64,000 bases of DNA from Hyphomicrobiales bacterium. GTDB taxonomy: Bacteria > Pseudomonadota > Alphaproteobacteria > Rhizobiales > Xanthobacteraceae. Position 1 is the first letter of the stretch. Each line of letters begins with the position of its first letter. Of the stretch, positions 1 to 64,000 are shown in pieces. Below the pieces are notes generated by a model. That model was not told the DNA's origin. It did no database searches and worked only from the letters and a program-made list of their open reading frames with translations. Location: contig JAFKKH010000009.1 in NCBI GenBank assembly GCA_017305665.1, positions 164,105-228,104 of the forward strand, written 5' to 3'. A program made the translations under genes and the position numbers.

Positions 1-1
1 G

Positions 2-544
2 TTCCTCGGCCTGCTCGGCACCTTCTGGGGCCTGATCGAGACCGTGGGCTCGGTCGGCAAGGTAATCGACGGCCTGAAAGTCGGCAGCGATGCCGGCGCG
101 ATGTTCGACACGCTGAAGGAAGGTCTCGCCGCGCCGCTCGGCGGCATGGGCATTTCGTTTTCGTCGTCGCTGTTCGGTCTCGCCGGCTCGCTGATCCTCG
201 GTTTCCTCGACCTGCAATCGAGCCAGGCGCAGAACCGCTTCTACACCGATCTCGAAGACTGGCTCGCCACCACCGTGCGCGAATATGGCGGCGAGACGCC
301 GCAAAGCTCGTCGACCGAAGTGCAGGGCGCCATCGAGAAACTTCGCACCGCTGTGCAGGACATGGGCTCCAGCCGCAGCACTACCACCGCGATGGCCAAC
401 CTCGCGGAAGCCATTCAGGGCCTCGTCGCCCATATGCGCACCGAGCAGCAGATGATCCGCGAATGGGCCGACGGCCAGGGCGAGCAGAACCGCGAGATCC
501 GAAAGCTGCTCGAGCGGCTGGCGCGAGAGCCGGAGAAAAGTTGA
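2..544 (+). CDS. MotA/TolQ/ExbB-type proton channel subunit (5' partial)
   Basis: C-terminal 180 residues of an inner-membrane proton-channel protein; the window begins inside the gene and the frame is open from base 2, so no start is visible. The fragment opens with a hydrophobic helix containing LGLLGTFWGLI and has a second helix around GMGISFSSSLFGLAGSL, both typical of MotA/TolQ/ExbB channel helices, then a charged helical cytoplasmic tail. The next gene encodes an OmpA-domain, MotB-like partner, so the pair probably forms a proton-driven stator-like complex linked to peptidoglycan. There are no flagellar genes nearby, so a flagellar role is not indicated. The exact role is unknown. Confidence 0.85.
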   Translation, partial: FLGLLGTFWGLIETVGSVGKVIDGLKVGSDAGAMFDTLKEGLAAPLGGMGISFSSSLFGLAGSLILGFLDLQSSQAQNRFYTDLEDWLATTVREYGGETPQSSSTEVQGAIEKLRTAVQDMGSSRSTTTAMANLAEAIQGLVAHMRTEQQMIREWADGQGEQNREIRKLLERLAREPEKS

Positions 545-577
545 GGCATGGTTTTGCCGAATGGCATGAGGATAATC

Positions 578-676
578 CGTCATTCCGGGACAAGCTTCCT
601 GGCGTGGGCCCGGAATCCATATTCCCGGCGGTGGTTATGGATTCCGGGCTCGCGCTTCGCGCGCACCGGAATGACG
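578..676. repeat. Dispersed intergenic palindrome (rhizobial type)
   Basis: The ends are complementary (CGTCATTCCGG at 578 and CCGGAATGACG ending at 676), with internal GGAATCCATA/TATGGATTCC pairing, so the whole 99 bases can fold. It fills the gap between the channel gene and its OmpA partner. Short palindromes of this kind occur in many copies in Bradyrhizobium-type genomes; that is prior knowledge, not shown here. Confidence 0.7.
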
Positions 677-697
677 ACGTAATTTTCCGGAGGCATC

Positions 698-1726
698 ATG
701 GCCCTTGCACGCACGCGCCGGAACGAGAGCGCATTCAACTACTGGCCGGGCTTCGTCGATGCCCTCTCGACGCTGGTGCTCGCCGTCGTATTCCTGCTGT
801 CGGTGTTTCTGGTCGTACAATTCTTCCTGTCGCAGCAGGTCAGCAACAAGGACAAGGCGCTCGACCAGCTCAACGCCAAGATCGCGCAGTTGAACGAATT
901 GCTGTCGATGGAGAAGCTCGGCAAGATCGACCTCAGCGACGAGGTGAGCCAGTTGCGCGCTGGTCTCGCTTCGGCGCAAGCCGAGCGCGACCGGGTCAAG
1001 GGCCTCTATGAAGGCCTCGCCAACGCCGGCAACGATGCTGCGGGCCGCAACACCGAACTCAACAAGGCGCTGGATTCCGAAAAGCAGATTTCGTCGCGCG
1101 CGCTGGCGCAGGTCGAGATCCTGACCCAGCAGATCAGCGCGCTGCGCCGGCAGCTCGCGGCACTCGAGGACGCGCTCGACGCTTCGGAAAAGAAAGACAG
1201 GGAATCGCAGAGCCGTATCGCCGATCTCGGACAACGACTCAACGTGGCGCTGGCCAAGCGCGTGCAGGAACTGTCGCGCTACCGCTCGGAATTCTTCGGA
1301 CGACTGCGCACCATTCTCGGCAACCGGCCCGACATCCGCGTGGTCGGCGACCGCTTCGTGTTCCAGTCGGAGGTGTTCTTCGATACCGGACAGGCAACGC
1401 TGTTGCCGGATGGCAAGGCCGAACTCGACAAGGTGGCGTCGGCGCTGATCGAACTGGACAAGCAGATCCCGAGCGAGATCGCCTGGGTGCTGCGGGTCGA
1501 TGGCCATACCGACGCACGGCCGATCAACAGCCCGGTGTTCAAGTCGAACTGGGAATTGTCGTCGGCGCGCGCGATCTCGGTGGTGCAGTATCTGGTGTCG
1601 CTCGGCGTGCCGCCACAGCGCCTGGTCGCCGCCGGCTTCGCCGAATTCCAGCCGCTCGACACCGGCACCACCGAAGAAGCCTACAAGCGCAACCGCCGCA
1701 TCGAGCTGAAGCTGACGGAAAAATGA
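698..1726 (+). CDS. MotB-like OmpA-domain peptidoglycan-binding protein
   Basis: 342-residue envelope protein, probable partner of the upstream proton channel. Residues 19-44 form one transmembrane helix with an aspartate near its start (PGFVDALSTL), the position of the proton-binding Asp in MotB. Residues 50-200 are a long coiled coil. The C-terminal 130 residues are an OmpA peptidoglycan-binding domain, with FFDTGQATLLPDG, VDGHTDARP, the NWELSSARA stretch and the terminal NRRIELKL. The ATG is preceded by a GGAGG-like site at 689. Long coiled-coil MotB-like proteins of this kind are common next to TolQ-like genes in alphaproteobacteria; what they energise is not known to me. Confidence 0.87.
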   Translation: MALARTRRNESAFNYWPGFVDALSTLVLAVVFLLSVFLVVQFFLSQQVSNKDKALDQLNAKIAQLNELLSMEKLGKIDLSDEVSQLRAGLASAQAERDRVKGLYEGLANAGNDAAGRNTELNKALDSEKQISSRALAQVEILTQQISALRRQLAALEDALDASEKKDRESQSRIADLGQRLNVALAKRVQELSRYRSEFFGRLRTILGNRPDIRVVGDRFVFQSEVFFDTGQATLLPDGKAELDKVASALIELDKQIPSEIAWVLRVDGHTDARPINSPVFKSNWELSSARAISVVQYLVSLGVPPQRLVAAGFAEFQPLDTGTTEEAYKRNRRIELKLTEK

Positions 1727-1748
1727 TTGCGTTGCGCTCATCCGCTGC

Positions 1749-1823
1749 GTCATTGCCGGGCTTGACCCGGCAATCCATCTTTTCTGAGGAGTGATGGATG
1801 CCCGGATCAAGTCCGGGCATGAC
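1749..1823. repeat. Paired palindrome, dispersed repeat
   Basis: Two hairpin units, GCCGGGCTTGACCCGGC and GCCCGGATCAAGTCCGGGC, are joined so that the outer GTCAT/ATGAC and the inner ATCCATC/GATGGAT also pair. Reading through it gives the spurious N-terminal peptide MMDARIKSGHDGG that often inflates ORFs in this group. It lies between the OmpA-domain gene and the GNAT gene. Confidence 0.75.
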
Positions 1824-1835
1824 GGCGGTGACCAT

Positions 1836-2285
1836 ATGAGCAGTTCATTCACCCTCCGCCCCTACGCGCCGTCGGACGAGGACGCCGCCATCGCGCTGTG
1901 GCAGGAGACCTGGCAGCGGGCCTATCCCGCGATCGATTTCGCAAGCCGCGTCGCGTGGTGGCGCGAGCGCTGGCGCAACGAGCTGGTTCCGAACGCCACG
2001 ATCGTCGTCGCCGAGCAATCCGGTACACTCACAGGATTCGTCACCATCGATGCGACCGGCTATCTCGATCAGCTCGTCGTCGAGCCCGCGCATTGGGGCT
2101 CCGATCTGGCGACCGCGCTGATGGACGAGGCCAAGCGGCTATCGCCCACGCAGATCACGCTGCTGGTCAACCTCGACAACGCCCGCGCCATTCGCTTCTA
2201 CGAACGCAACGGCTTTGTTCACGCGGGCAATGACGTGAACCCGACATCGGGGCGGCCGGTGCTGAAGATGATGTGGAAGGCGTGA
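1836..2285 (+). CDS. GNAT family N-acetyltransferase
   Basis: 149-residue acetyltransferase of the Gcn5-related fold, transferring acetyl from acetyl-CoA to an unidentified amine. The order of elements fits the family: an N-terminal FTLRPYAPSDEDAA strand-helix, a central GFVTIDATGYLDQLVVEP strand pair, the acetyl-CoA loop around WGSDLATALMDEA, and a C-terminal NARAIRFYERNGFV helix-strand motif. I use the ATG at 1836. The frame stays open to 1791, but that extra peptide comes from the upstream palindrome. Single gene facing an ABC exporter. Confidence 0.85.
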   Translation: MSSSFTLRPYAPSDEDAAIALWQETWQRAYPAIDFASRVAWWRERWRNELVPNATIVVAEQSGTLTGFVTIDATGYLDQLVVEPAHWGSDLATALMDEAKRLSPTQITLLVNLDNARAIRFYERNGFVHAGNDVNPTSGRPVLKMMWKA

Positions 2286-2295
2286 CGGCTTTCTT

Positions 2296-2322
2296 TTCCC
2301 TCTCCCCTCGTGGGAGAGGGAA
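2296..2322. terminator. Hairpin between convergent genes
   Basis: Stem TTCCCTCTCCC / GGGAGAGGGAA with a short loop, in the 39-base gap between the convergent GNAT and ABC exporter genes. The sequence matches the CCTCTCCCC-type repeats found near 14084, 53129, 59569, 59970 and 60368, so it is both a dispersed repeat and a probable bidirectional terminator. Confidence 0.6.
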
Positions 2323-2324
2323 AT

Positions 2325-4229
2325 TCACACGCCCTCGAACTGCAGCCGCGCCAGCCGCGCGTACAATCCGTTGGCGGCGACCAGCGAGGCGTGGGTGCCC
2401 TGCTCCACGATGCGCCCCTGATCCATCACCATGATGCGGTCGCACGACAGCACCGTCGCGAGGCGATGAGCGATCACCAGCGTGGTGCGGTGCTTCATCA
2501 GTTCTTCCAGCGCGGTCTGCACCAGCGTTTCGGATTCGGCATCGAGCGACGAGGTCGCCTCGTCGAGCAGCAGCAGCGGCGCATCGCGCAGGATCGCACG
2601 CGCAATCGCAATGCGCTGGCGCTGGCCGCCAGACAGCGTCACGCCGCGTTCGCCGAGTTGCGCCTCGAAGCCGCCGGGCAAGCGGCGGATGAATTCGGTG
2701 GCGTGCGCCAGATCGGCCGCGCGCTCGACGTCGGCATCGGAGGCGTCGGGCCGGCCGAAGCGGATGTTCTCGCGCGCCGTGGCGGCGAATACCACCGAGT
2801 CCTGCGGCACCAGTGCGATCCGCGTTCGCACCTCGCGCGGATCGGCGGTGCGCAGCGGCACGCCATCGAACGAGATCGTGCCGACGGCCGGATCGTAGAA
2901 CCGCAGCAGCAGGTGGAACAGCGTGCTTTTTCCCGCGCCGGACGGCCCGACGATCGCGACCTTCTCGCCGGCTTTCACCGACAGGGCGACGTTGTCGAGC
3001 ACATTGACCTTGGGGCGCGCCGGATAGGCGAAACTGACATTGTCCAGCGCGACGTCGCCGCGCGGTGGCGCCGGCAGCGCACGGGGGGCTGCGGGTGCTG
3101 CGATCTCCGAGCGGACATGAAGCAGCTCGAACAGTCGCTCGGCCGCGCCCGAAGCCGCCGACATCTCGCCCCAGACCTCGCTGAGCTGGCCGAGGGCGGA
3201 GGCGGCGAAGGCCGCGTAGAGCACGAACTGGCCGAGGCGGCCGGCGCTGATGCTGTGCGTCGCCACGTCGTGCGAACCGACCCACAGGATGACCACGACG
3301 CTGGTAAAGACGATGAAGATGATAATGGCGGTGAGCATGGCACGCGCGCGCGCCGAATTGCGGGCGGCCGCGTAGGCGCTCTCGACCTCGCCGCCGAAGC
3401 GCGCGCCGGCAAGCCGCTCGTTGGTATAGGCCTGCACGACGCGGATCGCGCCGACCAGTTCGGAAGCATAGGCGGTGGCCTCCGCCAGCGTGTCCTGCGC
3501 GTTGCGCGACAGCCGCCGCACCCAGCGTCCGAACGCCACCAGCGGCAGCACGATCAGCGGAATCGCTGCCAGCACGAAGCCGGACAGCCGCGGACTTGTC
3601 ACGACCATCATGGCTGTCGCGCCGAGAAACAGCACGAGGTTGCGCAGCGCGATCGACACCGACGAGCCGACCGCCGACTTGATCTGCGTGGTATCGGCGG
3701 TCAGCCGCGACACCAGTTCGCCGCTGCGGGCGCTGTCGAAGAACACCGGCGACAACGACATCAGATGAGTGAACACGTCGCGGCGGAGATCGGCGACGAT
3801 ACGCTCGCCGAGCGTGGTGACGAGGTAGTAGCGCGACGCGCTCGCGCCGGCGAGCACCGCGACGACGCCGACCATCACGCTGAAATAGCTGTTGATCATG
3901 GCGATGCCTTCGGGGCTGAAGCCGAAGTCGATCATCCGCCGCACCGCGATCGGCACCACCAGCGTCGTGATCGCGGCCACGACCAGCGCCACCAGCGCGA
4001 GTAGCGCGCGGCCGCGATAGCGGCCGACATAGGGCATCAGCGCCAGCAAGGGCCGCAGCCGTCCCGTGCGCGGCGCCGAAGCCGCGGGGGCCGCACCGTC
4101 GGCCGCATCGTCCTTGGTCAAAATATCCCCAGCGGTAACGGTCTCGCGGGACGGCACCTGTTCCCGCGCCGTCGATTGATCGTCCTGCCGTTCCGCCAGA
4201 GCCATCCGCGCCACCACGCCTTTAGTCAT
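2325..4229 (-). CDS. ABC exporter, fused permease and ATPase
   Basis: 634-residue type IV (MsbA/ABCB-like) half-transporter that would work as a homodimer exporting a lipid, peptide or drug. A disordered N-terminus of about 70 residues precedes six transmembrane helices (about 75-360). The nucleotide-binding domain has Walker [10 protein letters not shown], signature LSGGQRQR, Walker [10 protein letters not shown] and switch IAHR. The ATG at 4229 avoids a low-complexity extension reaching to 4346; a second ATG at 4205 is also possible. It is divergent from the L31 gene. The substrate cannot be read from sequence. Confidence 0.88.
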
Positions 4230-4389
4230 TCTAAGCTTCGCCGCCCGCGGCCACCTGATAGGCCTCGGGGGTGGCGCTGGCAAATCCGCCGGTGCGGCTT
4301 GTCTATCAAACCTTGGTGCGATATAGAGCGGCCCAAATCTGCCCAAAATTCATCGAATTGCAGGCGCCGGCGCGCCCGAAGGACATGTC

Positions 4390-4617
4390 ATGAAAGCCGA
4401 AATTCACCCGGATTATCATACGATTAAGGTCGTCATGACCGACGGGACCGAGTACCTGACCCGCTCCACCTGGGGCAAGGAAGGCGATACGATGAACCTC
4501 GATATCGACTCCAAGTCGCACCCGGCCTGGACCGGCGGCTCCCAGCAGATCCTCGACCGCGGCGGCCGCGTCTCCCGGTTCCAGAAGAAGTTTTCGGGCT
4601 TCCTCAAGAAGGACTGA
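4390..4617 (+). CDS. rpmE: 50S ribosomal protein L31
   Basis: 75-residue ribosomal protein L31 of the large subunit. [22 protein letters not shown] at the start and [14 protein letters not shown] near the end are diagnostic. The CxxC zinc-ribbon cysteines of C+ forms are absent: the protein has no cysteine, so it is the zinc-independent type usual in alphaproteobacteria. Monocistronic, with a strong terminator directly downstream. Confidence 0.97.
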
Positions 4618-4643
4618 TCCGCTCCTTCGGATTTCGCATTTCG

Positions 4644-4674
4644 AGCGCCCCCGCCTCGCGGGGGCGCTTTCGTT
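4644..4674 (+). terminator. Rho-independent terminator of rpmE
   Basis: Perfect 11-bp stem AGCGCCCCCGC / GCGGGGGCGCT with a CTC loop, followed by TTCGTTTT. It sits between rpmE and the convergent EamA gene, which ends at 4676. Confidence 0.9.
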
Positions 4675-4675
4675 T

Positions 4676-5509
4676 TCAGGATGTCCAGCCGACGCAGGCG
4701 GCGCCGAGCGCAATGATGCAGCAGGCGATGATCCGCCGTGGAGTCATGCGCTCGCCGAGGAACAGGACGCCCAACAGCGCTGCGAACACCACGCTGGTTT
4801 CACGCAGCGCCGACACCACACCCATGTGGCTCGACTGCATCGCCCAGATGATGGCGCCGTAAGCCAGCAGCGAGATCAGGCCGCCGGTCGTTGCCATGGC
4901 TGCCTGCGGCAACGTCATCGCAACAATCGGCGCGCGGCGGCGCGCCAGTTGCCACAGCGGCGCGGCCAGAAAGAACACGAACATGGTGCCGATGTAGCCG
5001 GCCCAGTTGCCGGACGCGCGCACGCCGATCCCGTCGACGACGGTATAGGTCGCGATGACGACGCCCGTGGTCAGCGCCCACGGCAAATCCATCTGGCGCA
5101 GACGTTCCTTCGCAGCCAGCATGAAGATGCCGATGCAGACGAGCCCGATGCCGGCCGCGGCCACCGCGTTCATCCACTCGCCCGCGAACAGGCTGGCGCC
5201 AAGCGCGACCAGCGCCGGCGAAGAGCCGCGCGCGACCGGATAGGTCTCACCGAGATCGCCGCGACGATACATCCGCACCAGCAGTGCGTTGTAAACGAGA
5301 TGGATCAGGCCGGAGGCGATCACATAACCGGCGCTCGCGGCCGACGGCAGGCCAGCGACCACCACCATCAAAATACCCGTGATCCCGACCGTCACGTTCA
5401 TGACGAGCATGGATTGCGCGCGATCGGCGCCGCCGCGCAGCAGCGCGTTCCAGCTCGCATGCAGCAAGGCCGCCAGCAGAACGAGGGTGAGGGACAGCGG
5501 AGTCAGCAA
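4676..5509 (-). CDS. EamA/DMT-family permease
   Basis: 277-residue inner-membrane protein of the drug/metabolite transporter superfamily. About ten hydrophobic helices form two EamA repeats, with a conserved RGSSPALVALGASLFAGE stretch at the end of the first repeat and ALRETSVVFAALLGVLFLGE at the end of the second. Such proteins export amino acids or other small metabolites; the substrate is not inferable. It shares the terminator at 4644 with rpmE. Confidence 0.88.
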   Translation of the reverse strand: MLTPLSLTLVLLAALLHASWNALLRGGADRAQSMLVMNVTVGITGILMVVVAGLPSAASAGYVIASGLIHLVYNALLVRMYRRGDLGETYPVARGSSPALVALGASLFAGEWMNAVAAAGIGLVCIGIFMLAAKERLRQMDLPWALTTGVVIATYTVVDGIGVRASGNWAGYIGTMFVFFLAAPLWQLARRRAPIVAMTLPQAAMATTGGLISLLAYGAIIWAMQSSHMGVVSALRETSVVFAALLGVLFLGERMTPRRIIACCIIALGAACVGWTS

Positions 5510-5600
5510 GGAGAAATCAACCGGTCGCCAGACGAGAAAATGTCAGGCCAGCACTTCCGCGCCGTCACCGGACATCGTGCGCGGTTGATGATTTTGGCCG

Positions 5601-6122
5601 TCAACCGATCTGGCGCTCGAAAGCTTCCTTGAGACGGTTGAGCTGCGGCACCAGCGGATTGCCGATCGGCGCGCGTTCCATCGCCACGCCATGCATGGTC
5701 GCATCGAGACGGCGAACCCGCGCCTGCAAATTCATCGAACGCGTGATCAGATCGCGCAACTGCTCCGGCAGCTTCGTGATCATATCCTCCGGCCCCGGAT
5801 CGGCAGCCGTGAGCTTGACCTTGGTCTTTTCGCGGTTGGCCTGCACCAGTGTCATCTCGCCTTCCTTCACGGCGCGATGCAGCAGCAACCATGACGCAAG
5901 CTGCATCAGCCGCGTGGTCAGGCGCATGCTTTCGGTCGCATAAGTCAGGCTGACAGAACGTTCCAGCGTCTTGGCCTCGGTGCGGCCATCGCCGTCGAGA
6001 TAGGCCGCGGTTTCCTCGACGAGATCCATGCCTTCGCGAAACAGGGCCGTGAAGGCCGCCGACCCGGCCAGTCGCTCGCTGAACTGAACTAGACCGGTGT
6101 CACCCGCCAGACGATCGGACAT
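5601..6122 (-). CDS. DUF1465 family protein
   Basis: 173-residue helical cytoplasmic protein. The stretch ALFREGMDLVEETAAYLDGDGR followed by ESMRLTTRLMQLASWLLLHRAV is the family signature. DUF1465 proteins are near-universal in Rhizobiales and lack a firmly assigned biochemical activity. The start is taken at the ATG at 6122 (MSDRLAG), not the upstream codon at 6140. Probably transcribed alone. Confidence 0.85.
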   Translation of the reverse strand: MSDRLAGDTGLVQFSERLAGSAAFTALFREGMDLVEETAAYLDGDGRTEAKTLERSVSLTYATESMRLTTRLMQLASWLLLHRAVKEGEMTLVQANREKTKVKLTAADPGPEDMITKLPEQLRDLITRSMNLQARVRRLDATMHGVAMERAPIGNPLVPQLNRLKEAFERQIG

Positions 6123-6481
6123 GGTTAACGCCTCACGCAAAAAACGCCGCCCGCCGGCTGTTATAAACGCCGACTTATGATGAACAAATCATTGCGCGCT
6201 TGCGGGCGGGAGTCCAGCGGAGGTGCTGGCAAAGGTTAATATGGCGCCAGTCCGGATGCGGAACGCAAAAAAGAGCCGCCGTTTCCGGCGGCTTTTGAAG
6301 TTGATAACAGGGAGGCGTCAAACAGAGTGGACAGGAGCCACTCGGTGTCCAAACAAGGACATTTCGGTCATAGTCGAGAAAGCTTAATCGGTCGTAAACG
6401 AACGATTATTTTCAGCTTTCGTTTGCAATTGGGGCAAGGCGGGGGATCCCTCTGTTCCCGCGTTCCCGCCAAGTCCCCTTC
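6123..6481. other. Gene-free gap of about 360 bases
   Basis: The DUF1465 start region and the terminator at 6267-6293 explain part of this gap. In 6300-6481 I see no coding frame with a plausible ribosome binding site, no tRNA and no clear repeat. It is moderately AT-rich around 6390-6420. Confidence 0.5.
6267..6293 (-). terminator. Rho-independent terminator downstream of the DUF1192 gene
   Basis: Stem AGCCGCCG / CGGCGGCT with a four-base loop. On the minus strand the stem is followed by TCTTTTTTG, so it best fits the end of the DUF1192 transcript, about 190 bases after that stop codon. There is also a short TTTT on the plus side. Confidence 0.75.
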
Positions 6482-6673
6482 TCAGGATTTGAAGAAGCTG
6501 TTGGCGGCGTCCTTGGAGGCGCGCTTTTTGACCTCGGCGGCGCGCAGTCGCTCGATCTCGGCAGTCAGCAGCGCGATGCGCGCGCCGAGCTCCTCGACCG
6601 AAAGCAGCGACAAATCCTGCCCGATCTCATGGCTGACCTTTTTCCTCGGCTTGTCGTCATCCTCGATGGCCAT
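6482..6673 (-). CDS. DUF1192 family protein
   Basis: 63-residue acidic-to-basic small protein. LSLLSVEELGARIALLTAEIERLRAAEV is the DUF1192 signature and should form a short coiled coil; the C-terminus is lysine-rich. The family is widespread in alphaproteobacteria with no assigned function. The ATG at 6673 has a GGGAGCAAATC leader. Divergent from the quinone oxidoreductase gene. Confidence 0.88.
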   Translation of the reverse strand: MAIEDDDKPRKKVSHEIGQDLSLLSVEELGARIALLTAEIERLRAAEVKKRASKDAANSFFKS

Positions 6674-6792
6674 GATTTGCTCCCGGCTAGTGGTCCGTTT
6701 GGTTGCTCAACGGTCCGTGAGGCGGTTGCCAGCCCGCGACGGGCTGTCTAATCAGGGACCGTCGACTTTCCCGCATTTCCCAAGGACAAATC

Positions 6793-7791
6793 ATGGAAAA
6801 GCTGCCCGCGCAAATGACCGTCATCGGCATCAGCAAACCTGGCGGCCCGGAAGTCCTTGTGCCCGAAACCCGCCCGGTTCCCGCGCCTGGCGCAAATGAA
6901 ATCCTGATCAAGGTCGCGGTGGCCGGCGTCAATCGCCCGGATGTCGCGCAGCGCTCCGGCAGCTATCCGCCGCCGCCCGGCGCGAGCGACCTGCCCGGCC
7001 TGGAAGTGGCCGGCGAGGTGGTGGCGCTCGGTGCCGGCGCCAGCAAATACAAGCTTGGCGACAAGGTGATGTCGCTGGTGTCCGGCGGCGGCTATGCGCA
7101 GTACTGCATCGCGCATGAATCGATCGCCATGCCGGTTCCCGCCGGATTGTCGATCACCGAAGCCGGCGCCACGCCGGAAACGCTGATGACGGTGTGGCAC
7201 AACGTCTTCGAACGCGGCGGCCTGAAAGCCGGCGAAACGCTGCTGATCCATGGCGGTTCATCCGGCATCGGCACCATGGCGATCCAGCTCGCCAAAGCAT
7301 TCGGCGCGAAAGTGATCGTGACCGTCGGCTCGCAGGACAAGGCCGACGCCTGCCTGAAACTCGGCGCCGATCGCGCAATCAATTACAAGACACAGGATTT
7401 CGTCGCCGAAACCAAGGCCGCGACCGATGGCGCGGGTGCGAATGTCATCCTCGACATGGTTGGTGGCGATTACATCGAGAAAAACTATGACGCCGCTGCC
7501 GTCGACGGCCGCATCGTCCAGATCGCATTCCTCGGCGGACCGAAGGCGACCGTCAATTTCGCGAAGCTGATGGTCAAGCGGCTGCATCACACCGGATCGA
7601 CGCTGCGGCCGCGTTCGGTGGCCGACAAGGCGGCGATGGTGAACGCCATTGAGGCCAAAGTGCTGCCGCTGATGCGCGACGGACGCATCAAACCGGTGAT
7701 GGACAGCACCTTTCCGCTCGAAAAGGCCGTTGACGCGCACCGGCGCATGGAAACCAGCGCCCATATTGGCAAAATTGTGTTGATGGTTTAA
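6793..7791 (+). CDS. NAD(P)H-quinone oxidoreductase, zinc-independent MDR family
   Basis: 332-residue cytoplasmic enzyme of the medium-chain dehydrogenase family, PIG3/quinone reductase branch, using NADPH to reduce quinones or enones. The N-terminal GroES-like domain (residues 30-140) has ILIKVAVAGVNRPDVAQR and SDLPGLEVAGEVVALG. The Rossmann motif is LIHGGSSGIGTMAIQLAKAFGA (about residues 152-174). Zinc ligands of alcohol dehydrogenases are absent. The physiological substrate is unknown. Confidence 0.9.
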   Translation: MEKLPAQMTVIGISKPGGPEVLVPETRPVPAPGANEILIKVAVAGVNRPDVAQRSGSYPPPPGASDLPGLEVAGEVVALGAGASKYKLGDKVMSLVSGGGYAQYCIAHESIAMPVPAGLSITEAGATPETLMTVWHNVFERGGLKAGETLLIHGGSSGIGTMAIQLAKAFGAKVIVTVGSQDKADACLKLGADRAINYKTQDFVAETKAATDGAGANVILDMVGGDYIEKNYDAAAVDGRIVQIAFLGGPKATVNFAKLMVKRLHHTGSTLRPRSVADKAAMVNAIEAKVLPLMRDGRIKPVMDSTFPLEKAVDAHRRMETSAHIGKIVLMV

Positions 7792-7996
7792 CTCGTTACA
7801 AATGCGCTAAAGCCTATGATTTGCCTCGCATTTATGCCATTTATCCGGCTCGACGGGTGGGTTCGGCGCAAGCGGGTGGAGGCTTTGCGCGCGAATTTGC
7901 TTTCATTCTGTGACATACAGGAACGTCATCACGCGAGCGTCGCTTTGCGTCGTTCGCAATGCTTCTGGACTGTATGTTGAACGCGGGGAATTGACA

Positions 7997-10873
7997 TTGC
8001 GTCCGATCAGGTGGCTTGCGCCGCTCGCGCTGGCCCTCATGATTTTCGTGGCCGCATCACCGGCACATGCGATCGACGCCGTCAGCGTCCGTAGCGACGC
8101 GCCTGCTATCGACCTCACCGCTGTCCTCGATCATCAGCACAGCGACACCGACCGCATCCAGGTCTCCACCGCGCCCGGCACCGACGGCATCGTCCGCCGC
8201 GTCGAGGTGCGCGCGCGAGAAGGCGGCCAGAACTGGGTGGTGTTCGCGCTCGCCAACAACACCGACGACCAGCTCGACCGCCTGATCGTCGCGCCGCACT
8301 ACCGCATCGTGTCGTCGGGATTGCTCTGGCCCGACCTCGGCCAGTCGCGCATCGCGACCATCACGCCATCGACCGGCGATCGCCCCGAGCGGCAGGAGAG
8401 TGCCACCGCCGACGTTTTCCGCGTCACGCTCGATCCCGGCGCCGTCATCACTTTCGTCGTCGAGTTGCGCACCGACAAGCTGCCGCAGCTCTATCTGTGG
8501 GAACCCGACGCCTACAAGGACAAGGTCAACTCCTTCACCCTGTATCAGGGCATCGTCATCGGCATCTCGGGCCTGCTGGCGCTGGTGCTCACGATCCTGT
8601 TCGTGGTCAAGGGCAGCATCATGTTCCCCGCCGCCGCCGCACTGGCCTGGGCGGTGCTGGTCTATATCGGCGTCGATTTCGGCTTCTGGGGCAAGGTGCT
8701 GGACATGTCGGCCGGCGCCGAGCGGATCTGGCGCGCGTCCGGCGAAGCAATGCTCTCGGCAACGCTGCTGGTGTTCCTGTTCGCCTATCTCAACCTCAAC
8801 CGCTGGCACGTCCGCTATTCGCACATCACCCTTGGCTGGCTCGCATTCCTCGGCTCGCTGGTGGCGCTCGCGCTGTTCGATCCGGCAGTCGCCTCCGGCA
8901 TCGCGCGGATCTCGCTGGCGCTGATCGCGGTATTCGGCTTCGCCCTGATCGTCTATCTCTCGACCCATGGCTTCGATCGCGCGGTGCTGCTGATCCCGAC
9001 CTGGTTCCTGCTGGTGGTGTGGGTCGGCGCGGCCGCGATGACGGTCGAGGGCAGCGTCACCAACGATATCGTCGGTCCCGCGCTGCTCGGCGGCCTCGTG
9101 CTGATCGTGATGCTGATCGGCTTCACGGTGATGCAGCACGCCTTTGCGGGCGGCGGTGCCACCACCGGCGTCGTCTCCGACGTGGAGCGCCGCGCGCTGG
9201 CGCTGACCGGCTCCGGCGATCTGATCTGGGACTGGGACGTGTCCGCCGACAAGGTCTTCACCAGCCCCGAAACCGAACATCTCCTCGGCCTCAAGCGCGG
9301 CACGCTCGAAGGCCCGGCGGCCAACTGGCTCGAGGTGCTGCACCCGCTCGACCAGGACCGCTTCCGTGCCGCGCTCGACAGCGTGCTCGATCAGCGCCGC
9401 GGACGCCTGGTGCAGGATTTCCGGCTGCGCACACCGGACGGGCACTTCATGTGGTTCGCGCTGAAGGCGCGCCCGGTGGTCGGCTCCGACGGCGAGGTCG
9501 CCCGCGTGGTGGGCACGTTGACCGATGTCACCGAAACCAAGAACGCCGAAGAGCGGATGCTGCACGACTCCGTGCACGACAACCTGACCGGCCTGCCCAA
9601 CCGCAAGCTGTTCATGGACCGCCTCAACGCGGTCGCGACGTTCGCCAAAACCATGCCGAACCTGCGACCGACCTTGATGGTGATTGATCTCGACCGCTTC
9701 AAGCAGGTCAACGATTCCGTCGGCATCGCGGTGGGCGACTCGATCCTGCTGACGCTGGCGCGGCGGCTGACGCGCATCCTGAAACCGCAGGACACGCTGG
9801 CGCGGCTCGCCGGCGACCAGTTCGGCCTGATCCTGCTGTCGGAGCAGGACCCCGCGCGCATCACCGCCTTCGCCGAAACCATCCGCAAGACCATCCGCGC
9901 ACCGATCGCCTTCAACGACCGCGAGATCTTCCTGACGGCGTCGATCGGATTAGCGCTCAGCGATCCGCAGACTCAACTGACGGACGAGATCATCAAGGAC
10001 GCCGAGCTTGCGATGTATCACTCCAAGCGCATCGGCGGCGACCGCATCGACGTCTACAAGCCTGCGATGCGCGCGCGCAAGACCGACCGCTTGACGCTGG
10101 AATCGGAATTGCGGCGCGCCATCGAGCGCAAGGAGATCACCATCCTCTATCAGCCGATCGTGCGGCTTGAGGATCGCTCGATCGCCGGCTTCGAGGCGCT
10201 GGCGCGCTGGGATCATCCGAAACTCGGACGGATGGCGCCCGACGAATTCATCGCCATCGCCGAGGAGACCGGCCTGATCGTCGACCTCGGCATGTTCGTG
10301 ATGGACCAGACCGCGCGTCAGCTCGCGGTGTGGCAGCGCGCCATGCGCTCGCAGCACCCGATCTTCGCCAGCGTCAACGTCTCCTCGCGGCAGTTGCTGC
10401 GGCACGATCTGATCCACGACATCCGTACCGTGCTGTCGCGCTCGTCGATCGCACGCGGCACGCTGAAGCTGGAGCTGACGGAATCGCTGGTGATGGAGAA
10501 TCCGGAGCACGCCGCCCAGATGCTGCAGCGGATCCGCGAACTCGGCACCGGGCTGTCGCTCGACGACTTCGGCACCGGACATTCCTCGCTGTCCTATCTG
10601 CAGCGCTTCCCGTTCGACACCATCAAGATCGACCAGTCGTTCGTCCGCACCACCAGCCGCGGCACGCGCCCCGTCATCCTGAAATCGATCATCGCGCTGG
10701 CACATGACCTCGGCATGGACGTGGTCGCCGAAGGCGCCGAGACCGACTCCGATGCGGTCGAGCTCTATCAGCTCGGTTGCGAATACGCGCAAGGATTTGC
10801 GTTCGGCGAACCGATGGATGCCGATGCCGCCATGCGGCTTCTCACCGACGAGCGGCTCGAAGCGGCGAGCTAG
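7997..10873 (+). CDS. Membrane PAS-GGDEF-EAL protein, probable c-di-GMP phosphodiesterase
   Basis: Large sensor for cyclic-di-GMP turnover. In order: signal peptide (MRPIRWLAPLALALMIFVAASPAHA), a periplasmic domain to about residue 175, about seven transmembrane helices (to about 390), PAS (about 410-515), GGDEF and EAL. The GGDEF signature reads AGDQF, so cyclase activity is unlikely. The EAL domain keeps GFEALARW, NVSSRQL, ELTES, DDFGTG, KIDQSF and EGAET, so it should hydrolyse c-di-GMP. I prefer the TTG at 7997, 7 bases after GGGGA and directly before the signal peptide; the frame is open to a GTG at 7910. Confidence 0.88.
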   Translation: MRPIRWLAPLALALMIFVAASPAHAIDAVSVRSDAPAIDLTAVLDHQHSDTDRIQVSTAPGTDGIVRRVEVRAREGGQNWVVFALANNTDDQLDRLIVAPHYRIVSSGLLWPDLGQSRIATITPSTGDRPERQESATADVFRVTLDPGAVITFVVELRTDKLPQLYLWEPDAYKDKVNSFTLYQGIVIGISGLLALVLTILFVVKGSIMFPAAAALAWAVLVYIGVDFGFWGKVLDMSAGAERIWRASGEAMLSATLLVFLFAYLNLNRWHVRYSHITLGWLAFLGSLVALALFDPAVASGIARISLALIAVFGFALIVYLSTHGFDRAVLLIPTWFLLVVWVGAAAMTVEGSVTNDIVGPALLGGLVLIVMLIGFTVMQHAFAGGGATTGVVSDVERRALALTGSGDLIWDWDVSADKVFTSPETEHLLGLKRGTLEGPAANWLEVLHPLDQDRFRAALDSVLDQRRGRLVQDFRLRTPDGHFMWFALKARPVVGSDGEVARVVGTLTDVTETKNAEERMLHDSVHDNLTGLPNRKLFMDRLNAVATFAKTMPNLRPTLMVIDLDRFKQVNDSVGIAVGDSILLTLARRLTRILKPQDTLARLAGDQFGLILLSEQDPARITAFAETIRKTIRAPIAFNDREIFLTASIGLALSDPQTQLTDEIIKDAELAMYHSKRIGGDRIDVYKPAMRARKTDRLTLESELRRAIERKEITILYQPIVRLEDRSIAGFEALARWDHPKLGRMAPDEFIAIAEETGLIVDLGMFVMDQTARQLAVWQRAMRSQHPIFASVNVSSRQLLRHDLIHDIRTVLSRSSIARGTLKLELTESLVMENPEHAAQMLQRIRELGTGLSLDDFGTGHSSLSYLQRFPFDTIKIDQSFVRTTSRGTRPVILKSIIALAHDLGMDVVAEGAETDSDAVELYQLGCEYAQGFAFGEPMDADAAMRLLTDERLEAAS

Positions 10874-10959
10874 GCCAGGCGAACCTCACGACGATTTATA
10901 TGAATCCATGCCCGTGATGAGCACGAGCATGACGCAGTCGTTTCGCGGAAGAAGACGAC

Positions 10960-11610
10960 TCAGGCGTGGCCGGCGTCGTTCGACAACATGCCGGGATCGA
11001 TGCCGATTTTGTGCAGCGCCCGGTTGTATTTGTCCTCGACATCGCGGCCGAAGATGAGGTCGGGATCGGCCGGGCAATGCAGCCATCCATTACTCTGGAT
11101 CTCGGTCTCGAGTTGCCCCGGTGCCCATCCGGCGTAACCGAGCGCCAGCATCGCATGTTTCGGGCCCGCGCCCTTCGCGATGGCTTTCAGGATATCGACC
11201 GTCGCGGTCAGGCAGATGCCGTCATCGATCGGCAGCGTGGCGTCCTCGATGAAGAAATCGCTCGAATGCAACACGAAGCCGCGCCCGGTCTCGACCGGAC
11301 CACCCTTCATCACCTTCATCGCCTCGGCGGTCTCCGGCAATTTGATCTGATCGGATGTCTTGATGATGTCGAGCTGCACGAGCAGATCGGTGAAATCGAT
11401 GCTGCCGGCGGGACGGTTCACGATGATACCCATCGCGCCTTCCGACGAATGCGCGCAAACATAGATCACCGAGCGCGCGAACCGCTCGTCTTCCATGACC
11501 GGCATCGCGATCAGCAACTGGCCATCCAGATAACCCTGACCGACGACGTCGTCATTTGCGTCGATCGCCCTGGAGCGGCCATTTCCTGGCCCTTTTCGTG
11601 CTGGATTCAT
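10960..11610 (-). CDS. YqgE/AlgH family protein
   Basis: 216-residue YqgE (UPF0301) protein. Diagnostic parts: [30 protein letters not shown] near the start, [11 protein letters not shown], then [15 protein letters not shown] and [13 protein letters not shown]. The family has a known fold, but its molecular role remains vague; AlgH has been linked to transcriptional control of alginate in Pseudomonas. The ATG at 11610 is chosen over an extension to 11802, which would run across the divergent promoter region. Convergent with the GGDEF-EAL gene. Confidence 0.9.
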
Positions 11611-11746
11611 CAGCAAACGACTCTCATGTTGCACCTTATCCTGATATTGGGTGCTAATTCTGTCAATCAACCATCCGGCTTGGTTCGAACGGCGGATCAC
11701 AAGCAATTCAATGGTTTGCCACAACGCCTGCCTGTAAAGACGTCGC

Positions 11747-12586
11747 ATGACCACCAGAGTTCCCCTCGCCGCCGCACCTTGCGTTGCCGCCGCACTGCTC
11801 ACGTCACTGTTGATCGTCCCCGCAACGGCTCAGGACGCCTCGCCATGGCAGCAGGAGAGCCACTCCGCGGTCCGCCTGCTCGCGGGTTCGCGCAGCGGCA
11901 CGGTGCTGCTCGGCGGAATCGCGTTTCAGCTTGAGCCGGGGTGGAAAACCTACTGGCGCACCCCGGGCGACTCCGGCGTGCCGCCGCGCTTCGACTTCTC
12001 CAAATCGGAAAACATCGACGCCGTCACCGTGCTGTGGCCAGCACCGTCGCAATTTCCCGATGGCGCGGGAGGACATTCGCTCGGCTACAAGAATCAGGTC
12101 GTGCTGCCGCTGCGCATCGTTGCCAAGAGCGCCGACAAGCCGATCAAGCTGCGCGCCACCATCGACTACGCCGTGTGCGAAAAGCTTTGCATTCCCATTC
12201 AGGCCACCGTCGAGCTTCCCTTCTCGAGCGTCGCCAGCACCGAAGACAGCGCGCTGTCCGCAGCGCTCGATACCGTGCCGAAGCCGGCCCAGATCGGCGA
12301 CCCGAACCCTGTGACCATCCGCGATGTCAAACGCGAGGGAAAATCCGAGGTCGTGGTCGACGTCACGACGCAGAACCCAAAGGACGACGTGCATCTGTTC
12401 GTCGAAGGCCCGACGCCGGACTGGGCGCTGCCAATTCCGAAGCCCGTTCATGCACCGCCGGGCGTGAAGCGGTTTGTGTTCCAGCTTGATGGCCTGCCAC
12501 CCAACACGGATCCGGTGGGTGCGGCGCTCAAACTGACGCTGGTCGGCGGCACGCGCGCCTATGAATTCAATATCAACCTGGATTGA
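11747..12586 (+). CDS. Periplasmic DsbD-alpha-like protein
   Basis: 279-residue exported protein with an N-terminal signal peptide ending near VPATAQDA. The body matches the N-terminal (alpha) domain of thiol:disulfide interchange protein DsbD, including [20 protein letters not shown] and a cysteine pair in VCEKLCIP at about residue 143. It has no membrane DsbD-beta or thioredoxin-like gamma domain, so it is a stand-alone periplasmic domain that may take electrons from a separate CcdA/ScsB-like partner. That last point is inference. Divergent from yqgE across 136 bases. Confidence 0.83.
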
Positions 12587-12701
12587 CTGACGAATTCCCG
12601 GCCGTGACGAAGCCGGCGTTGCGGCCTCACCCAACAAAATCTTAACGAATCGTTGCTAGGCCGAACGCTCGCCGTATCTCGCGCGGCACGAGGATTTTGC
12701 T

Positions 12702-14075
12702 GTGGCCGTCACAGACACCCAATCTGCACCCGCCTCGCGATCGCCCGGTGTGATCGCACGGCTGCGTGCGATGCTGGGTGATTCCAGCGAAGCCTCGCTG
12801 ACCAAGCGCCTCGCCGGCACCATCTTCATCATTCGCGTCATCAGCGCCGGCCTCGCCTACGTCGCGCAGATCCTGCTGGCGCGCTGGATGGGCACATCCG
12901 ACTACGGCGTCTATGTCTACGTTTGGACCTGGGTGCTGTTGCTCGGCAGCATGATGGACTTCGGCACCTCGGCATCGGCGCAGAAGATCATTCCGGAATA
13001 TCGCGCCAGCGGCGACGATGCGTTGCTGCGCGGATTTCTCATCGGCAGCCGCTGGATGACGTTCATCGTCTCCTCGCTGGTTTCGCTGCTGCTCGCCTAT
13101 CTCGTGACGATGTTGTCGCCGTGGCTCGATCCGGCGAGCGTGATGCCGCTCTATCTCGGCTGCCTGATCCTGCCGGCCTTCGTCGTCGCCAACATGCAGG
13201 ACGGCATTGCGCGCTCCCACGACTGGATGCGGCTCGGGCTGATGCCGCAATTCATCGTGCGCCAGTCGCTGATCATCGGCTTCACCGCCGGCGCGTTCGT
13301 GCTCGGCTTTCGTCTCAGCGCCACGATCGCAATGCTGGCCAGCGCAGCCGCGGTGTGGTTCGCCATGATCGGCCAGATGATCGTGCTCAACCGCCGACTC
13401 GACAGCGTCGTGACGTCGGGGCCCAAGGCCTACGATTTCCGCGGCTGGCTCTCGGTCTCGCTGCCGATTCTGCTGGTCGAGAGCTTCTATCTGCTGCTGT
13501 CCTACACCGACGTGCTGGTGCTGCAGCAGTTCCGGCCTTCCGAAGAAGTCGGCATCTATTTCGCCGTGATCAAGACGCTGGTGCTGGTCTCGTTCATCCA
13601 CTACGCGATGTCGGCAACCACCGCGCACCGCTTCACCGAATATCATGCGGCCGGCGACCGCGAGCGGCTCGCGGCCTATGTCGCACATGCGATCAAGTGG
13701 ACGTTCTGGCCATCGCTCGCAGCGACTCTGGTGCTGCTGGCGCTCGGCAAGCCGCTGCTATGGCTGTTCGGCCCGCAATTCGTCACCGGCTACAGCATCA
13801 TGTTCATTGCCGCGATCGGACTGGTGGTCCGCGCAGCGATCGGCCCGGTCGAACGCCTGCTCAACATGCTCGGCCATCAGCACGCCTGCGCGGGAGCCTA
13901 TGCGCTGGCCTTCGGCATGAACGTGGCGCTCTGCTTCGCGCTGGTGCCGCGCTATGGCGGCCACGGCGCTGCCGCCGCGACCTCGATCTCGCTGGTGTTC
14001 GAAACGATCCTGCTGTTCTGGATCGTCCGCCAAAAGCTCGGCCTGCACGTGCTGGTATTCGGGAAGAAAAGCTAG
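12702..14075 (+). CDS. Polysaccharide flippase (Wzx/MATE-like)
   Basis: 457-residue polytopic protein with about 12-14 hydrophobic helices and the early motif GTIFIIRVISAGLAYVAQILLARWMGTSDYGVYVYVW, typical of oligosaccharide/lipopolysaccharide flippases that move undecaprenyl-linked glycans across the inner membrane. The start is GTG at 12702 with GAGG about 9 bases upstream. No glycosyltransferase lies next to it, so the substrate pathway is not shown. Convergent with the dehydrogenase gene. Confidence 0.88.
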   Translation: MAVTDTQSAPASRSPGVIARLRAMLGDSSEASLTKRLAGTIFIIRVISAGLAYVAQILLARWMGTSDYGVYVYVWTWVLLLGSMMDFGTSASAQKIIPEYRASGDDALLRGFLIGSRWMTFIVSSLVSLLLAYLVTMLSPWLDPASVMPLYLGCLILPAFVVANMQDGIARSHDWMRLGLMPQFIVRQSLIIGFTAGAFVLGFRLSATIAMLASAAAVWFAMIGQMIVLNRRLDSVVTSGPKAYDFRGWLSVSLPILLVESFYLLLSYTDVLVLQQFRPSEEVGIYFAVIKTLVLVSFIHYAMSATTAHRFTEYHAAGDRERLAAYVAHAIKWTFWPSLAATLVLLALGKPLLWLFGPQFVTGYSIMFIAAIGLVVRAAIGPVERLLNMLGHQHACAGAYALAFGMNVALCFALVPRYGGHGAAAATSISLVFETILLFWIVRQKLGLHVLVFGKKS

Positions 14076-14083
14076 GTGAGATC

Positions 14084-14113
14084 CTTCCCTCTCCCCTGCG
14101 AGAGAGAGGGAAG
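14084..14113. terminator. Hairpin repeat between convergent genes
   Basis: Stem CTTCCCTCTC / GAGAGGGAAG, a member of the CCTCTCCCC-type repeat class also seen at 2296. It lies in the 54-base gap between the convergent flippase and dehydrogenase genes and can act as a terminator in both directions. Confidence 0.55.
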
Positions 14114-14129
14114 AAGAACGACCGGCCGC

Positions 14130-14918
14130 TTATTCCGCGGTCCAGCCGCCGTCGATCGACAGGTTGGAGCCGGTGATCTGCGCGGCATCATCGCCGCACA
14201 GGAACAGCGCCAAGGCTGCAACCTGCTCCACCGTGACGAATTCCTTGGTCGGCTGCGCGTCCAGCAGCACATCGTTGATGACCTGCTCCTTGGTCATGTT
14301 GCGCGCCTTCATGGTGTCGGGAATCTGCTTCTCGACCAGCGGCGTCCAGACATAGCCGGGGCTGATGCAATTGCAGGTGATCTTGTGGGTCGCGACCTCC
14401 AGCGCCACGGTCTTCGTGAGGCCGGCGATGCCGTGCTTGGCGGAGACGTAGGCCGACTTGAAGGGCGACGCCACCAGCGAGTGCGCCGAGGCGGTGTTGA
14501 TGATGCGGCCCCAGCCGCGCTTTTTCATGCCGGGCACGGCGGCGCGGATGGCATGGAAGGCCGACGACAGGTTGATCGCGATGATCGCATCCCATTTCTC
14601 GACCGGGAATTCCTCGATCGGCGACACGAACTGGATGCCGGCATTGTTGACGAGGATGTCGACGGAGCCGAAGGTCTTCTCGCCGAGCGCGATCATCTCC
14701 GCGATCTCCGCGCCCTTGGTCATGTCGGCCGGCGAATAGATCGCCTTGACCTTGAAGTCGGTCTCGATGGCGGAGCGCTCTTTTTCAATATCGGCCGGGG
14801 CGCCGAATCCGTTGATCACCACATTGGCGCCGGCGCCCGCGAAGGCGCGCGCATAGGCGAGACCGATTCCGCTGGTGGATCCCGTCACAACCGCCGTCTT
14901 GCCTTTCAGATTGGTCAT
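14130..14918 (-). CDS. bdhA: 3-hydroxybutyrate dehydrogenase (SDR family)
   Basis: 262-residue short-chain dehydrogenase. Nucleotide site TGSTSGIGLAYARAFA near the N-terminus, NNAGIQ, catalytic Ser in INTASAHSL and YVSAKHG (Tyr-Lys). IQFVSPIEEFPVEKWD and the C-terminal SIDGGWTAE are characteristic of D-beta-hydroxybutyrate dehydrogenases, which convert 3-hydroxybutyrate and NAD to acetoacetate in PHB and ketone-body use. Downstream of and co-directional with the patatin gene, 61 bases apart. Substrate assignment is by family resemblance. Confidence 0.87.
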   Translation of the reverse strand: MTNLKGKTAVVTGSTSGIGLAYARAFAGAGANVVINGFGAPADIEKERSAIETDFKVKAIYSPADMTKGAEIAEMIALGEKTFGSVDILVNNAGIQFVSPIEEFPVEKWDAIIAINLSSAFHAIRAAVPGMKKRGWGRIINTASAHSLVASPFKSAYVSAKHGIAGLTKTVALEVATHKITCNCISPGYVWTPLVEKQIPDTMKARNMTKEQVINDVLLDAQPTKEFVTVEQVAALALFLCGDDAAQITGSNLSIDGGWTAE

Positions 14919-14979
14919 CGTCTTCTCCTGTTTGATCCAGCCGTCGTACCCGGGTTCTGCGAAAGTTATTTGGCGAAAG

Positions 14980-16140
14980 TTATTTGTAATCGTCGGCGGT
15001 GAGGTCGTAGGTCACCATGGTCTCGCCGTTCTGCGGCCGCTCGAGCCACTCCGGGTGACGCATCGACAGATCGACGTCATGCTCGCCGGACGACCAGTGC
15101 TCGACCATGTTAAGGCGCGAGAAGTCGTAGTCCTTTGACGACGCTTCGTAATTCTTGCGGCGGTAGATCAGGTGAACCACCGTGACGGTGTTCTCCTTGG
15201 CGGCCTTTTTCAGGAATTCGACCGAAGGATCGCCCTTGAGATTATCGGGCAGCTTCGAAATCAGGTCGCGGACCGCCTTGCGTGCGTTGTGGATCTGCTT
15301 GTTCTTGTCGGTGTTCATGCGGGTCCGGCTGGAATAGCGGATGTCCTTTTCGCGCTCGGCGGCTTCCAACAGCGTAGTCGGCAGCGGGCCCCGTGCGCTG
15401 AACAGGTCGACCTGGAAGATCAGGAGATCGGCCGCGGTCTCCTGGTCCAGCACGTAATCCAGCGGCGTATTGGTGGCGATGCCGCCGTCCCAGTAGTATT
15501 CGCCGTCGATCTCGATCGCGGGAAAACCGGGCGGCAGCGCGCCCGACGCCATGATGTGCTCCGGCCGGATCGTGCACTTGGTGTTATCGAAGTAGGTGAA
15601 GTTGCCGGTCGCGATATTGACGGCACCGACGCTGAGCCGCGTGGTCTTGGCGTTGATGCGATCGAAGTCCACCAACCGTTCCAGCGTCGCGCGCAGCGGC
15701 GCGGTGTCGTAGTAACTCAGGGATTGCGGATTGGCCGATGGCCAGAATTGCGCCGGCGGAAAGCGCGGCGTGAAGAAGCCGGGCACGCCGAACGCGGCGA
15801 TCATGGCCGCGCTGGTCTCGTTGAACAGGGAATGCACGCGCTCGTCCGACAGCACCGGCTGCCAGGGTACCGGCGACGAGGCCAGTTCCCAGAATTCCTT
15901 GAGACGCTCGACGCGCCGCTCGCGCGGATTGCCGGCGATGATCGCGGCGTTGATCGCCCCGATCGAGATACCGGCCACCCAGTCGGGCTCGAAATCATAG
16001 CGGCAGAGCGCCTGATAGGCGCCGGCCTGATAGGAGCCGAGCGCGCCGCCCCCCTGCAAGACCAGCACGCGGCGGGCCTTTGCCGGGATCGAGACGTCGG
16101 ACGAGGATGAGGCTTCTGACGAGGGAGACAGGGAATCCAT
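14980..16140 (-). CDS. Patatin-like phospholipase with DUF3734 C-terminus
   Basis: 386-residue lipid acyl hydrolase. The oxyanion loop is LQGGGALGSYQAGAYQAL, the nucleophile elbow GISIGAINAA (GxSxG) and the catalytic Asp YYWDGGIATNTPLD. The C-terminal third (RDLISKLPDNLK through VVHLIYRRKNYEASSKDYDFS) matches DUF3734, common in rhizobial patatins. It is next to bdhA; patatin-bdhA pairs recur in this group and suggest lipid or PHB metabolism. I use the ATG at 16140; the frame extends to 16206. Confidence 0.9.
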   Translation of the reverse strand: MDSLSPSSEASSSSDVSIPAKARRVLVLQGGGALGSYQAGAYQALCRYDFEPDWVAGISIGAINAAIIAGNPRERRVERLKEFWELASSPVPWQPVLSDERVHSLFNETSAAMIAAFGVPGFFTPRFPPAQFWPSANPQSLSYYDTAPLRATLERLVDFDRINAKTTRLSVGAVNIATGNFTYFDNTKCTIRPEHIMASGALPPGFPAIEIDGEYYWDGGIATNTPLDYVLDQETAADLLIFQVDLFSARGPLPTTLLEAAEREKDIRYSSRTRMNTDKNKQIHNARKAVRDLISKLPDNLKGDPSVEFLKKAAKENTVTVVHLIYRRKNYEASSKDYDFSRLNMVEHWSSGEHDVDLSMRHPEWLERPQNGETMVTYDLTADDYK

Positions 16141-16240
16141 GACGAACGCCGCCGACAAATACCGGGAACCTGGCGGAACCGTGGCGTCAGTTCGCAACCG
16201 CGTCAATCAGCGCAAGGGATACCCCGGTATCACGCAACGG

Positions 16241-16747
16241 TTACCGTTCGTCGGTCGAGGCCAGCACCAGCGCCCAGAACACCTTGTATTTGGTGTTCGG
16301 CGCATAGGTCGCCGCGATACCCAGTTTGTTGACACCCTTCTTGAGCATGTTCTCGCGGTGATGGGGTGAATCGCGCCAGCCCGAAAACGCCTCGGCCAGA
16401 GTGTGATAGCCCGCCCCGATGTTCTCGACCGCCAGTGTGGCCGGATAGTGCGCGGACGCCAGCCGCTTGGGCAGCGTCCCAACCACGTCGTGATCCATCT
16501 TGTTGCGTTTGGCCATCGCCATGGACTGGGTTTCGGCCACCTGCATCAGGCCGGGATCGACCGTCACCGGACCGAGCCCGTTATTGGCGCGATAACCGGA
16601 GATCATGGACGCCGCGACGGCGGGATCGAGCTTGGCCCCGCCATGGGCCAAGTCGAGATAGAAGGCCGGCTGCTCCGGAGGAACATATTCGGCGGCGCAT
16701 CCGGCAAGCGCCAGAACGCCGAGAATCGCGGCAATGGTGCGGATCAT
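16241..16747 (-). CDS. CAP/SCP-domain lipoprotein
   Basis: 168-residue secreted protein with a lipobox (ILGVLALAGCAA), so probably lipid-anchored in the envelope. The rest is a CAP (SCP/PR1) domain: NGLGPVTVDPGLMQVAETQSMAMAKRNKMDHDV at the front and GYHTLAEAFSGWRDSPHHRENMLKKGVNKLGIA with the conserved His-containing helix. Bacterial CAP proteins are poorly characterised. Single gene. Confidence 0.87.
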   Translation of the reverse strand: MIRTIAAILGVLALAGCAAEYVPPEQPAFYLDLAHGGAKLDPAVAASMISGYRANNGLGPVTVDPGLMQVAETQSMAMAKRNKMDHDVVGTLPKRLASAHYPATLAVENIGAGYHTLAEAFSGWRDSPHHRENMLKKGVNKLGIAATYAPNTKYKVFWALVLASTDER

Positions 16748-16809
16748 CTGGATTTCCCCAAGTCAGCCAGCGTTGTTGCACACCAACCGTGGCTGAAAGG
16801 TGAACGATC

Positions 16810-17859
16810 TCAGGGTTGATCGGCAAAAATGCGGTAACGGCGGGGCTGCAGCCCGACGATATCGCCGCTGTGGAGTTCGCGGTCCCGCGGCGCATCGATC
16901 TCGATGACGGTTTCGCCCAGCCGTCCGGGCACCGCGATGTCGGCGCGCTGGATCGGGCCAAAGGTCCGCACCCTCCGCACCGTACCTTCGAGGCCGCCCC
17001 AGCCGGGCGCACTGACCTGCATGTCGTGGCGGCGAACGAACAGTTTCGACGGCCCCGCACTGCCACGCTCCGCGGCGATGTTCAGCGCGGTGTCGCCGAG
17101 CCGGACCACACCGTCATGAATTTCGACCGGCAGCACGATCGACTCGCCGATAAAGCCGTGCACGAACGCCGTCTCCGGATTGTCATAAACATCGCTCGGC
17201 GTGCCGACCTGCTCGATGCGGCCCTTGTCCATCACCACCACACGGTTGGCGACCTCCAGCGCCTCTTCCTGATCGTGGGTCACGAAGATCGAGGTGACGT
17301 TGATTTCCTCGTGCAGCGCGCGCAGCCAGGTGCGCAGCTCCTTGCGCACCTTGGCATCGAGCGCGCCGAACGGTTCGTCAAGCAGCAGGATGCGCGGCTC
17401 GATCGCCAGCGCGCGCGCCAAGGCCACGCGCTGACGCTGACCACCGGAGAGCTGACCGGGATAGCGATCAGCGAGCCAGTCGAGCTGAACGAGATCGAGC
17501 AATTCCTTGACGCGGGCACGGATTGCGGAGTCGGGCTTGCGAATGGCGCGTGGCTGCACCCGCAAGCCGAATGCGACGTTCTCGAACACCGTCATGTGCC
17601 GAAACAGCGCGTAGTGCTGGAAGACGAAACCGACCCCGCGCTCGCCCGCGCCGCGCGCCAGCGCATTCTGGCCATCGAACGACACCTCGCCGGCATCCGG
17701 CCAGTCGAGACCCGCGATGATGCGCAGCAGCGTGGTCTTGCCGGATCCTGACGGCCCGAGCAGCGCCAGCAGTTCGCCGCTGCGAATCTTGAGATCGACA
17801 TGATCGAGCGCGGCAAACGCGCCGAACTTTTTCACCAGATTGCGGACTTCAATGGCCAT
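16810..17859 (-). CDS. cysA: Sulfate/thiosulfate ABC transporter ATP-binding protein
   Basis: 349-residue ATPase that powers sulfate import through CysTW. Walker [10 protein letters not shown] (about residue 37), signature [15 protein letters not shown], Walker [13 protein letters not shown], and a C-terminal regulatory domain from about residue 240. [27 protein letters not shown] at the start matches CysA. The ATG at 17859 overlaps the end of cysW by 11 bases, so the two are translationally coupled. Confidence 0.95.
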
Positions 17860-18766
17860 GGGGAATCTGCCCTTCATCCAGACGCCGCTCAAGCACGGTC
17901 TTCACCACCAAGGTGACAAGCGCCAGCATCGCGAGCAGCGACGCGATCGCGAATGACGCGACGAACTGGTATTCGTTGTAGAGAATCTCGACCAGCAGCG
18001 GCATGGTATTGGTCTCGCCGCGGATGTGCCCGGACACAACCGACACCGCGCCGAATTCGCCCATGGCGCGCGCGTTGCACAGCAGGACGCCGTAGAGCAG
18101 GCCCCATTTGATGTTAGGCAAGGTCACCCGGAAAAAGGCCTGCAGCCCGGAGGCGCCGAGCGAGATCGCGGCTTCCTCCTCCTGCGTGCCCTGCTCCTGC
18201 ATCAGCGGAATCAAGGCGCGGGCGACGAACGGAAAGGTCACGAAGGTCGTCGCCAGCACGATTCCGGGAATCGCGAACAGCACATGAATGTTGTGCGCCT
18301 GCAGCCATGGCCCCCAATAGCCCTGCGCACCGAACAGCAGCACGAACACGAGACCGGAGATGACCGGGCTGACGGAGAACGGCAGATCGATCAGCGAAAT
18401 CAGGAACGTCTTGCCGCCGAACTCGAATTTCGCGATCGCCCAGGCCGCGACCAGCCCGAACACCAGATTGAGGCTGACCGACAACGCCGCGACGCAGAGC
18501 GTCAGGCGGATCGCGGACAATGCCTCGGGGTCCGACAGCGCGGACAGATAGGCGGCTATGCCCTTGGAGAACGCCTGCGCGAACACCAGCACCAGAGGCA
18601 GGACGACGAAAACCGAAAGAAACGCGACCGCTACCCCGATGATGAGCCAGCGGACCGGCCCCGGTTCGGTGCGCGGATCGCGCCGCGCCGATCGCGCGGC
18701 CATGGCGTCTCGTCTGCTCCGATCGGTCGCGGATGTGTAGCGCGGCAGGGCCGTCTCCATGGTCAT
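17849..18766 (-). CDS. cysW: Sulfate ABC transporter permease CysW
   Basis: 305-residue inner-membrane permease with about six helices after a polar N-terminus of about 40 residues. The EAA loop reads [31 protein letters not shown], and the C-terminal [25 protein letters not shown] is typical of CysW. It follows cysT by 10 bases and overlaps cysA, forming sbp-cysTWA. An alternative ATG lies 6 bases downstream. Confidence 0.95.
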
Positions 18767-18776
18767 GTGGGAGCCC

Positions 18777-19610
18777 TCACTGCGCCGGAGCGCGGACCTG
18801 CGCCCAGCGCTGCAGTCGATTGACCGCGAAGATGATCAGGAATGCTGCGACCAGCATCACCACCGCGATGGCGGTCGCATCGGCGTAGCGGAACTCGGAC
18901 AGCCGGATCACGATCAGCAGCGGCGCGATCTCGGACACGTTCGGCAGGTTGCCGGCAATGAAGATCACCGAGCCGTATTCGCCGACCGCCCGCGCGAACG
19001 CCAGCGCGAAACCGGTCAGCACGGCCGGCATCAGGCTCGGCAGGATGACTTTCGAGACGATGTGCCAGCGGTTGGCGCCGAGGCTTGCCGCGGCCTCCTC
19101 GATTTCGCTGTCGAGATCGAGCAGCACCGGCTGCACCGTGCGCACCACGAACGGGATTCCGATGAACACCATCGCGACGAAAATGCCGATCGGCGTGAAC
19201 GCGACCTTGATGCCGAGTTCGGCCAGCGGCGCGCCGAGCCAGCCCTTCTGCGCAAACAGCGACGTCAGCGCCACGCCCGCTACCGCGGTCGGCAAGGCAA
19301 AAGGAATATCGACGATGGCATCGAACAGGCGGCGGCCGGGGAAACGATAGCGGACCAGCGCCCACACCACGATCATGCCCATCACCAGATTGACGAGCGC
19401 GGCGCAGAACGCCAGCCCGAACGAAATCTTCAGCGCATTCAACGTGCGGCGGCTGGTAAGGATGGCCCAGAATTGATCCGGGCCAAGCTCCATCGTCTTC
19501 AGGAACAGGCCGGCGAGCGGGATCAGCACGATGATCGACAGCCACGTCAGCGTCAGTCCCATGGTGAGACCGAAGCCCGGCAGCGTATTTCGTCGCAATC
19601 CCCCACTCAC
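18777..19610 (-). CDS. cysT: Sulfate ABC transporter permease CysT
   Basis: 277-residue permease, partner of CysW. LPGFGLTMGLTLTWLSIIVLIPLAGLFLKT leads into the first helix, and the EAA loop is IEEAAASLGANRWHIVSKVILPSLMP. The start is the GTG at 19610, with AGGA 5 bases upstream. The frame is open to 19736, but that extension reads through hairpin element A (19624-19699) and gives non-conserved peptide, so it should be dropped. Confidence 0.94.
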   Translation of the reverse strand: MSGGLRRNTLPGFGLTMGLTLTWLSIIVLIPLAGLFLKTMELGPDQFWAILTSRRTLNALKISFGLAFCAALVNLVMGMIVVWALVRYRFPGRRLFDAIVDIPFALPTAVAGVALTSLFAQKGWLGAPLAELGIKVAFTPIGIFVAMVFIGIPFVVRTVQPVLLDLDSEIEEAAASLGANRWHIVSKVILPSLMPAVLTGFALAFARAVGEYGSVIFIAGNLPNVSEIAPLLIVIRLSEFRYADATAIAVVMLVAAFLIIFAVNRLQRWAQVRAPAQ

Positions 19611-19623
19611 AATGGTCCTCGCG

Positions 19624-19699
19624 CTAGTGATCCGATTCCAACATTTGCGTCCCGTTCCGGAAAGTGCTCGCGCAAATGTTGGAATCAAAGGATCACTAG
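19624..19699. repeat. CTAG-bounded hairpin element A
   Basis: 76-base inverted repeat starting and ending with CTAG. Outer arm CTAGTGATCC and inner arm GATTCCAACATTTGCG are repeated inverted at the other end. The right copy carries three extra bases (TTT read on the arm strand) between outer and inner arm, giving a 3-base bulge. The loop is about 20 bases. It lies just upstream of the cysT start. Confidence 0.85.
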
Positions 19700-19712
19700 A
19701 AAATATAAGCTC

Positions 19713-19791
19713 CGAGTGGAGCCAGGAATTTGACATTCGCCTCTCTGACTCGCCGCAACGTGTATAGCGAATGTCAAATTCGCTCCACTCG
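19713..19791. repeat. Hairpin element B, same architecture with different arm sequence
   Basis: 79-base inverted repeat. Outer arm CGAGTGGAGC and inner arm GAATTTGACATTCGC are present on both sides, with a 3-base CAG bulge on the left side only. It lacks CTAG ends but has the same outer arm, bulge, inner arm and loop layout as A, C and D. It is 13 bases from element A and just downstream of the sbp stop codon. Confidence 0.8.
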
Positions 19792-19804
19792 TGTTCCAGC
19801 GAAA

Positions 19805-20794
19805 TCAGTTCTTGTAAATCTGGTCGAAAACGCCGCCTTCGCTGAAGTGTTCCTTCTGCGCCTTGGTCCAGCCACCGAATACATCGTCGATCGTGAACAG
19901 ATCGACCTTCGCGAAGGATTTTTCATACGTCTTTGCGATTTCAGGATCGCGTGGACGATATGAATTCTTCGCGGCGATTTCCTGGCCTTCCTTGGTGTAC
20001 CAGTATTTCAGGTATGCCTCTGCGACAGCACGGGTGCCCTTTTTATCGGCAACGCCATCAACGACGGCCACCGGCGGCTCGGCGAGAATCGACAGCGGCG
20101 GTGCAACGATCTCGAACTTGTCCTTGCCGAATTCCCGTTGCGCGAGAAAGGCTTCGTTCTCCCACGCCAGCAGCACGTCGCCCACGCCACGCTCGACGAA
20201 CGTGACTGTCGCCCCGCGCGCACCGGTATCCAGCACCGGCACGTTCTTGTAGAGATCTGCGACAAATTGCTTCGCCTTGTCGGCAGAGCCGTACTTCTTC
20301 AGCGCATAGCCCCACGCCGCCAGGTAGTTCCAGCGCGCGCCGCCCGAGGTCTTCGGGTTCGGCGTGATGACCGAAACGCCGGGCTTGATCAGATCGTCCC
20401 AATCCTTGATGCCTTTCGGATTGCCCTTGCGCACCAGGAAGACGATGGTCGAGGTGTAGGGCGACGAATTCAGCGGCAGCCGCTTCTGCCAGTCCGGCTT
20501 GATCAGGCCTTTCGCAACGATGGCATCGATGTCGTAGGCAAGCGCGAGCGTCACGACATCTGCCTGCAGGCCGTCGATCACCGCACGCGCCTGCGAGCCG
20601 GAGCCGCCGTGCGATTGCTTGATCTCGACGCTCTTGCCGGTTTCCTTCTGATAGGCTGCGGCGAACGCCTTGTTGAAATCGACATAGAGCTCGCGCGTCG
20701 GATCATAGGAAACGTTGAGCAACGAGATGTCCGCGGCGAATGCCGATGTCGTCCAGATCAGCGTGGCCGCAACGGCAAGAACGCGATGAAACAT
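19805..20794 (-). CDS. sbp: Periplasmic sulfate-binding protein
   Basis: 329-residue solute-binding protein delivering sulfate to CysTWA. Signal peptide [20 protein letters not shown], then [32 protein letters not shown], the classic start of mature Sbp/Cys[26 protein letters not shown] and [20 protein letters not shown] are sulfate-site regions. First gene of the minus-strand uptake operon; elements A and B separate it from cysT. The upstream gap (20795-20919) should hold its promoter, but I could not assign one. Confidence 0.94.
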
Positions 20795-20919
20795 TTTTTA
20801 TCTCCATACGATTCCGCAACGTGATGGTTGCCGAGAACGTACGAACAAAACTGTTGAAGTGGCGCGGCGAAGTCAACGAAACCGCTTTTCAATGTTTGCA
20901 GCGGCGCAGCGGCGTTTTG

Positions 20920-20996
20920 CTAGTGTGGTGGTTCAGAAGTTCGCTCATTTTCTCCGCGAGTCCGTCTAGCGAACTTCTGAACCAAAACCACACTAG
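20920..20996. repeat. CTAG-bounded hairpin element C
   Basis: 77 bases with CTAG at both ends. Outer arm CTAGTGTGGT and inner arm GGTTCAGAAGTTCGCT occur inverted on both sides; the right copy has the 3-base TTT bulge. It lies upstream of sbp, 13 bases from element D. Confidence 0.85.
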
Positions 20997-21009
20997 AATT
21001 TCAGGATTG

Positions 21010-21085
21010 CTAGTGTCCCTTTGATTCCGAAGTTCGCATCAAGGGGCGCGGCAAAGACATGCGAACTTCGGAATCGGGACACTAG
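21010..21085. repeat. CTAG-bounded hairpin element D
   Basis: 76 bases with CTAG at both ends. Outer arm CTAGTGTCCC and inner arm GATTCCGAAGTTCGCAT occur inverted on both sides; here the TTT bulge is on the left. The right-hand CTAG overlaps the cysH stop codon (TAG on the minus strand, 21084-21082), so the element abuts or created the cysH 3' end. Confidence 0.85.
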
Positions 21086-21804
21086 GAGACCTTCATCGTA
21101 TGGATGCCGCATTCCGTCTTGCCTTTTCCGCGCCAGCGGCCGGCGCGCGCATCCTCGTTCGACTCGGCGCGGCTCGTACACGGCATGCAGCCGACCGAAC
21201 GGAAGCCGGACGCCACCAGCGGATGCGGCGGCAGTTTTGCGGATGCATAGATCGCCGCGATATCCTGCGGCGTGACATTGGCGAACGGATTGAACTTCAA
21301 CCGCGCGCCATCGTCCTCGACCACCCGAATCTCGGCGCGCTGACCGCCCTGAAAGCGCTTGCGCCCGTTGATCCAGGCATCGAAGGATTTAAGCGCGCGT
21401 GCCAGCGGCTCCACTTTCCGGATGCGGCAGCAGGCATCGGGATCGGTGAACCATAACTCGCGATCCGGATCCTCGCGCTTCAGCGTCTCTTCCGAAGGCT
21501 GAATCGAACGAACATCCCGAAGGCCGAGCGCGGCAATCAGCGTGTCGCGATAGGCCAGCGTTTCCTCGAACAGCCATCCGGTATCGAGAAAGATCACGGG
21601 AATGGCGGGATCGACGTCCGCCATGACCTTCAACAGCGCAGCCGACTCCGTTCCGAACGACGACACCAGCGCCAGCCGATCGCGACCGACCGCGCGCAAT
21701 GCCGAAGCGATCACCTCTCCGGGCGACGCCTCGCGCAGCGCGTCATTCAACGCAGCCGCGGATGGCAACTCGGCATCTGTCGTTATTCGGGCCAGCTGAG
21801 CCAT
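21082..21804 (-). CDS. cysH: Phosphoadenylyl-/adenylyl-sulfate reductase
   Basis: 240-residue reductase converting activated sulfate to sulfite. The N-terminal domain has the nucleotide-binding SSFGTESAALLKVMADVDPAIPVIFLDTGWLFEETL region. The cysteine pairs ACCRI and GCMPCTSR are the four ligands of a 4Fe-4S cluster, which marks the APS-using (plant/rhizobial) type. The redox-active cysteine is in the C-terminal KTECGIHT. Last gene of cysG-DUF2849-cysI-DUF934-cysH, 5 bases after the DUF934 gene. Confidence 0.94.
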   Translation of the reverse strand: MAQLARITTDAELPSAAALNDALREASPGEVIASALRAVGRDRLALVSSFGTESAALLKVMADVDPAIPVIFLDTGWLFEETLAYRDTLIAALGLRDVRSIQPSEETLKREDPDRELWFTDPDACCRIRKVEPLARALKSFDAWINGRKRFQGGQRAEIRVVEDDGARLKFNPFANVTPQDIAAIYASAKLPPHPLVASGFRSVGCMPCTSRAESNEDARAGRWRGKGKTECGIHTMKVS

Positions 21805-21809
21805 GACAC

Positions 21810-22322
21810 CTACCGTGACGCGGCCGCATAGGGCCTGAACAGCCGCTGACGCAGCGCGGTGAACCGCCCGTCGGCGGTCGGCTGATAGAACACCGAGTAA
21901 CGCTTGATGGTCTCCTCGAACGCCAGAGCGTCGCTGTCCTTCTTCACCTCGAAAGCATCGAAGCCGGCGCGGATCATGAAGACGAACTGGTCGCGCAATA
22001 CCTGACCGGTGGCACGCAATTCGCCGTCGTATCCGTAACGCTCGCGCAGCAGTCGTGCCTGGCTGTAAGCGCGGCCGTCGCGGAAAGTGGGGAACACTAG
22101 TGCGATCAGCGCAAGCCTTTCCAGATAGGGCTCGAGATCGTCGGGGTCGCGATTGTTGGGCAGGATCACGCCGACCTTGCCGTCACGCTGCAACAGTGCC
22201 TCGGCGTCTTCCAGAAAACGCGCGAGCGGAATCAGGACGTTGCCACCCGCAGGGATCGTCGCATCATCCGCGACACGGACGAAATCGTCGGCGGTGATCT
22301 TTTCATTTCTAACGAGTGGCAT
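21810..22322 (-). CDS. DUF934 family protein
   Basis: 170-residue protein of a family always found beside sulfite reductase genes; proposed as an accessory or electron-transfer partner, but not proven. PLVRNEKITADDFVRVADD, GVILPNNRDPDDLEPYLERLALIALVFPTFRDGRAYSQARLLRERYGY and TGQVLRDQFVFMIRAGFDAFEV are family signatures. The start at 22322 overlaps the end of the cysI-like gene by 14 bases. Confidence 0.9.
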   Translation of the reverse strand: MPLVRNEKITADDFVRVADDATIPAGGNVLIPLARFLEDAEALLQRDGKVGVILPNNRDPDDLEPYLERLALIALVFPTFRDGRAYSQARLLRERYGYDGELRATGQVLRDQFVFMIRAGFDAFEVKKDSDALAFEETIKRYSVFYQPTADGRFTALRQRLFRPYAAASR

Positions 22323-23964
22323 AGACACGCTCCCGGAATGGTTCGACGCCAAGACGCTTGACCGCGTCGATGAACAGCTCGTCCGGCCCTTCACGCAGCG
22401 CAAGATAGGCCTCGACGATATCCTCCACCACATCGGCGACTTCGCCGTAGGGCACCGCGGGTCCGATCAGATTGCCGAGCTCGGCATTCTCGTCGGCGCG
22501 GCCGCCGATGGTGATCTGGTAGACTTCCTGGCCGTTCTTCTCGACGCCGAGGATGCCGATATGGCCGACGTGATGATGGCCGCAGGCATTGATGCAGCCG
22601 GAGATATTGATGTGCAGCCGGCCGATCAGGCTTGCCGTCTCGTGATTGGCGAAGCGGCGCGTCAGCTCCTGCGCGATCGGAATCGAGCGCGCGTTGGCGA
22701 GCGAGCAATAGTCGAGGCCGGGGCACGCGATGATATCGCTGACCAGATTCACGTTGGGGGTTGCGACGCCGATCTTGTCCAGCGCGCGCCACAGCGCCGG
22801 CAGATCGCGCTTGGCGACATGCGGCAGCGCCAGGTTCTGCTCGTGACCGACGCGGATTTCGCCGAAGGAATAGCGGTCCGCCAGATCGGCGATAGCATCC
22901 ATCTGCTCGGCGGTGGCATCGCCCGGCGGCATGCCGACCGGCTTCAGCGACAGCGTGACGATGGCGTAGCCGGGCACCTTGTGCGGCGCCACCGAATTCT
23001 TGCGCCAGGCCTCGAAACGCGTGTCATGCGCCGCCGCCTTCAGCTCGTCCGGCATATGCGGCAGATTTTCGTAGACCGGATAGCTGAAGCGGGAGCGGAC
23101 GTTCTCGATGTCGGCATCGGTCAGCGTCAGGACGCGCTTGTCCATCTGCCGCCACTCCTCCTCGACCTCTTGCGCGAACTTGTCGGCGCCGAGTTCGTGG
23201 ACGAGGATCTTGATGCGGGCCTTGTAGATGTTATCGCGGCGGCCATAGCGGTTGTAGACGCGCAGGATCGCCTCGACATAGCTGAGCAGGTCGTGCCCGT
23301 GGACGAAGTGGCGGATGGTCTTGGCGAGGAACGGCGTGCGCCCGAGCCCGCCGCCGACCATCACCTCGAAGCCGGTCTCGCCCTTGTCGTTCCTGTGCAG
23401 GCGCAAGCCAACATCGTGAATCTTGATCGCGGCACGGTCGTGCTTGGACGCGGTGATCGCGAACTTGAACTTGCGCGGCAGGAACGAGAATTCCGGATGC
23501 AGCGTCGTATACTGGCGCAGGATCTCCGACCAGATGCGCGGGTCCTCGACCTCGCCCGGCGCGACGCCGGCCCATTGGTCCGAAGTAACGTTGCGGGTGT
23601 TGTTGCCGCTGGTCTGCATCGAGTGGATGCCAACTTCAGCGAGATCGGCCAGCGCGTCGGGCAATTCGGCGAGCTTGATCCAGTTGAACTGGATGTTTTG
23701 CCGCGTCGTGAAGTGGCCGTAGCCGCGATCATAGGTCCGCGCCACATGCGCGAGCCGCCGCAACTGCTTTGACGACAGCGTGCCGTAGGGAATGGCGACG
23801 CGGAACATATAGGCGTGCAATTGCAGATAGACGCCGTTCTGCAGCCGCAGCATCTTGAATTCGTCTTCGGTGAGCTCGCCGGAAAGGCGGCGCTTCACCT
23901 GATCGCGGAATTCGGACACGCGCTCGCTGAGCAGCGTGCGGTCGATGTCATCGTAAGCGTACAT
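22309..23964 (-). CDS. cysI: Nitrite/sulfite reductase hemoprotein
   Basis: 551-residue siroheme, 4Fe-4S reductase that takes sulfite to sulfide. The two ferredoxin-like half-repeats are visible: TYDRGYGHFTTRQNIQFNWIKL early, and the cluster ligands CPGLDYC plus NISGCINACGHHHVGHIG late. The genomic setting between siroheme synthase, DUF934 and cysH makes sulfite the likely substrate. Overlaps the DUF934 gene by 14 bases. Confidence 0.93.
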   Translation of the reverse strand: MYAYDDIDRTLLSERVSEFRDQVKRRLSGELTEDEFKMLRLQNGVYLQLHAYMFRVAIPYGTLSSKQLRRLAHVARTYDRGYGHFTTRQNIQFNWIKLAELPDALADLAEVGIHSMQTSGNNTRNVTSDQWAGVAPGEVEDPRIWSEILRQYTTLHPEFSFLPRKFKFAITASKHDRAAIKIHDVGLRLHRNDKGETGFEVMVGGGLGRTPFLAKTIRHFVHGHDLLSYVEAILRVYNRYGRRDNIYKARIKILVHELGADKFAQEVEEEWRQMDKRVLTLTDADIENVRSRFSYPVYENLPHMPDELKAAAHDTRFEAWRKNSVAPHKVPGYAIVTLSLKPVGMPPGDATAEQMDAIADLADRYSFGEIRVGHEQNLALPHVAKRDLPALWRALDKIGVATPNVNLVSDIIACPGLDYCSLANARSIPIAQELTRRFANHETASLIGRLHINISGCINACGHHHVGHIGILGVEKNGQEVYQITIGGRADENAELGNLIGPAVPYGEVADVVEDIVEAYLALREGPDELFIDAVKRLGVEPFRERVYATR

Positions 23965-23977
23965 GGGACTTCAACTT

Positions 23978-24304
23978 TCAGGCTGCGACCGCGACCGGCA
24001 GCAGCGGAATGGTGACGCCGTCGAGGCGAATCCGCTCGCGCAGATTGCCGGGGGCGATGGTACCGGTCTGGTCGACTGCAACCGGCGCGATGTAAGGACC
24101 GACGGCATTCACATCATCGGCTGCGGCTTCGGACAGCAGATCGCGCGCGGCATCGGCGGTTCGCACCACCGCCGCCTCGGTGAGATCGGTGGACCAGCCG
24201 TGGCCGGCGGTGCGATAGACCACCGCGCCGTCCCAGGTGCGATTGGCCGTGACGATCGAGGGCCCGGCGATCTTGATTTTTTTCTGTTCGAGCGGAGAGG
24301 TCAT
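23978..24304 (-). CDS. DUF2849 family protein
   Basis: 108-residue protein with the DUF2849 pattern: ANRTWDGAVVYRTAGHGWSTDLTEAAVV and YIAPVAVDQTGTIAPGNLRERIRLDGVTI. The family is found only in cys operons of alphaproteobacteria, and its role is unknown. It starts with the ATGA overlap on the cysG stop (24304-24301) and lies 13 bases before the cysI-like gene. Confidence 0.9.
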   Translation of the reverse strand: MTSPLEQKKIKIAGPSIVTANRTWDGAVVYRTAGHGWSTDLTEAAVVRTADAARDLLSEAAADDVNAVGPYIAPVAVDQTGTIAPGNLRERIRLDGVTIPLLPVAVAA

Positions 24305-25737
24305 TCGGCAGCCACCTGTAGTTCGGATATCCACTGATTGAGCGTTGAGTTGCGCCACGGCGCGGAGTGCGAGACGACGTCACCGATCACGAGGATCGCT
24401 GGTCCGCCGTCGATCTGCCGCACCAGCGTGGGCAGATGATCGAGCGTGCCGACGACGGACTTGGCATCGGGCCGTGTGGCGCGGGCGAACACGCCGACCG
24501 GCGTTTCCGGCGAGCGGCCCGCAGCGAGCAAGCCTTCGCGAATCGCGCTGGCCGCGGTGATGCCCATGTAGACCACCACGGTCATCTTCGTGTCCGTCAA
24601 TGCCGACCAGTCGACGGTCTCGGCATCGCGCGCGCGGTGCGCGGTCAGGAACGTGACGCGCAGCGCCTCGTGGCGGAAGGTCAGCGGCACTTCGGATTCG
24701 GCGGCCGCGCCAAGCGCTGCCGTGATGCCGGGAATAACGGAATAGGCCACACCGGCGTCGCGCAGCGCTTCAACCTCTTCGCCGCCGCGGCCGAAAATGA
24801 AGGGATCGCCGCCCTTGAGGCGAACGGCGCGCTGTCCTGACTTCGCCGCATCGATCAGCAGGCGGTTGACCGCATCCTGACCGATGCCGGGCTTGCCGAC
24901 GCGGCGGCCGACCGGCACCCGCGCCGCATCGCGCCGGGCCCGATCCAAAATCTCGAGCGAGACCAGTTCGTCATAAAACACGATATCAGCGTCCTGCAGC
25001 GCGCGCAGCGCCTTCACCGTCAACAAATCCGGATCGCCGGGACCCGCACCCACCAGCGTGACGCGACCTTCGACCTGTCCCTGCGTTTGCGCGCCGGCAT
25101 AGGCCGACGGATTGGAAATCGCCTTGAGCGAGGCTTCCGCATCGTCGACGCGCCCGGCGAGAACCGATGCGCCGATCGGACCATCGACCACACGTTCCCA
25201 GAAACGGCGGCGCAGCGGAAATTCAGGAATGCGCGCGTGAATGCTCCTGCGCCAGCGGCCGATGAAGGACGCAAGATCGCCGATCCGTGCCGGCAACAAT
25301 GCCTCGATGCGCTCGCGCACGCGGCGCGCCACCACCGGCGATGCACCGCCGGTGCCGATCGCGACCACCACGTCGCCGCGATCAACGATGGCAGGGAAGA
25401 TGAAACTCGAATGCTGCAGATCGTCCATGACGTTGACCGGCAGCCCCGCCGCACGGGCACGCGCCGCCACATCGACACCGATCTCCCCGGCGCCCGCGGC
25501 CAGCACCGCGATCACGCCACGCAGATCGGCTTCGCGCGGATCGCCTTCGACACGTGCGATGCGTGAGGCCGCCGCAGCATCAAGGCCCGCGATCGCGTAG
25601 TCGCCATCGGTCGCATGCCAGCGCACGCGTGCATCCGCAGCGAGCAGCAGCCGCAGTTTGGCGCGCACCAGCTCGCCCGATCCGATCAGAAGGATCGGAC
25701 CTGCCTGCAGATCGAGAAAGATCGGTAGGAATTTCAT
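24301..25737 (-). CDS. cysG: Siroheme synthase (trifunctional CysG)
   Basis: 478-residue enzyme making siroheme from uroporphyrinogen III for the sulfite reductase in the same operon. The N-terminal domain (1-210) is the NAD-dependent precorrin-2 dehydrogenase/ferrochelatase, with LLIGSGELVRAKLRLLLAADARV and AIGTGGASPVVARRVRERIE. The C-terminal domain (220-470) is the SAM uroporphyrinogen methyltransferase, with TLVGAGPGDPDLLTVKALRALQDADIVFYDELVS and RLKGGDPFIFGRGGEEVEAL. First gene of the minus-strand cys operon. Confidence 0.95.
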   Translation of the reverse strand: MKFLPIFLDLQAGPILLIGSGELVRAKLRLLLAADARVRWHATDGDYAIAGLDAAAASRIARVEGDPREADLRGVIAVLAAGAGEIGVDVAARARAAGLPVNVMDDLQHSSFIFPAIVDRGDVVVAIGTGGASPVVARRVRERIEALLPARIGDLASFIGRWRRSIHARIPEFPLRRRFWERVVDGPIGASVLAGRVDDAEASLKAISNPSAYAGAQTQGQVEGRVTLVGAGPGDPDLLTVKALRALQDADIVFYDELVSLEILDRARRDAARVPVGRRVGKPGIGQDAVNRLLIDAAKSGQRAVRLKGGDPFIFGRGGEEVEALRDAGVAYSVIPGITAALGAAAESEVPLTFRHEALRVTFLTAHRARDAETVDWSALTDTKMTVVVYMGITAASAIREGLLAAGRSPETPVGVFARATRPDAKSVVGTLDHLPTLVRQIDGGPAILVIGDVVSHSAPWRNSTLNQWISELQVAAE

Positions 25738-25770
25738 TCGCTGCTCCGTCCCCCGTTGCCGGGGTTGACT

Positions 25771-25824
25771 GAAATTATTTTCTATTTATGTGTCTTGCAA
25801 GGCCGCTAAATAGAAAATTATTTC
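25771..25824. promoter_or_regulatory. Inverted repeat in the divergent cysG-cysD promoter region
   Basis: Two 18-base AT-rich arms, GAAATTATTTTCTATTTA at 25771 and its inverse at 25807-25824, match in 17 of 18 positions and are separated by 18 bases. They stand out sharply in GC-rich surroundings. The site lies 34 bases from the cysG start and about 150 bases before cysD, so it could control both operons in response to sulfur status. The regulator is not identified. Confidence 0.65.
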
Positions 25825-25970
25825 TTCTATGAGGCGGCGGAAGTATAGAATTTTCGTTCCTCGAACACCGCGCTCAAGAGATGCATCTTCTCAACCCCCA
25901 AAATCAGCTATCCGAACGACCGCTGTTCACAGGCCCGGCCGCTCACCGCACACCAAGCAAGGAGCAGGCC

Positions 25971-26777
25971 ATGCAGCTCGGAATGGATCATCTCGACGCG
26001 CTGGAGGCGCAGAGCATCTACATTTTCCGGGAGGCATTCGCGCGGCTGAAAAAACTCGCGCTGCTGTGGTCGCTCGGCAAAGATTCCAACGTGATGATCT
26101 GGCTGGCGCGGAAGGCTTTCTTCGGCCACGTGCCGTTCCCCGCGCTGCACGTCGACACCGGCAAGAAATTTCCGGAGATGTATGCGTTCCGCGATCGCTA
26201 CGGGAAGGAATGGGATCTCGATCTGCGTGTCGAGCCCTGCCCGCCGATCGATGCGGTCGATCCGACCCTGCCGCCGGCCGCGCGCTCCGCGGCGCGCAAG
26301 ACCGAAGGTCTCAAGACGGCGCTGACCAAATACGGCTTTGACGGACTGATCGCCGGCATTCGCCGCGACGAGGAAGCCACCCGCGCCAAGGAGCGCGTGT
26401 TCTCGCCGCGCGGCACCGAAGGCGGATGGGACGTACGCGACCAGCCACCGGAATTCTGGGACCAGTTCAACGCCTCGCCGCCATCAGGCGCGCATCTGCG
26501 CATTCATCCGATCCTGCAATGGACCGAAGCGGACATCTGGGCCTACACCAAGCGCGAGAACATTCCGATCATCCCGCTGTATCTCGCCAGGGATGGCAAG
26601 CGCTATCGCTCGCTGGGCGATTCCGACATCACCTTCCCTGTCACCTCGAACGCCGCGAGCATCGACGACATCCTGGTCGAGCTCGACGGCACCAAGATTC
26701 CGGAGCGCGCCGGGCGCGCGCTCGACCATGAAACCGAAGACGCGTTCGAGCGGCTTCGCGTTGCCGGCTATCTCTGA
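25971..26777 (+). CDS. cysD: Sulfate adenylyltransferase subunit 2
   Basis: 268-residue ATP sulfurylase small subunit of the PP-loop family; with CysN it forms APS from ATP and sulfate. MDHLDALEAQSIYIFREAF, the PP-loop LLWSLGKDSNVMIWLARKAF and RRDEEATRAKERVFSPRG are diagnostic. I use the ATG at 25971, with AAGGAG 7 bases upstream; the frame is open to 25881. The gap of 24 bases to cysNC indicates one operon. Confidence 0.95.
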   Translation: MQLGMDHLDALEAQSIYIFREAFARLKKLALLWSLGKDSNVMIWLARKAFFGHVPFPALHVDTGKKFPEMYAFRDRYGKEWDLDLRVEPCPPIDAVDPTLPPAARSAARKTEGLKTALTKYGFDGLIAGIRRDEEATRAKERVFSPRGTEGGWDVRDQPPEFWDQFNASPPSGAHLRIHPILQWTEADIWAYTKRENIPIIPLYLARDGKRYRSLGDSDITFPVTSNAASIDDILVELDGTKIPERAGRALDHETEDAFERLRVAGYL

Positions 26778-26801
26778 AAACAAGACAATCGAGCGCTCCA
26801 G

Positions 26802-28727
26802 ATGAATATGATCGTCCCCAATATCGCGCCGAACGCCGTTCACGCGACGCCGACAGGCGCCACCCGTCCCCAGGTTCGCATCGTCATCGTCGGTCATGTC
26901 GATCACGGCAAGTCCACATTAGTGGGACGCCTGCTGCATGAGACCGGCAGCCTGCCCGACGGCAAGCTCGAGATGCTGAAGGCGGTCAGCGCGCGGCGCG
27001 GCATGCCGTTCGAGTGGTCGTTCCTTCTGGATGCGCTGCAGACCGAGCGCGACCAGGGCATCACCATCGACACCACGCAGATCCGCTTCCGCACCCGCTC
27101 GCGCGACGTGGTGCTGATCGATGCGCCCGGCCATGCCGAATTCCTGCGCAACATGATCACCGGTGCCTCGCAGGCCGATGCCGCAGTACTGATCATCGAC
27201 GCTCTGGAAGGCGTGCGCGACCAGACCCGTCGGCACGGCTATCTGCTACATCTGCTCGGCATCAAACAGGTCGCCGTGGTCGTCAACAAGATGGACCGCG
27301 TCGATTTCAGCGAAGAGCGCTTCAACGCTATCCGCGACGAGATTTCCGCGCATCTCACTGGTCTCGGCGTTGTACCGACGGCGGTGATTCCGATCTCGGC
27401 GCGCGACGGCGACGGCGTCGCCGAGCACACCGCGCGGATCGGCTGGTACGGCGGTCCGACCGTGGTCGAGGCCCTCGACGCGCTCGAACCGGCGCGGCCG
27501 CTCGACGAACTGGCGCTGCGGCTTCCCGTTCAGGCCATCTACAAGTTCGACGACCGCCGCATCGTGGCCGGCCGCATCGAGTCCGGCGGCCTGAGCGCCG
27601 GCGACGAGATCGTGATCATGCCGGCCGGCAAGATCGCCAATATCCGCAGCGTCGAAGGCTGGCCTGCGCCGCTTAGCGGCCCGCACGGCGCGGGACGCTC
27701 GGTCGGCATCACGCTCGACCGCGAGTTGTTCCTCGAACGTGGCGACGTCATCGCCCACGTCGGCGCGGCGCCGCGCGATACGCGGCGGATTCGCGCCCGC
27801 ATCTTCTGGCTGCACGAGACGCCGCTTGCGGCCGGTGCGTCCATCCTGCTGCGGCTCGGCAACAAGGAAACCCGCGCGACCGTCGTGGCGATCGAAAAGG
27901 CCGTCGACCCCGGCGAACTGTCGAGCGCCGAGACCAAGGCCATTGCGCGCAACCATGTCGGTGAAATCGATATCTCGCTGGCCCAGCCGCTCGCCGCCGA
28001 TCCTTATGCGGACAATCCGCGCACCGGCCGCCTCGTGATCGAGGTCCAGGGACGCATCGCCGGCGGCGGGCTCGTGCTCAGCGTCGATGCCGGACAGCGC
28101 GCCGTGCCGGTCGATATCGTGCCGGTCGAATCCGCGCTGCGGCCGGACGAACGGTCCGCCCGCTATCGTCACAACGGCGCCGTGATCTGGCTGACCGGAC
28201 TGCCCGGCTCTGGCAAATCCACCCTTGCGCGCGCCCTCGAACGAAAGCTGTTCAGCAGCGGCGGTTCGCCGATCCTGCTCGACGGCGACACACTGCGCGC
28301 CGGTCTCAACGGCGATCTTGGGTTCTCTACGGCAGACCGCGCCGAGAACATTCGCCGGCTTGCGGAGGTTGCAACGCATCTCGCGCGCAACGGCCATGTG
28401 GCGATCGTCGCCGCAGTCTCGCCGTCGCGTGACGACCGTGCCGCCGCGCGCCGCATCGCCGACAGCGCGTTCCGCGAGATCTATGTCGCGACACCGGCCG
28501 AGGTCTGCGAGAGCCGCGATCCCAAGGGCCACTATGCCAAGGCGCGGGCCGGCGTGCTGCATGGCTTCACCGGCATCGGCAACGATTATCAACCGCCGGA
28601 GACTGTGGAGCTGACGCTCGATACATCTGCGCGCTCGGTGAGCGACGCTGCCGACGAGATCGAACAGATGCTCATCAAGACCGGCATCCTGTTCGACGAA
28701 TTGACCGACCTCGCCGCCAACATCTGA
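26802..28727 (+). CDS. cysNC: Bifunctional sulfate adenylyltransferase subunit 1 / APS kinase
   Basis: 641-residue fusion. Residues 25-440 are the CysN GTPase, with P-loop [15 protein letters not shown], the G3 motif DAPGH, NKMD and the EF-Tu-like beta-barrel domains. Residues 455-640 are APS kinase CysC, with [25 protein letters not shown] and [20 protein letters not shown]. It drives APS synthesis by GTP hydrolysis and can phosphorylate APS to PAPS. NodQ-like fusions of this kind are usual in rhizobia. Confidence 0.95.
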
Positions 28728-28929
28728 ACGGACGCTCGCCGAGGGCATGGAACGGCGGCCCCACGGGCGCGCCGTTAGCCGATTTGCGCCAAATCGTCCG
28801 TCCCAAAGCCCTTCTCACAAGGGTAGCTTTGGCGCTAAAAGGGCGCCCTGAGCGCCGCATTTTTCGGCAATCGGCCCTTTACCCCCTGAAAACAGCAGAT
28901 TAACGCCGTTTCTCGTGAGAAATCCTGAC

Positions 28930-31089
28930 ATGCCTCGAATTGACGCCCACGGACTGAAGATCGCGCCCGTCCTGTTCGACTTCATCGCCAAGGAAGCAAC
29001 GCCCCAGACCGGTGTCACACCGGACGCCTTCTGGGCGGGACTTGCTGCCATCGTTCGCGATCTCGGACCGAAAAATCGCGAGTTGCTCGCCGTGCGCGAC
29101 ACGCTGCAGGCCAAGATCGACGACTGGCATCGCGCCAGCAAGGGCAAGCCGTTCGACATGGCCGCCTATACGGCGTTCCTGAAAGAGATCGGTTACCTGC
29201 GGCCCGAGCCTGCGACCCATGCCGTCGAAACCGCGAATGTGGACGAGGAGATCGGCACGATCTGCGGCCCGCAACTCGTGGTGCCGCTGACCAACGCGCG
29301 CTACGCGCTGAATGCCGCCAATGCGCGCTGGGGCAGCCTCTATGACGCCTTCTACGGCACCGATGCGATCCCGCACGAGGCCAACGAAGCCAAGGGCTAC
29401 GACAAGGCGCGTGGCGAGAAGGTGATCGCCAAGGCCAAGGCGTTTCTCGACCAGGCTGCGCCGCTCGCGACTGGCAGCCACTCCGACGTGACCGCCTACA
29501 GCGTCATCAACGGGCACCTGTCGGCGAAGCTCAAAAGCGGCAACGCCACGGGCCTCAAGACGGAAGCGCAATTCGCCGGCTATCAGGGCGACGCGGGCGC
29601 ACCGTCCGCGATCCTGCTGGTCAACCACGGCATGCACATCGACATCCGCATCGATCGCAACCATCCGATCGGCAAGGACGATCCGGCCGGCGTCGCCGAC
29701 GTGATCCTCGAGGCCGCCGTCTCCACCATTCTCGACATGGAAGACAGCGTCGCCGCCGTCGATGCCGAGGACAAGGTGCTGGTCTATCGCAACACGCTCG
29801 GCCTGATGAACGGCACGCTGAAAGACACCTTCGACAAGGGCGGCAAATCCGTGACCCGGGCGCTCAACGCCGACCGCGTCTACACCGCGCCCGACGGCAA
29901 GGAAATCAAGCTGCACGGCCGCAGCCTGCTTTTGATGCGCAACGTCGGCCACCACATGTTCACCGACGCGGTGCTCGACGAAAAGGGCGCGGAGATTCCG
30001 GAAGGCCTGCTCGACGCAGCAGTGTCCGGCCTGCTTGCGATCCACGATCTCAAGGGCTCGTCGAAGACGAAGAACAGCCGCAAGGGCTCGGTCTACATCG
30101 TCAAGCCGAAGATGCACGGCCCGGACGAGGTCGCGCTGACCTGCGAGCTATTCGCGCGCGTCGAAAAGATGCTCGGTCTGCCGGCCGATACCATGAAGGT
30201 CGGCATCATGGACGAAGAGCGGCGCACCACCGTCAACCTCAAGGCCTGCATCCAGAACGCCTCGAAGCGGATCTGCTTCATCAACACCGGCTTCCTCGAT
30301 CGTACCGGCGACGAAATCCACACCTCGATGGAAGCGGGTCCGATGATCCGCAAGAATGAGATGAAGGCACAGCCGTGGATCAAGGCCTATGAGGACTGGA
30401 ACGTCGACATGGGCCTGATCGACAGCCTGCCCGGCCATGCGCAAATCGGCAAAGGCATGTGGGCTGCGCCGGACAAGATGGCGGACATGCTGGCGCAGAA
30501 GATCGGCCACCCGCAGGCGGGCGCGACCACCGCGTGGGTGCCCTCGCCGACCGCGGCGACCTTGCACGCCCTGCACTACCATCAGGTGGACGTGCTGAAG
30601 CGCCAGCAGGAGCTGAAGGCCGGCGGACAGCGCGCAAAGCTGTCGGACATTCTCACCGTCCCGGTCTCGAAGTCGAACTGGGCACCGGACGATGTGAAGC
30701 AGGAAATCGACAACAACTGCCAGGGCATTCTCGGCTACGTCGTGCGCTGGATCGACCAGGGCGTCGGCTGCTCCAAGGTGCCCGACATCCACGATGTCGG
30801 CCTGATGGAAGACCGCGCCACGCTGCGCATCTCCAGCCAGCATCTGGCGAACTGGCTGCATCATGGCGTCGTGACCAAGGATCAGGTGATGGACTCGCTG
30901 AAGCGCATGGCCGCCGTGGTCGACAAGCAAAACGCCGGCGACGCCCTCTACAAGCCGATGGCGCCGGCATTCGACGGCGTCGCCTTCAAGGCCGCGTGCG
31001 ATCTTGTGTTCAAGGGCCGCGAACAGCCGAACGGCTACACGGAATACATCCTGACCGAGCGGCGGCGCGAGGCCAAGACCGCCGGCTGA
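28930..31089 (+). CDS. glcB: Malate synthase G
   Basis: 719-residue monomeric malate synthase that condenses glyoxylate with acetyl-CoA in the glyoxylate pathway. The family pattern runs throughout: [17 protein letters not shown] at the start, [38 protein letters not shown] (acidic metal ligands) and [24 protein letters not shown]. Length is normal for the G isoform. The ATG at 28930 is preferred to the GTG at 28915. The 200-base upstream gap shows no recognisable motif. Confidence 0.95.
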
Positions 31090-31107
31090 CTTGAACTGCA
31101 CCAAATG

Positions 31108-31138
31108 AAAAAGCCCCGGTAATCGCCGGGGCTTTTTT
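31108..31138. terminator. Rho-independent terminator after glcB
   Basis: Stem AAGCCCCGG / CCGGGGCTT with a short loop, followed by TTTTTTG on the plus strand. A run of A before the stem gives T residues on the other strand, so it can also serve the convergent small gene ending at 31157. Confidence 0.9.
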
Positions 31139-31156
31139 GTTGATGGTCTGCACGCG

Positions 31157-31312
31157 CTAGAACACTGCGAGATATTTCAGCAGCGAGATGATGCCGATGA
31201 TGATAACGACGACCCGTGCGATCTGCTTGGCGCGTCCATCGAGCGGCAACATGTTGATCAAATACAGAACGAGAATAACGACAAGAAACGTAATCAGGAC
31301 ACCGATAAGCAT
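31157..31312 (-). CDS. Thivi_2564-type small membrane protein
   Basis: 51-residue, almost wholly hydrophobic protein. It runs MLIGVLITFLVVILVLYLI, then a short loop NMLPLDGRAKQ, then a second helix to the end, giving two transmembrane segments. The central LPLDGRAKQIARVVV motif matches the Thivi_2564 family of unknown function. A GGGGGA site precedes the ATG. A perfect EcfG-type promoter lies 72 bases upstream, so it is probably a general stress gene. Confidence 0.8.
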   Translation of the reverse strand: MLIGVLITFLVVILVLYLINMLPLDGRAKQIARVVVIIIGIISLLKYLAVF

Positions 31313-31383
31313 CTGAATTCCCCCGCTTCATCAAACAAAATGGAGTTTACATCCGGCAAGGCCGGTTCGTAGCCGCATCGGTC

Positions 31384-31408
31384 AACGCGCGGCTCTTCAG
31401 CGAGTTCC
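31384..31408 (-). promoter_or_regulatory. EcfG-type promoter upstream of the Thivi_2564-like gene
   Basis: On the minus strand: GGAAC (31408-31404), exactly 16 bases, then CGTT (31387-31384). This is the full consensus for the general stress sigma factor EcfG, which is encoded at 52542. It points to the small membrane protein starting at 31312. Confidence 0.75.
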
Positions 31409-31453
31409 GGCGCAGGAACAGGAATTTGCTTTGCGGACTCGCGTGATGCGAGG

Positions 31454-32125
31454 TCAATCCGAAGCGAGCACCGAGACGCGGTCGAATTGCGTGAGTACCG
31501 ATGCAGGTGCCGGAGACAGTTTGAGCGATGCGCCGTGCTTGTCGGCGCCCTTCGCAGCCATCATCATGCCGTCGGGACCGGCGACGATGTCGCCCCTGCG
31601 AAGAGTCGGATCGTCATGGATATCGACTTTCGCGAGACCGAATTGAGTCTTTCCGTTGCAGGTGCAACCGGCAACGATTTCGTTGCGGTATTTGAAGGCA
31701 TTGGGCAGCGCCGAATACGGCTTGCCGCCATCGCTGACCGCGTGATCGATGGCCGAGCCGTAGAACACCTTGGTCTCGCTGGCCGGACAAAAGCTGTTGC
31801 ATGACGCCGCACTGCTCTGCCCGTTGCCGGTCTGCACCGGAAAATAGCGGCCATCGCAGGTCCGAACGCAGAATGCCTGACGCGCGCCGTGCGTGGAGGC
31901 TTGCCGCTGCGGACGCTGCTGCGGATCCGCCCCTCCATCAGGCGTGTAGGGCAGCGGGCGCGACGCCTGCGGATGACCAAGGAATCCGCCGAACAGATTC
32001 GAAAGGAAATCGTTCGCGCGGGCCTCGCTCGCGCCCAGGCACATAGCACCGGCACACGTCGCCACGATCACCGCGCCGAGGGCGACGGTCTTGCCCGAAA
32101 ACAACCTGCGGAGCGATGATGTCAT
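31454..32125 (-). CDS. DUF2865 family exported protein
   Basis: 223-residue protein with a signal peptide (LRRLFSGKTVALGAVIVATCAGAMC region) and the DUF2865 core QAFCVRTCDGRYFPVQTGNGQSSAASCNSFCPASETKVFYGS, containing four of the conserved cysteines. GCTCNGK lies further on. The family occurs in Rhizobiales and has no known function; the cysteines suggest disulfides in the periplasm. The ATG at 32125 has GGAG 6 bases upstream. Confidence 0.85.
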   Translation of the reverse strand: MTSSLRRLFSGKTVALGAVIVATCAGAMCLGASEARANDFLSNLFGGFLGHPQASRPLPYTPDGGADPQQRPQRQASTHGARQAFCVRTCDGRYFPVQTGNGQSSAASCNSFCPASETKVFYGSAIDHAVSDGGKPYSALPNAFKYRNEIVAGCTCNGKTQFGLAKVDIHDDPTLRRGDIVAGPDGMMMAAKGADKHGASLKLSPAPASVLTQFDRVSVLASD

Positions 32126-32156
32126 GGTATTCTCCAAAACTGGAGCGACCGCTGAA

Positions 32157-32963
32157 TCAATAGAGGCCCGACACCGTCAGATTCATGGCCTGACGCTGAG
32201 GTACGGTCGAAATTGTTCGTGGCGACGGTGACGCCGAGGGGCGAGACGTCGCGGTCTTCGCACGATCATTCTTCGCTTCCAGACGCGGCGCTCCGTTCTT
32301 GGGCAGCACGATTACCTTGGCACCGACCTGAACACGATTGAACAGATCCTCCACGTCTTCATTGGTCAGGCGAATGCAGCCGCTCGAGACGAACTTGCCG
32401 ATCGTGGTTGGATCGTTGGTGCCGTGAATGCGGTATTGGCTCGCGCCGAGATACATCGCGCGCGCACCGAGCGGGTTGCCGGGTCCACCGGCCATGAAGC
32501 GCGGCAGATAGGGCTGACGCGCGATCATCTCTGCCGGCGGGTGCCAATCCGGCCATTCGGCTTTGCGAGAGATCGTCTGCACGCCGGACCAGGTAAATCC
32601 CTCGCGTCCGACGCCGACGCCGTAGCGGATTGCACGGTTGCCGCCAAGAATGTAGTAGAGCGCGGTGTGGCCGGTATCGATGATGATGGTCCCCGGCGCC
32701 TCGTGCGTGTTGTACGCAACGATGGTTCGGCGTAACCGCTCCGGCAGGGCTGAATCGGCATCGGCGTTTTCGCCAGATCCCGGCTGCTGCGGCGCATCGA
32801 TCATTGCTTCGTCAGCCGAAAACGATCCGGACGATTGCGGCGCGTAGCTCAGCGCCTGCGCGGATGCAGGACCCGCGAAGGCCGATACCGCGAAGAGCGT
32901 TGAAGCAGCGACGGCGAAGGCCTGCGCAAACCGCGCAGGATATGTTGGGATTTGGTGTGCCAT
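32157..32963 (-). CDS. L,D-transpeptidase (YkuD domain)
   Basis: 268-residue exported peptidoglycan enzyme. Signal peptide near the start (AQAFAVAASTLFAVSAFAGPASA), then the YkuD domain from about residue 90, with GVGREGFTWSGVQTISRKAEWPDWHPP and the catalytic block YRIHGTNDP...SSGCIRLTNEDVEDL (His and the Cys nucleophile both present). It forms 3-3 crosslinks or attaches proteins to the wall. The ATG at 32963 is used. A near-consensus EcfG promoter lies at 33014-33038. Confidence 0.93.
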   Translation of the reverse strand: MAHQIPTYPARFAQAFAVAASTLFAVSAFAGPASAQALSYAPQSSGSFSADEAMIDAPQQPGSGENADADSALPERLRRTIVAYNTHEAPGTIIIDTGHTALYYILGGNRAIRYGVGVGREGFTWSGVQTISRKAEWPDWHPPAEMIARQPYLPRFMAGGPGNPLGARAMYLGASQYRIHGTNDPTTIGKFVSSGCIRLTNEDVEDLFNRVQVGAKVIVLPKNGAPRLEAKNDRAKTATSRPSASPSPRTISTVPQRQAMNLTVSGLY

Positions 32964-33013
32964 GACTTGCCCCGTGATTGTCGTGCGTCGCGGCAATCGC
33001 GACTGCTCAAACA

Positions 33014-33038
33014 AACCCGGTGGCGGCATTTGCGTTCC
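33014..33038 (-). promoter_or_regulatory. Near-consensus EcfG promoter before the L,D-transpeptidase
   Basis: Minus strand GGAAC (33038-33034), 16 bases, GGTT (33017-33014). The -10 differs from CGTT by one base. It lies about 50 bases upstream of the ATG at 32963. Confidence 0.35.
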
Positions 33039-33182
33039 CTGCGACGATAGTTCGACCCGGCGATGTCAACCCGCTGGCCGCTCACAAGCCCGCGATGGAA
33101 CTTTTCGGAACAATGGGAATTGATCATGCCGGATTTTCAATGACCGGCTTCGGCGATCCGGCAGCATGGCGGGGATTGCATT

Positions 33183-33335
33183 ATGGGCACCATACTCGTC
33201 GTTATTCTCATCCTCATACTGATCGGCGCGCTTCCGCGCTGGGGCTACAGCACCTCCTGGGGCTATGGCCCGTCCGGACTGGTCGGGACAATTTTAGTGA
33301 TCGTCCTCATTCTGCTTCTGCTTGGCCGGCTCTAG
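33183..33335 (+). CDS. DUF3309 small membrane protein
   Basis: 50-residue protein: hydrophobic MGTILVVILILILIGALP, then the glycine- and aromatic-rich loop RWGYSTSWGYGPSGLVG, then a second hydrophobic stretch to LLLLGRL. The motif RWxYSxxWGYxPSG defines DUF3309. These proteins are common near stress genes in Rhizobiales and have no known function. The AI-2E permease gene follows in the same direction. Confidence 0.88.
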   Translation: MGTILVVILILILIGALPRWGYSTSWGYGPSGLVGTILVIVLILLLLGRL

Positions 33336-33392
33336 CGAGCCGCGACGTCGATGCTGTGGCGAAACAACCCGCTGGCCCGAGGTGGCTTGATC

Positions 33393-34490
33393 ATGCGCGC
33401 TCCGGCTGAAGCGTCCTCCGGTCCGCATTCCGAGGGCGACGAGGCGTACCGGCGCGGCATTCAGCGCGAAGACGTCGTAGCGTTCACCTTGGTGGCGCTG
33501 CTGGTGATCTGCATCACCGCGGTGCTCTATGTCGCCAAGGCCTTCTTCCTGCCCGTGACGACGGCGTTCGTGGTGGGGACCATGCTGTCCCCCGCCGCGG
33601 GCTACCTCGAACGCCGGCGCATTCCACGGCCGGTCTCGGCGGTCCTGATCGTAACGGCCGCCGGCTCGATCGTCGCCCTTATCGTCGGGCTGATAACCTC
33701 ACCGCTGATCGAATGGACGACGCGGCTTCCTGAGCTATCGAGCCTGCTGCGTGACAAGCTGCATGTGTTCGATCGTCCGCTGGCGCTTTGGCATCAACTG
33801 CAGGGCCTGATCGGCGAACCGGCAGCGCTTTCAGGTGCCCCTTTCCAGTTACCAAAGATCGATTGGGTGCAGCCGACGGTCGAATTCCTGTCGCCAACGT
33901 TCACCGAAATCCTGCTGTTTCTCGCAACCCTGATTCTGTTCGTCGCGAGCTGGCGCGATCTGCGCCGCGCCCTGATCCTGACCTTCAGCGACCGCAATTC
34001 GCGCCTGCAGGTGCTGAAAACCCTGAACGAGATCGAAACCAGTCTCGGCGGTTATCTGCTGACGGTAACGGTCATCAACCTGGGTGTCGGCGTCGCCACA
34101 GGACTGATCTGCGCCGCGACCGGAATGCCGAATCCCGCCGGGCTCGGTGCATTGGCCGCGACGCTGAATTTCTTTCCGATCATCGGTCCCGTCGCCATGT
34201 TCGTGATCCTGACGGCCGTTGGCGTCATCTCGTTCTCGAGCCTCGGCGCCGGCCTACTGGCGCCAGTGGCGTTCGCCGGCCTGACGTTTCTCGAAGGACA
34301 TTTCGTCACTCCCACGATCATCGGTCGGCGGCTGTCGCTGAATGCGCTCGCCGTCTTCATCGCGCTTGCGTTCTGGACCTGGCTCTGGGGACCAATGGGC
34401 GGCTTCCTGTCGTCGCCGCTGCTGATCGTGGCCCTGATCGTCAAGGACCATCTGAGGGCGACGGACTCGCCGAACTGGCCGGAGGGATAG
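33393..34490 (+). CDS. AI-2E family transporter
   Basis: 365-residue polytopic membrane protein with about eight helices. VVAFTLVALLVICITAVLYVAKAFFLPVTTAFVVGTMLSP at the front and FFPIIGPVAMFVILTAVGVISF plus GRRLSLNALAVFIALAFWTWLWGPMGGFLSSPLLIVAL at the end are family signatures. Members include the YdgG/TqsA exporter and sodium/proton antiporters; the substrate here is unknown. The ATG at 33393 is used, with an in-frame ATG at 33351 as alternative. Confidence 0.88.
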   Translation: MRAPAEASSGPHSEGDEAYRRGIQREDVVAFTLVALLVICITAVLYVAKAFFLPVTTAFVVGTMLSPAAGYLERRRIPRPVSAVLIVTAAGSIVALIVGLITSPLIEWTTRLPELSSLLRDKLHVFDRPLALWHQLQGLIGEPAALSGAPFQLPKIDWVQPTVEFLSPTFTEILLFLATLILFVASWRDLRRALILTFSDRNSRLQVLKTLNEIETSLGGYLLTVTVINLGVGVATGLICAATGMPNPAGLGALAATLNFFPIIGPVAMFVILTAVGVISFSSLGAGLLAPVAFAGLTFLEGHFVTPTIIGRRLSLNALAVFIALAFWTWLWGPMGGFLSSPLLIVALIVKDHLRATDSPNWPEG

Positions 34491-34504
34491 ACGGTTGCGA
34501 TTTC

Positions 34505-34529
34505 GGAACTTCGACCGCGGCGACACGTT
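34505..34529 (+). promoter_or_regulatory. EcfG-type promoter upstream of the DUF883 gene
   Basis: GGAAC (34505-34509), exactly 16 bases, CGTT (34526-34529), which is the full general-stress consensus. The downstream ATG is at 34563, giving a leader of about 25 bases with AGGAG close to the start. Confidence 0.8.
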
Positions 34530-34562
34530 GATTCAACACACTCTCGGTCTCAGGAGCTTTGG

Positions 34563-34934
34563 ATGTCGAGCAGCGATGGCGAGAACGCGATGAAAAATTT
34601 GACGGATAAAGCGACCTATGAACGCCTGGAAAAGGATTTGTCAGCCGTGAAAAACGATATCTCAGCACTGGCCGAACAGCTCAGCGATGCACTCAACGCC
34701 TTTACGGGCACCGCACGGAAACAGGCCCGCCGCGGCTACAAGCAGGCCCGCGCCAATGTGGACTCCGTCGTCTCTGACGTATCCGAGCGCGGCAACGCGG
34801 CACTCGACGCTGCGCAGAATGCCGCGACGTCGCTCGAGGAAACATTGGAAGAAGCCATTCAGGAACGGCCGCTGGCCGCCGTGGGACTTGCGATCGGTTT
34901 GGGATTTCTGATCGGGGTGACCTGGCGCAGATAA
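34563..34934 (+). CDS. DUF883/ElaB-type membrane-anchored protein
   Basis: 123-residue protein with a long amphipathic helical region (residues 12-95), rich in Ala, Lys and Glu, and a C-terminal hydrophobic anchor RPLAAVGLAIGLGFLIGVTWRR, the ElaB/YqjD/DUF883 layout. In E. coli, YqjD and ElaB are stationary-phase, ribosome-associated inner-membrane proteins. The EcfG promoter directly upstream fits a stress role. It probably forms an operon with the next gene. Confidence 0.87.
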   Translation: MSSSDGENAMKNLTDKATYERLEKDLSAVKNDISALAEQLSDALNAFTGTARKQARRGYKQARANVDSVVSDVSERGNAALDAAQNAATSLEETLEEAIQERPLAAVGLAIGLGFLIGVTWRR

Positions 34935-35059
34935 TTGAGCGCGATAACCGATGCGGGGTCATGGCAGCAGGCTGAACCCGCCAGGATCGCCGGCTGCGAC
35001 GATAGCCATTCATCAGCGGCATATATCTGAACAATTGATTTCAATCCGGCGAGGTACCG

Positions 35060-35500
35060 ATGTTTCAGCGGGCGATTGACGACTTCAAGGAGAGTACCGG
35101 CAACGCCTTGCGCCTGACCTCGCTCGCCGGAGCGGCCGTGGTCGCGGCCTTCATAACGATCCTCTTTCTCTGCGCGGCCGCGTTTGTCTTCGTTCTTCAG
35201 ACATATGGACTGATCCAGGCCTGCCTGACGGGCGCGGCGATCTTTTTTCTCATTACCCTGATTTCGGTCGTGACCTATGAGGTGCGCCGCAATGCCATGC
35301 GAAAGCGCGCCGCGGAGGCGGCGAAGGCGGCCGCGCGGAACGTACTCGCCGATCCCATGCTGGTCGCAGCGGGAATTCAGGTGGTGCGCGCCATCGGCAT
35401 CAAAAAACTGATTCCGCTGCTCGCCGTCGGAGGCTTGGCACTGGGGCTGTTTGCCGGCCGGCACAATGCAGATGACGACGACAACGCCAGCGATTCCTGA
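35060..35500 (+). CDS. YqjE/phage-holin-superfamily-like membrane protein
   Basis: 146-residue protein. Two hydrophobic helices (about 20-47 and 54-76) are followed by a basic helix RRNAMRKRAAEAAKAAARN and a third hydrophobic stretch IPLLAVGGLALGLFAGR, ending in an acidic tail. The layout matches YqjE/DUF1469-like proteins that sit next to DUF883 genes. There is a 125-base gap after the DUF883 gene without a clear promoter, so it is probably in the same EcfG-driven unit. Confidence 0.75.
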   Translation: MFQRAIDDFKESTGNALRLTSLAGAAVVAAFITILFLCAAAFVFVLQTYGLIQACLTGAAIFFLITLISVVTYEVRRNAMRKRAAEAAKAAARNVLADPMLVAAGIQVVRAIGIKKLIPLLAVGGLALGLFAGRHNADDDDNASDS

Positions 35501-35533
35501 TCTTTCCGGATTTGCGAGTTCTACCGCGCACCG

Positions 35534-35935
35534 TCAGGTCACGCAGCGCCCCGGCTGAAGCTGCTTGGCGATCTCGGTCAGAACGCTCACCACCGGCTCA
35601 CAAGCAACCGTGCGCTTGGCATGATGCATCATGGCCGGTGCTGCGCCGCCAGCGCTCGGCTTCGACCCATGATGATCGCGAGCTTCCTGACGGTAGCTTC
35701 CGGGGATCCGGATCAGAATCGAGGTATCCGGCAAGCTCTCCAGCCGAACTGAAACGGTACGCCCTTGCACGTGCGGCATCTGAACGTTGCCCCGATCAGC
35801 CTTGGTGGCGCGATTGACGATCGAGGACGCCGCATCGACGCCAGCGGCAAGGTCGCGGCCGGAAGCAAGTTGCACCGCGCCGAGGCTCAGCACCACAGCG
35901 ACTCCACCGAGAATTCCCATCGATACCCGAGACAT
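35534..35935 (-). CDS. Hypothetical exported protein
   Basis: 133 residues with an N-terminal signal or anchor (MGILGGVAVVLSLGAVQLASG) and two cysteines late in the protein (VACEPVV, GRCVT). A repeated arrangement of His residues (DHHGSK, MMHHAKR) lies in the middle. I do not recognise a family. It is the last gene before the sRNA and island, is convergent with the holin-like gene, and has core-like codon usage. Confidence 0.65.
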   Translation of the reverse strand: MSRVSMGILGGVAVVLSLGAVQLASGRDLAAGVDAASSIVNRATKADRGNVQMPHVQGRTVSVRLESLPDTSILIRIPGSYRQEARDHHGSKPSAGGAAPAMMHHAKRTVACEPVVSVLTEIAKQLQPGRCVT

Positions 35936-36072
35936 GATGGCCTCACCCGTATTTCCTTTCGCGCCTGCGGTTCCTGCCGCACATCGCGATGGAGATTAGA
36001 ACCGCGACGCAACAACGCGGTTCAGAAGCCATTGTTCAATTAACCGTGTGAGAAAAATCCGCGGCGGGACAC

Positions 36073-36097
36073 GGAACGTCCCTCAGGCCGTCGCGTT
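36073..36097 (+). promoter_or_regulatory. EcfG-type promoter of the predicted sRNA
   Basis: GGAAC (36073-36077), exactly 16 bases, CGTT (36094-36097). No reading frame follows; instead there are two stem-loops, the second with a U-tract ending about 90 bases downstream. This is the basis for the sRNA call. Confidence 0.75.
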
Positions 36098-36103
36098 ATT
36101 TGA

Positions 36104-36184
36104 ACAGCCGGTCTTCCCCCCTGCCCCAATCGACCGGCGATGAGGGGCGCGGCTGTGGTGATGCCAGCCGCGCTCTTCTTTTTT
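36104..36184 (+). ncRNA. Predicted general-stress sRNA, GsrN-like
   Basis: About 80 nt from the EcfG promoter to an intrinsic terminator. Hairpin 1: GCCGGTC (36107-36113) pairs with GACCGGC (36132-36138), leaving an 18-base loop with six consecutive C (36116-36121) and a further CCCC. Hairpin 2: bases 36142-36154 pair with 36166-36178, followed by a T-rich tract to 36184. An EcfG/sigma-T-driven sRNA with a C-rich 5' loop and a terminator stem is the layout of Caulobacter GsrN. The start is inferred from the -10 position. Without the inserted DNA, the gene would lie next to phyR. Confidence 0.65.
36154..36172 (+). repeat. attL core, left direct repeat of the island
   Basis: TGTGGTGATGCCAGCCGCG, identical over 19 bases to 50543-50561. 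It covers the loop and 3' stem of the sRNA terminator. The bases after it differ between the two copies but keep the terminator pairing and U-tract, as expected when an element restores the 3' end of its target gene. Confidence 0.75.
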
Positions 36185-36320
36185 GCCTTGATTTACGGGC
36201 ACTTCTTGAATTTCGGGACCGCGCTTACCCTAGCGCTTACCCTACCCAAATTTATTTTCGCCTTACCCTACCCGCGAACGCTTGATCTTGTTCTGTTCCC
36301 GTTCTTTTCGGCCGGGATCG
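36173..36320. repeat. Island left-end repeat, imperfect copy of 50562-50690
   Basis: After the att core, both sites share CTTCTTTTTTGCCTTG, a following TTTAC/GGCACTTC segment, CGCTTACCCTACCCA, ATTTATTTT, CGAACGCTTG and GGCCG in the same order, with indels. The similarity extends well past a normal att core. No gene with a credible start lies in 36185-36461. Confidence 0.65.
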
Positions 36321-36461
36321 GCCGCGACGAATCACCAGTCGCGCCGCCGAACCTTCTTCGGGTTTTGAAGTTGGTCCCCATCACCGCACGGCTCTAGGCA
36401 TTCATCGGTGATGAGAACGCCAATTGCGCTCCCGCCCTTCCTCTAACGGAAGGAGCGCGTC

Positions 36462-36662
36462 ATGTCAGAACGGCGACGTTTCAAACAAGCGACATCATTT
36501 CTAGATCGGCTTTCCGCATTCGCGGCGAGCGTTCGCGCGAAGGCCGACACGATGGCGGACGGCGAGGCCCGCGACGAAATGCTGCGCAAGGTCCAGCGAG
36601 CGGAGACAGCCGCCGAGATTCACGGTTGGGCGAACTCACGAGAACTTCAACCGCCGAAATAA
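36462..36662 (+). CDS. Small conserved rhizobial protein
   Basis: 66-residue basic helical protein. DEMLRKVQRAETAAEIHGWANSRELQPPK matches a small family common in Bradyrhizobium, where the C-terminus typically reads as a TAAHxxxWxxSPGLQPPK-like motif. The function is unknown. AAGGAG is 8 bases before the ATG. Only plus-strand gene at the left end of the island. Confidence 0.75.
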   Translation: MSERRRFKQATSFLDRLSAFAASVRAKADTMADGEARDEMLRKVQRAETAAEIHGWANSRELQPPK

Positions 36663-36704
36663 AACTATGCAGCCCGATATGTTCAGGCTTTTCAATGCGC
36701 CCCG

Positions 36705-36890
36705 TCAGGTCGATGACTTATCCTGAAGCCGCCGCGCGGCCTCTTCGAAGCTCGCAAAGTCCTTCGCCTCTAACAGGCGCGCCAGCGATTCAAGGTCTCC
36801 CGGTGAATCGAGCGGCGGCACGGGCTCCCGAGCATGCGGGATAGGAGTCCCGTGCCACTGTCGCAACAGCCATTTGACAATACTACTCAC
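36705..36890 (-). CDS. Hypothetical protein with a decayed paralogue right of the island
   Basis: 61 residues: a basic amphipathic start (SSIVKWLLRQWHG), then an acidic helix LESLARLLEAKDFASFEEAARRLQDKS. No family recognised. Its ATG overlaps the stop of the preceding gene (36890-36887), so the two are coupled. A frameshifted homologue lies at 51089-51190, beyond the right att site. Confidence 0.7.
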   Translation of the reverse strand: MSSIVKWLLRQWHGTPIPHAREPVPPLDSPGDLESLARLLEAKDFASFEEAARRLQDKSST

Positions 36891-37207
36891 GCGGCCTTCT
36901 TAGTCTGTTGCTTTCGCGGGCGGTGCTTTTCTTCCCGAGCGCGATTCAAATACTCTTCAGCTACTTGATGCATCAAATCCATATCGGGAAGCGCAACGAA
37001 AGCTCGCGATAAAAGAGCGTTGATGAAAGCGGCATCATCCGGCGTAACTGCGAGAATATCCCGCAAAAATAGAGAAGACTCTGTACTCGTGTCGCGCTGC
37101 GCTCCATCAGCCTTTCGCGTTATACGAAGATCAAACTCTGTACCCTCGTCGTCTAAAGCAAGCTCTTCGCAAGAGAAATGCTGAGTTTCAATTCGCCATG
37201 TCTGCAT
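36887..37207 (-). CDS. Hypothetical protein
   Basis: 106 residues, acidic in the middle and strongly basic at the end (HRPRKQQTKKAA). FLRDILAVTPDDAAFINALLSRAFVALPDMDLMHQVAEEYLNRAR is a predicted helical core. No family recognised. First gene of a two-gene unit with 36705-36890. The upstream gap holds a large inverted repeat that may be its operator. Confidence 0.65.
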   Translation of the reverse strand: MQTWRIETQHFSCEELALDDEGTEFDLRITRKADGAQRDTSTESSLFLRDILAVTPDDAAFINALLSRAFVALPDMDLMHQVAEEYLNRAREEKHRPRKQQTKKAA

Positions 37208-37282
37208 TGTTGATACTCCTTACGTTCACTAATGCAGCCGGTATATTTGCGCCGAAAAATGCGAAGTCAACAATACCTATCA

Positions 37283-37334
37283 CGCACCTACGCAGAAGTT
37301 GCGCATTCACCTACGCAACTTCTGCGTAGGTGCG
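37283..37334. promoter_or_regulatory. 21-bp perfect inverted repeat, candidate operator
   Basis: Arms 37283-37303 and 37314-37334 are perfectly complementary over 21 bases with a 10-base spacer; the core is CCTACGCAGAAGTTGCG. A further CTGCGTAG copy follows at 37341. No U-tract follows, so a regulator site is more likely than a terminator. It sits upstream of the 36887-37207 gene. Confidence 0.55.
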
Positions 37335-37424
37335 CAAAATCTGCGTAGTGACGCCTTTTCAATTCTCGGAAATAATACAACGACATCGGCTAAGCGATAT
37401 TGAAACTTAACCACGTTGTCGATT

Positions 37425-37784
37425 TCAGTTCATTTTCGGAAACGGGCGCACATCCGCTGTGGCGGAGTTTTCCAACTCGGCTTGAAGCTTCACGTCGCCA
37501 AATTGCCGAAGCAACGCAAACGCATCTTCACGCGTCGCACACGGCAGCACGTCGCGCCGGGCGCTCAACCTGGACTCTGGCGTCGTGCGCTTGATCGGCA
37601 TGAGCGCTAGGCCGCATTCCGCAGACTGGTCAGGCCAGACAACCACGACAGAGTCGCAAGCGTTGACGTGACGAGACACGAATTCTGGATCACGAAGCAA
37701 CATAGCTGCGATGGCCGCCGCCCCATTCGCAATCGCCCGCGAGATAATTTCGATTCCAAGCTCTGCATCTTCATCGTCGGCCAT
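37425..37784 (-). CDS. Hypothetical protein downstream of the tape-measure gene
   Basis: 119 residues, mixed alpha/beta by eye, with no recognised family. It starts 3 bases after the tape-measure stop codon, so it is probably co-transcribed with it. It could be a tail-associated protein by position, but nothing in the sequence confirms that. Confidence 0.65.
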   Translation of the reverse strand: MADDEDAELGIEIISRAIANGAAAIAAMLLRDPEFVSRHVNACDSVVVVWPDQSAECGLALMPIKRTTPESRLSARRDVLPCATREDAFALLRQFGDVKLQAELENSATADVRPFPKMN

Positions 37785-37787
37785 TGT

Positions 37788-39962
37788 CTATCCCCTGTAC
37801 CAAGTCGGCTTGCGCCCTGCACTGCGGACTTGCTTGTCCGCCGCGTATCGCATCAAACTCTCAATCACATCGGGCGCCGCCATGACCGGGAACGAACCGC
37901 CCGGCATATGAATGTGAGCGGGCCGCAGATCGCCCGAGTTGCCCGCCAAGGCCGCAGCCGACACGAGGCCGCCGTTCGCAAAGCGCGGCACGGACGGAGT
38001 CAACGCCGAGACAATGCCGGGGCCAAGGCCCGCAAAGGCATCGCGAAGAGACGCCGCGCGCTTGCGCACCGCCTCCATGAACGGAAGGCCGAAGAAATCG
38101 ACGGCCGACTTCGGCATGACATACTCGCCATTGGAGAGTCGCGCCGCAATGGAGTCGCTCGTGCCCGTACCGGGGCCGCGAACGGGGCCGCCTTCAGCAA
38201 AGCCCACGGCGCTGGTAGCGCCATTCACAGCGGAGCCGATAGCCTTGGCCGCGTTGATGACCGGCGCAAGCGCGGCCATGGCCCAATTCACGAGAGCGTC
38301 CAAGTAGTCCTTGACCGTGCTCACGGCGCTGTTGAATTGGTCCACTATCCACGTTGCAACATCCGTAGCGCCCGCCTTGACCGCGTCCCACACGGCGTTG
38401 ATGGCCTGAACAAAGCCATCAAACAGTGACCCGACAAAATTGAATGCGCCGGTAAAGGCATCGGAGATTGCCTGCCCGACCGCTGCCGCCACGTCGGAAA
38501 TCGAGCCGAGTTTGAGCGACGTGCTAACGATGAATCCGCCGATGGCAACGCCGAGCGCGATGAGCCCCAACGTGGTTGTGCCGAATACCGCGATGAGGCC
38601 TCCGACGACGGTTACGATTGTCGAGATAGTCGAGCCAAGCAACGTGAAGGCGCTAACCAACTGCAGCACAACAGCCGCCGCTGCGATTTCACCGCCGGTT
38701 AGGTTCGTCCCGAAAATCGCGTTGATGCCTTTCGCTACAGTATCGAGAATGCCGAGCAAGGCATTGAACGCCGGAACGATGATATTCGTCACGGCGCTGG
38801 AAACTGCATTTCCGAAATCGAGTACGCTTTGCTTGGCCTTCAGAATAAAATCGTTCTTCACATCCGCGTCGCGACCTTCCAAGACCGCGACAAGATCGGC
38901 AACGATAGGCTTCACCTTCTCCGTGATACTTGCCGCGAGAAGAACGAGAGACGTTCGGTTGCGAACGATGGCTTCCGTGAATCCATTGATGGCCTGCGTC
39001 ACGACTGGTGCGATTGTCGCGGCGATGGAGTCTTTCGCGCTGCGGGCGGCCGATGATAGCTTGTCAAAGGCTGTCGAGACCGCAAGCAGATTACGCTTCC
39101 CAAGAGCGTCAAGGGGCGGTGCAATCCGCTCCGCCTCAAGTGTCAAGTCCGCGATGCCCTTGGAGCCCTTGTTGAGGAAGCCAACGAGACTCGTTGACTT
39201 CGATTGAAACAACTCCATGGACAGGGCGGCCTTGCTCGCGCCATCCGGCAGATGTTGAAACGCGTCCGCAATGTCCTGCAGAATCTCGTTCGGCTTCTTC
39301 AATGAGCCGTCAAGATTCTTCGTGCTGATGCCTAAGCGAGTGAAGGCGTCTTGGCTGTCGGCCGCGCCCTGCCGCAGTTGGGTCAGCCTGTCGTAATATT
39401 GATCGATGTCAATATGCCCGAGATTCAACCCGCGCTGCAGATCACGAACGCTGTGATTGTATTGAGCATTACGTTTCGACGAGTCATCTAGCGCCCGCGA
39501 AACGCCGCCGATGGCCTTCGTGAAGTCTTCTCCCGACACGCCACCAAGAGCGAAAGCGTTCTTCAAGTCGGTGAACTGCTTTGTATTGATGCCTGCCGCA
39601 TCGGCCGCGTCCTGAATCGATTTTTGGTTGTCCGCGCTTCCCTTCACGAATGCGCCCACGCCGACAGCGGCGGCACTGAACGCGGCTGTCACTGCGCCAA
39701 CCTTCAGAGCAACCTCTCCGAGTGCCGACTTCAAGTTGCCGAAGGCTTCGCGACTTTTGTCGATCTCGGCGCGAACAAGCTGCGCTTTGGCCTGCAGACC
39801 GTTCAGACTCGTGCTCAAGCGGTCCGCGAAGCTACTTGCTTGCGATGCCGACTCCAGTTGTTCGAAGGCCTTCTTGCCAGCCGTGCCGATGGCCTCAAGC
39901 TGCTTCTTGATGTCCGCGCCGCCGTCAAGCGAAATGCGAACGCTAAAAGACTTAGACGCCAT
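37788..39962 (-). CDS. Phage tail tape-measure protein
   Basis: 724-residue protein. A helical N-terminal region is followed by SADNQKSIQDAADAAGINTKQFTDLKNAFALGGVSGEDFTKAIGG, several hydrophobic membrane-like segments (about 400-520) and the typical C-terminal block GFAEGGPVRGPGTGTSD then ARLSNGEYVMPKSAVDFFG. Tape-measure proteins set tail length and help DNA entry. The ATG at 39962 overlaps the end of the ribbon-helix-helix gene by 11 bases. At about 2.2 kb it would correspond to a tail of about 100 nm if functional. No other tail tube, baseplate or fibre gene is recognised nearby. Confidence 0.85.
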   Translation of the reverse strand: MASKSFSVRISLDGGADIKKQLEAIGTAGKKAFEQLESASQASSFADRLSTSLNGLQAKAQLVRAEIDKSREAFGNLKSALGEVALKVGAVTAAFSAAAVGVGAFVKGSADNQKSIQDAADAAGINTKQFTDLKNAFALGGVSGEDFTKAIGGVSRALDDSSKRNAQYNHSVRDLQRGLNLGHIDIDQYYDRLTQLRQGAADSQDAFTRLGISTKNLDGSLKKPNEILQDIADAFQHLPDGASKAALSMELFQSKSTSLVGFLNKGSKGIADLTLEAERIAPPLDALGKRNLLAVSTAFDKLSSAARSAKDSIAATIAPVVTQAINGFTEAIVRNRTSLVLLAASITEKVKPIVADLVAVLEGRDADVKNDFILKAKQSVLDFGNAVSSAVTNIIVPAFNALLGILDTVAKGINAIFGTNLTGGEIAAAAVVLQLVSAFTLLGSTISTIVTVVGGLIAVFGTTTLGLIALGVAIGGFIVSTSLKLGSISDVAAAVGQAISDAFTGAFNFVGSLFDGFVQAINAVWDAVKAGATDVATWIVDQFNSAVSTVKDYLDALVNWAMAALAPVINAAKAIGSAVNGATSAVGFAEGGPVRGPGTGTSDSIAARLSNGEYVMPKSAVDFFGLPFMEAVRKRAASLRDAFAGLGPGIVSALTPSVPRFANGGLVSAAALAGNSGDLRPAHIHMPGGSFPVMAAPDVIESLMRYAADKQVRSAGRKPTWYRG

Positions 39963-40134
39963 CGCTGTGCTTCTCCATATGTTCAAGGCCTCGCGCGAGC
40001 AAGCGGCGAACTATGATTGCGCGAGGCGACATGGAATAGAGCGCCAGCGAGTCAACCCGGCGAAGCATCGGGCCGGAAAGACGGATGGCAACTTGTGTAT
40101 CTAGGGCCGGGCCCCGTTTCTTCGGATGTTTCAT
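39952..40134 (-). CDS. Ribbon-helix-helix DNA-binding protein
   Basis: 60 residues; TQVAIRLSGPMLRRVDSLALYSMSPRAIIVRRLLARGLE fits a CopG/Arc ribbon-helix-helix fold (short strand, then two helices). Likely a small transcriptional regulator. It precedes and overlaps the tape-measure gene and is divergent from the gene at 40272, so it may autoregulate both promoters in the 137-base gap. Confidence 0.7.
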   Translation of the reverse strand: MKHPKKRGPALDTQVAIRLSGPMLRRVDSLALYSMSPRAIIVRRLLARGLEHMEKHSDGV

Positions 40135-40271
40135 GCTCCTAGTATCGGAGCGGAATCACAGCACGTCAGCAAACGAATGCATCCCGTTGCACCCCATCGC
40201 GACGAGGGGTGCGCACTTTTTAGCCCGCGATGCGAACTCTTCAGCTAAAATAGGGCACACAGGAGTCGCAA

Positions 40272-40763
40272 ATGAGGAAGCTTGCCCGCGTCGCTATCAT
40301 CCTTGTTGCAACGTTTATTGTGGTGCGCAGCGGATACATCCTCGCGACCCGCGTCTTTCAACGGGGCTCACTACCGCAAAAGCTGCATGTCGGCTGGTTC
40401 TATGCCGAGGGAAGCTGCGGCACCTTGATGAGCTATCAAGGTGCGTTTGCCTTTAGCTTAGCGCAAGACACAGTCAATCTGTTGAAACAACAAGGTCTGA
40501 CGTCCTTCAAGGACATCGACGCGCCGAATAACGAAGCGGAACGTCCTTATTTCGGCGGGGTATGGAAAGCCACGCCTATTCCGGCTGGCTCATTTACCGG
40601 CGATTCGCGGAATCTATCTTGCGGTGAGCGCTCATGGCTATGGCCAAAGGGTATACCTGAAGCTCTCCAACTTCCCGGTAGCTTTTATCAATCAATAGGC
40701 GGTCGAAGCGTCTATGTGCTGCCGGATTTAGGATTAGTGGTGGCCGTCGCTTCTGATCGGTGA
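40272..40763 (+). CDS. Hypothetical membrane-anchored protein
   Basis: 163 residues with an N-terminal transmembrane or signal segment (ARVAIILVATFIVVRSGYILA) and a probably periplasmic body containing two cysteines (GSCGTL, LSCGERS) that could form a disulfide. AGGAG lies 7 bases before the ATG. It sits in the opposite direction to the phage genes, like a moron or cargo gene. No family recognised. Confidence 0.7.
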   Translation: MRKLARVAIILVATFIVVRSGYILATRVFQRGSLPQKLHVGWFYAEGSCGTLMSYQGAFAFSLAQDTVNLLKQQGLTSFKDIDAPNNEAERPYFGGVWKATPIPAGSFTGDSRNLSCGERSWLWPKGIPEALQLPGSFYQSIGGRSVYVLPDLGLVVAVASDR

Positions 40764-40771
40764 CACTCCTT

Positions 40772-41773
40772 TTATCCGATCTCCATGCCGATCTGCGCGG
40801 CGTTCACACCGCTCGCGGTCCATGCTGCATCGGTGGCCGGGTCTGTCTCATGTATCGCGGTAGCCACCGCGTAGTCGGTCGCGAGCGCCACCGCAGCGCC
40901 GTCCGCTTCAGTCGTTCCGCTCTTCAGCTTTGCTTTGATTGACCGAAAGCCCGTATCGAGTTTCTTGGCCGCGACCCGAACTTGCACCGCATAGATTGCG
41001 TCCGGTGTATCCGCGAGTCCGTCTGTCGTGTATAGATCGGCGGCGCCCGCTACGTCGGCTTGAACGTAAGACGTGTCACCATCAACCGGAAGCTCGCCAA
41101 CCATGGCGTAGTTATCGGAGCCTGTTGACGCCGTGAAGTCCTTCTGCGCCGTGTCCGCAGTCGGGACGAGCGTATCAATGCGGACTTCTCCGATTCTTGA
41201 GGCCGTATCCGTAATGTAAAGATCGTCAACTAGATAGCCATTCACCGGGGCAATTATCGCAACTGCTGCCACGTCGGCCGCGCCGGTATTGACGCCACTT
41301 GCCGACATTATAAGAGCCCCATTCAAATATACATTCACAGCGCCAGCGGACGCGTGACGCGTAAACTCGACTTCAAGATAATACCATGCATCTACACTGA
41401 CTGTTCCTGATGGCGCTGTCGCTAGGACGTTTGAAGACACAGTCGAGCCACGAACGAAAACCAAACCGCCATCTGGATTAAAAAACAGCCCCGCAATGGT
41501 GTTGGCGCTTGCGTCGCGAAAAGCTAACGCCTGAACAGTGGCGCCGCCGGAAGCCAACAACAGCTTGAACGCGTGTCCAACGGCTACTGTGCTTGTTGTC
41601 GATATCCCTTTGCGAATAGCCGTCGTAACGAACCCCAAATTTAAGCTAGACCCGGAGAAGCGTCCCGTGCTGCCGTAAGTAATAGAGCCTAAGCCTGCGG
41701 TTGTGTAAGCCTGCGACAGCAGGCCATTGCTTGAATCGTAGTCCTCGAATCCGTCAATCCACGTAATCGCCAT
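40772..41773 (-). CDS. Virion-like protein, possible concanavalin/LamG fold
   Basis: 333 residues starting MAITWIDGFEDYDS, a start seen in phage structural proteins. The segment VDAWYYLEVEFTRHASAGAVNVYLNGALIM is typical of LamG/concanavalin-like beta-sandwiches. The C-terminal part (about 235-333) looks like another beta-rich domain. A role in tail or host binding is inference. The ATG at 41773 is used; the frame runs on to 41917 across a terminator hairpin. Confidence 0.65.
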   Translation of the reverse strand: MAITWIDGFEDYDSSNGLLSQAYTTAGLGSITYGSTGRFSGSSLNLGFVTTAIRKGISTTSTVAVGHAFKLLLASGGATVQALAFRDASANTIAGLFFNPDGGLVFVRGSTVSSNVLATAPSGTVSVDAWYYLEVEFTRHASAGAVNVYLNGALIMSASGVNTGAADVAAVAIIAPVNGYLVDDLYITDTASRIGEVRIDTLVPTADTAQKDFTASTGSDNYAMVGELPVDGDTSYVQADVAGAADLYTTDGLADTPDAIYAVQVRVAAKKLDTGFRSIKAKLKSGTTEADGAAVALATDYAVATAIHETDPATDAAWTASGVNAAQIGMEIG

Positions 41774-42117
41774 CGCACCCTGTCCTCGCGGTTGTTCCGT
41801 CGCGAGGATCGCGGAATCGGCATCTTGTGTCAGCCAACGAAAAAGCGACGCGGCCGGGCGCTGAGAACACCCGGCCGCGTCTTGGCCTACAAGGTCACAC
41901 GGATTGAACAGCCACAACCTTGCGGCCCGGCGGCGATCCTAGCAGCGGTTGGTTACTTGTTTCGTACCCTACAAAATTCTCAGATCGCCTTTAGCATTTG
42001 TTTACCCTCGTCTGAAACCACGAACTTTATGCAATCGAATTAACTGCGGTTCAATACAGCGCGACTAGGTTCATCACGGGCAACGGACCCGCGAGACAAT
42101 CATTTTTGGAGCTACCC
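41774..42117. other. Gap between the virion-like gene and the Flp pilin gene
   Basis: Holds the minus-strand terminator hairpin at 41848-41880 and, in 41930-42100, an AT-richer stretch that should contain the flp promoter. I see no additional gene. The terminator faces nothing upstream on the minus strand, suggesting that genes once upstream were deleted. Confidence 0.5.
41848..41880 (-). terminator. Rho-independent terminator, minus orientation
   Basis: Perfect 11-bp stem ACGCGGCCGGG / CCCGGCCGCGT with an 11-base loop. On the minus strand the stem is followed by CGCTTTTTC. No minus-strand gene lies immediately upstream. Confidence 0.75.
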
Positions 42118-42294
42118 ATGAAGAACCTTGTTGCGCGTTTCATCAAAGACGAGTCGGGCGCCACCGCGATTGAATACGGTTTGATCGCTGCAGGAATCTC
42201 GCTCGCGATCATCGCGATTGTGACCAGCCTCGGCAGCACGGTCAGCGGCAAATTCCAATCTATCGACACGAATCTGCAGGCCGCTGGCAAGTAA
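42118..42294 (+). CDS. flp: Flp family type IVb pilin
   Basis: 58-residue prepilin: basic leader MKNLVARFIKDESG, then the conserved cleavage and helix region ATAIEYGLIAAGISLAIIAIV. Glu and Tyr at the +5/+6 positions after the Gly are the Flp signature. Exported and processed by a TadV-type peptidase, it polymerises into tight-adherence pili. No tad/cpa assembly genes lie nearby, so it depends on a locus elsewhere. Its own terminator follows. An orphan inside the island. Confidence 0.92.
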   Translation: MKNLVARFIKDESGATAIEYGLIAAGISLAIIAIVTSLGSTVSGKFQSIDTNLQAAGK

Positions 42295-42322
42295 TCCGCG
42301 CGGACCTTCCGACGAAAAAGAC

Positions 42323-42356
42323 GCCCCGGTCTCACGGCCGGGGCTTTTGCTTTTTG
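42323..42356 (+). terminator. Rho-independent terminator of flp
   Basis: Stem GCCCCGG (42323-42329) / CCGGGGC (42338-42344), followed by TTTTGCTTTTT. It lies about 30 bases after the flp stop codon. Confidence 0.88.
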
Positions 42357-42680
42357 CGACGTTCGCGGATCGGCGCCGGGGTAGCAAATCCCTCCAAGGC
42401 CCTTTGTTATAGAAACCCTGAAAAATTTTTATCATACAAATTCGAGGCCAGCGCCACGTTTTTGCCCGCATGACTTTTTGCTGCCAAAGGACCCGTAAAA
42501 ATTTTCAGGGCCAGTGGCTCGTGGGAGTCGTGAGGAAAAATTTTCTCGTTCGGATTTTTGAAAATATTTTCGCTGCATGAGTGAGGAAAGCACTGTGGCT
42601 CTATATTAAATCACTCGTGCGAATACGTGTCTGGATAGATGCATTGAAATAGGGATCGCGCACCAATTGTCGGGGCTCAC

Positions 42681-42957
42681 TGTGAACGGCTGTGAACGCC
42701 TTGTGAACACCCTAGTGGCAACAGTGAAACCCGCATGAAATGGGCCTAACCTAGCTGCTGTGAACACTGTGAACACTAAATCAATAGGTCAGTAAATATC
42801 CAGAGTACTAGGGCTTAAGTAGCGGCGCGATGGCCTTCCCGGCATTTTTCGGACCTGATGCCGAATAGCGTTCACAGCGTTCACAAATGCAAGTTGTGCC
42901 TGTGCCGCAACAACTTCTCTGTTGCCACTAGGGTGTTCACAGGTGGTCACAGTGAAC
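42681..42957. other. Iteron array, probable replication origin of the island
   Basis: Eight exact copies of TGTGAAC, usually continuing as TGTGAACAC or TGTGAACGC. Five are direct (42681, 42691, 42702, 42759, 42768) and three inverted (42870, 42879, 42935), with a one-mismatch copy at 42951. They flank an AT-rich segment (42775-42820). A perfect 23-bp inverted repeat (42702-42724 and 42919-42941) contains one iteron in each arm. The array touches the 3' end of the helicase gene, as satellite origins do. The rest of the 650-base gap (42357-42680) shows no gene. Confidence 0.7.
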
Positions 42958-44737
42958 ACTTGCGAAGCTTGATGCCGAAGAATCCGCGCATGATCGCACC
43001 TTCGCCGTGCCCGTCTCGCGATGGGTCACGCCATCGTCGCCGCCCGTGGCGCACGCCTTGCGCCCCAAGAGCGGCAATCAAATCAGTCTTGAAGTCGTTC
43101 CGGTTGCGCCACTCCCGGCTGTTGAGCGATTCAGCCGTGGCCCACGCCTCATATGCTTCGAAGCATTCAGGCAGGCCGACTCTATCGGTCATGTCTCCGG
43201 TGACGATGAGGCAGGCCTTAGCGAACCGCAGCGCGGGGCTCTGACTTTCCGCCAGATCGCGCAAGGCCGCTGCGCCCTTGGCGCCAACGGTGAATCGCAT
43301 CTCGTTCGCCCGGAGACGCTTCAGGGCCGCCAGTGCGGCGTTGGCGATGCCCGGCAGTTCCCCGTGCAGCTTGGCTCCTAGCTCGCGATCCTCGCTGCCC
43401 TCAAAGCTCCGCTCGAACACCACGACCAATTCACGAGCCGCAAGCGCGCCGGAGTCGTCGAGGAATCGAGGGTGCCGGTTGGCGGCGATGGCGAGCCGGG
43501 CCGGGACGTGCCCGGTCACGATGCGCAGCCCCTTACGGTTGATTGACACTTCATCGCCGCCGCTGATGGCTTTGATCCTGTCCAGCGCAACAGCACGGCG
43601 CGACGCTTCGGTGTCGCTGGCGTCCGGCACTAGGAGCAGCTTTTTATCAGACAGACCCTCAAGGGCGAAATCCGTCGCCAAGTCGTGCAGGGTACGGGAC
43701 GCCGTATGCGTAGCCCCGACAAGGGCGCTCATCACGTTCAGGATAGTGGATTTGCCGCCACGCCGCGCGCCGATCAAGGCCAGCAGTTTATGCGCTGATG
43801 TGTCCGGTGTGAGGCAATAGCCAATGAATTCGAGCAGCGTCGGATGGTATGACTCATGCAACCATTCCCCAAGGCAACGGTCCCATGTCGGGCACGTCGC
43901 CGCCGGATCGTAATTGAAGTCGGGAAGTCCGGTCGCGAAGAGCGCGCCGGTGTGGGGATGCAGGACTCCCGTCCCGATATCGAGCACGCCGTTCTTAAAC
44001 AACACAAGGTCGCGCGCCAACGGCGCGTCAATCGGCTCGTCTATCCAGTCGAAGGGCTGCGCTGCCGTGTGTCGCTCAACATGGAGAGCACGGGCAATCT
44101 GCCGGATGCGCGCCGTGTCTAGAGTCAGGTCGGGATCACATGCACGGAATTCGGCCGCGACTGCATCTTCCGAGACCTCTCGCCAGATTTTCGATTCCGC
44201 TTCAAGGCTATAGAGCGTGCCGTTGCTCGAAATGACCTTGCCGGGCCGTGAAAACAAAATCGTGTCGAGTACCTTGGCATTGTTTTGCTTCGGATCGATG
44301 AGAATGGGGCGCGGCCACGTCGTCAGGCCGCCTTCCATCCATGAATCGTCCTCGTCGTCGTCAAGGTCTTCGAAGTCGCTCGGAGCGTCGGGACGCGCGA
44401 CTGAGAGCAGGCCGGGCACGTTGACGGAATGTGAATAGGCGCTGCTCACCTGAAGCGAGATATCATCCTTCGAAAGCAGCGGGCGGCAGAAGGCGCACAT
44501 GAGGCGAACCGCCGTGCGCTCGGAAATCCCCTGCGCATAGAGTCGATGCGCAAGGTCATAGGCGTTTCGCTCTCCAAAGGCATCGGCGGACAGGCCCGAT
44601 TCCATCGCCTTGCAAAGACGCGTCCCCTCGCGGACATCAACTTCATTATCCCACCCCCAACGCGGTCGGATTTTCTCGTCGGCTGTCGCAGGCGTGGGCC
44701 AGGTATTCGTTGGTTGAGAGGATTTTGAGTCAGGCAT
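42947..44737 (-). CDS. D5/SF3 replication helicase (phage/plasmid primase-helicase type)
   Basis: 596-residue replication protein. The C-terminal half is an SF3 helicase: Walker A IGARRGGKSTILNVMSALVG, Walker B KKLLLVPDAS, motif C LAIAANRHPRF with the sensor Asn. It is preceded by the D5_N region (LLEFIGYCLTPDTSAHKLLALIG). The N-terminal 200 residues show no TOPRIM or AEP primase motif that I can recognise. Such proteins start replication of P4-like and PICI satellites by binding iterons at the origin. The origin-like array overlaps and follows its 3' end. Confidence 0.88.
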   Translation of the reverse strand: MPDSKSSQPTNTWPTPATADEKIRPRWGWDNEVDVREGTRLCKAMESGLSADAFGERNAYDLAHRLYAQGISERTAVRLMCAFCRPLLSKDDISLQVSSAYSHSVNVPGLLSVARPDAPSDFEDLDDDEDDSWMEGGLTTWPRPILIDPKQNNAKVLDTILFSRPGKVISSNGTLYSLEAESKIWREVSEDAVAAEFRACDPDLTLDTARIRQIARALHVERHTAAQPFDWIDEPIDAPLARDLVLFKNGVLDIGTGVLHPHTGALFATGLPDFNYDPAATCPTWDRCLGEWLHESYHPTLLEFIGYCLTPDTSAHKLLALIGARRGGKSTILNVMSALVGATHTASRTLHDLATDFALEGLSDKKLLLVPDASDTEASRRAVALDRIKAISGGDEVSINRKGLRIVTGHVPARLAIAANRHPRFLDDSGALAARELVVVFERSFEGSEDRELGAKLHGELPGIANAALAALKRLRANEMRFTVGAKGAAALRDLAESQSPALRFAKACLIVTGDMTDRVGLPECFEAYEAWATAESLNSREWRNRNDFKTDLIAALGAQGVRHGRRRWRDPSRDGHGEGAIMRGFFGIKLRKCSL

Positions 44738-44792
44738 AGCTTCACCAAAGTTGGATGGTCTCGGCGGACTGTCTGACTGTCTCCATCACTAA

Positions 44793-44819
44793 CCCACCGG
44801 CTTCGGCCGGTGGGTTTTT
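44793..44819 (+). terminator. Rho-independent terminator in plus orientation
   Basis: Stem CCCACCGGC / GCCGGTGGG closed by a C(TTCG)G tetraloop, followed by TTTTT on the plus strand. No plus-strand gene precedes it within 2.4 kb; the neighbouring genes are all minus. It could block antisense transcription. Confidence 0.75.
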
Positions 44820-44820
44820 G

Positions 44821-45453
44821 TTACCCGAAGTCATCTAAAGGCGCAGGCTCATACGTAATATCCGTATGAATCCCGCAATCTTCGTCCTGCGAGATACGCG
44901 CGTTCATGATTGCGTCGGGCGACGGCGGTAGATTCTCGCTTGGCTCTTCGCGCGCCGGAAGCGGCGGCAATGGCTCATCATAGTCTATGTCAGTGATGAG
45001 CCAGCCACCGTCCTGCGATATGCGCGCATTAACGACGGCATCCGGTGTCGGCTGCGGTGGATACGGCATCAATATTGGAAATGCGCCGCCGTTAACCCAT
45101 ACCGCAAGGTCAGAGCGCCAGAGCCAGACTGTTGGTCCGATGTTACTTTCAAACTCAACCGCCTTCGCGCCCCATCGGAAGCGGGCACGGATCGGGTGCT
45201 CGTCGTCATAAATTTGCCAGTCCATGTCCGGCGGGTCGTCCGGATCAAGCGCATAAGCCCTAAGCGCTCCGCACTCAAACTCAAATATATCCCGCGCATT
45301 GTTAAGCGTGACGTATGTTGGTCCGTTGTCATCCGACTTGAATACGAACACGACGGATTTTTTCGCGATATCCATGCAGCGTTTCAAGCGACGTTCCGCC
45401 AAACGTTGCGCTTTGGAAGGGACAACACGCGTCGGTGTCATCTTGATAGGCAT
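44821..45453 (-). CDS. Hypothetical protein with an internal repeat
   Basis: 210 residues. A basic N-terminus is followed by a beta-rich middle (VTLNNARDIFEFECGALRAYALD). The C-terminal third contains a duplicated unit, PDAVVNARISQDGGWLITDIDYD and PDAIMNARISQDEDCGIHTDITYE, separated by a proline-rich linker. No family recognised. Its ATG overlaps the stop of the preceding gene as TAATG. Confidence 0.65.
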   Translation of the reverse strand: MPIKMTPTRVVPSKAQRLAERRLKRCMDIAKKSVVFVFKSDDNGPTYVTLNNARDIFEFECGALRAYALDPDDPPDMDWQIYDDEHPIRARFRWGAKAVEFESNIGPTVWLWRSDLAVWVNGGAFPILMPYPPQPTPDAVVNARISQDGGWLITDIDYDEPLPPLPAREEPSENLPPSPDAIMNARISQDEDCGIHTDITYEPAPLDDFG

Positions 45454-45827
45454 TACACTTCCTCCAATTCGGGGAAGGTACAACCCTCATCGTGATCCAT
45501 CCACGCGCGCAACGTTTGGCGGCGAAGTTGAAATTTGTGACCTGACGCCAGCGAGAACACCAATGCCTGCGGCGTAATCGCCCATGAGATTCGATCTCCA
45601 AGCGTCCTGAATCCGCGTGCAGCCCATGCATTCGCAAGCGGGTCGCCGTCTTTCGTCGTGCCACGCGCGTATGGCCCTAGGAAGCTATGAGCTAATGCCA
45701 CGCGGTCACGACCGTAATTGAAAACGGCCGTGGCATCCGATTCGTAGTCAGCTAAAAAGAAAAAGGCCCGGTATGCGCGCGCTTCCTCTAGATAGCCTTC
45801 ATATGTCAACGCTTCTTCGTCGGCCAT
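45453..45827 (-). CDS. Hypothetical protein
   Basis: 124 residues; aromatic-rich N-terminal helix (YEGYLEEARAYRAFFFLADYESDA) and a basic middle. No family recognised. Start and stop both overlap neighbouring genes (TGATG at the start, TAATG at the end), placing it inside a translationally coupled minus-strand operon. Confidence 0.65.
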   Translation of the reverse strand: MADEEALTYEGYLEEARAYRAFFFLADYESDATAVFNYGRDRVALAHSFLGPYARGTTKDGDPLANAWAARGFRTLGDRISWAITPQALVFSLASGHKFQLRRQTLRAWMDHDEGCTFPELEEV

Positions 45828-46147
45828 CACTTCGACTCCCGAAACTCAACCGGAAAGCCGACATCTCCGCTCCCGAACCACTCGCCCGAGTCATTTTTCC
45901 AGATGCTCGCGATTTGTCTGGCGTTGCGCCCGTCGCCCTCTTCGCCTTGAGCGGCCACACTAATGCTAATGGACGTAACGGACGGACTCAATTTGGTAGC
46001 GAATCTAAGCATCGCACACGGATTTATTGCGAGAACAGCAGGTTTAAAAACGATATACGCTGTCGTGACGTATTGTTTAATGTCTGTTTGATAGGAGATA
46101 AAGCTGCAACGAGAGAGTTCTTCAGGGTCCACTTCGGAATAAGTCAT
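45827..46147 (-). CDS. Hypothetical protein
   Basis: 106 residues starting MTYSEVDPEELSRC. SPSVTSISISVAAQGEEGDGRNARQIASIWKNDSGEWFGSGDVGFPVEF looks beta-rich. No family recognised. The ATG at 46147 overlaps the TGA of the 39-codon gene upstream. A longer frame to 46312 is open but would run through that gene. Confidence 0.6.
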   Translation of the reverse strand: MTYSEVDPEELSRCSFISYQTDIKQYVTTAYIVFKPAVLAINPCAMLRFATKLSPSVTSISISVAAQGEEGDGRNARQIASIWKNDSGEWFGSGDVGFPVEFRESK

Positions 46148-46263
46148 TTCGGAATTCTCCGATAAGTGAAGACGAGCATTCGCGAGCCGTCTTCCTTGAT
46201 GCAATACATTCGCTTGATGCCGTCGCGGCCGGTGCGCGTCACCAACCGTTTGCATCCATTCAC
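46144..46263 (-). CDS. Very small gene, 39 residues
   Basis: GTG start at 46263 inside the stop region of the AlpA-like gene (GTGA overlap) and TGA at 46146-46144 inside the ATG of the next gene. The product is basic: MNGCKRLVTRTGRDGIKRM followed by YCIKEDGSRMLVFTYRRIPK. Precise overlaps at both ends support a real gene filling what otherwise would be a hole in a tightly packed operon. The function is unknown. Confidence 0.5.
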   Translation of the reverse strand: MNGCKRLVTRTGRDGIKRMYCIKEDGSRMLVFTYRRIPK

Positions 46264-46481
46264 TTGCGGCGGCGCTTCGCTTTGGCTCGGCCTTCAACCG
46301 TGCGCCCATCAACGCGCGTCTTGAAGTAACGTTTGACCGCGCGCATGTCGTAAACGGATCGAATGCCGTCGCGACGCGGACGCGGAAAATTTCGGTTGGT
46401 AGACGTCAGCACGTAGATGCGCGACATTGAAAGTCCCGAGAAATCGGCAACGTCTTCGATCAATCCTTCATATCTCTTCAT
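46260..46481 (-). CDS. AlpA-like DNA-binding protein
   Basis: 73 residues. VADFSGLSMSRIYVLTSTNRNFPRPRRDGIRSVYDMRAVKRYF has the layout of AlpA/excisionase-type winged helix proteins: recognition helix, FPxPxR-like wing, then a helix. The C-terminus is very basic (RAKAKRRRK). A regulatory role in the element is likely but inferred. It begins the coupled gene run that ends at 44821. Confidence 0.6.
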   Translation of the reverse strand: MKRYEGLIEDVADFSGLSMSRIYVLTSTNRNFPRPRRDGIRSVYDMRAVKRYFKTRVDGRTVEGRAKAKRRRK

Positions 46482-46538
46482 CTCAAATCACCTGTTTTCG
46501 TTGAAACGAATAAACGATAAAATGCCGTTCTGATTTTC

Positions 46539-46865
46539 TCAGCCAACGAATGAGCGTTGTCGATACGCGGACTCGCTGTGAAACAACGCCCACCATTCGG
46601 AAAGATCGGCTTTCAAATATCTCGCGTCGAAGAAATCGCCACGGACAACAGGCCGCAAAAACTTGCCATCGTTCGCCGCTCGCCGCATCGTCTCCAAATC
46701 GACCTTCAAGCGCTTGGCGAATTCCGGGAGCGTTGCCGTCGACTCAATGAGGCGCGCGAACGTGGCACGCCCCTCGTCGTCAACCGCCGCGCATGTCCGC
46801 CCCCCGATATCGGTGACGCCAATCAAGCCACCACCGATATTGGGGATCGTAAAGCGCAAGCGCAT
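46539..46865 (-). CDS. Hypothetical protein with HTH-like segment
   Basis: 108 residues. The first half is a beta-rich segment (IGGGLIGVTDIGGRTCAAVDDEG); the second half, LPEFAKRLKVDLETMRRAANDGKFLRPVVRGDFFDARYLKADLSEWW, resembles a MerR/excisionase-like helix-turn-helix. The ATG at 46865 overlaps the upstream stop as TGATG. Confidence 0.6.
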   Translation of the reverse strand: MRLRFTIPNIGGGLIGVTDIGGRTCAAVDDEGRATFARLIESTATLPEFAKRLKVDLETMRRAANDGKFLRPVVRGDFFDARYLKADLSEWWALFHSESAYRQRSFVG

Positions 46866-47137
46866 CACGACGAAGGCGGCTTTCCGGCCGAATTGTATCG
46901 CCGATAGATTTCGGTCGGATTCAGGTCCGCCGCCGTCTTCGGGCGATCCTTTCGGCCATACGCGGACGTTGCGGTGTTCTTCGTTCCAGCAAGCACGCGC
47001 TCAATCTCTTCGTCGCTCGCCCGATCAATGGTCGCGTCGCCGGTCGTGCCCGCACGAATGGAGCGGTCCGCACGAGTGCCACCATTCTCGGCGCGAAATG
47101 CTTCAATCGCTGTCCTCAGTCTGCCCATATGAGCCAT
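46865..47137 (-). CDS. Hypothetical protein
   Basis: 90 residues, polar and charged, probably partly disordered (AENGGTRADRSIRAGTTGDATIDRASDEEIERVLAGTK). No family recognised. AAGGA lies about 8 bases before the ATG. Coupled to the following gene by TGATG. Confidence 0.6.
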   Translation of the reverse strand: MAHMGRLRTAIEAFRAENGGTRADRSIRAGTTGDATIDRASDEEIERVLAGTKNTATSAYGRKDRPKTAADLNPTEIYRRYNSAGKPPSS

Positions 47138-47186
47138 TTCGATAATCCTTTAGGTTGTTGGAAAATGAACTGTCGGGTAGTTGGTG

Positions 47187-47221
47187 CGCCGCCTTCGCGG
47201 GACGTAAACGCGAAGGCGGCG
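47187..47221. repeat. Perfect 13-bp stem-loop between island genes
   Basis: CGCCGCCTTCGCG (47187-47199) pairs with CGCGAAGGCGGCG (47209-47221). There is no T-tract on either strand, so it is not a standard terminator; it may affect mRNA processing in the 133-base gap. Confidence 0.6.
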
Positions 47222-47270
47222 ATCCGGCACGCGCTGGAACTTATGGAGAAGGACGCGCGCGGATTCTGAA

Positions 47271-48383
47271 CTAGTCAGTCACGGTATCGGACAGACGCGG
47301 GCCTTGACTCGTCCACTTGCTTGAGCGCACGAGCTTGGCGTCCGGCGGCGTCTCCATCTTGGGAATCTCAACCGGGTCCGCGAGCGAGCCCGCGCCGTGC
47401 GCTTCGCGCTTCGCTTGTTCAACCTCGATTCCGAGAACGGCGCGCGGGTCCGCGTCGTGGCGACGGATCGCGGTCGTGTCATTTGCCGACTGCAAAGCGA
47501 AAACCGTCGCCTCTTCGATACGCTCCATATCAAGCAACTCGGCATGAAGCCGCATGCGCATCGGCTCACGGTCGGAAATCGCAATCGGTGTAAAAGCGCT
47601 CTTTTTAATGCGCTCGTCTGCATCATTCACGAGCTTTTCACGAAGAGCATCCGGAAAAAGCCAAGCGAGCGCGGCGAGTCCATCCGGCACACGTCGGCCG
47701 CCGGTTCCGGTCCACGCTTCCGGCCATCGGATAGCGCCCTGTCGGCGCGTTCGGGCGTTTGTCCCTTCATAGCGCGTGACGCCGTAAATATCAGGACCGC
47801 TCGCAACCAACTTGGCGATATCGGCATCAATCGCAGCCGTCGCATCGTTCAGCGTCAATGGTGCAAGATCGATGGACTCAATCTCGCCGCGCTTCCCATC
47901 GATTTCGGCACGGATTTTCACGAGATGTTTTCGCAAGTCGCCAGTTGGCGCCGGTGCGATTCGTTCGTAAAATTTCGCGTGCTCGTTGGCGGTCAAGAAG
48001 CGCAAGCAACGGTCAAGGTGATTGCCTTCGGTCGCGCGCTGCATTTCTTGGAGTTTCTGTTTTCTCGTTTCGCGCTCAGCGTCGAATTCTGCAAGCGCGG
48101 TCTGTGCCTCGATAAGGGCGGCTCCAGCTTCTTTGATGTATTCAGGATAAGAGTCCCGCGTCCGGCGAAGATATGACTCGGCCCGCTCAGCGTCGATACG
48201 CAGCGCCATCCGCTTCTCGCCGTCCGCAACGGTCTGTTTCCATTTGCCTTCTGACAAGGCATCGGCGCTGCGGGCATCTGAACGTATACGCCGCAACGCC
48301 GTTCGCGCGTACTCCGGAAGTCGTCGCTCGATCTTTTTAAGATCGTTACGGGGCGCAATGCGGTCTGGCAAATGTTCTAACAT
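47271..48383 (-). CDS. Hypothetical coiled-coil protein
   Basis: 370 residues. The first 200 residues are charged and helical with coiled-coil character (ERRLPEYARTALRRIRSDARS, AQTALAEFDAERETRKQKLQEMQRA). The rest contains WLFPDALREKLVNDADERIKKSAFTPIAISDREPMRMRLHAELLDMER, and the C-terminus looks disordered. No family recognised. The ATG at 48383 (MLEHLPDR) is used. Confidence 0.65.
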   Translation of the reverse strand: MLEHLPDRIAPRNDLKKIERRLPEYARTALRRIRSDARSADALSEGKWKQTVADGEKRMALRIDAERAESYLRRTRDSYPEYIKEAGAALIEAQTALAEFDAERETRKQKLQEMQRATEGNHLDRCLRFLTANEHAKFYERIAPAPTGDLRKHLVKIRAEIDGKRGEIESIDLAPLTLNDATAAIDADIAKLVASGPDIYGVTRYEGTNARTRRQGAIRWPEAWTGTGGRRVPDGLAALAWLFPDALREKLVNDADERIKKSAFTPIAISDREPMRMRLHAELLDMERIEEATVFALQSANDTTAIRRHDADPRAVLGIEVEQAKREAHGAGSLADPVEIPKMETPPDAKLVRSSKWTSQGPRLSDTVTD

Positions 48384-48472
48384 GTTCGATCCTTCGTTGC
48401 TGAAATCTGAAGGCAACATGGGACGAGAGGGCCGAACGCGATAGCCGCAAGAATCGAAACGTGCGGCCACAA

Positions 48473-48850
48473 CTATCGAGACTTGCGCCCTCGCAAGATT
48501 GCGCGAACCTCTTTCGGTCGCTTGCCCCGCGCCAACGCTTCCGCACGCGTTCTCTCTAACGTGCGGTTTCCGGGGAGATTTGCGAACTGCGGATACACCG
48601 AGTCAAACGCGGCTTGATCGAATCCCGGTCGCGTTTTCTTGGCGCTATACTGCTCGATAAAATCCGCCAGCGTTTCATGACGCGCGCCCGTCATAGGATC
48701 GGGGCCGCGCATGTTCAGCGGAAGATTGTCAGATGCGAACTGCGTTGCGTCGTCGGGAAGCTTCGGACAGAGACCGCGAACCAATGGCGCGATGTTGCCT
48801 GCATCGTGGCACTGCGCAACTAGCAGCTTTATGTCAATGTCCGACCGCAT
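48473..48850 (-). CDS. Hypothetical protein
   Basis: 125 residues; acidic helical start (MRSDIDIKLLVAQCHDAGN), basic C-terminus (RGKRPKEVRAILRGRKSR). No family recognised. The start is uncertain: an in-frame TTG at 48877 would overlap the excisionase-like gene, while the ATG at 48850 has no clear Shine-Dalgarno. It lies between the excisionase-like and coiled-coil genes in the same direction. Confidence 0.55.
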   Translation of the reverse strand: MRSDIDIKLLVAQCHDAGNIAPLVRGLCPKLPDDATQFASDNLPLNMRGPDPMTGARHETLADFIEQYSAKKTRPGFDQAAFDSVYPQFANLPGNRTLERTRAEALARGKRPKEVRAILRGRKSR

Positions 48851-48867
48851 TGTAAGGTACGAAACAA

Positions 48868-49056
48868 TTAGCGGCAACGGAAAGCGTTGATCGAGCGTCC
48901 AGTGATCCGGCGCGACCTGCCTACGGTGAATGATCCCAAATCACCATCGGCCAACATTTCAAAAACTTTACTTTGGGATATTTCGAGGATTAGCGCAGTC
49001 GTGCGAACACTAAACGAACGCTCTTCGAACGGAACGCTTTCAATGTCATCTGTCAT
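48868..49056 (-). CDS. Excisionase-like helix-turn-helix protein
   Basis: 62 residues. FSVRTTALILEISQSKVFEMLADGDLGSFTVGRSRRITGRSINAF is the common excisionase/MerR-like winged helix in which a resolved helix is followed by the GRSRRIT wing. Placed 75 bases after the integrase stop in the same direction, it is the natural candidate for directing excision. The ATG at 49056 is used. Confidence 0.75.
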   Translation of the reverse strand: MTDDIESVPFEERSFSVRTTALILEISQSKVFEMLADGDLGSFTVGRSRRITGRSINAFRCR

Positions 49057-49130
49057 AATGTCATGGCTCCATAATCGACCATGACAGACCATGGACCGCC
49101 CCACGGGACCATCTCAACCAACGATTACAA

Positions 49131-50342
49131 TTACCCGGTGAGTGAAACGACGTTCCGGGCGGCGGGCTTTCCCGCAACGAACGTTGCCCATGACTCCATA
49201 AGCAATCGCCGCTTCTTCAATGCGGTGCCACGGCGATACGCTTGCTCAACCTCGTTGCCGACCGCATGCGCGAGCGCGGCTTCTGCCGTCTCGCGAGGAA
49301 ATTCAGTCTCATCCCCACACCAGTCACGGAACGACGATCTGCAGCCGTGAACAGTCATGCCCGGCGCAACGCGTTTCAGGACGTGCAATAGCGCGTTCTC
49401 GCCTATGTATTGATCGGGCTTCAACCCAACGAAAACATAATCTTTTGGCTTCGCATCTTTGGCGATCAAGAATTTCAGAATCGCGACTGCCCTATCAGAC
49501 AGGGGAACGATGTGGTCAACGTCCATCTTCATACGTGCTGCTGGTATCGTCCACTCGCGACGTTCGAAATTCACTTCAGCAACTCGCATGGCGCGGGCCT
49601 CCGTCGTGCGAACGGCGGTCAGGATGACGAATTCAAGGGCTAGATTCGTCGTGGCATCGCTCAACTGAATCGCAGTGATGATGCGCGGCATATCCTTGTA
49701 GGGCGGTGCGGGATGATGCCGCTTCTTGCGCTTGGTGCTCGCCAGAAATACCGACAGATGCCCACGCCACCGGGCCGGGTTTTCGCCGGACCTATACCCG
49801 AGAGCTTTCGCCGCATCCAAGATGCGTTCGATCCGGCCGCGCAATTCGGAGGCCGTGCGGTGTTTCGTGGTCCAGATCGGGCGCAGCACGTTCAACACGT
49901 CATCGGTGCCGATATCTGCAATCACCATGGGACGAAGCGCCGCGCACCGCTTCTCTATGTCGCGCTTCCAATCGGCATGCGTCGTCTTCGATTTGAATGA
50001 GGGTTTGAGCCCCGCAAGGTAATCGTCTGCGAACTCGCCAAACTTCACGCTGGCGGCGCGCTCCGCTTCCTTGGCCTTCAACGGGTCGATTCCCTCCCGC
50101 AGGCTCTTCCGAAATGCATCGGCCTTGTCGCGGGCTTCCGAGAGCGTCAGGCCGGGCTTGTCCTTGCCCTTGGCTGGCCCTAGGCCCGCTTCGCGCGGCC
50201 GTCCCTTGTCTTTCCAAATGAAGACCCATGACCGGCTCTGCGGACCGCGTACGACCAAATAGAGGCCGCCGCCGTCAGAATGTCGGCCGGGTTTATCGAG
50301 CGCTTCTGCTGCCTTCGCTGTGAGCTTGTGAAGGGTCGCCAT
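49131..50342 (-). CDS. int: Tyrosine recombinase/integrase with DUF4102 N-terminus
   Basis: 403-residue P4-type integrase. The N-terminal DUF4102 arm-binding domain (RHSDGGGLYLVVRGPQSRSWVFIWKDKGRPREAGLG) is followed by a SAM-like core-binding domain and the catalytic domain. Catalytic residues are visible: Arg in TAVRTTEARAM, the HGCRSSFRDW box (His-x-x-Arg), LAHAVG (second His) and the nucleophile Tyr in VEQAYRRG. It lies 200 bases from the att core at 50543, as is normal for this family. It mediates integration into the sRNA gene. Confidence 0.95.
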   Translation of the reverse strand: MATLHKLTAKAAEALDKPGRHSDGGGLYLVVRGPQSRSWVFIWKDKGRPREAGLGPAKGKDKPGLTLSEARDKADAFRKSLREGIDPLKAKEAERAASVKFGEFADDYLAGLKPSFKSKTTHADWKRDIEKRCAALRPMVIADIGTDDVLNVLRPIWTTKHRTASELRGRIERILDAAKALGYRSGENPARWRGHLSVFLASTKRKKRHHPAPPYKDMPRIITAIQLSDATTNLALEFVILTAVRTTEARAMRVAEVNFERREWTIPAARMKMDVDHIVPLSDRAVAILKFLIAKDAKPKDYVFVGLKPDQYIGENALLHVLKRVAPGMTVHGCRSSFRDWCGDETEFPRETAEAALAHAVGNEVEQAYRRGTALKKRRLLMESWATFVAGKPAARNVVSLTG

Positions 50343-50359
50343 CGCCGGAATCCTCTTCG

Positions 50360-50403
50360 GGTAGGGCGCGGCTGGTACTTCGAAATGCCAGCCGCGCCCT
50401 ACC
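50360..50403. repeat. Hairpin in the integrase leader resembling the sRNA terminator
   Basis: Perfect 16-bp arms GGTAGGGCGCGGCTGG / CCAGCCGCGCCCTACC with a 12-base loop, 18 bases upstream of the integrase start. GCGCGGCTG and GCCAGCCGCGC are the same sequences that form the sRNA terminator stem at 36147-36173. It is followed by CGCTTACCCTACC, also present next to both att sites. Confidence 0.65.
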
Positions 50404-50441
50404 GCTTACCCTACCGGCGGCGATGGTCAAATCTGGAGCGC

Positions 50442-50531
50442 TGTGGAGCACTGTGGAGTCGAAAACGTGAGAAGCCCAATAACGACGGGCCTAACTTGGA
50501 TTTCTGCGGAGTTCGGTGGAGTTGTGTGGAG
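50442..50531. repeat. TGTGGAG repeats, candidate integrase arm-type sites
   Basis: TGTGGAG at 50442, 50452 and 50525, plus GGTGGAG at 50516, in the gap between the integrase start and the att core. Short direct repeats flanking the core are typical of arm-type binding sites for DUF4102 integrases. Binding is inference. Confidence 0.5.
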
Positions 50532-50542
50532 TCGGCCGAAAA

Positions 50543-50561
50543 TGTGGTGATGCCAGCCGCG
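50543..50561 (+). repeat. attR core, right direct repeat of the island
   Basis: Same 19 bases as 36154-36172, TGTGGTGATGCCAGCCGCG, followed by TCCTTCTTTTTTGCCTTG. This would be the displaced original 3' end of the sRNA or of an earlier insertion. Confidence 0.75.
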
Positions 50562-50742
50562 TCCTTCTTTTTTGCCTTGTTTTACCGGCACTTCGGGGTG
50601 TCGCTTACCCTACCCAGATTTATTTTTGTCTACCGGCGAACGCTTGGTCTTGCGTCTTGTCCCGTTCTCGTCCTTTTGGCCGACCCGTCTCCCACCGAAG
50701 TACCAGCCGCGCCCGGTACAGCATGTCCGCCGCCCCAGGCCC

Positions 50743-50774
50743 AAAAAGAAAACGCCCGGCTCTAACCGGGCGTT
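50743..50774 (-). terminator. Rho-independent terminator of the His-rich gene
   Basis: Stem AACGCCCGG / CCGGGCGTT with a six-base loop. On the minus strand it is followed by TTCTTTTT. It lies 7 bases after the stop at 50781. Confidence 0.82.
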
Positions 50775-50780
50775 TGTGGC

Positions 50781-51005
50781 TCAACGATGATGGTGATGAC
50801 GCCGGGGCGGCGGCGGGCGGCGGCTATGATGGTGACGCTTCGGGGCAAGTATCCGCCGAATGACGCCGACGTTCTGAACGTCCGTCACCGGACTTGCAGG
50901 TCTCGTAATAGAAAGCGGCGCGGCGACTGCCGCCGTTGACGCAATCGACGCTAAACCAACAAAAGCTGCTGCACCGATAAGGCTCGCGATGAGTCCATTC
51001 TTCAT
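50781..51005 (-). CDS. Small exported His/Pro-rich protein
   Basis: 74 residues: signal peptide MKNGLIASLIGAAAFVGLAS through STAAVAA, a short linker, then a basic, His- and Pro-rich tail (APKRHHHSRRPPPPRRHHHHR). The tail could bind metal or anionic surfaces. No family recognised. AGGTAAC-like site before the ATG at 51005. It has its own terminator. It lies in the remnant segment right of the island. Confidence 0.65.
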   Translation of the reverse strand: MKNGLIASLIGAAAFVGLASIASTAAVAAPLSITRPASPVTDVQNVGVIRRILAPKRHHHSRRPPPPRRHHHHR

Positions 51006-51088
51006 ATTTGTTACCTCCACTATAGCTCAGCCCGATTCCGGCCTAGTCGTTACGCGCTTGAAAGTCAAACGACGACTCGATTCGAGCA

Positions 51089-51190
51089 CTAGGTCGGTGA
51101 CTTATCCAGAAGCCGACACGCAGCCTCTTCGAAACTTTCGTAGTCTGTTGCGTCCAAGAGGCGCGCGCCAGCGATTCAAAATCGCCCGGC
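51089..51190 (-). pseudogene. Frameshifted copy of the 36705-36890 gene
   Basis: Minus-strand translation gives GDFESLAR, then after a 2-base insertion LLDATDYESFEEAACRLLDKSPT, matching GDLESLARLLEAKDFASFEEAARRLQDKSST of the intact gene. The extra GC breaks the frame and the N-terminal third is missing. The DNA around the stop codon (GGTGACTTATCC) is also conserved. Confidence 0.75.
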
Positions 51191-51192
51191 AG

Positions 51193-51212
51193 GCGTACTT
51201 CTTTTTTTGCCT
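51193..51212 (+). repeat. Third att-like 3'-end remnant
   Basis: GCGTACTTCTTTTTTTGCCT resembles the GCGTCCTTCTTTTTTGCCT following the att core at 50543. It may be the original chromosomal 3' end of the sRNA target; the first half of the core is not preserved here. Confidence 0.4.
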
Positions 51213-51227
51213 CATGATCAAAAGCAA

Positions 51228-51260
51228 AGACGGCACGGGCTGATCCGTGCCGTCTTTTTT
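51228..51260. terminator. Bidirectional terminator downstream of phyR
   Basis: Perfect 11-bp stem AGACGGCACGG / CCGTGCCGTCT with a six-base loop, T6 on the plus side and TTTGCTTTTG on the minus side. It terminates phyR (stop at 51295) and anything coming from the left. Confidence 0.88.
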
Positions 51261-51294
51261 GTCGTATCGTTGCGAGAGTTTGCCGACGTCGCGA

Positions 51295-52101
51295 TCAGGA
51301 CACCGCTGCGCGCGGAGCGCGGTTGCGCGAGTTGCGCTGGAAAAACAGCGCCTGGCTCACCACAGCCGAGACCATCGCCGGCTGGAACGGCTTCGAGATC
51401 AGGAACGCCGGTTCGGGCCGCTCGCCGGTCAGGAAGCGCTCGGGATAAGCGGTGATGAACACCACCGGGACTTCGAAGGCGCGCAGAAGTTCGTTGACGG
51501 CATCGAGCCCGGAGCTGCCGTCCGCCAGCTGGATGTCCGCCAGGATGAGGCCGGGCTTTTTGGTTTTGGCAAGAGCGATCGCGTCCGCATGCGTGCGCGC
51601 GATGCCGATCACGCGGTGACCAAGATTCTTGACCAGGCTTTCCAGGTCCATCGCGATGAACGTTTCATCCTCGATGATCAGAACGTCGGTCGCAATGTCT
51701 GCCGCCATCTCGCGGCCGGCGACACCGCTCAGGTTGCGAACCTCGGCGACATCGCTCTGCAGGACGAAGGCGACCTCTTCCTCGGAAAAGCCTTCCAGCG
51801 ACAGCAGCAGGAACGCCTGACGCGGCAACGGCGTGATGTTGGTCAGCCGCTGCTCCATCGGCGCCGAGTTCGGCACCACGTCGGCGTTTTCGTTGATCGC
51901 AACCGAATTCCAGATTTGGGTGAACAGCCGAAACAAGCCGGCGCGAGGACCGTATCGCTCGTCCAGCAGCGCCGGATCCTGGAGCAACGCTTCCAGCATG
52001 GCGCCGACATAAGCGTCACCCGATGCCTGATTTCCCGTCAGGGCGCGGGCATACCGTCGCAACAGCGGCAAATGTTCAGCAACGACCTGTGATCGGGACA
52101 T
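51295..52101 (-). CDS. phyR: General stress response regulator PhyR
   Basis: 268-residue anti-anti-sigma factor. The N-terminal half mimics an ECF sigma factor (MSRSQVVAEHLPLLRRYARALTG, region 2-like, then LPRQAFLLLSLEGFSEEEVAFVLQ, region 4-like). The C-terminal half is a receiver with EDE, phosphoacceptor Asp in LILADIQLADGSSG and Lys in LISKPFQP. When phosphorylated it binds NepR and frees EcfG. The ATG at 52101 is chosen by resemblance to known PhyR N-termini. Divergent from nepR-ecfG. Confidence 0.96.
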   Translation of the reverse strand: MSRSQVVAEHLPLLRRYARALTGNQASGDAYVGAMLEALLQDPALLDERYGPRAGLFRLFTQIWNSVAINENADVVPNSAPMEQRLTNITPLPRQAFLLLSLEGFSEEEVAFVLQSDVAEVRNLSGVAGREMAADIATDVLIIEDETFIAMDLESLVKNLGHRVIGIARTHADAIALAKTKKPGLILADIQLADGSSGLDAVNELLRAFEVPVVFITAYPERFLTGERPEPAFLISKPFQPAMVSAVVSQALFFQRNSRNRAPRAAVS

Positions 52102-52170
52102 CCCCATTCCATCCTTTTTGAAGCAACACATCGCGTGCGGACGACCCCCGGGGGTCCCCGCGAACTTGTC

Positions 52171-52195
52171 TACGTCCGAGTATGACAAAAGTTCC
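52171..52195 (-). promoter_or_regulatory. Candidate EcfG-type promoter of phyR
   Basis: Minus strand GGAAC (52195-52191), 16 bases, CGTA (52174-52171). The -10 has one mismatch to CGTT. It lies 70 bases upstream of the phyR ATG, and phyR autoregulation by EcfG is known in related bacteria. I could not find a matching plus-strand promoter for nepR-ecfG. Confidence 0.45.
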
Positions 52196-52323
52196 CAAGC
52201 GCCGGAACTTTCCTTTCCGGTTTGAATTAGGCTGGGTACAGGCTTCGTTCAGGTAACGGGAAAACCGGAAAAATTCTCGATTTTTCAAGGTCTTGAAAAT
52301 TGGGGGAAAGCGCGGATCAAGTC

Positions 52324-52542
52324 ATGAAAGATGCAAAGCCACCAACCAACAAAGGCGGCCTGAATGCTGAGATCCAGTCCAGAATCGGACATCAGCTACG
52401 CGCCATGTATGACGATGTCGTGAGACAGGGCGTCCCGGATCGGTTCGCGGAATTGATCCGAAAACTTGATGCATCGGAGTCCACCAGCCCCCAAGTGAAT
52501 AACGCGGGCGACTTCAGTGCCAAAAACGACGGGAGGGACTAA
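52324..52542 (+). CDS. nepR: Anti-sigma factor NepR
   Basis: 72-residue anti-sigma factor holding EcfG inactive. The core GLNAEIQSRIGHQLRAMYDDVVRQGVPDRFAELIRKLD is the NepR signature: two helices that wrap the sigma factor or the sigma-like domain of PhyR. The start is taken at the ATG at 52324 (MKDAKPP); a TTG at 52300 is also open. Its stop overlaps the ecfG start (TAATG), giving strict coupling. Confidence 0.95.
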   Translation: MKDAKPPTNKGGLNAEIQSRIGHQLRAMYDDVVRQGVPDRFAELIRKLDASESTSPQVNNAGDFSAKNDGRD

Positions 52543-53090
52543 TGCCTCTCACAAATCAACTACGCGACGACATTCTGGCGTCGGTACCAAATCTGCGCGC
52601 GTTCGCGATCTCGCTGAGTGGAAACGGCGATCGTGCCGATGACCTCGTGCAGGAAACCCTGCTGCGGGCGCTCGCCAACATCGACTCGTTTCAGCCCGGG
52701 TCGAATCTTCCGGCGTGGCTGTTCACGATTCTTCGCAACCTGTTCCGCTCCGACTATCGCAAGCGTCGGCGGGAGGTGGAGGATGCGGACGGCAGCTACG
52801 CGAAAACGCTGAAATCGCAGCCGAGCCAGAACTCCCATCTCGAGTTCGAGGAATTCCGCGCGGCGCTCGACAAGCTGCCGCAGGACCAGCGGGAAGCGCT
52901 GATCCTGGTTGGCGCCTCGGGATTCTCCTACGAGGACGCGGCGGCGATCTGCGGCTGCGCGGTCGGCACCATCAAGAGCCGCGTCAATCGCGCACGCTCG
53001 AAGCTCAGCGCGCTGCTCTACGTCGAGGGCGCCGATGACTTCGGCCCGGACGACACCGTTCGGGCCGTGATCGGCGGCGGCGGCCGTTAA
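52542..53090 (+). CDS. ecfG: ECF sigma factor EcfG, general stress sigma factor
   Basis: 182-residue sigma factor of the ECF15 group. Region 2: LSGNGDRADDLVQETLLRALANIDSFQPGSNLPAWLFTILRNLFRSDYRKRRRE. Region 4: LPQDQREALILVGASGFSYEDAAAICGCAVGTIKSRVNRARSKL. It recognises GGAAC-N16/17-CGTT promoters, of which three perfect copies occur in this window. Overlaps nepR by one base. Confidence 0.96.
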   Translation: MPLTNQLRDDILASVPNLRAFAISLSGNGDRADDLVQETLLRALANIDSFQPGSNLPAWLFTILRNLFRSDYRKRRREVEDADGSYAKTLKSQPSQNSHLEFEEFRAALDKLPQDQREALILVGASGFSYEDAAAICGCAVGTIKSRVNRARSKLSALLYVEGADDFGPDDTVRAVIGGGGR

Positions 53091-53128
53091 ACGAAAATCG
53101 ACTGGATCGTATCCGAGCGTCGGCTCAC

Positions 53129-53158
53129 TTCACCTCTCCCCCTTCATGGGAGAGGGAA
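53129..53158. repeat. CCTCTCCC-type hairpin repeat
   Basis: CCTCTCCC and GGGAGAGG separated by a short loop downstream of ecfG, same class as the repeat at 2296. Confidence 0.5.
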
Positions 53159-53207
53159 GTCGCTAGGTTCGATGATGCATTTCCATCAAAACGAAAACCG
53201 CTCCAAC

Positions 53208-53240
53208 AAAAAGGACGTCCGCGCTGCGGCCGTCCTTTTT
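53208..53240. terminator. Bidirectional terminator between ecfG and the kinase gene
   Basis: Stem AAAAAGGACG / CGTCCTTTTT around a GC-rich loop; A/T tracts on both sides suit termination of the convergent ecfG and histidine kinase transcripts. Confidence 0.88.
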
Positions 53241-53246
53241 GTTTGC

Positions 53247-54905
53247 TTATTTGACCGCGTTCGGCAGCGTCGATATCTGCATCGTGCGATCCCGTTCAGT
53301 CATGTCGACAACGGTGTCCATGGGAGCGGTGAGTTCGTAGACATAGCTGACGTCGGTGAAATAGCGCTTCGAGAGGCCGCCCAGGGCCTCCGGCGCGACC
53401 CGGTCCAGCAGGATAATGCCGAAGTCGCTGTCTTCGCGGCGAGTCGCAGCGCTGGTATTGAATTCCTCCCAGCGGAAGTGAAAGACCGACTCACTGTCCT
53501 CGCCCTCGATTTCCCAGTGCGCGACGATATGCGGGTGCTTGCCAACCAGCGACAGCCCCTCATCGGAGTGCGAAGCCAGCTCGAAGAACAACAGCGAGAG
53601 GCTTTGCGCGGCGCGGGCGCTGACGGTGATGTCCGGACCGTTGATCGCAATGCGGTCGGAGTGAGGAATCGCGCGCGCCTCGAACAGGCCTTTCAATTTG
53701 ACGCCCTGCCACTGGCTCTCGCTGAGCAGGGAAACCACGTTGGACATGGCATGAATCCGGCCGATCAGCAGTTCGCGCGCGACGTCGATGTCGGAGCCAT
53801 GCCGTAACGTCCGGGTGACGATCGACTGGATCACGGCGAGAATGTTTTTCACGCGGTGATTGAGTTCGTCGATCACCGCGGTCAGGCGCCGCTCGAAGTC
53901 GATACGAACCTCGATTTCGCGGCTGAGCCGGAGGTTGTTGTAGACGACATACCCAAACAGCCCGCAGAGGATACTGGTCAATGCAAGACCGATCGCCGCC
54001 ACCACCGCCGCCAGTCTTGCCGCGCGCTGGGCGGCATTGGTTTTCGGGTAATAGCCCAGCGACCAGTCGCGCCCGCCAAAAGTCACCGTCCGGATCACCA
54101 GCGGAGCCGGATCGTCCGGCTGCCTGAGGCGCGTGGTGACATTGCCGCGGTCGTCGGCGATCAATTCCGAACCCGTCTTCCGCGGATCCTTCAAAACAAC
54201 GGAAAACAGAGACAGCTCGTCGTTGGTCAGCATCAGTGACGCGAGTTCGTAGGAGAACGTTACGAAGCCTGCCGGTGCCTCGCTTCCTTCCTCGAAAACC
54301 GGCGCGGCAAGCACCACCCCGATCGGACCGTCGGAGCGCATCAAGTTGACCGGATCGGACGCAACCGACGTTCTGGTCTGCATCGCGCGAGCGAACATCG
54401 GCCCGAGCATGGGCTGCTGGTCGAGCGAGCGACCCGGCAATATCGCGGTCTCCGCGTTTCGCGGCTCCACATCCATCAAAATGTCGATCGGCTTGTCGGG
54501 CGCAGTCAGACTGCGCGGTTTGTCGTCAAAACTGCGGATCTGGGGGTTCGGAAATTGGGCCGCCGCCAACGCGGCGCTGGCCTGTGCAAACTTGCTCGGC
54601 AGAAGGCGAGCCACCCAGCCCGCGACGACGAAATCAGTCTTGAAGGCATAGATCGAGGTTCGCAGCGGCTCGAGCATGTTGGCCCGCACGGCGGACGGCG
54701 AACGAAACAACCCCGAGGCCACCCGCGCCAGCAGTTCACGCTCGGTCAATCGGTCCTGAACGAGGCTGGCATTGACGTCGATCGCCCGTGACAGGGCGAT
54801 CCTGTCGATCGCCACTTCCTGATCGTACGCGCGCCACGCGGCGACCCCCGAGAGGAGAACCCCGATGACCGCAACAAAGCCGATGATGAAACCGAGCCGA
54901 ACCAC
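53247..54905 (-). CDS. CHASE-type sensor histidine kinase, HWE/HisKA_2 family
   Basis: 552-residue membrane kinase, probable upstream input to PhyR. N-terminal helix (MVRLGFIIGFVAVIGVLLSGVAAW), a large periplasmic CHASE-like domain to about residue 300, a second helix (LAAVVAAIGLALTSILCGLFGYVVY), then the phosphoacceptor motif DELNHRVKNILAVIQSIV. The ATPase region keeps RWEE and DFGIILLDRVAPEALGG, but the N-box reads FELASHSDEGL where HELxTNAxKYG is usual, so the Mg-binding Asn is replaced by His. Convergent with ecfG. Confidence 0.88.
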   Translation of the reverse strand: MVRLGFIIGFVAVIGVLLSGVAAWRAYDQEVAIDRIALSRAIDVNASLVQDRLTERELLARVASGLFRSPSAVRANMLEPLRTSIYAFKTDFVVAGWVARLLPSKFAQASAALAAAQFPNPQIRSFDDKPRSLTAPDKPIDILMDVEPRNAETAILPGRSLDQQPMLGPMFARAMQTRTSVASDPVNLMRSDGPIGVVLAAPVFEEGSEAPAGFVTFSYELASLMLTNDELSLFSVVLKDPRKTGSELIADDRGNVTTRLRQPDDPAPLVIRTVTFGGRDWSLGYYPKTNAAQRAARLAAVVAAIGLALTSILCGLFGYVVYNNLRLSREIEVRIDFERRLTAVIDELNHRVKNILAVIQSIVTRTLRHGSDIDVARELLIGRIHAMSNVVSLLSESQWQGVKLKGLFEARAIPHSDRIAINGPDITVSARAAQSLSLLFFELASHSDEGLSLVGKHPHIVAHWEIEGEDSESVFHFRWEEFNTSAATRREDSDFGIILLDRVAPEALGGLSKRYFTDVSYVYELTAPMDTVVDMTERDRTMQISTLPNAVK

Positions 54906-55153
54906 CCGCCTACTCGAAGGTCAATAAAGTGACGCCGTCGCTGAAAATCCGAACCATCGGCCCCCATCGGGAAGACAACCCGCGCGCGATCATTTGGGAT
55001 AATGAGAGAGGAACCATCGATCTGCAACTGTAGCTGGCAAGGAATATCAACAGGGCATCCTGCCCTAAGGATGCCTAGAAACATCAATCGCGCCACGGCC
55101 AACTGGTTCCGTCTCCCGACGGCGCAACTCCCGATGATCGTTAACGGAATCGG

Positions 55154-55795
55154 CTATCTGGCGGTGGCGCGCGCGGACGCAGCCAGCCCCCCCTTGGCCT
55201 CGATGAAGCCGATGATCCTGTCGAGACCTTCGCTCTTCTTGAGATTCGTCATGACGAAAGGCCGCTCTCCCCGCATCCGCCTTGCGTCCATATCCATCTT
55301 CTCCAAGGACGCCCCGACATGGGGAGCAAGATCGATCTTGTTAATCACCAGCAGATCGGACCGCGTAATACCAGGGCCGCCCTTCGACGGAATCTTGTCG
55401 CCAGCCGCAACGTCGATGACGTAGATCGTCAGATCGGCAAGCTCGGGCGAAAATGTCGCAGCGAGATTGTCGCCACCGGATTCGATCAGCACCAGATCCA
55501 GATCGGGGAATTTGGCTCGCATATCCGCGACCGCGGCCAGATTCATCGAGGCATCCTCACGGATCGCCGTATGCGGACACCCACCGGTCTCCACGCCGGC
55601 AATCCGGTCCGCCGTCAGCGAACCGGAGCGCACGAGGAATTCCGCATCCCATCGCGTATAGATGTCATTTGTGATGGCCGCGATGTCGTAGCGCTCGCGC
55701 ATGCCCTTGCAAAGCAGATCCATCAGCGCCGTTTTACCCGACCCGACCGGACCACCGATCCCGACACGCAGCGGGCCGTGCGAACTCTTGCTCAT
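55154..55795 (-). CDS. ureG: Urease accessory GTPase UreG
   Basis: 213-residue GTPase that supplies nickel to urease. P-loop [33 protein letters not shown], the nickel-site [19 protein letters not shown] (Cys-Pro-His) and [17 protein letters not shown]. The ATG at 55795 is used. Last gene of the urease operon; the 248-base upstream gap to the kinase gene shows no further gene. Confidence 0.96.
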
Positions 55796-55840
55796 GTCAA
55801 ACCTTCTGTGACGAGACAATGCAGGTGGGCCAAACGAAGC

Positions 55841-56578
55841 TCATGACCGGAACAGCCTGGTATATTGCGTTTCGTGCCGCAGGCTCGCGAGATCGGCACG
55901 GAAGGTGGCACTGCCGAGATCATCGAGCGACGCATGGATCGCCCGCTGGCCGGTAGCGACGACAACAGGCTCCAGCGCCGCGAGCACACGCTGACTATCG
56001 GTCTGCCCGAGTGGAATCAGCCGGGCACCGGCCGAAATCCAGTTCGAGACCAGCGCGTGGAGAAATGCGTGCAGCGTCAACGCCAGCGGAATGCCGTGCG
56101 CAGCACTGACGATGCCGACCGCTACCGGATAGGCAATGGCGCGCTTGCAGGTTACCTGCTCGAGGCGTTCGTGGCCCCATGCTGCACGCGCGATCTCCAT
56201 GAAGGCACGCCCTTGCGCCATGGTCTCGAGGTGGCGCTCGCGCGAGGGAACAAACGCCGCGGCCAATTCGGCCACCTCGTCCAGCGCCGGCGCATCGGAC
56301 GACAAAACAGCGCGATGGGCATTCGCGAGAAAAACGCCATCGCAAAAACCCGCACCATCGCCCAGCATCGCCGCGAGCCAGTCCTGAAGAGTGATCGCGC
56401 TGTTGATGTCGCCGGCCTCGACGGCCCATTCGATGCCGCTGGACCAGGAGAACGCACCGACAGGAAATGACGGCGACAACCATGTCATCAGCCGGTACAA
56501 CGCCGCCGTTTCGCTCAGGCCCTCCGGCTCCGGAGAGATCGCGCCGGCATCCTCGCCCCGGTTACTCCCGGTGATCAT
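55841..56578 (-). CDS. ureF: Urease accessory protein UreF
   Basis: 245-residue all-helical chaperone that recruits UreG to the UreABC-UreD complex. [29 protein letters not shown] is the family signature at the front; [27 protein letters not shown] closes the protein. It overlaps the end of ureE by 17 bases. The longer open frame to 56902 is the shadow of ureE. Confidence 0.94.
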
Positions 56579-57149
56579 GAGCATGGGCGTGACCGTGATG
56601 ATGAGCGTGATCGTGGTTGTGACCGCCATGATCGTGATCGTGGTGATGATCATCGTGATGATGCACATGACCATGGTCAGAGCCATGATCCGAACCATGG
56701 CTCGCCGCATGGGCATGCCCGTCGGCATAGGCACCGCCCTCGGGATCGAACGGTGCTTCGATCTCGATGACACGCGCGCCGAGCCCGCGCACCATGTCTT
56801 CAATGACATGATCGCGTCGGATACGCAGGCCTCTTGCGGTGATCTGGGTTGGCAGATGCCTATTGCCGAGATGCCAGGCGACGCGCACCAGATGATGCGC
56901 ATCCTTGCAGCGGATTTCGGCCAACGATTCCGGCGCGGCCACGACCTCGATCAGCCGCCCGTCCTCCAGCACCAGCGCATCGCCGCCGCGCAACGCGATC
57001 GCCATTTCCAGATCGAGCAGGAATTCCAGCCCACGCGTCGCGGTCATCGCGAGCCGCCGGCGGTGCCGGTCGTCGAAATCCAGCACGACGGTATCCGCTG
57101 GAGGATGCGTCCAGCGGTGCTGCGATTGCACTTTGGTCGCGCGGATCAT
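56562..57149 (-). CDS. ureE: Urease nickel chaperone UreE, with long His-rich tail
   Basis: 195-residue nickel-binding protein. The N-terminal peptide-binding and central metal-binding domains ([39 protein letters not shown] with the conserved GNRH) are followed by a C-terminal tail from about residue 145 very rich in His and Asp (e.g. [20 protein letters not shown]). The tail should store or sequester several Ni ions. Overlaps ureF and lies 8 bases from the monooxygenase-like gene. Confidence 0.95.
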
Positions 57150-57157
57150 GATGCGCC

Positions 57158-57457
57158 TTAGAATTTATCGACCTTGCCGTCGCTGATGATCTCGATCACC
57201 GTCGGCGACGCCTTGAGCGGCGCCGAGTATTCGCGCCAGACCTTCATGTGGGGCGCGCGGCCATGCGCGTTGAGATCGTCGCGGCTTTCCCAGCGCTCGA
57301 CCACGACGAACAGATTCGGATCGTTAATGCTGGCATGGTTCTCGTAAGAGATGCAGCCTTTCTCCTTCCGGGTGGCTGAAATGCAGTCCTTGGCGCCCTT
57401 GATATAGGCCTCGCGGGACTCCGGCTTCACCTGCGTGGTGGCGACGACATAGATCAT
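57158..57457 (-). CDS. ABM-domain quinol monooxygenase-like protein, copy 1
   Basis: 99-residue ferredoxin-like alpha/beta barrel protein (antibiotic biosynthesis monooxygenase/YgiN family). It starts [26 protein letters not shown] and has [31 protein letters not shown]. These proteins act as dimers on quinols or as small stress enzymes. It is a paralogue of the next gene; both are embedded between ureC and ureE, where no urease role is known. Confidence 0.85.
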
Positions 57458-57482
57458 GAATTTTTCTCCCGTTCTTTTTTGC

Positions 57483-57782
57483 TTAGCGGACGTCGACCTT
57501 CGCAGGCGTGATGACTTCGATCTTCGGCGGCGCGCTTAGGCATTTCGCCGCGATCCGTCCGAACGCCTTGAAATGTTCGGCCATGCGATGCGGCTCCAAA
57601 GCTTCCGCGTTTTCCCACTGTTCAACGAAAACCATCCTGGTCGGATCGCTGACGCTCTCGTGCATGTCGTAGGCGATATTGCCCGGCTCCTTGCGGGTTT
57701 CAGCGATACAGGCCTTAGCGCCCGCGATCAGTTCGGCCCGCGCCTCGGGCTTCACGGTGAGTGTGGCAACGACATAGATCAC
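57483..57782 (-). CDS. ABM-domain quinol monooxygenase-like protein, copy 2
   Basis: 99 residues, same length and layout as its neighbour: MIYVVATLTVKPEARAELIAGAKACIAETRKEPGNIAY, then VFVEQWENAEALEPH and a C-terminal PPKIEVITPAKVDVR. Roughly half of the residues match copy 1 by eye, so the pair arose by tandem duplication and diverged. It sits 45 bases after ureC. Confidence 0.85.
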   Translation of the reverse strand: MIYVVATLTVKPEARAELIAGAKACIAETRKEPGNIAYDMHESVSDPTRMVFVEQWENAEALEPHRMAEHFKAFGRIAAKCLSAPPKIEVITPAKVDVR

Positions 57783-57827
57783 GAAGATTCTCCCGGTTCT
57801 TATTGTGTCTTCAATACCGGGCAGACC

Positions 57828-59542
<1,715 letters not shown>

Positions 59543-59543
<1 letters not shown>

Positions 59544-59968
59544 CAGCCAACTCCGGATTGCTGACTTTCCCCTCCCCCCTTGCGGGGGAGGGCAAGGGAG
59601 GGGGGTGCCAACGAGTCTGCCGCTTGGCCAATCGCAGTCACAACTCCTTCGAGGTTTGTCATCACCTCATCGTTGGTGAACCGGAATACGCGATATCCGC
59701 GCGACATGAACCACATATCGCGCCGACTATCATAAGCAACTCGCGAATGAGAATTATGGCTCTCACCGTCGACTTCGACGACAATTTTGGAAGTATGCGA
59801 AACAAAGTCTGCAATATACCGACCCATCGGAGTTTGACGACGAAACCCAAGGCCGGCAAGTCGATGTGCTTTCAGGTGCCGCCAAAGAAGCATCTCTGCT
59901 CGTGTCATACCCCTCCTTAGTTGCTTGGCATGCTGTCGCTGAACCTTGACGATCTGTTCGTGCGGCAT
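59543..59968 (-). CDS. DUF559 endonuclease-like protein within terminal inverted repeats
   Basis: 141-residue protein with the DUF559 core (Vsr/restriction-endonuclease-like fold): [47 protein letters not shown], and [28 protein letters not shown]. Asp and Glu of the PD-(D/E)xK-like site are retained. The ATG at 59968 lies one base inside the left repeat. The last 20 or so residues ([20 protein letters not shown]) come from reading through the right repeat into the ureC leader. It interrupts the conserved ureB-ureC junction. Confidence 0.85.
59569..59606. repeat. Terminal inverted repeat on the ureC side of the DUF559 gene
   Basis: 38-base C/G-rich repeat with internal CCTCCCCC/GGGGGAGG dyad; about 35 of 38 positions match the inverted copy at 59970-60007. 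Confidence 0.75.
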
Positions 59969-59969
59969 A

Positions 59970-60007
59970 CCCCCCTCCCCAACCCTCCCCCGCAAGGGGG
60001 GAGGGAG
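59970..60007. repeat. Terminal inverted repeat on the ureB side of the DUF559 gene
   Basis: Inverted copy of 59569-59606. The two repeats enclose exactly the DUF559 coding sequence and share the differences-free core around CCCCCTTGCGGGGGAGGG. Confidence 0.75.
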
Positions 60008-60045
60008 TAAATCGTATCCTTCGCTGCGCCTCGAATCCTGAAAAC

Positions 60046-60351
60046 TCACAGCTTCCCCATCACGTCACCGCGAAAGCCGTAGACGGTCTTCTTGCCGGCG
60101 AGCGCGACGAGTTGCACCTCGCGGGTCTGGCCGGGCTCGAAGCGCACGGCGGTACCCGCCGCGATATCGAGCCGCATGCCACGCGCTTTTTTACGATCAA
60201 ACCTCAGCGCCGGATTGGTCTCGAAGAAATGATAGTGCGAGCCGACCTGGATCGGCCGATCGCCGGTGTTGGCGACGGTCAGCGTCACCGTCTTGCGGCC
60301 GGCGTTGAGTTCGATCTCGCCATCCTTGATGAAGAGTTCACCGGGGATCAT
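60046..60351 (-). CDS. ureB: Urease subunit beta
   Basis: 101-residue structural subunit: [19 protein letters not shown] at the start and [40 protein letters not shown] in the middle are diagnostic. It is followed by the DUF559 insertion instead of ureC directly. The ATG at 60351 is used; a GTG at 60357 is open. Confidence 0.96.
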
Positions 60352-60367
60352 TGCCACGCACTCCTAA

Positions 60368-60392
60368 ACCCACTCCCTTGTGGGAGGGGAAA
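60368..60392. repeat. Short CCCACTCCC-type hairpin between ureA and ureB
   Basis: CCACTCCC and GGGAGGGG separated by TTGTG in the 45-base ureA-ureB gap, related to the other CT-rich dispersed repeats. Confidence 0.5.
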
Positions 60393-60396
60393 AAGT

Positions 60397-60699
60397 TCAT
60401 CGGATCGGTTCATGCACGGTCACGAGCTTGGTGCCGTCCGGAAACGTCGCCTCTACCTGAATGTCGTGAATCATCTCGGGGATTCCATCCATGCACTGCG
60501 CGCGGGTGAGCACCTTGGCGCCGGCCTGCATCAATTCGGCAACGGTGCGGCCATCCCGTGCGCCCTCGACGATGAAATCCGAAATGATCGCAACCGCCTC
60601 GGGATGATTGAGCTTGACGCCGCGTTCGAGCCTGCGGCGCGCCACCATCGCCGCCATCGAGATCAGGAGCTTGTCTTTTTCTCGAGGAGACAGGTTCAT
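60397..60699 (-). CDS. ureA: Urease subunit gamma
   Basis: 100-residue structural subunit: [41 protein letters not shown] at the start and [27 protein letters not shown] at the end. GAGGAGACAGGTT precedes the ATG. Follows ureD by 27 bases. Confidence 0.97.
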
Positions 60700-60726
60700 G
60701 CGGGCACTCTATGAATGAGCCGAAAA

Positions 60727-61563
60727 TCAATTGAGCCAGAGACGCGGCAGCGGCACGGCGCTGGCGCGCTGGAGAACCGCCATCATGTCGGCACGCAGCG
60801 TCGCGCCATCCTGTGCGCAGAAGCGTGCCATTGCAAAACCGTTCCAGGCCGAAACTCCGACCTCGCCGCGAAACAGATCGGCCGCCTCGTGGATATGCGC
60901 GACGGCGGCTTCGTCGCCGGGCACGATCAGCGCCGTTCCGATCGCCGCGCCATTTTTTGCGACGGCGGACTTTGCCAGCATGCCGCCGATATCGCCGTCG
61001 AGTCGCACAGTTTCCGCGAACACCAGTTCGCCTCCGCGCCGCATCCGCCAGCGATCGGTCAAACTGCCGCAGGTCATCCGTTCGCCCATGGCGGTGCGGC
61101 CGAACACGACGATCTCGCACAGCAATAGCGACGCATCGGCCGCGAGGTCGATATCGATCCGGCGGGACATGCGCGCCTCGTCGAACAGGATGGTTTCCTG
61201 CGGCAGCCACGCCAGATGAGCGCCCGCATCCACTTTCAGAGCGATGTCCAGATGAGCGGACGGCCCATGCGAGCGATACACCTTCTCGGCCGCGGCGGTC
61301 GTCACCGCCAGCCGGGCGTTGTTCCGGACCGCGAGGTCGATCTCGAAACGGTCGCCGCCCGCGATCCCGCCGGCCGTATTCACAAACACTGCCGACAGTC
61401 CCGCCGCCTCCGGCGACGGAAACCGCACCCGCAGCGAACCCGACTCATGCAGATCGCCGCGGCGCGTCACGACATCACGCGCGTGCACCTCGAAGGCCAC
61501 CGTGCCGCGCGCCCGGTTGGCCGCGAAAACCCCTAACGCGGTATCGGTCGTATCGATCAGCAT
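60727..61563 (-). CDS. ureD: Urease accessory protein UreD
   Basis: 278-residue scaffold for UreF and UreG during urease activation. SPEAAGLSAVFVNTAGGIAGGDRFEIDLAV, TTAAAEKVYRSHG and LPQETILFDEARMSRRIDIDLAADASLLLCEIVVFGRTAMGE are family signatures. The ATG at 61563 is used; the frame extends to 61620 with a non-conserved peptide. First gene of the urease operon, downstream of urtE. Confidence 0.94.
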   Translation of the reverse strand: MLIDTTDTALGVFAANRARGTVAFEVHARDVVTRRGDLHESGSLRVRFPSPEAAGLSAVFVNTAGGIAGGDRFEIDLAVRNNARLAVTTAAAEKVYRSHGPSAHLDIALKVDAGAHLAWLPQETILFDEARMSRRIDIDLAADASLLLCEIVVFGRTAMGERMTCGSLTDRWRMRRGGELVFAETVRLDGDIGGMLAKSAVAKNGAAIGTALIVPGDEAAVAHIHEAADLFRGEVGVSAWNGFAMARFCAQDGATLRADMMAVLQRASAVPLPRLWLN

Positions 61564-61642
61564 TTGCCTCCCGGCCGCGACCTGTATCGATCGCTTTCCC
61601 ACATCCCAAACGTGGCCCAAATCACCCTGTTTGACAACGCGC

Positions 61643-62338
61643 TTACAATGCCATGGCCCGGCTGATCTCGCCGGGATCGAGATTGCCGCGGTCGCAGGTG
61701 AACTTCACCGCACCGCGGTCCATGACGGCAAAATGGTCACCAAGCTCGCAGGCGAAATCGAGATACTGCTCGACCAAAACGATGGCGATGTTGCCGAGGT
61801 TGCGCAGGTACGAAATGGCGCGGCCGATATCCTTGATGATCGACGGTTGAATCCCCTCGGTCGGCTCGTCGAGCAACAGCAGTTTCGGCCGCATCACCAG
61901 CGCCCGCCCGATCGCAAGTTGCTGTTGCTGGCCGCCCGAGAGGTCGCCGCCGCGCCGCCCGAGCATGGATTGCAGCACTGGAAACAACGAAAACACATCG
62001 TCGGGAATGCTGCGGTCGCCGCGCTTGAGCGGTCCGAAGCCGGTCTTCAGGTTTTCTTCCACCGTCAGCAGCGGGAATATCTCGCGCCCCTGCGGCACGA
62101 AGCCGATGCCCTTGCGCGCCCGCTCGTAAGGCTTGAGATCTGCGAGATCGGCTCCGTCGAACGTGATCGCGCCGGATGCGATCGGATATTGCCCGACCAA
62201 TGCCCGCAACAGACTGGTCTTGCCGACCCCGTTGCGGCCAAGCACGCAGGTCACCTTGCCCGGTTCGGCGGCGATCGAAACGCCGCGCAGCGCCTGTGCC
62301 GCGCCGTAGTACAGGCTGATGTTGTCGACGTTCAGCAT
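61643..62338 (-). CDS. urtE: Urea ABC transporter ATPase UrtE
   Basis: 231-residue LivF-like ATPase. Walker A LGRNGVGKTSLLRALVG, signature LSGGQQQQLAIGRAL, Walker B LLLLDEPTEGIQPSII. NVDNISLYYGAAQALRGVS at the start. It powers high-affinity urea import; the genes run urtC-urtD-urtE-ureDAB. Confidence 0.95.
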   Translation of the reverse strand: MLNVDNISLYYGAAQALRGVSIAAEPGKVTCVLGRNGVGKTSLLRALVGQYPIASGAITFDGADLADLKPYERARKGIGFVPQGREIFPLLTVEENLKTGFGPLKRGDRSIPDDVFSLFPVLQSMLGRRGGDLSGGQQQQLAIGRALVMRPKLLLLDEPTEGIQPSIIKDIGRAISYLRNLGNIAIVLVEQYLDFACELGDHFAVMDRGAVKFTCDRGNLDPGEISRAMAL

Positions 62339-62341
62339 CGG

Positions 62342-63103
<762 letters not shown>

Positions 63104-63107
63104 GGGT

Positions 63108-64000
63108 TCACTCCGCGAGGTGGGGCGCGATCGCCCCGTCTTCAACTGCCGCACTTGCCGCATCGACGGTCAGTTGCCGCTCCTTGCGGCCATCCCACCA
63201 CGCATGGAAGGTGCCGAGCAGCCCCTTCGGCAGCAGCAGGGTAACCAGCACGAACAGCGCGCCCAGCATGAACAGCCAGTACGGCGCCAGCACGCCAGAC
63301 GTGAAGAAGGTCTTGGCGTAGTTGACGACGATGGCACCGAGCGCAGCGCCAACCAGCGTGCCGCGACCGCCGACGGCCACCCAGATCACCGCTTCGATGG
63401 AATTGCCCGGCGCGAATTCGCTGGGATTGATGATGCCGACCTGCGGCACATAGAGCGCGCCGGCGACGCCTGCGATGCAGGCCGACAGGGTGAACACGAA
63501 CAACTTGTAGGACTCGACCCGGTAGCCGAGGAAACGCGTGCGGGACTCCGCATCGCGAATGGCGATCAGCACCTTGCCGAGCTTGGACGTCACCACCGCG
63601 CGGCAGATCAGGAACGCAACGATCAGCGCGAGGCAACTCGCCATGAACAGCGCGGCGCGCGTCCCGTCGGACTGGATATTGAAGCCGAGAATGTCCTTGA
63701 AATCTGTCAGCCCGTTGTTGCCGCCGAATCCGAAATCGTTGCGGAAGAAACCGAGCAGCAGCGCGTAGGTCATCGCCTGCGTGATGATCGAGAGATAGAC
63801 GCCGGTCACGCGCGAGCGGAAAGCGAACCAGCCGAACACGAACGCGAGCAACCCCGGCACCAACAGCACCATCAGCGCCGCGAACCAGAACATGTCGAAG
63901 CCGTACCAGTACCACGGCAGCTTCGGCCAGTTCAGGAACACCATGAAGTCAGGCAGGATCGGGTTGGCGTAGACGCCGCGGCTGCCGATCTGGCGCATCA
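63108..64000 (-). CDS. urtC: Urea ABC transporter permease UrtC (5' partial)
   Basis: C-terminal 296 or more residues of a LivM-like permease; the gene enters from the right edge. Multiple transmembrane helices, with the family block GFGGNNGLTDFKDILGF, the loop AIRDAESRTRFLGYRVESYKLFVFTLSACIAGVAGALYVPQVGIINPSEF and GRGTLVGAALGAIVVNYAKTFFT. The Met at 63998 is probably internal. Acidic C-terminal tail. Confidence 0.93.
   Translation of the reverse strand, partial: MRQIGSRGVYANPILPDFMVFLNWPKLPWYWYGFDMFWFAALMVLLVPGLLAFVFGWFAFRSRVTGVYLSIITQAMTYALLLGFFRNDFGFGGNNGLTDFKDILGFNIQSDGTRAALFMASCLALIVAFLICRAVVTSKLGKVLIAIRDAESRTRFLGYRVESYKLFVFTLSACIAGVAGALYVPQVGIINPSEFAPGNSIEAVIWVAVGGRGTLVGAALGAIVVNYAKTFFTSGVLAPYWLFMLGALFVLVTLLLPKGLLGTFHAWWDGRKERQLTVDAASAAVEDGAIAPHLAE

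Follow-up and report, generated by a model that had tools for sequence, protein, structure and literature searches.

A conserved candidate stress sRNA convergent with phyR, and the recurrence of islands at its terminator hairpin

In a 64,000-nucleotide stretch of a Hyphomicrobiales genome, referred to below as the window, we identified a predicted small RNA (sRNA) gene preceded by an EcfG-type promoter motif and followed by a 14.4-kb element that begins in its terminator hairpin. The reading that best accounts for this arrangement, to which we assign a probability of roughly 83%, is that the gene encodes a general-stress sRNA of the Bradyrhizobium/Rhodopseudomonas/Tardiphaga lineage, which ancestrally converges with phyR and whose terminator hairpin is used as attB by elements carrying a tyrosine integrase. 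What we see in the sequence is the conservation and covariation of the RNA, duplication of its hairpin, swapped 3' arm types, island-free sites, recurrence at other loci and a group of integrases found at the site. Both the conservation of the stress-sRNA candidate and the status of its terminator as a recurrent island site are well supported.

A first-pass annotation had described GGAAC-N16-CGTT, two stem-loops, a loop of six C and a U-tract between positions 36073 and 36184, and all of these were confirmed where they had been placed. The EcfG-type promoter motif, a match by sequence, occupies 36073–36097 on the plus strand, and the start of the predicted sRNA gene (36107–36184, plus strand) was placed from it, the gene itself being supported by its fold, covariation and family matches; the RNA is predicted to be about 79 nt long. 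In stem 1, positions 36107–36113 pair with 36132–36138 and enclose the C-rich loop (36114–36131, plus strand), a putative mRNA-pairing site with CCCCCC at 36116–36121, and terminator hairpin 2 with its U-rich tract (36142–36184, plus strand) has arms at 36142–36155 and 36165–36178. The region from 36100 to 36185 folds at -41.4 kcal/mol (z -4.27), with none of 200 shuffles as good, and hairpin 2 with its tail has a fold z of -3.80. Taken alone, stem-loop 1 (36106–36136) does not stand out (z -1.49; 20 of 200 shuffles fold as well). Nor does the promoter motif on its own exceed chance in the window, where GGAAC-N15-18-CGTT has five matches against 2.44 expected and 13 of 100 shuffles reach five; the observation rises above chance because the sRNA is conserved in relatives beside phyR. 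At its gathering threshold Rfam has no family matching at the sRNA, and the sub-threshold matches there, at E up to 10, are not usable. Elsewhere in the window, Rfam matches were obtained for BjrC1505 (141 bits; 6266–6405, minus strand) and for the 5' ureB sRNA (102.8 bits; 59102–59390, plus strand).

Using blastn (E <= 0.001), the sRNA was matched in 95 of 296 genomes of the same family, and a covariance model built from 30 sequences (five of the window's genus, the window included, and 25 of other genera) matched 113 of the 296, 94 of them at 57.7 bits or above. In the 30-sequence alignment, 95.4% of the cells pair and 10 of the 19 pairs, involving 65 cells, change on both sides; these pairs comprise eight of the 12 in hairpin 2 and two of the seven in stem 1. 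None of 500 shuffles reached the real alignment in four of five measures, the covariation score included, and in the fifth, further pair types, the same alignment is not above the shuffles (112 of 500). The tested structure is the consensus fold of this very alignment, which gives it some advantage; slid versions score much worse. Of the 30 aligned sequences, 28 have the second loop, GGTGATGCC, without change, and 25 contain the C-rich loop, CCCCTGCCCC.

A scan of a genome collection yielded 117 stretches, of which the 80 listed (L088–L167) were used, and 72 of these contain a strong model match (at least 81.9 bits). The other eight (L091, L099, L108, L118, L121, L125, L144 and L146), which come from Chloroflexi, Arthrobacter, Gemmiger and other unrelated genomes, lack the promoter and score at most 16.9 bits; they were dropped as chance matches. 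L162 was left out of the promoter count, its flank being too short on one side, so that 71 named relatives remained. Among the matches listed, the named hosts are mainly Bradyrhizobium, and also Rhodopseudomonas and Tardiphaga; GGAAC stands 34–36 nt ahead of the CCGG of stem 1 in all 71, and 69 have GGAAC-N16-17-NGT(C/T), a looser N15-19 form of which occurs in 42 of 7100 shuffled upstream sequences. The earlier proposal that an EcfG-like promoter precedes a conserved sRNA of two hairpins, one with a C-rich loop, is thus upheld by the motif in relatives and by covariation. GGAAC-N16/17 is presumably of the EcfG -35 type. It agrees, in general terms only, with the sites in the excerpted text of PMC5869019. 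At the other end of the promoter, GTC is far commoner than GTT, which only three of the 71 named relatives have among the matches listed, and the rarity of the window's CGTT ending counts against the best explanation. In many Bradyrhizobium copies (e.g. L101 and L147), an inverted repeat, ACGACTC...GAGTCGT, was noticed by eye inside the EcfG-type promoter; the window has none. Bradyrhizobium retamae (L133) has two sRNA copies 1.1 kb apart, at 1797–1882 (97.0 bits) and 2931–3015 (89.4 bits), the second of which has no EcfG-type promoter, likeness starting near the predicted transcription start. No match to the sRNA was found among PLSDB plasmids.

To the right of the sRNA in the window lie phyR (51295–52188, minus strand; PhyR_sigma2, PhyR_sigma-like and Response_reg domains), nepR (52324–52542, plus strand; PF18557, E 6.1e-17) and the gene for a sigma factor of EcfG type (52542–53090, plus strand; Sigma70_r2 and Sigma70_r4_2), for which the name EcfG is suggested by position; the gap between sRNA and phyR is 15.1 kb. 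Among the matches listed, 114 genomes have a PhyR at least 79% identical, and the sRNA model matches 95 of these and is absent from 19. The sRNA and phyR could be measured as convergent on one contig in 91 of these 95 genomes among the matches listed, with gaps of 71–209 bp in 52, 615–800 bp in nine, 1–5 kb in 16 and more than 5 kb in 14. These figures leave out 18 of the 113 model-match genomes (28.8–44.9 bits) and retain G173 (33.4 bits), which has its match beside phyR; one of those left out, G037 (44.9 bits), has its match 0.8 kb from phyR and may belong to the family as a genuine distant member. Close linkage spans 10 genera, and in the window's genus three of the four measurable genomes have gaps of 75–103 bp, the fourth being the window.

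These distances support an sRNA that would ancestrally have been convergent with phyR at about 100 bp, as the first-pass annotation had supposed. It had also named island-free relatives lacking the stem-loop pair near phyR as evidence against itself, and this holds for a part of the genus: the short-gap genomes retain the pair, and four of nine same-genus genomes have no covariance-model match beside phyR, only decayed remnants being visible by eye. Such remnants were seen in G001, G006, G008 and G007 (L011–L014), and that of G006 keeps the promoter and has lost both loops. Given these four genomes and the 19 of 114 with a close PhyR (among the matches listed) that lack a match, the RNA is dispensable in some genomes.

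Two other accounts of the hairpins have to be weighed against this evidence. If they were merely the terminator region of phyR or of an upstream gene, islands would target a terminator and not an RNA gene, and a stem-loop 1 that is thermodynamically unremarkable on its own would be no surprise. However, a terminator needs neither a promoter motif at a fixed distance from stem 1, as found in 71 of 71 relatives among the matches listed, nor a C-rich loop kept in 25 of 30 sequences above a stem with both-side changes in two of its seven pairs, and we regard this account as highly improbable. The sRNA might instead be real and depend on a sigma factor other than EcfG, with no general-stress role and only an incidental proximity to phyR. 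We consider this quite unlikely: the scarcity of the strict CGTT form (GTT in three of 71 named relatives among the matches listed) and the chance-level frequency of the motif in the window are in its favour, but GGAAC is present in every one of these relatives and the close linkage to phyR extends across the 10 genera.

Preferring, then, a stress sRNA that is probably transcribed by EcfG, as its promoter sequence suggests, we turn to the element at its 3' end. Element 1 (36166–50545, 14.4 kb, with ends given to the nearest repeat) was delimited from repeats, integrase, primase and island-free relatives. Its direct repeats, 14.4 kb apart, are identical at 48 of 52 nt: the sRNA-side att repeat (attL; 36154–36205, plus strand) begins in the loop of the terminator hairpin and has its core, GGTGATGCC, at 36157–36165, and the far att repeat (attR; 50543–50594, plus strand) has its core at 50546–50554 and contains the displaced 3' arm, GCGTCCTTC. 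The tyrosine integrase gene (49131–50342, minus strand; Arm-DNA-bind_3, Phage_int_M and Phage_integrase) lies 0.2 kb from the far repeat. Of the 11 open frames tested in the element, others encode a D5/P4-type primase (42947–44737, minus strand; DUF5906, D5_N and DNA primase PHROGs), a tape-measure-like protein (37788–39986, minus strand), which matches PHROGs and no Pfam family and whose assignment may rest on coiled-coil similarity, and a protein matching PHROGs of unknown function; six have no Pfam or PHROGs match, and one more has no Pfam match. The island of G227, with 14.3 kb between its repeats, encodes an integrase (62%) and a primase (49%) related to those of element 1, and weakly matches the tape-measure-like protein as well. 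As no capsid or terminase gene was seen, these elements may be phage satellites. The integrase's best match in phage records is at 42% identity, and none of the primase matches there reaches 80% query coverage. In IMG/VR no integrase relatives were confirmed, and a single match to the att-core pattern was read by eye as chance and rejected.

Beyond the far repeat lies a second-element remnant (50570–51189), parts of which repeat, in register, the left end of element 1. A degenerate copy of the sRNA's original 3' end (51184–51208, plus strand), some 90 bp from phyR, aligns with the island-free site of G004; the three same-genus genomes with gaps of 75–103 bp also offer island-free sites. Within the remnant (50720–51010), a possible small histidine-rich reading frame was noticed by eye on the minus strand.

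The 3' arm of the window's sRNA contains GCGCTC; the far repeat, which does not fold, and four other intact sRNAs of the genus have GCGTC. The simplest reading of these arm types is that the present 3' end came with the element and that the host's own was moved to the far side, the split falling, to judge from where identity begins, in the hairpin loop or at the start of the 3' arm. The window's hairpin has a predicted stability of -33.8 kcal/mol now versus -34.1 kcal/mol in the rebuilt empty site. When six loci were folded, the sRNA-side hairpin was strong in all of them (-28.8 to -34.2 kcal/mol), as was the rebuilt empty site (-26.8 to -37.4 kcal/mol), and the far copy was weak in five (-14.1 to -16.8 kcal/mol), that of G140 being a whole hairpin (-34.8 kcal/mol). 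Arms and folding in the window are hence those of a target gene restored, with the fragment it lost lying at the far end. The displaced arm of G188 agrees with that of island-free G169; since the present sRNA arm type of G188 is also found in G197 and G249, few relatives bear on the direction of the swap.

Together with duplications at other loci, the 52-nt att repeats and swapped arms bear out the claim that the 3' end of the sRNA is an integration site. The accompanying idea, that an island in this position would couple the core stress response to a mobile element, finds no support in the window genome, because the terminator has been rebuilt at equal strength and should still terminate; coupling by read-through was set aside on the same ground, and the window gives no sign of the island changing the RNA or being driven by it.

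Hairpin duplications were found in eight of 36 examined expanded loci and in none of 172 control segments. Seven of 35 expanded loci carry a duplicate of their own hairpin scoring at least 15, a cut-off that was set after a first look at the data, and G272, tested apart from the 35, has a hairpin copy of 31 nt with 30 identities; the expanded loci G091, G154, G186 and G203 are outside this count. The weakest duplicate, that of G243 (15.5), is marginal, since two of 700 shuffled hairpins reach 14, and one of these attains 16.5. In G188, G227 and G243 the far copy is about 100–150 bp from phyR, at the place where island-free genomes have the end of the sRNA, and in G031, G272, G140 and G234 it is 1.4–4.3 kb away. 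In G272 (L226, L227), the sRNA and phyR share a strand but are separated by 2.13 Mb, with the integrase and far repeat still beside phyR, an arrangement typical of a large inversion having one of its breakpoints in the element.

It could be argued that expansions and repeats reflect local duplication or general rearrangement instead of site-specific integration into the hairpin. The 28 of 35 expanded loci without a duplicated hairpin, the absence of any integrase domain, among the matches listed, from the gaps of ten expanded genomes (G188, which has a 29-residue integrase remnant only, included), the promoterless second copy in B. retamae and the whole-hairpin far copy of G140 all point that way; from the first two of these, many expansions may indeed have other causes or be decayed. 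Against this, in eight loci of three genera the repeats coincide in covering the same loop and 3' arm, a pattern seen in none of the 172 control segments, and wherever a nearly full-length integrase gene is present, which is the case in four loci, it stands about 0.2 kb from one or other copy. We therefore give rearrangement little chance of being the general explanation and retain integration into the sRNA terminator.

The integrases themselves form a group at this site. Among the 296 genomes, the best-scoring are the window's own and those of G227 (62–63%) and G272 (58%), all three beside phyR, and the next by score is 49% identical to the window's. In a tree of 21 integrases, those of the window, G227, G272 and G031 are set apart from the 17 others at 99/99; for six of the 17 (G003, G045, G077, G186, G238 and G258) the position of phyR was compared, and none of these is beside it. 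The integrase of G031 is very divergent and located at the same sRNA site; its long branch makes its placement in the tree uncertain, and it may have arrived independently. In G031 (L073), the integrase gene follows the sRNA in the same direction at a distance of about 0.2 kb, behind a hairpin 3' end with a poor U tract, a layout through which stress could raise integrase expression and excision. Stress-mobility coupling is speculative, and the broader proposal that satellite-like elements of about 14 kb are adapted to the stress-sRNA terminator, the stress promoter reaching the element in some hosts, seems to us unlikely.

Transcription of the RNA, its EcfG dependence, pairing with mRNA and integrase action at the hairpin are steps that we infer. 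EcfG would transcribe the RNA under stress and the 3' hairpin would end transcription, and promoter, loop and the precedent of GsrN suggest that the sRNA probably acts by pairing of its C-rich loop with G-rich mRNA stretches. The integrase would recombine in the conserved hairpin loop or at the start of the 3' arm, at the GGTGATGCC common to the repeats, where the inverted arms and fixed loop may resemble a recombinase core site. The element would arrive with a 3' arm and U tract of its own, by which the sRNA gene would be rebuilt, and the host's old 3' half would be left on the phyR side as a mostly non-folding fragment.

This analysis adds comparative support, from covariation, promoter and synteny, for a stress sRNA that had been predicted in the lineage from location and promoter alone, and places a probable stress-response RNA with the RNA genes that are split and rebuilt by mobile elements. 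Whether the sRNA acts as GsrN does can now be tested in a tractable rhizobium or in Rhodopseudomonas, as can whether islands at the site alter or exploit the stress response.

A GsrN-like sRNA at this locus is not new: according to the excerpted text of PMC5869019 (Tien et al. 2018), GsrN homologues are predicted in Rhizobiaceae, R. palustris and B. diazoefficiens, typically near the stress-response locus, with C. crescentus an exception, and the R. palustris and B. diazoefficiens predictions rest solely on location and promoter. These two may be the same RNA as the window's. In what that source describes, GsrN (CCNA_R0081, Caulobacter) and the window's sRNA share a stress-sigma promoter and a C-rich loop with six C near the 5' end, and GsrN-like sRNAs in general share with it a 3' intrinsic terminator and a gene near the phyR/ecfG locus; the window's sRNA thus has the promoter (as a motif only), C-rich loop, terminator and phyR proximity of a GsrN-like RNA. 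The sizes differ, GsrN being about 106 nt and processed in the same excerpts, and the window's sRNA a predicted 79 nt or so. When 190 genomes from across the class were searched under strict filters, the family model had no convincing match beyond the family, the highest other score being 31.9 bits. Homology to Caulobacter GsrN, which the first-pass annotation had proposed, is plausible and unproved. The katG leader is a known GsrN target; at the nearest start codon, it pairs with the loop at -8.6 kcal/mol versus a mean of -13.7 (sd 4.0) for 36 window genes, and because of this poor pairing in the present strain the targets may differ from those of GsrN. The part of PMC5082802 consulted lists ten B. 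japonicum sRNAs and names an EcfG promoter for none of them.

The excerpts of PMC5869019 mention no island at a gsrN gene, and our literature search found no paper on an island at this sRNA. That sRNA genes are targets of islands and prophages is already known from the passages available of PMC8373256 and PMC5502288. The former describes integrase-bearing islands at the PrrF1/PrrF2 locus in several unrelated strains of Pseudomonas aeruginosa, which, as in the window, hit a conserved sRNA locus and leave the regulatory sRNA intact; there the insertion follows one sRNA of a tandem, nearly identical pair, whereas in the window the hairpin of a single sRNA appears to have been split and rebuilt. 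The latter, citing others, gives sRNA genes as 17% of Salmonella prophage sites, so that sRNA genes again act as attachment sites, in other hosts and with other sRNAs. Islands known to restore a split target gene, as far as the sources consulted describe them, do so with island sequence and leave a displaced fragment at the far end, as we propose for the window; what would distinguish the window's case is that the target is the terminator of a regulatory sRNA.
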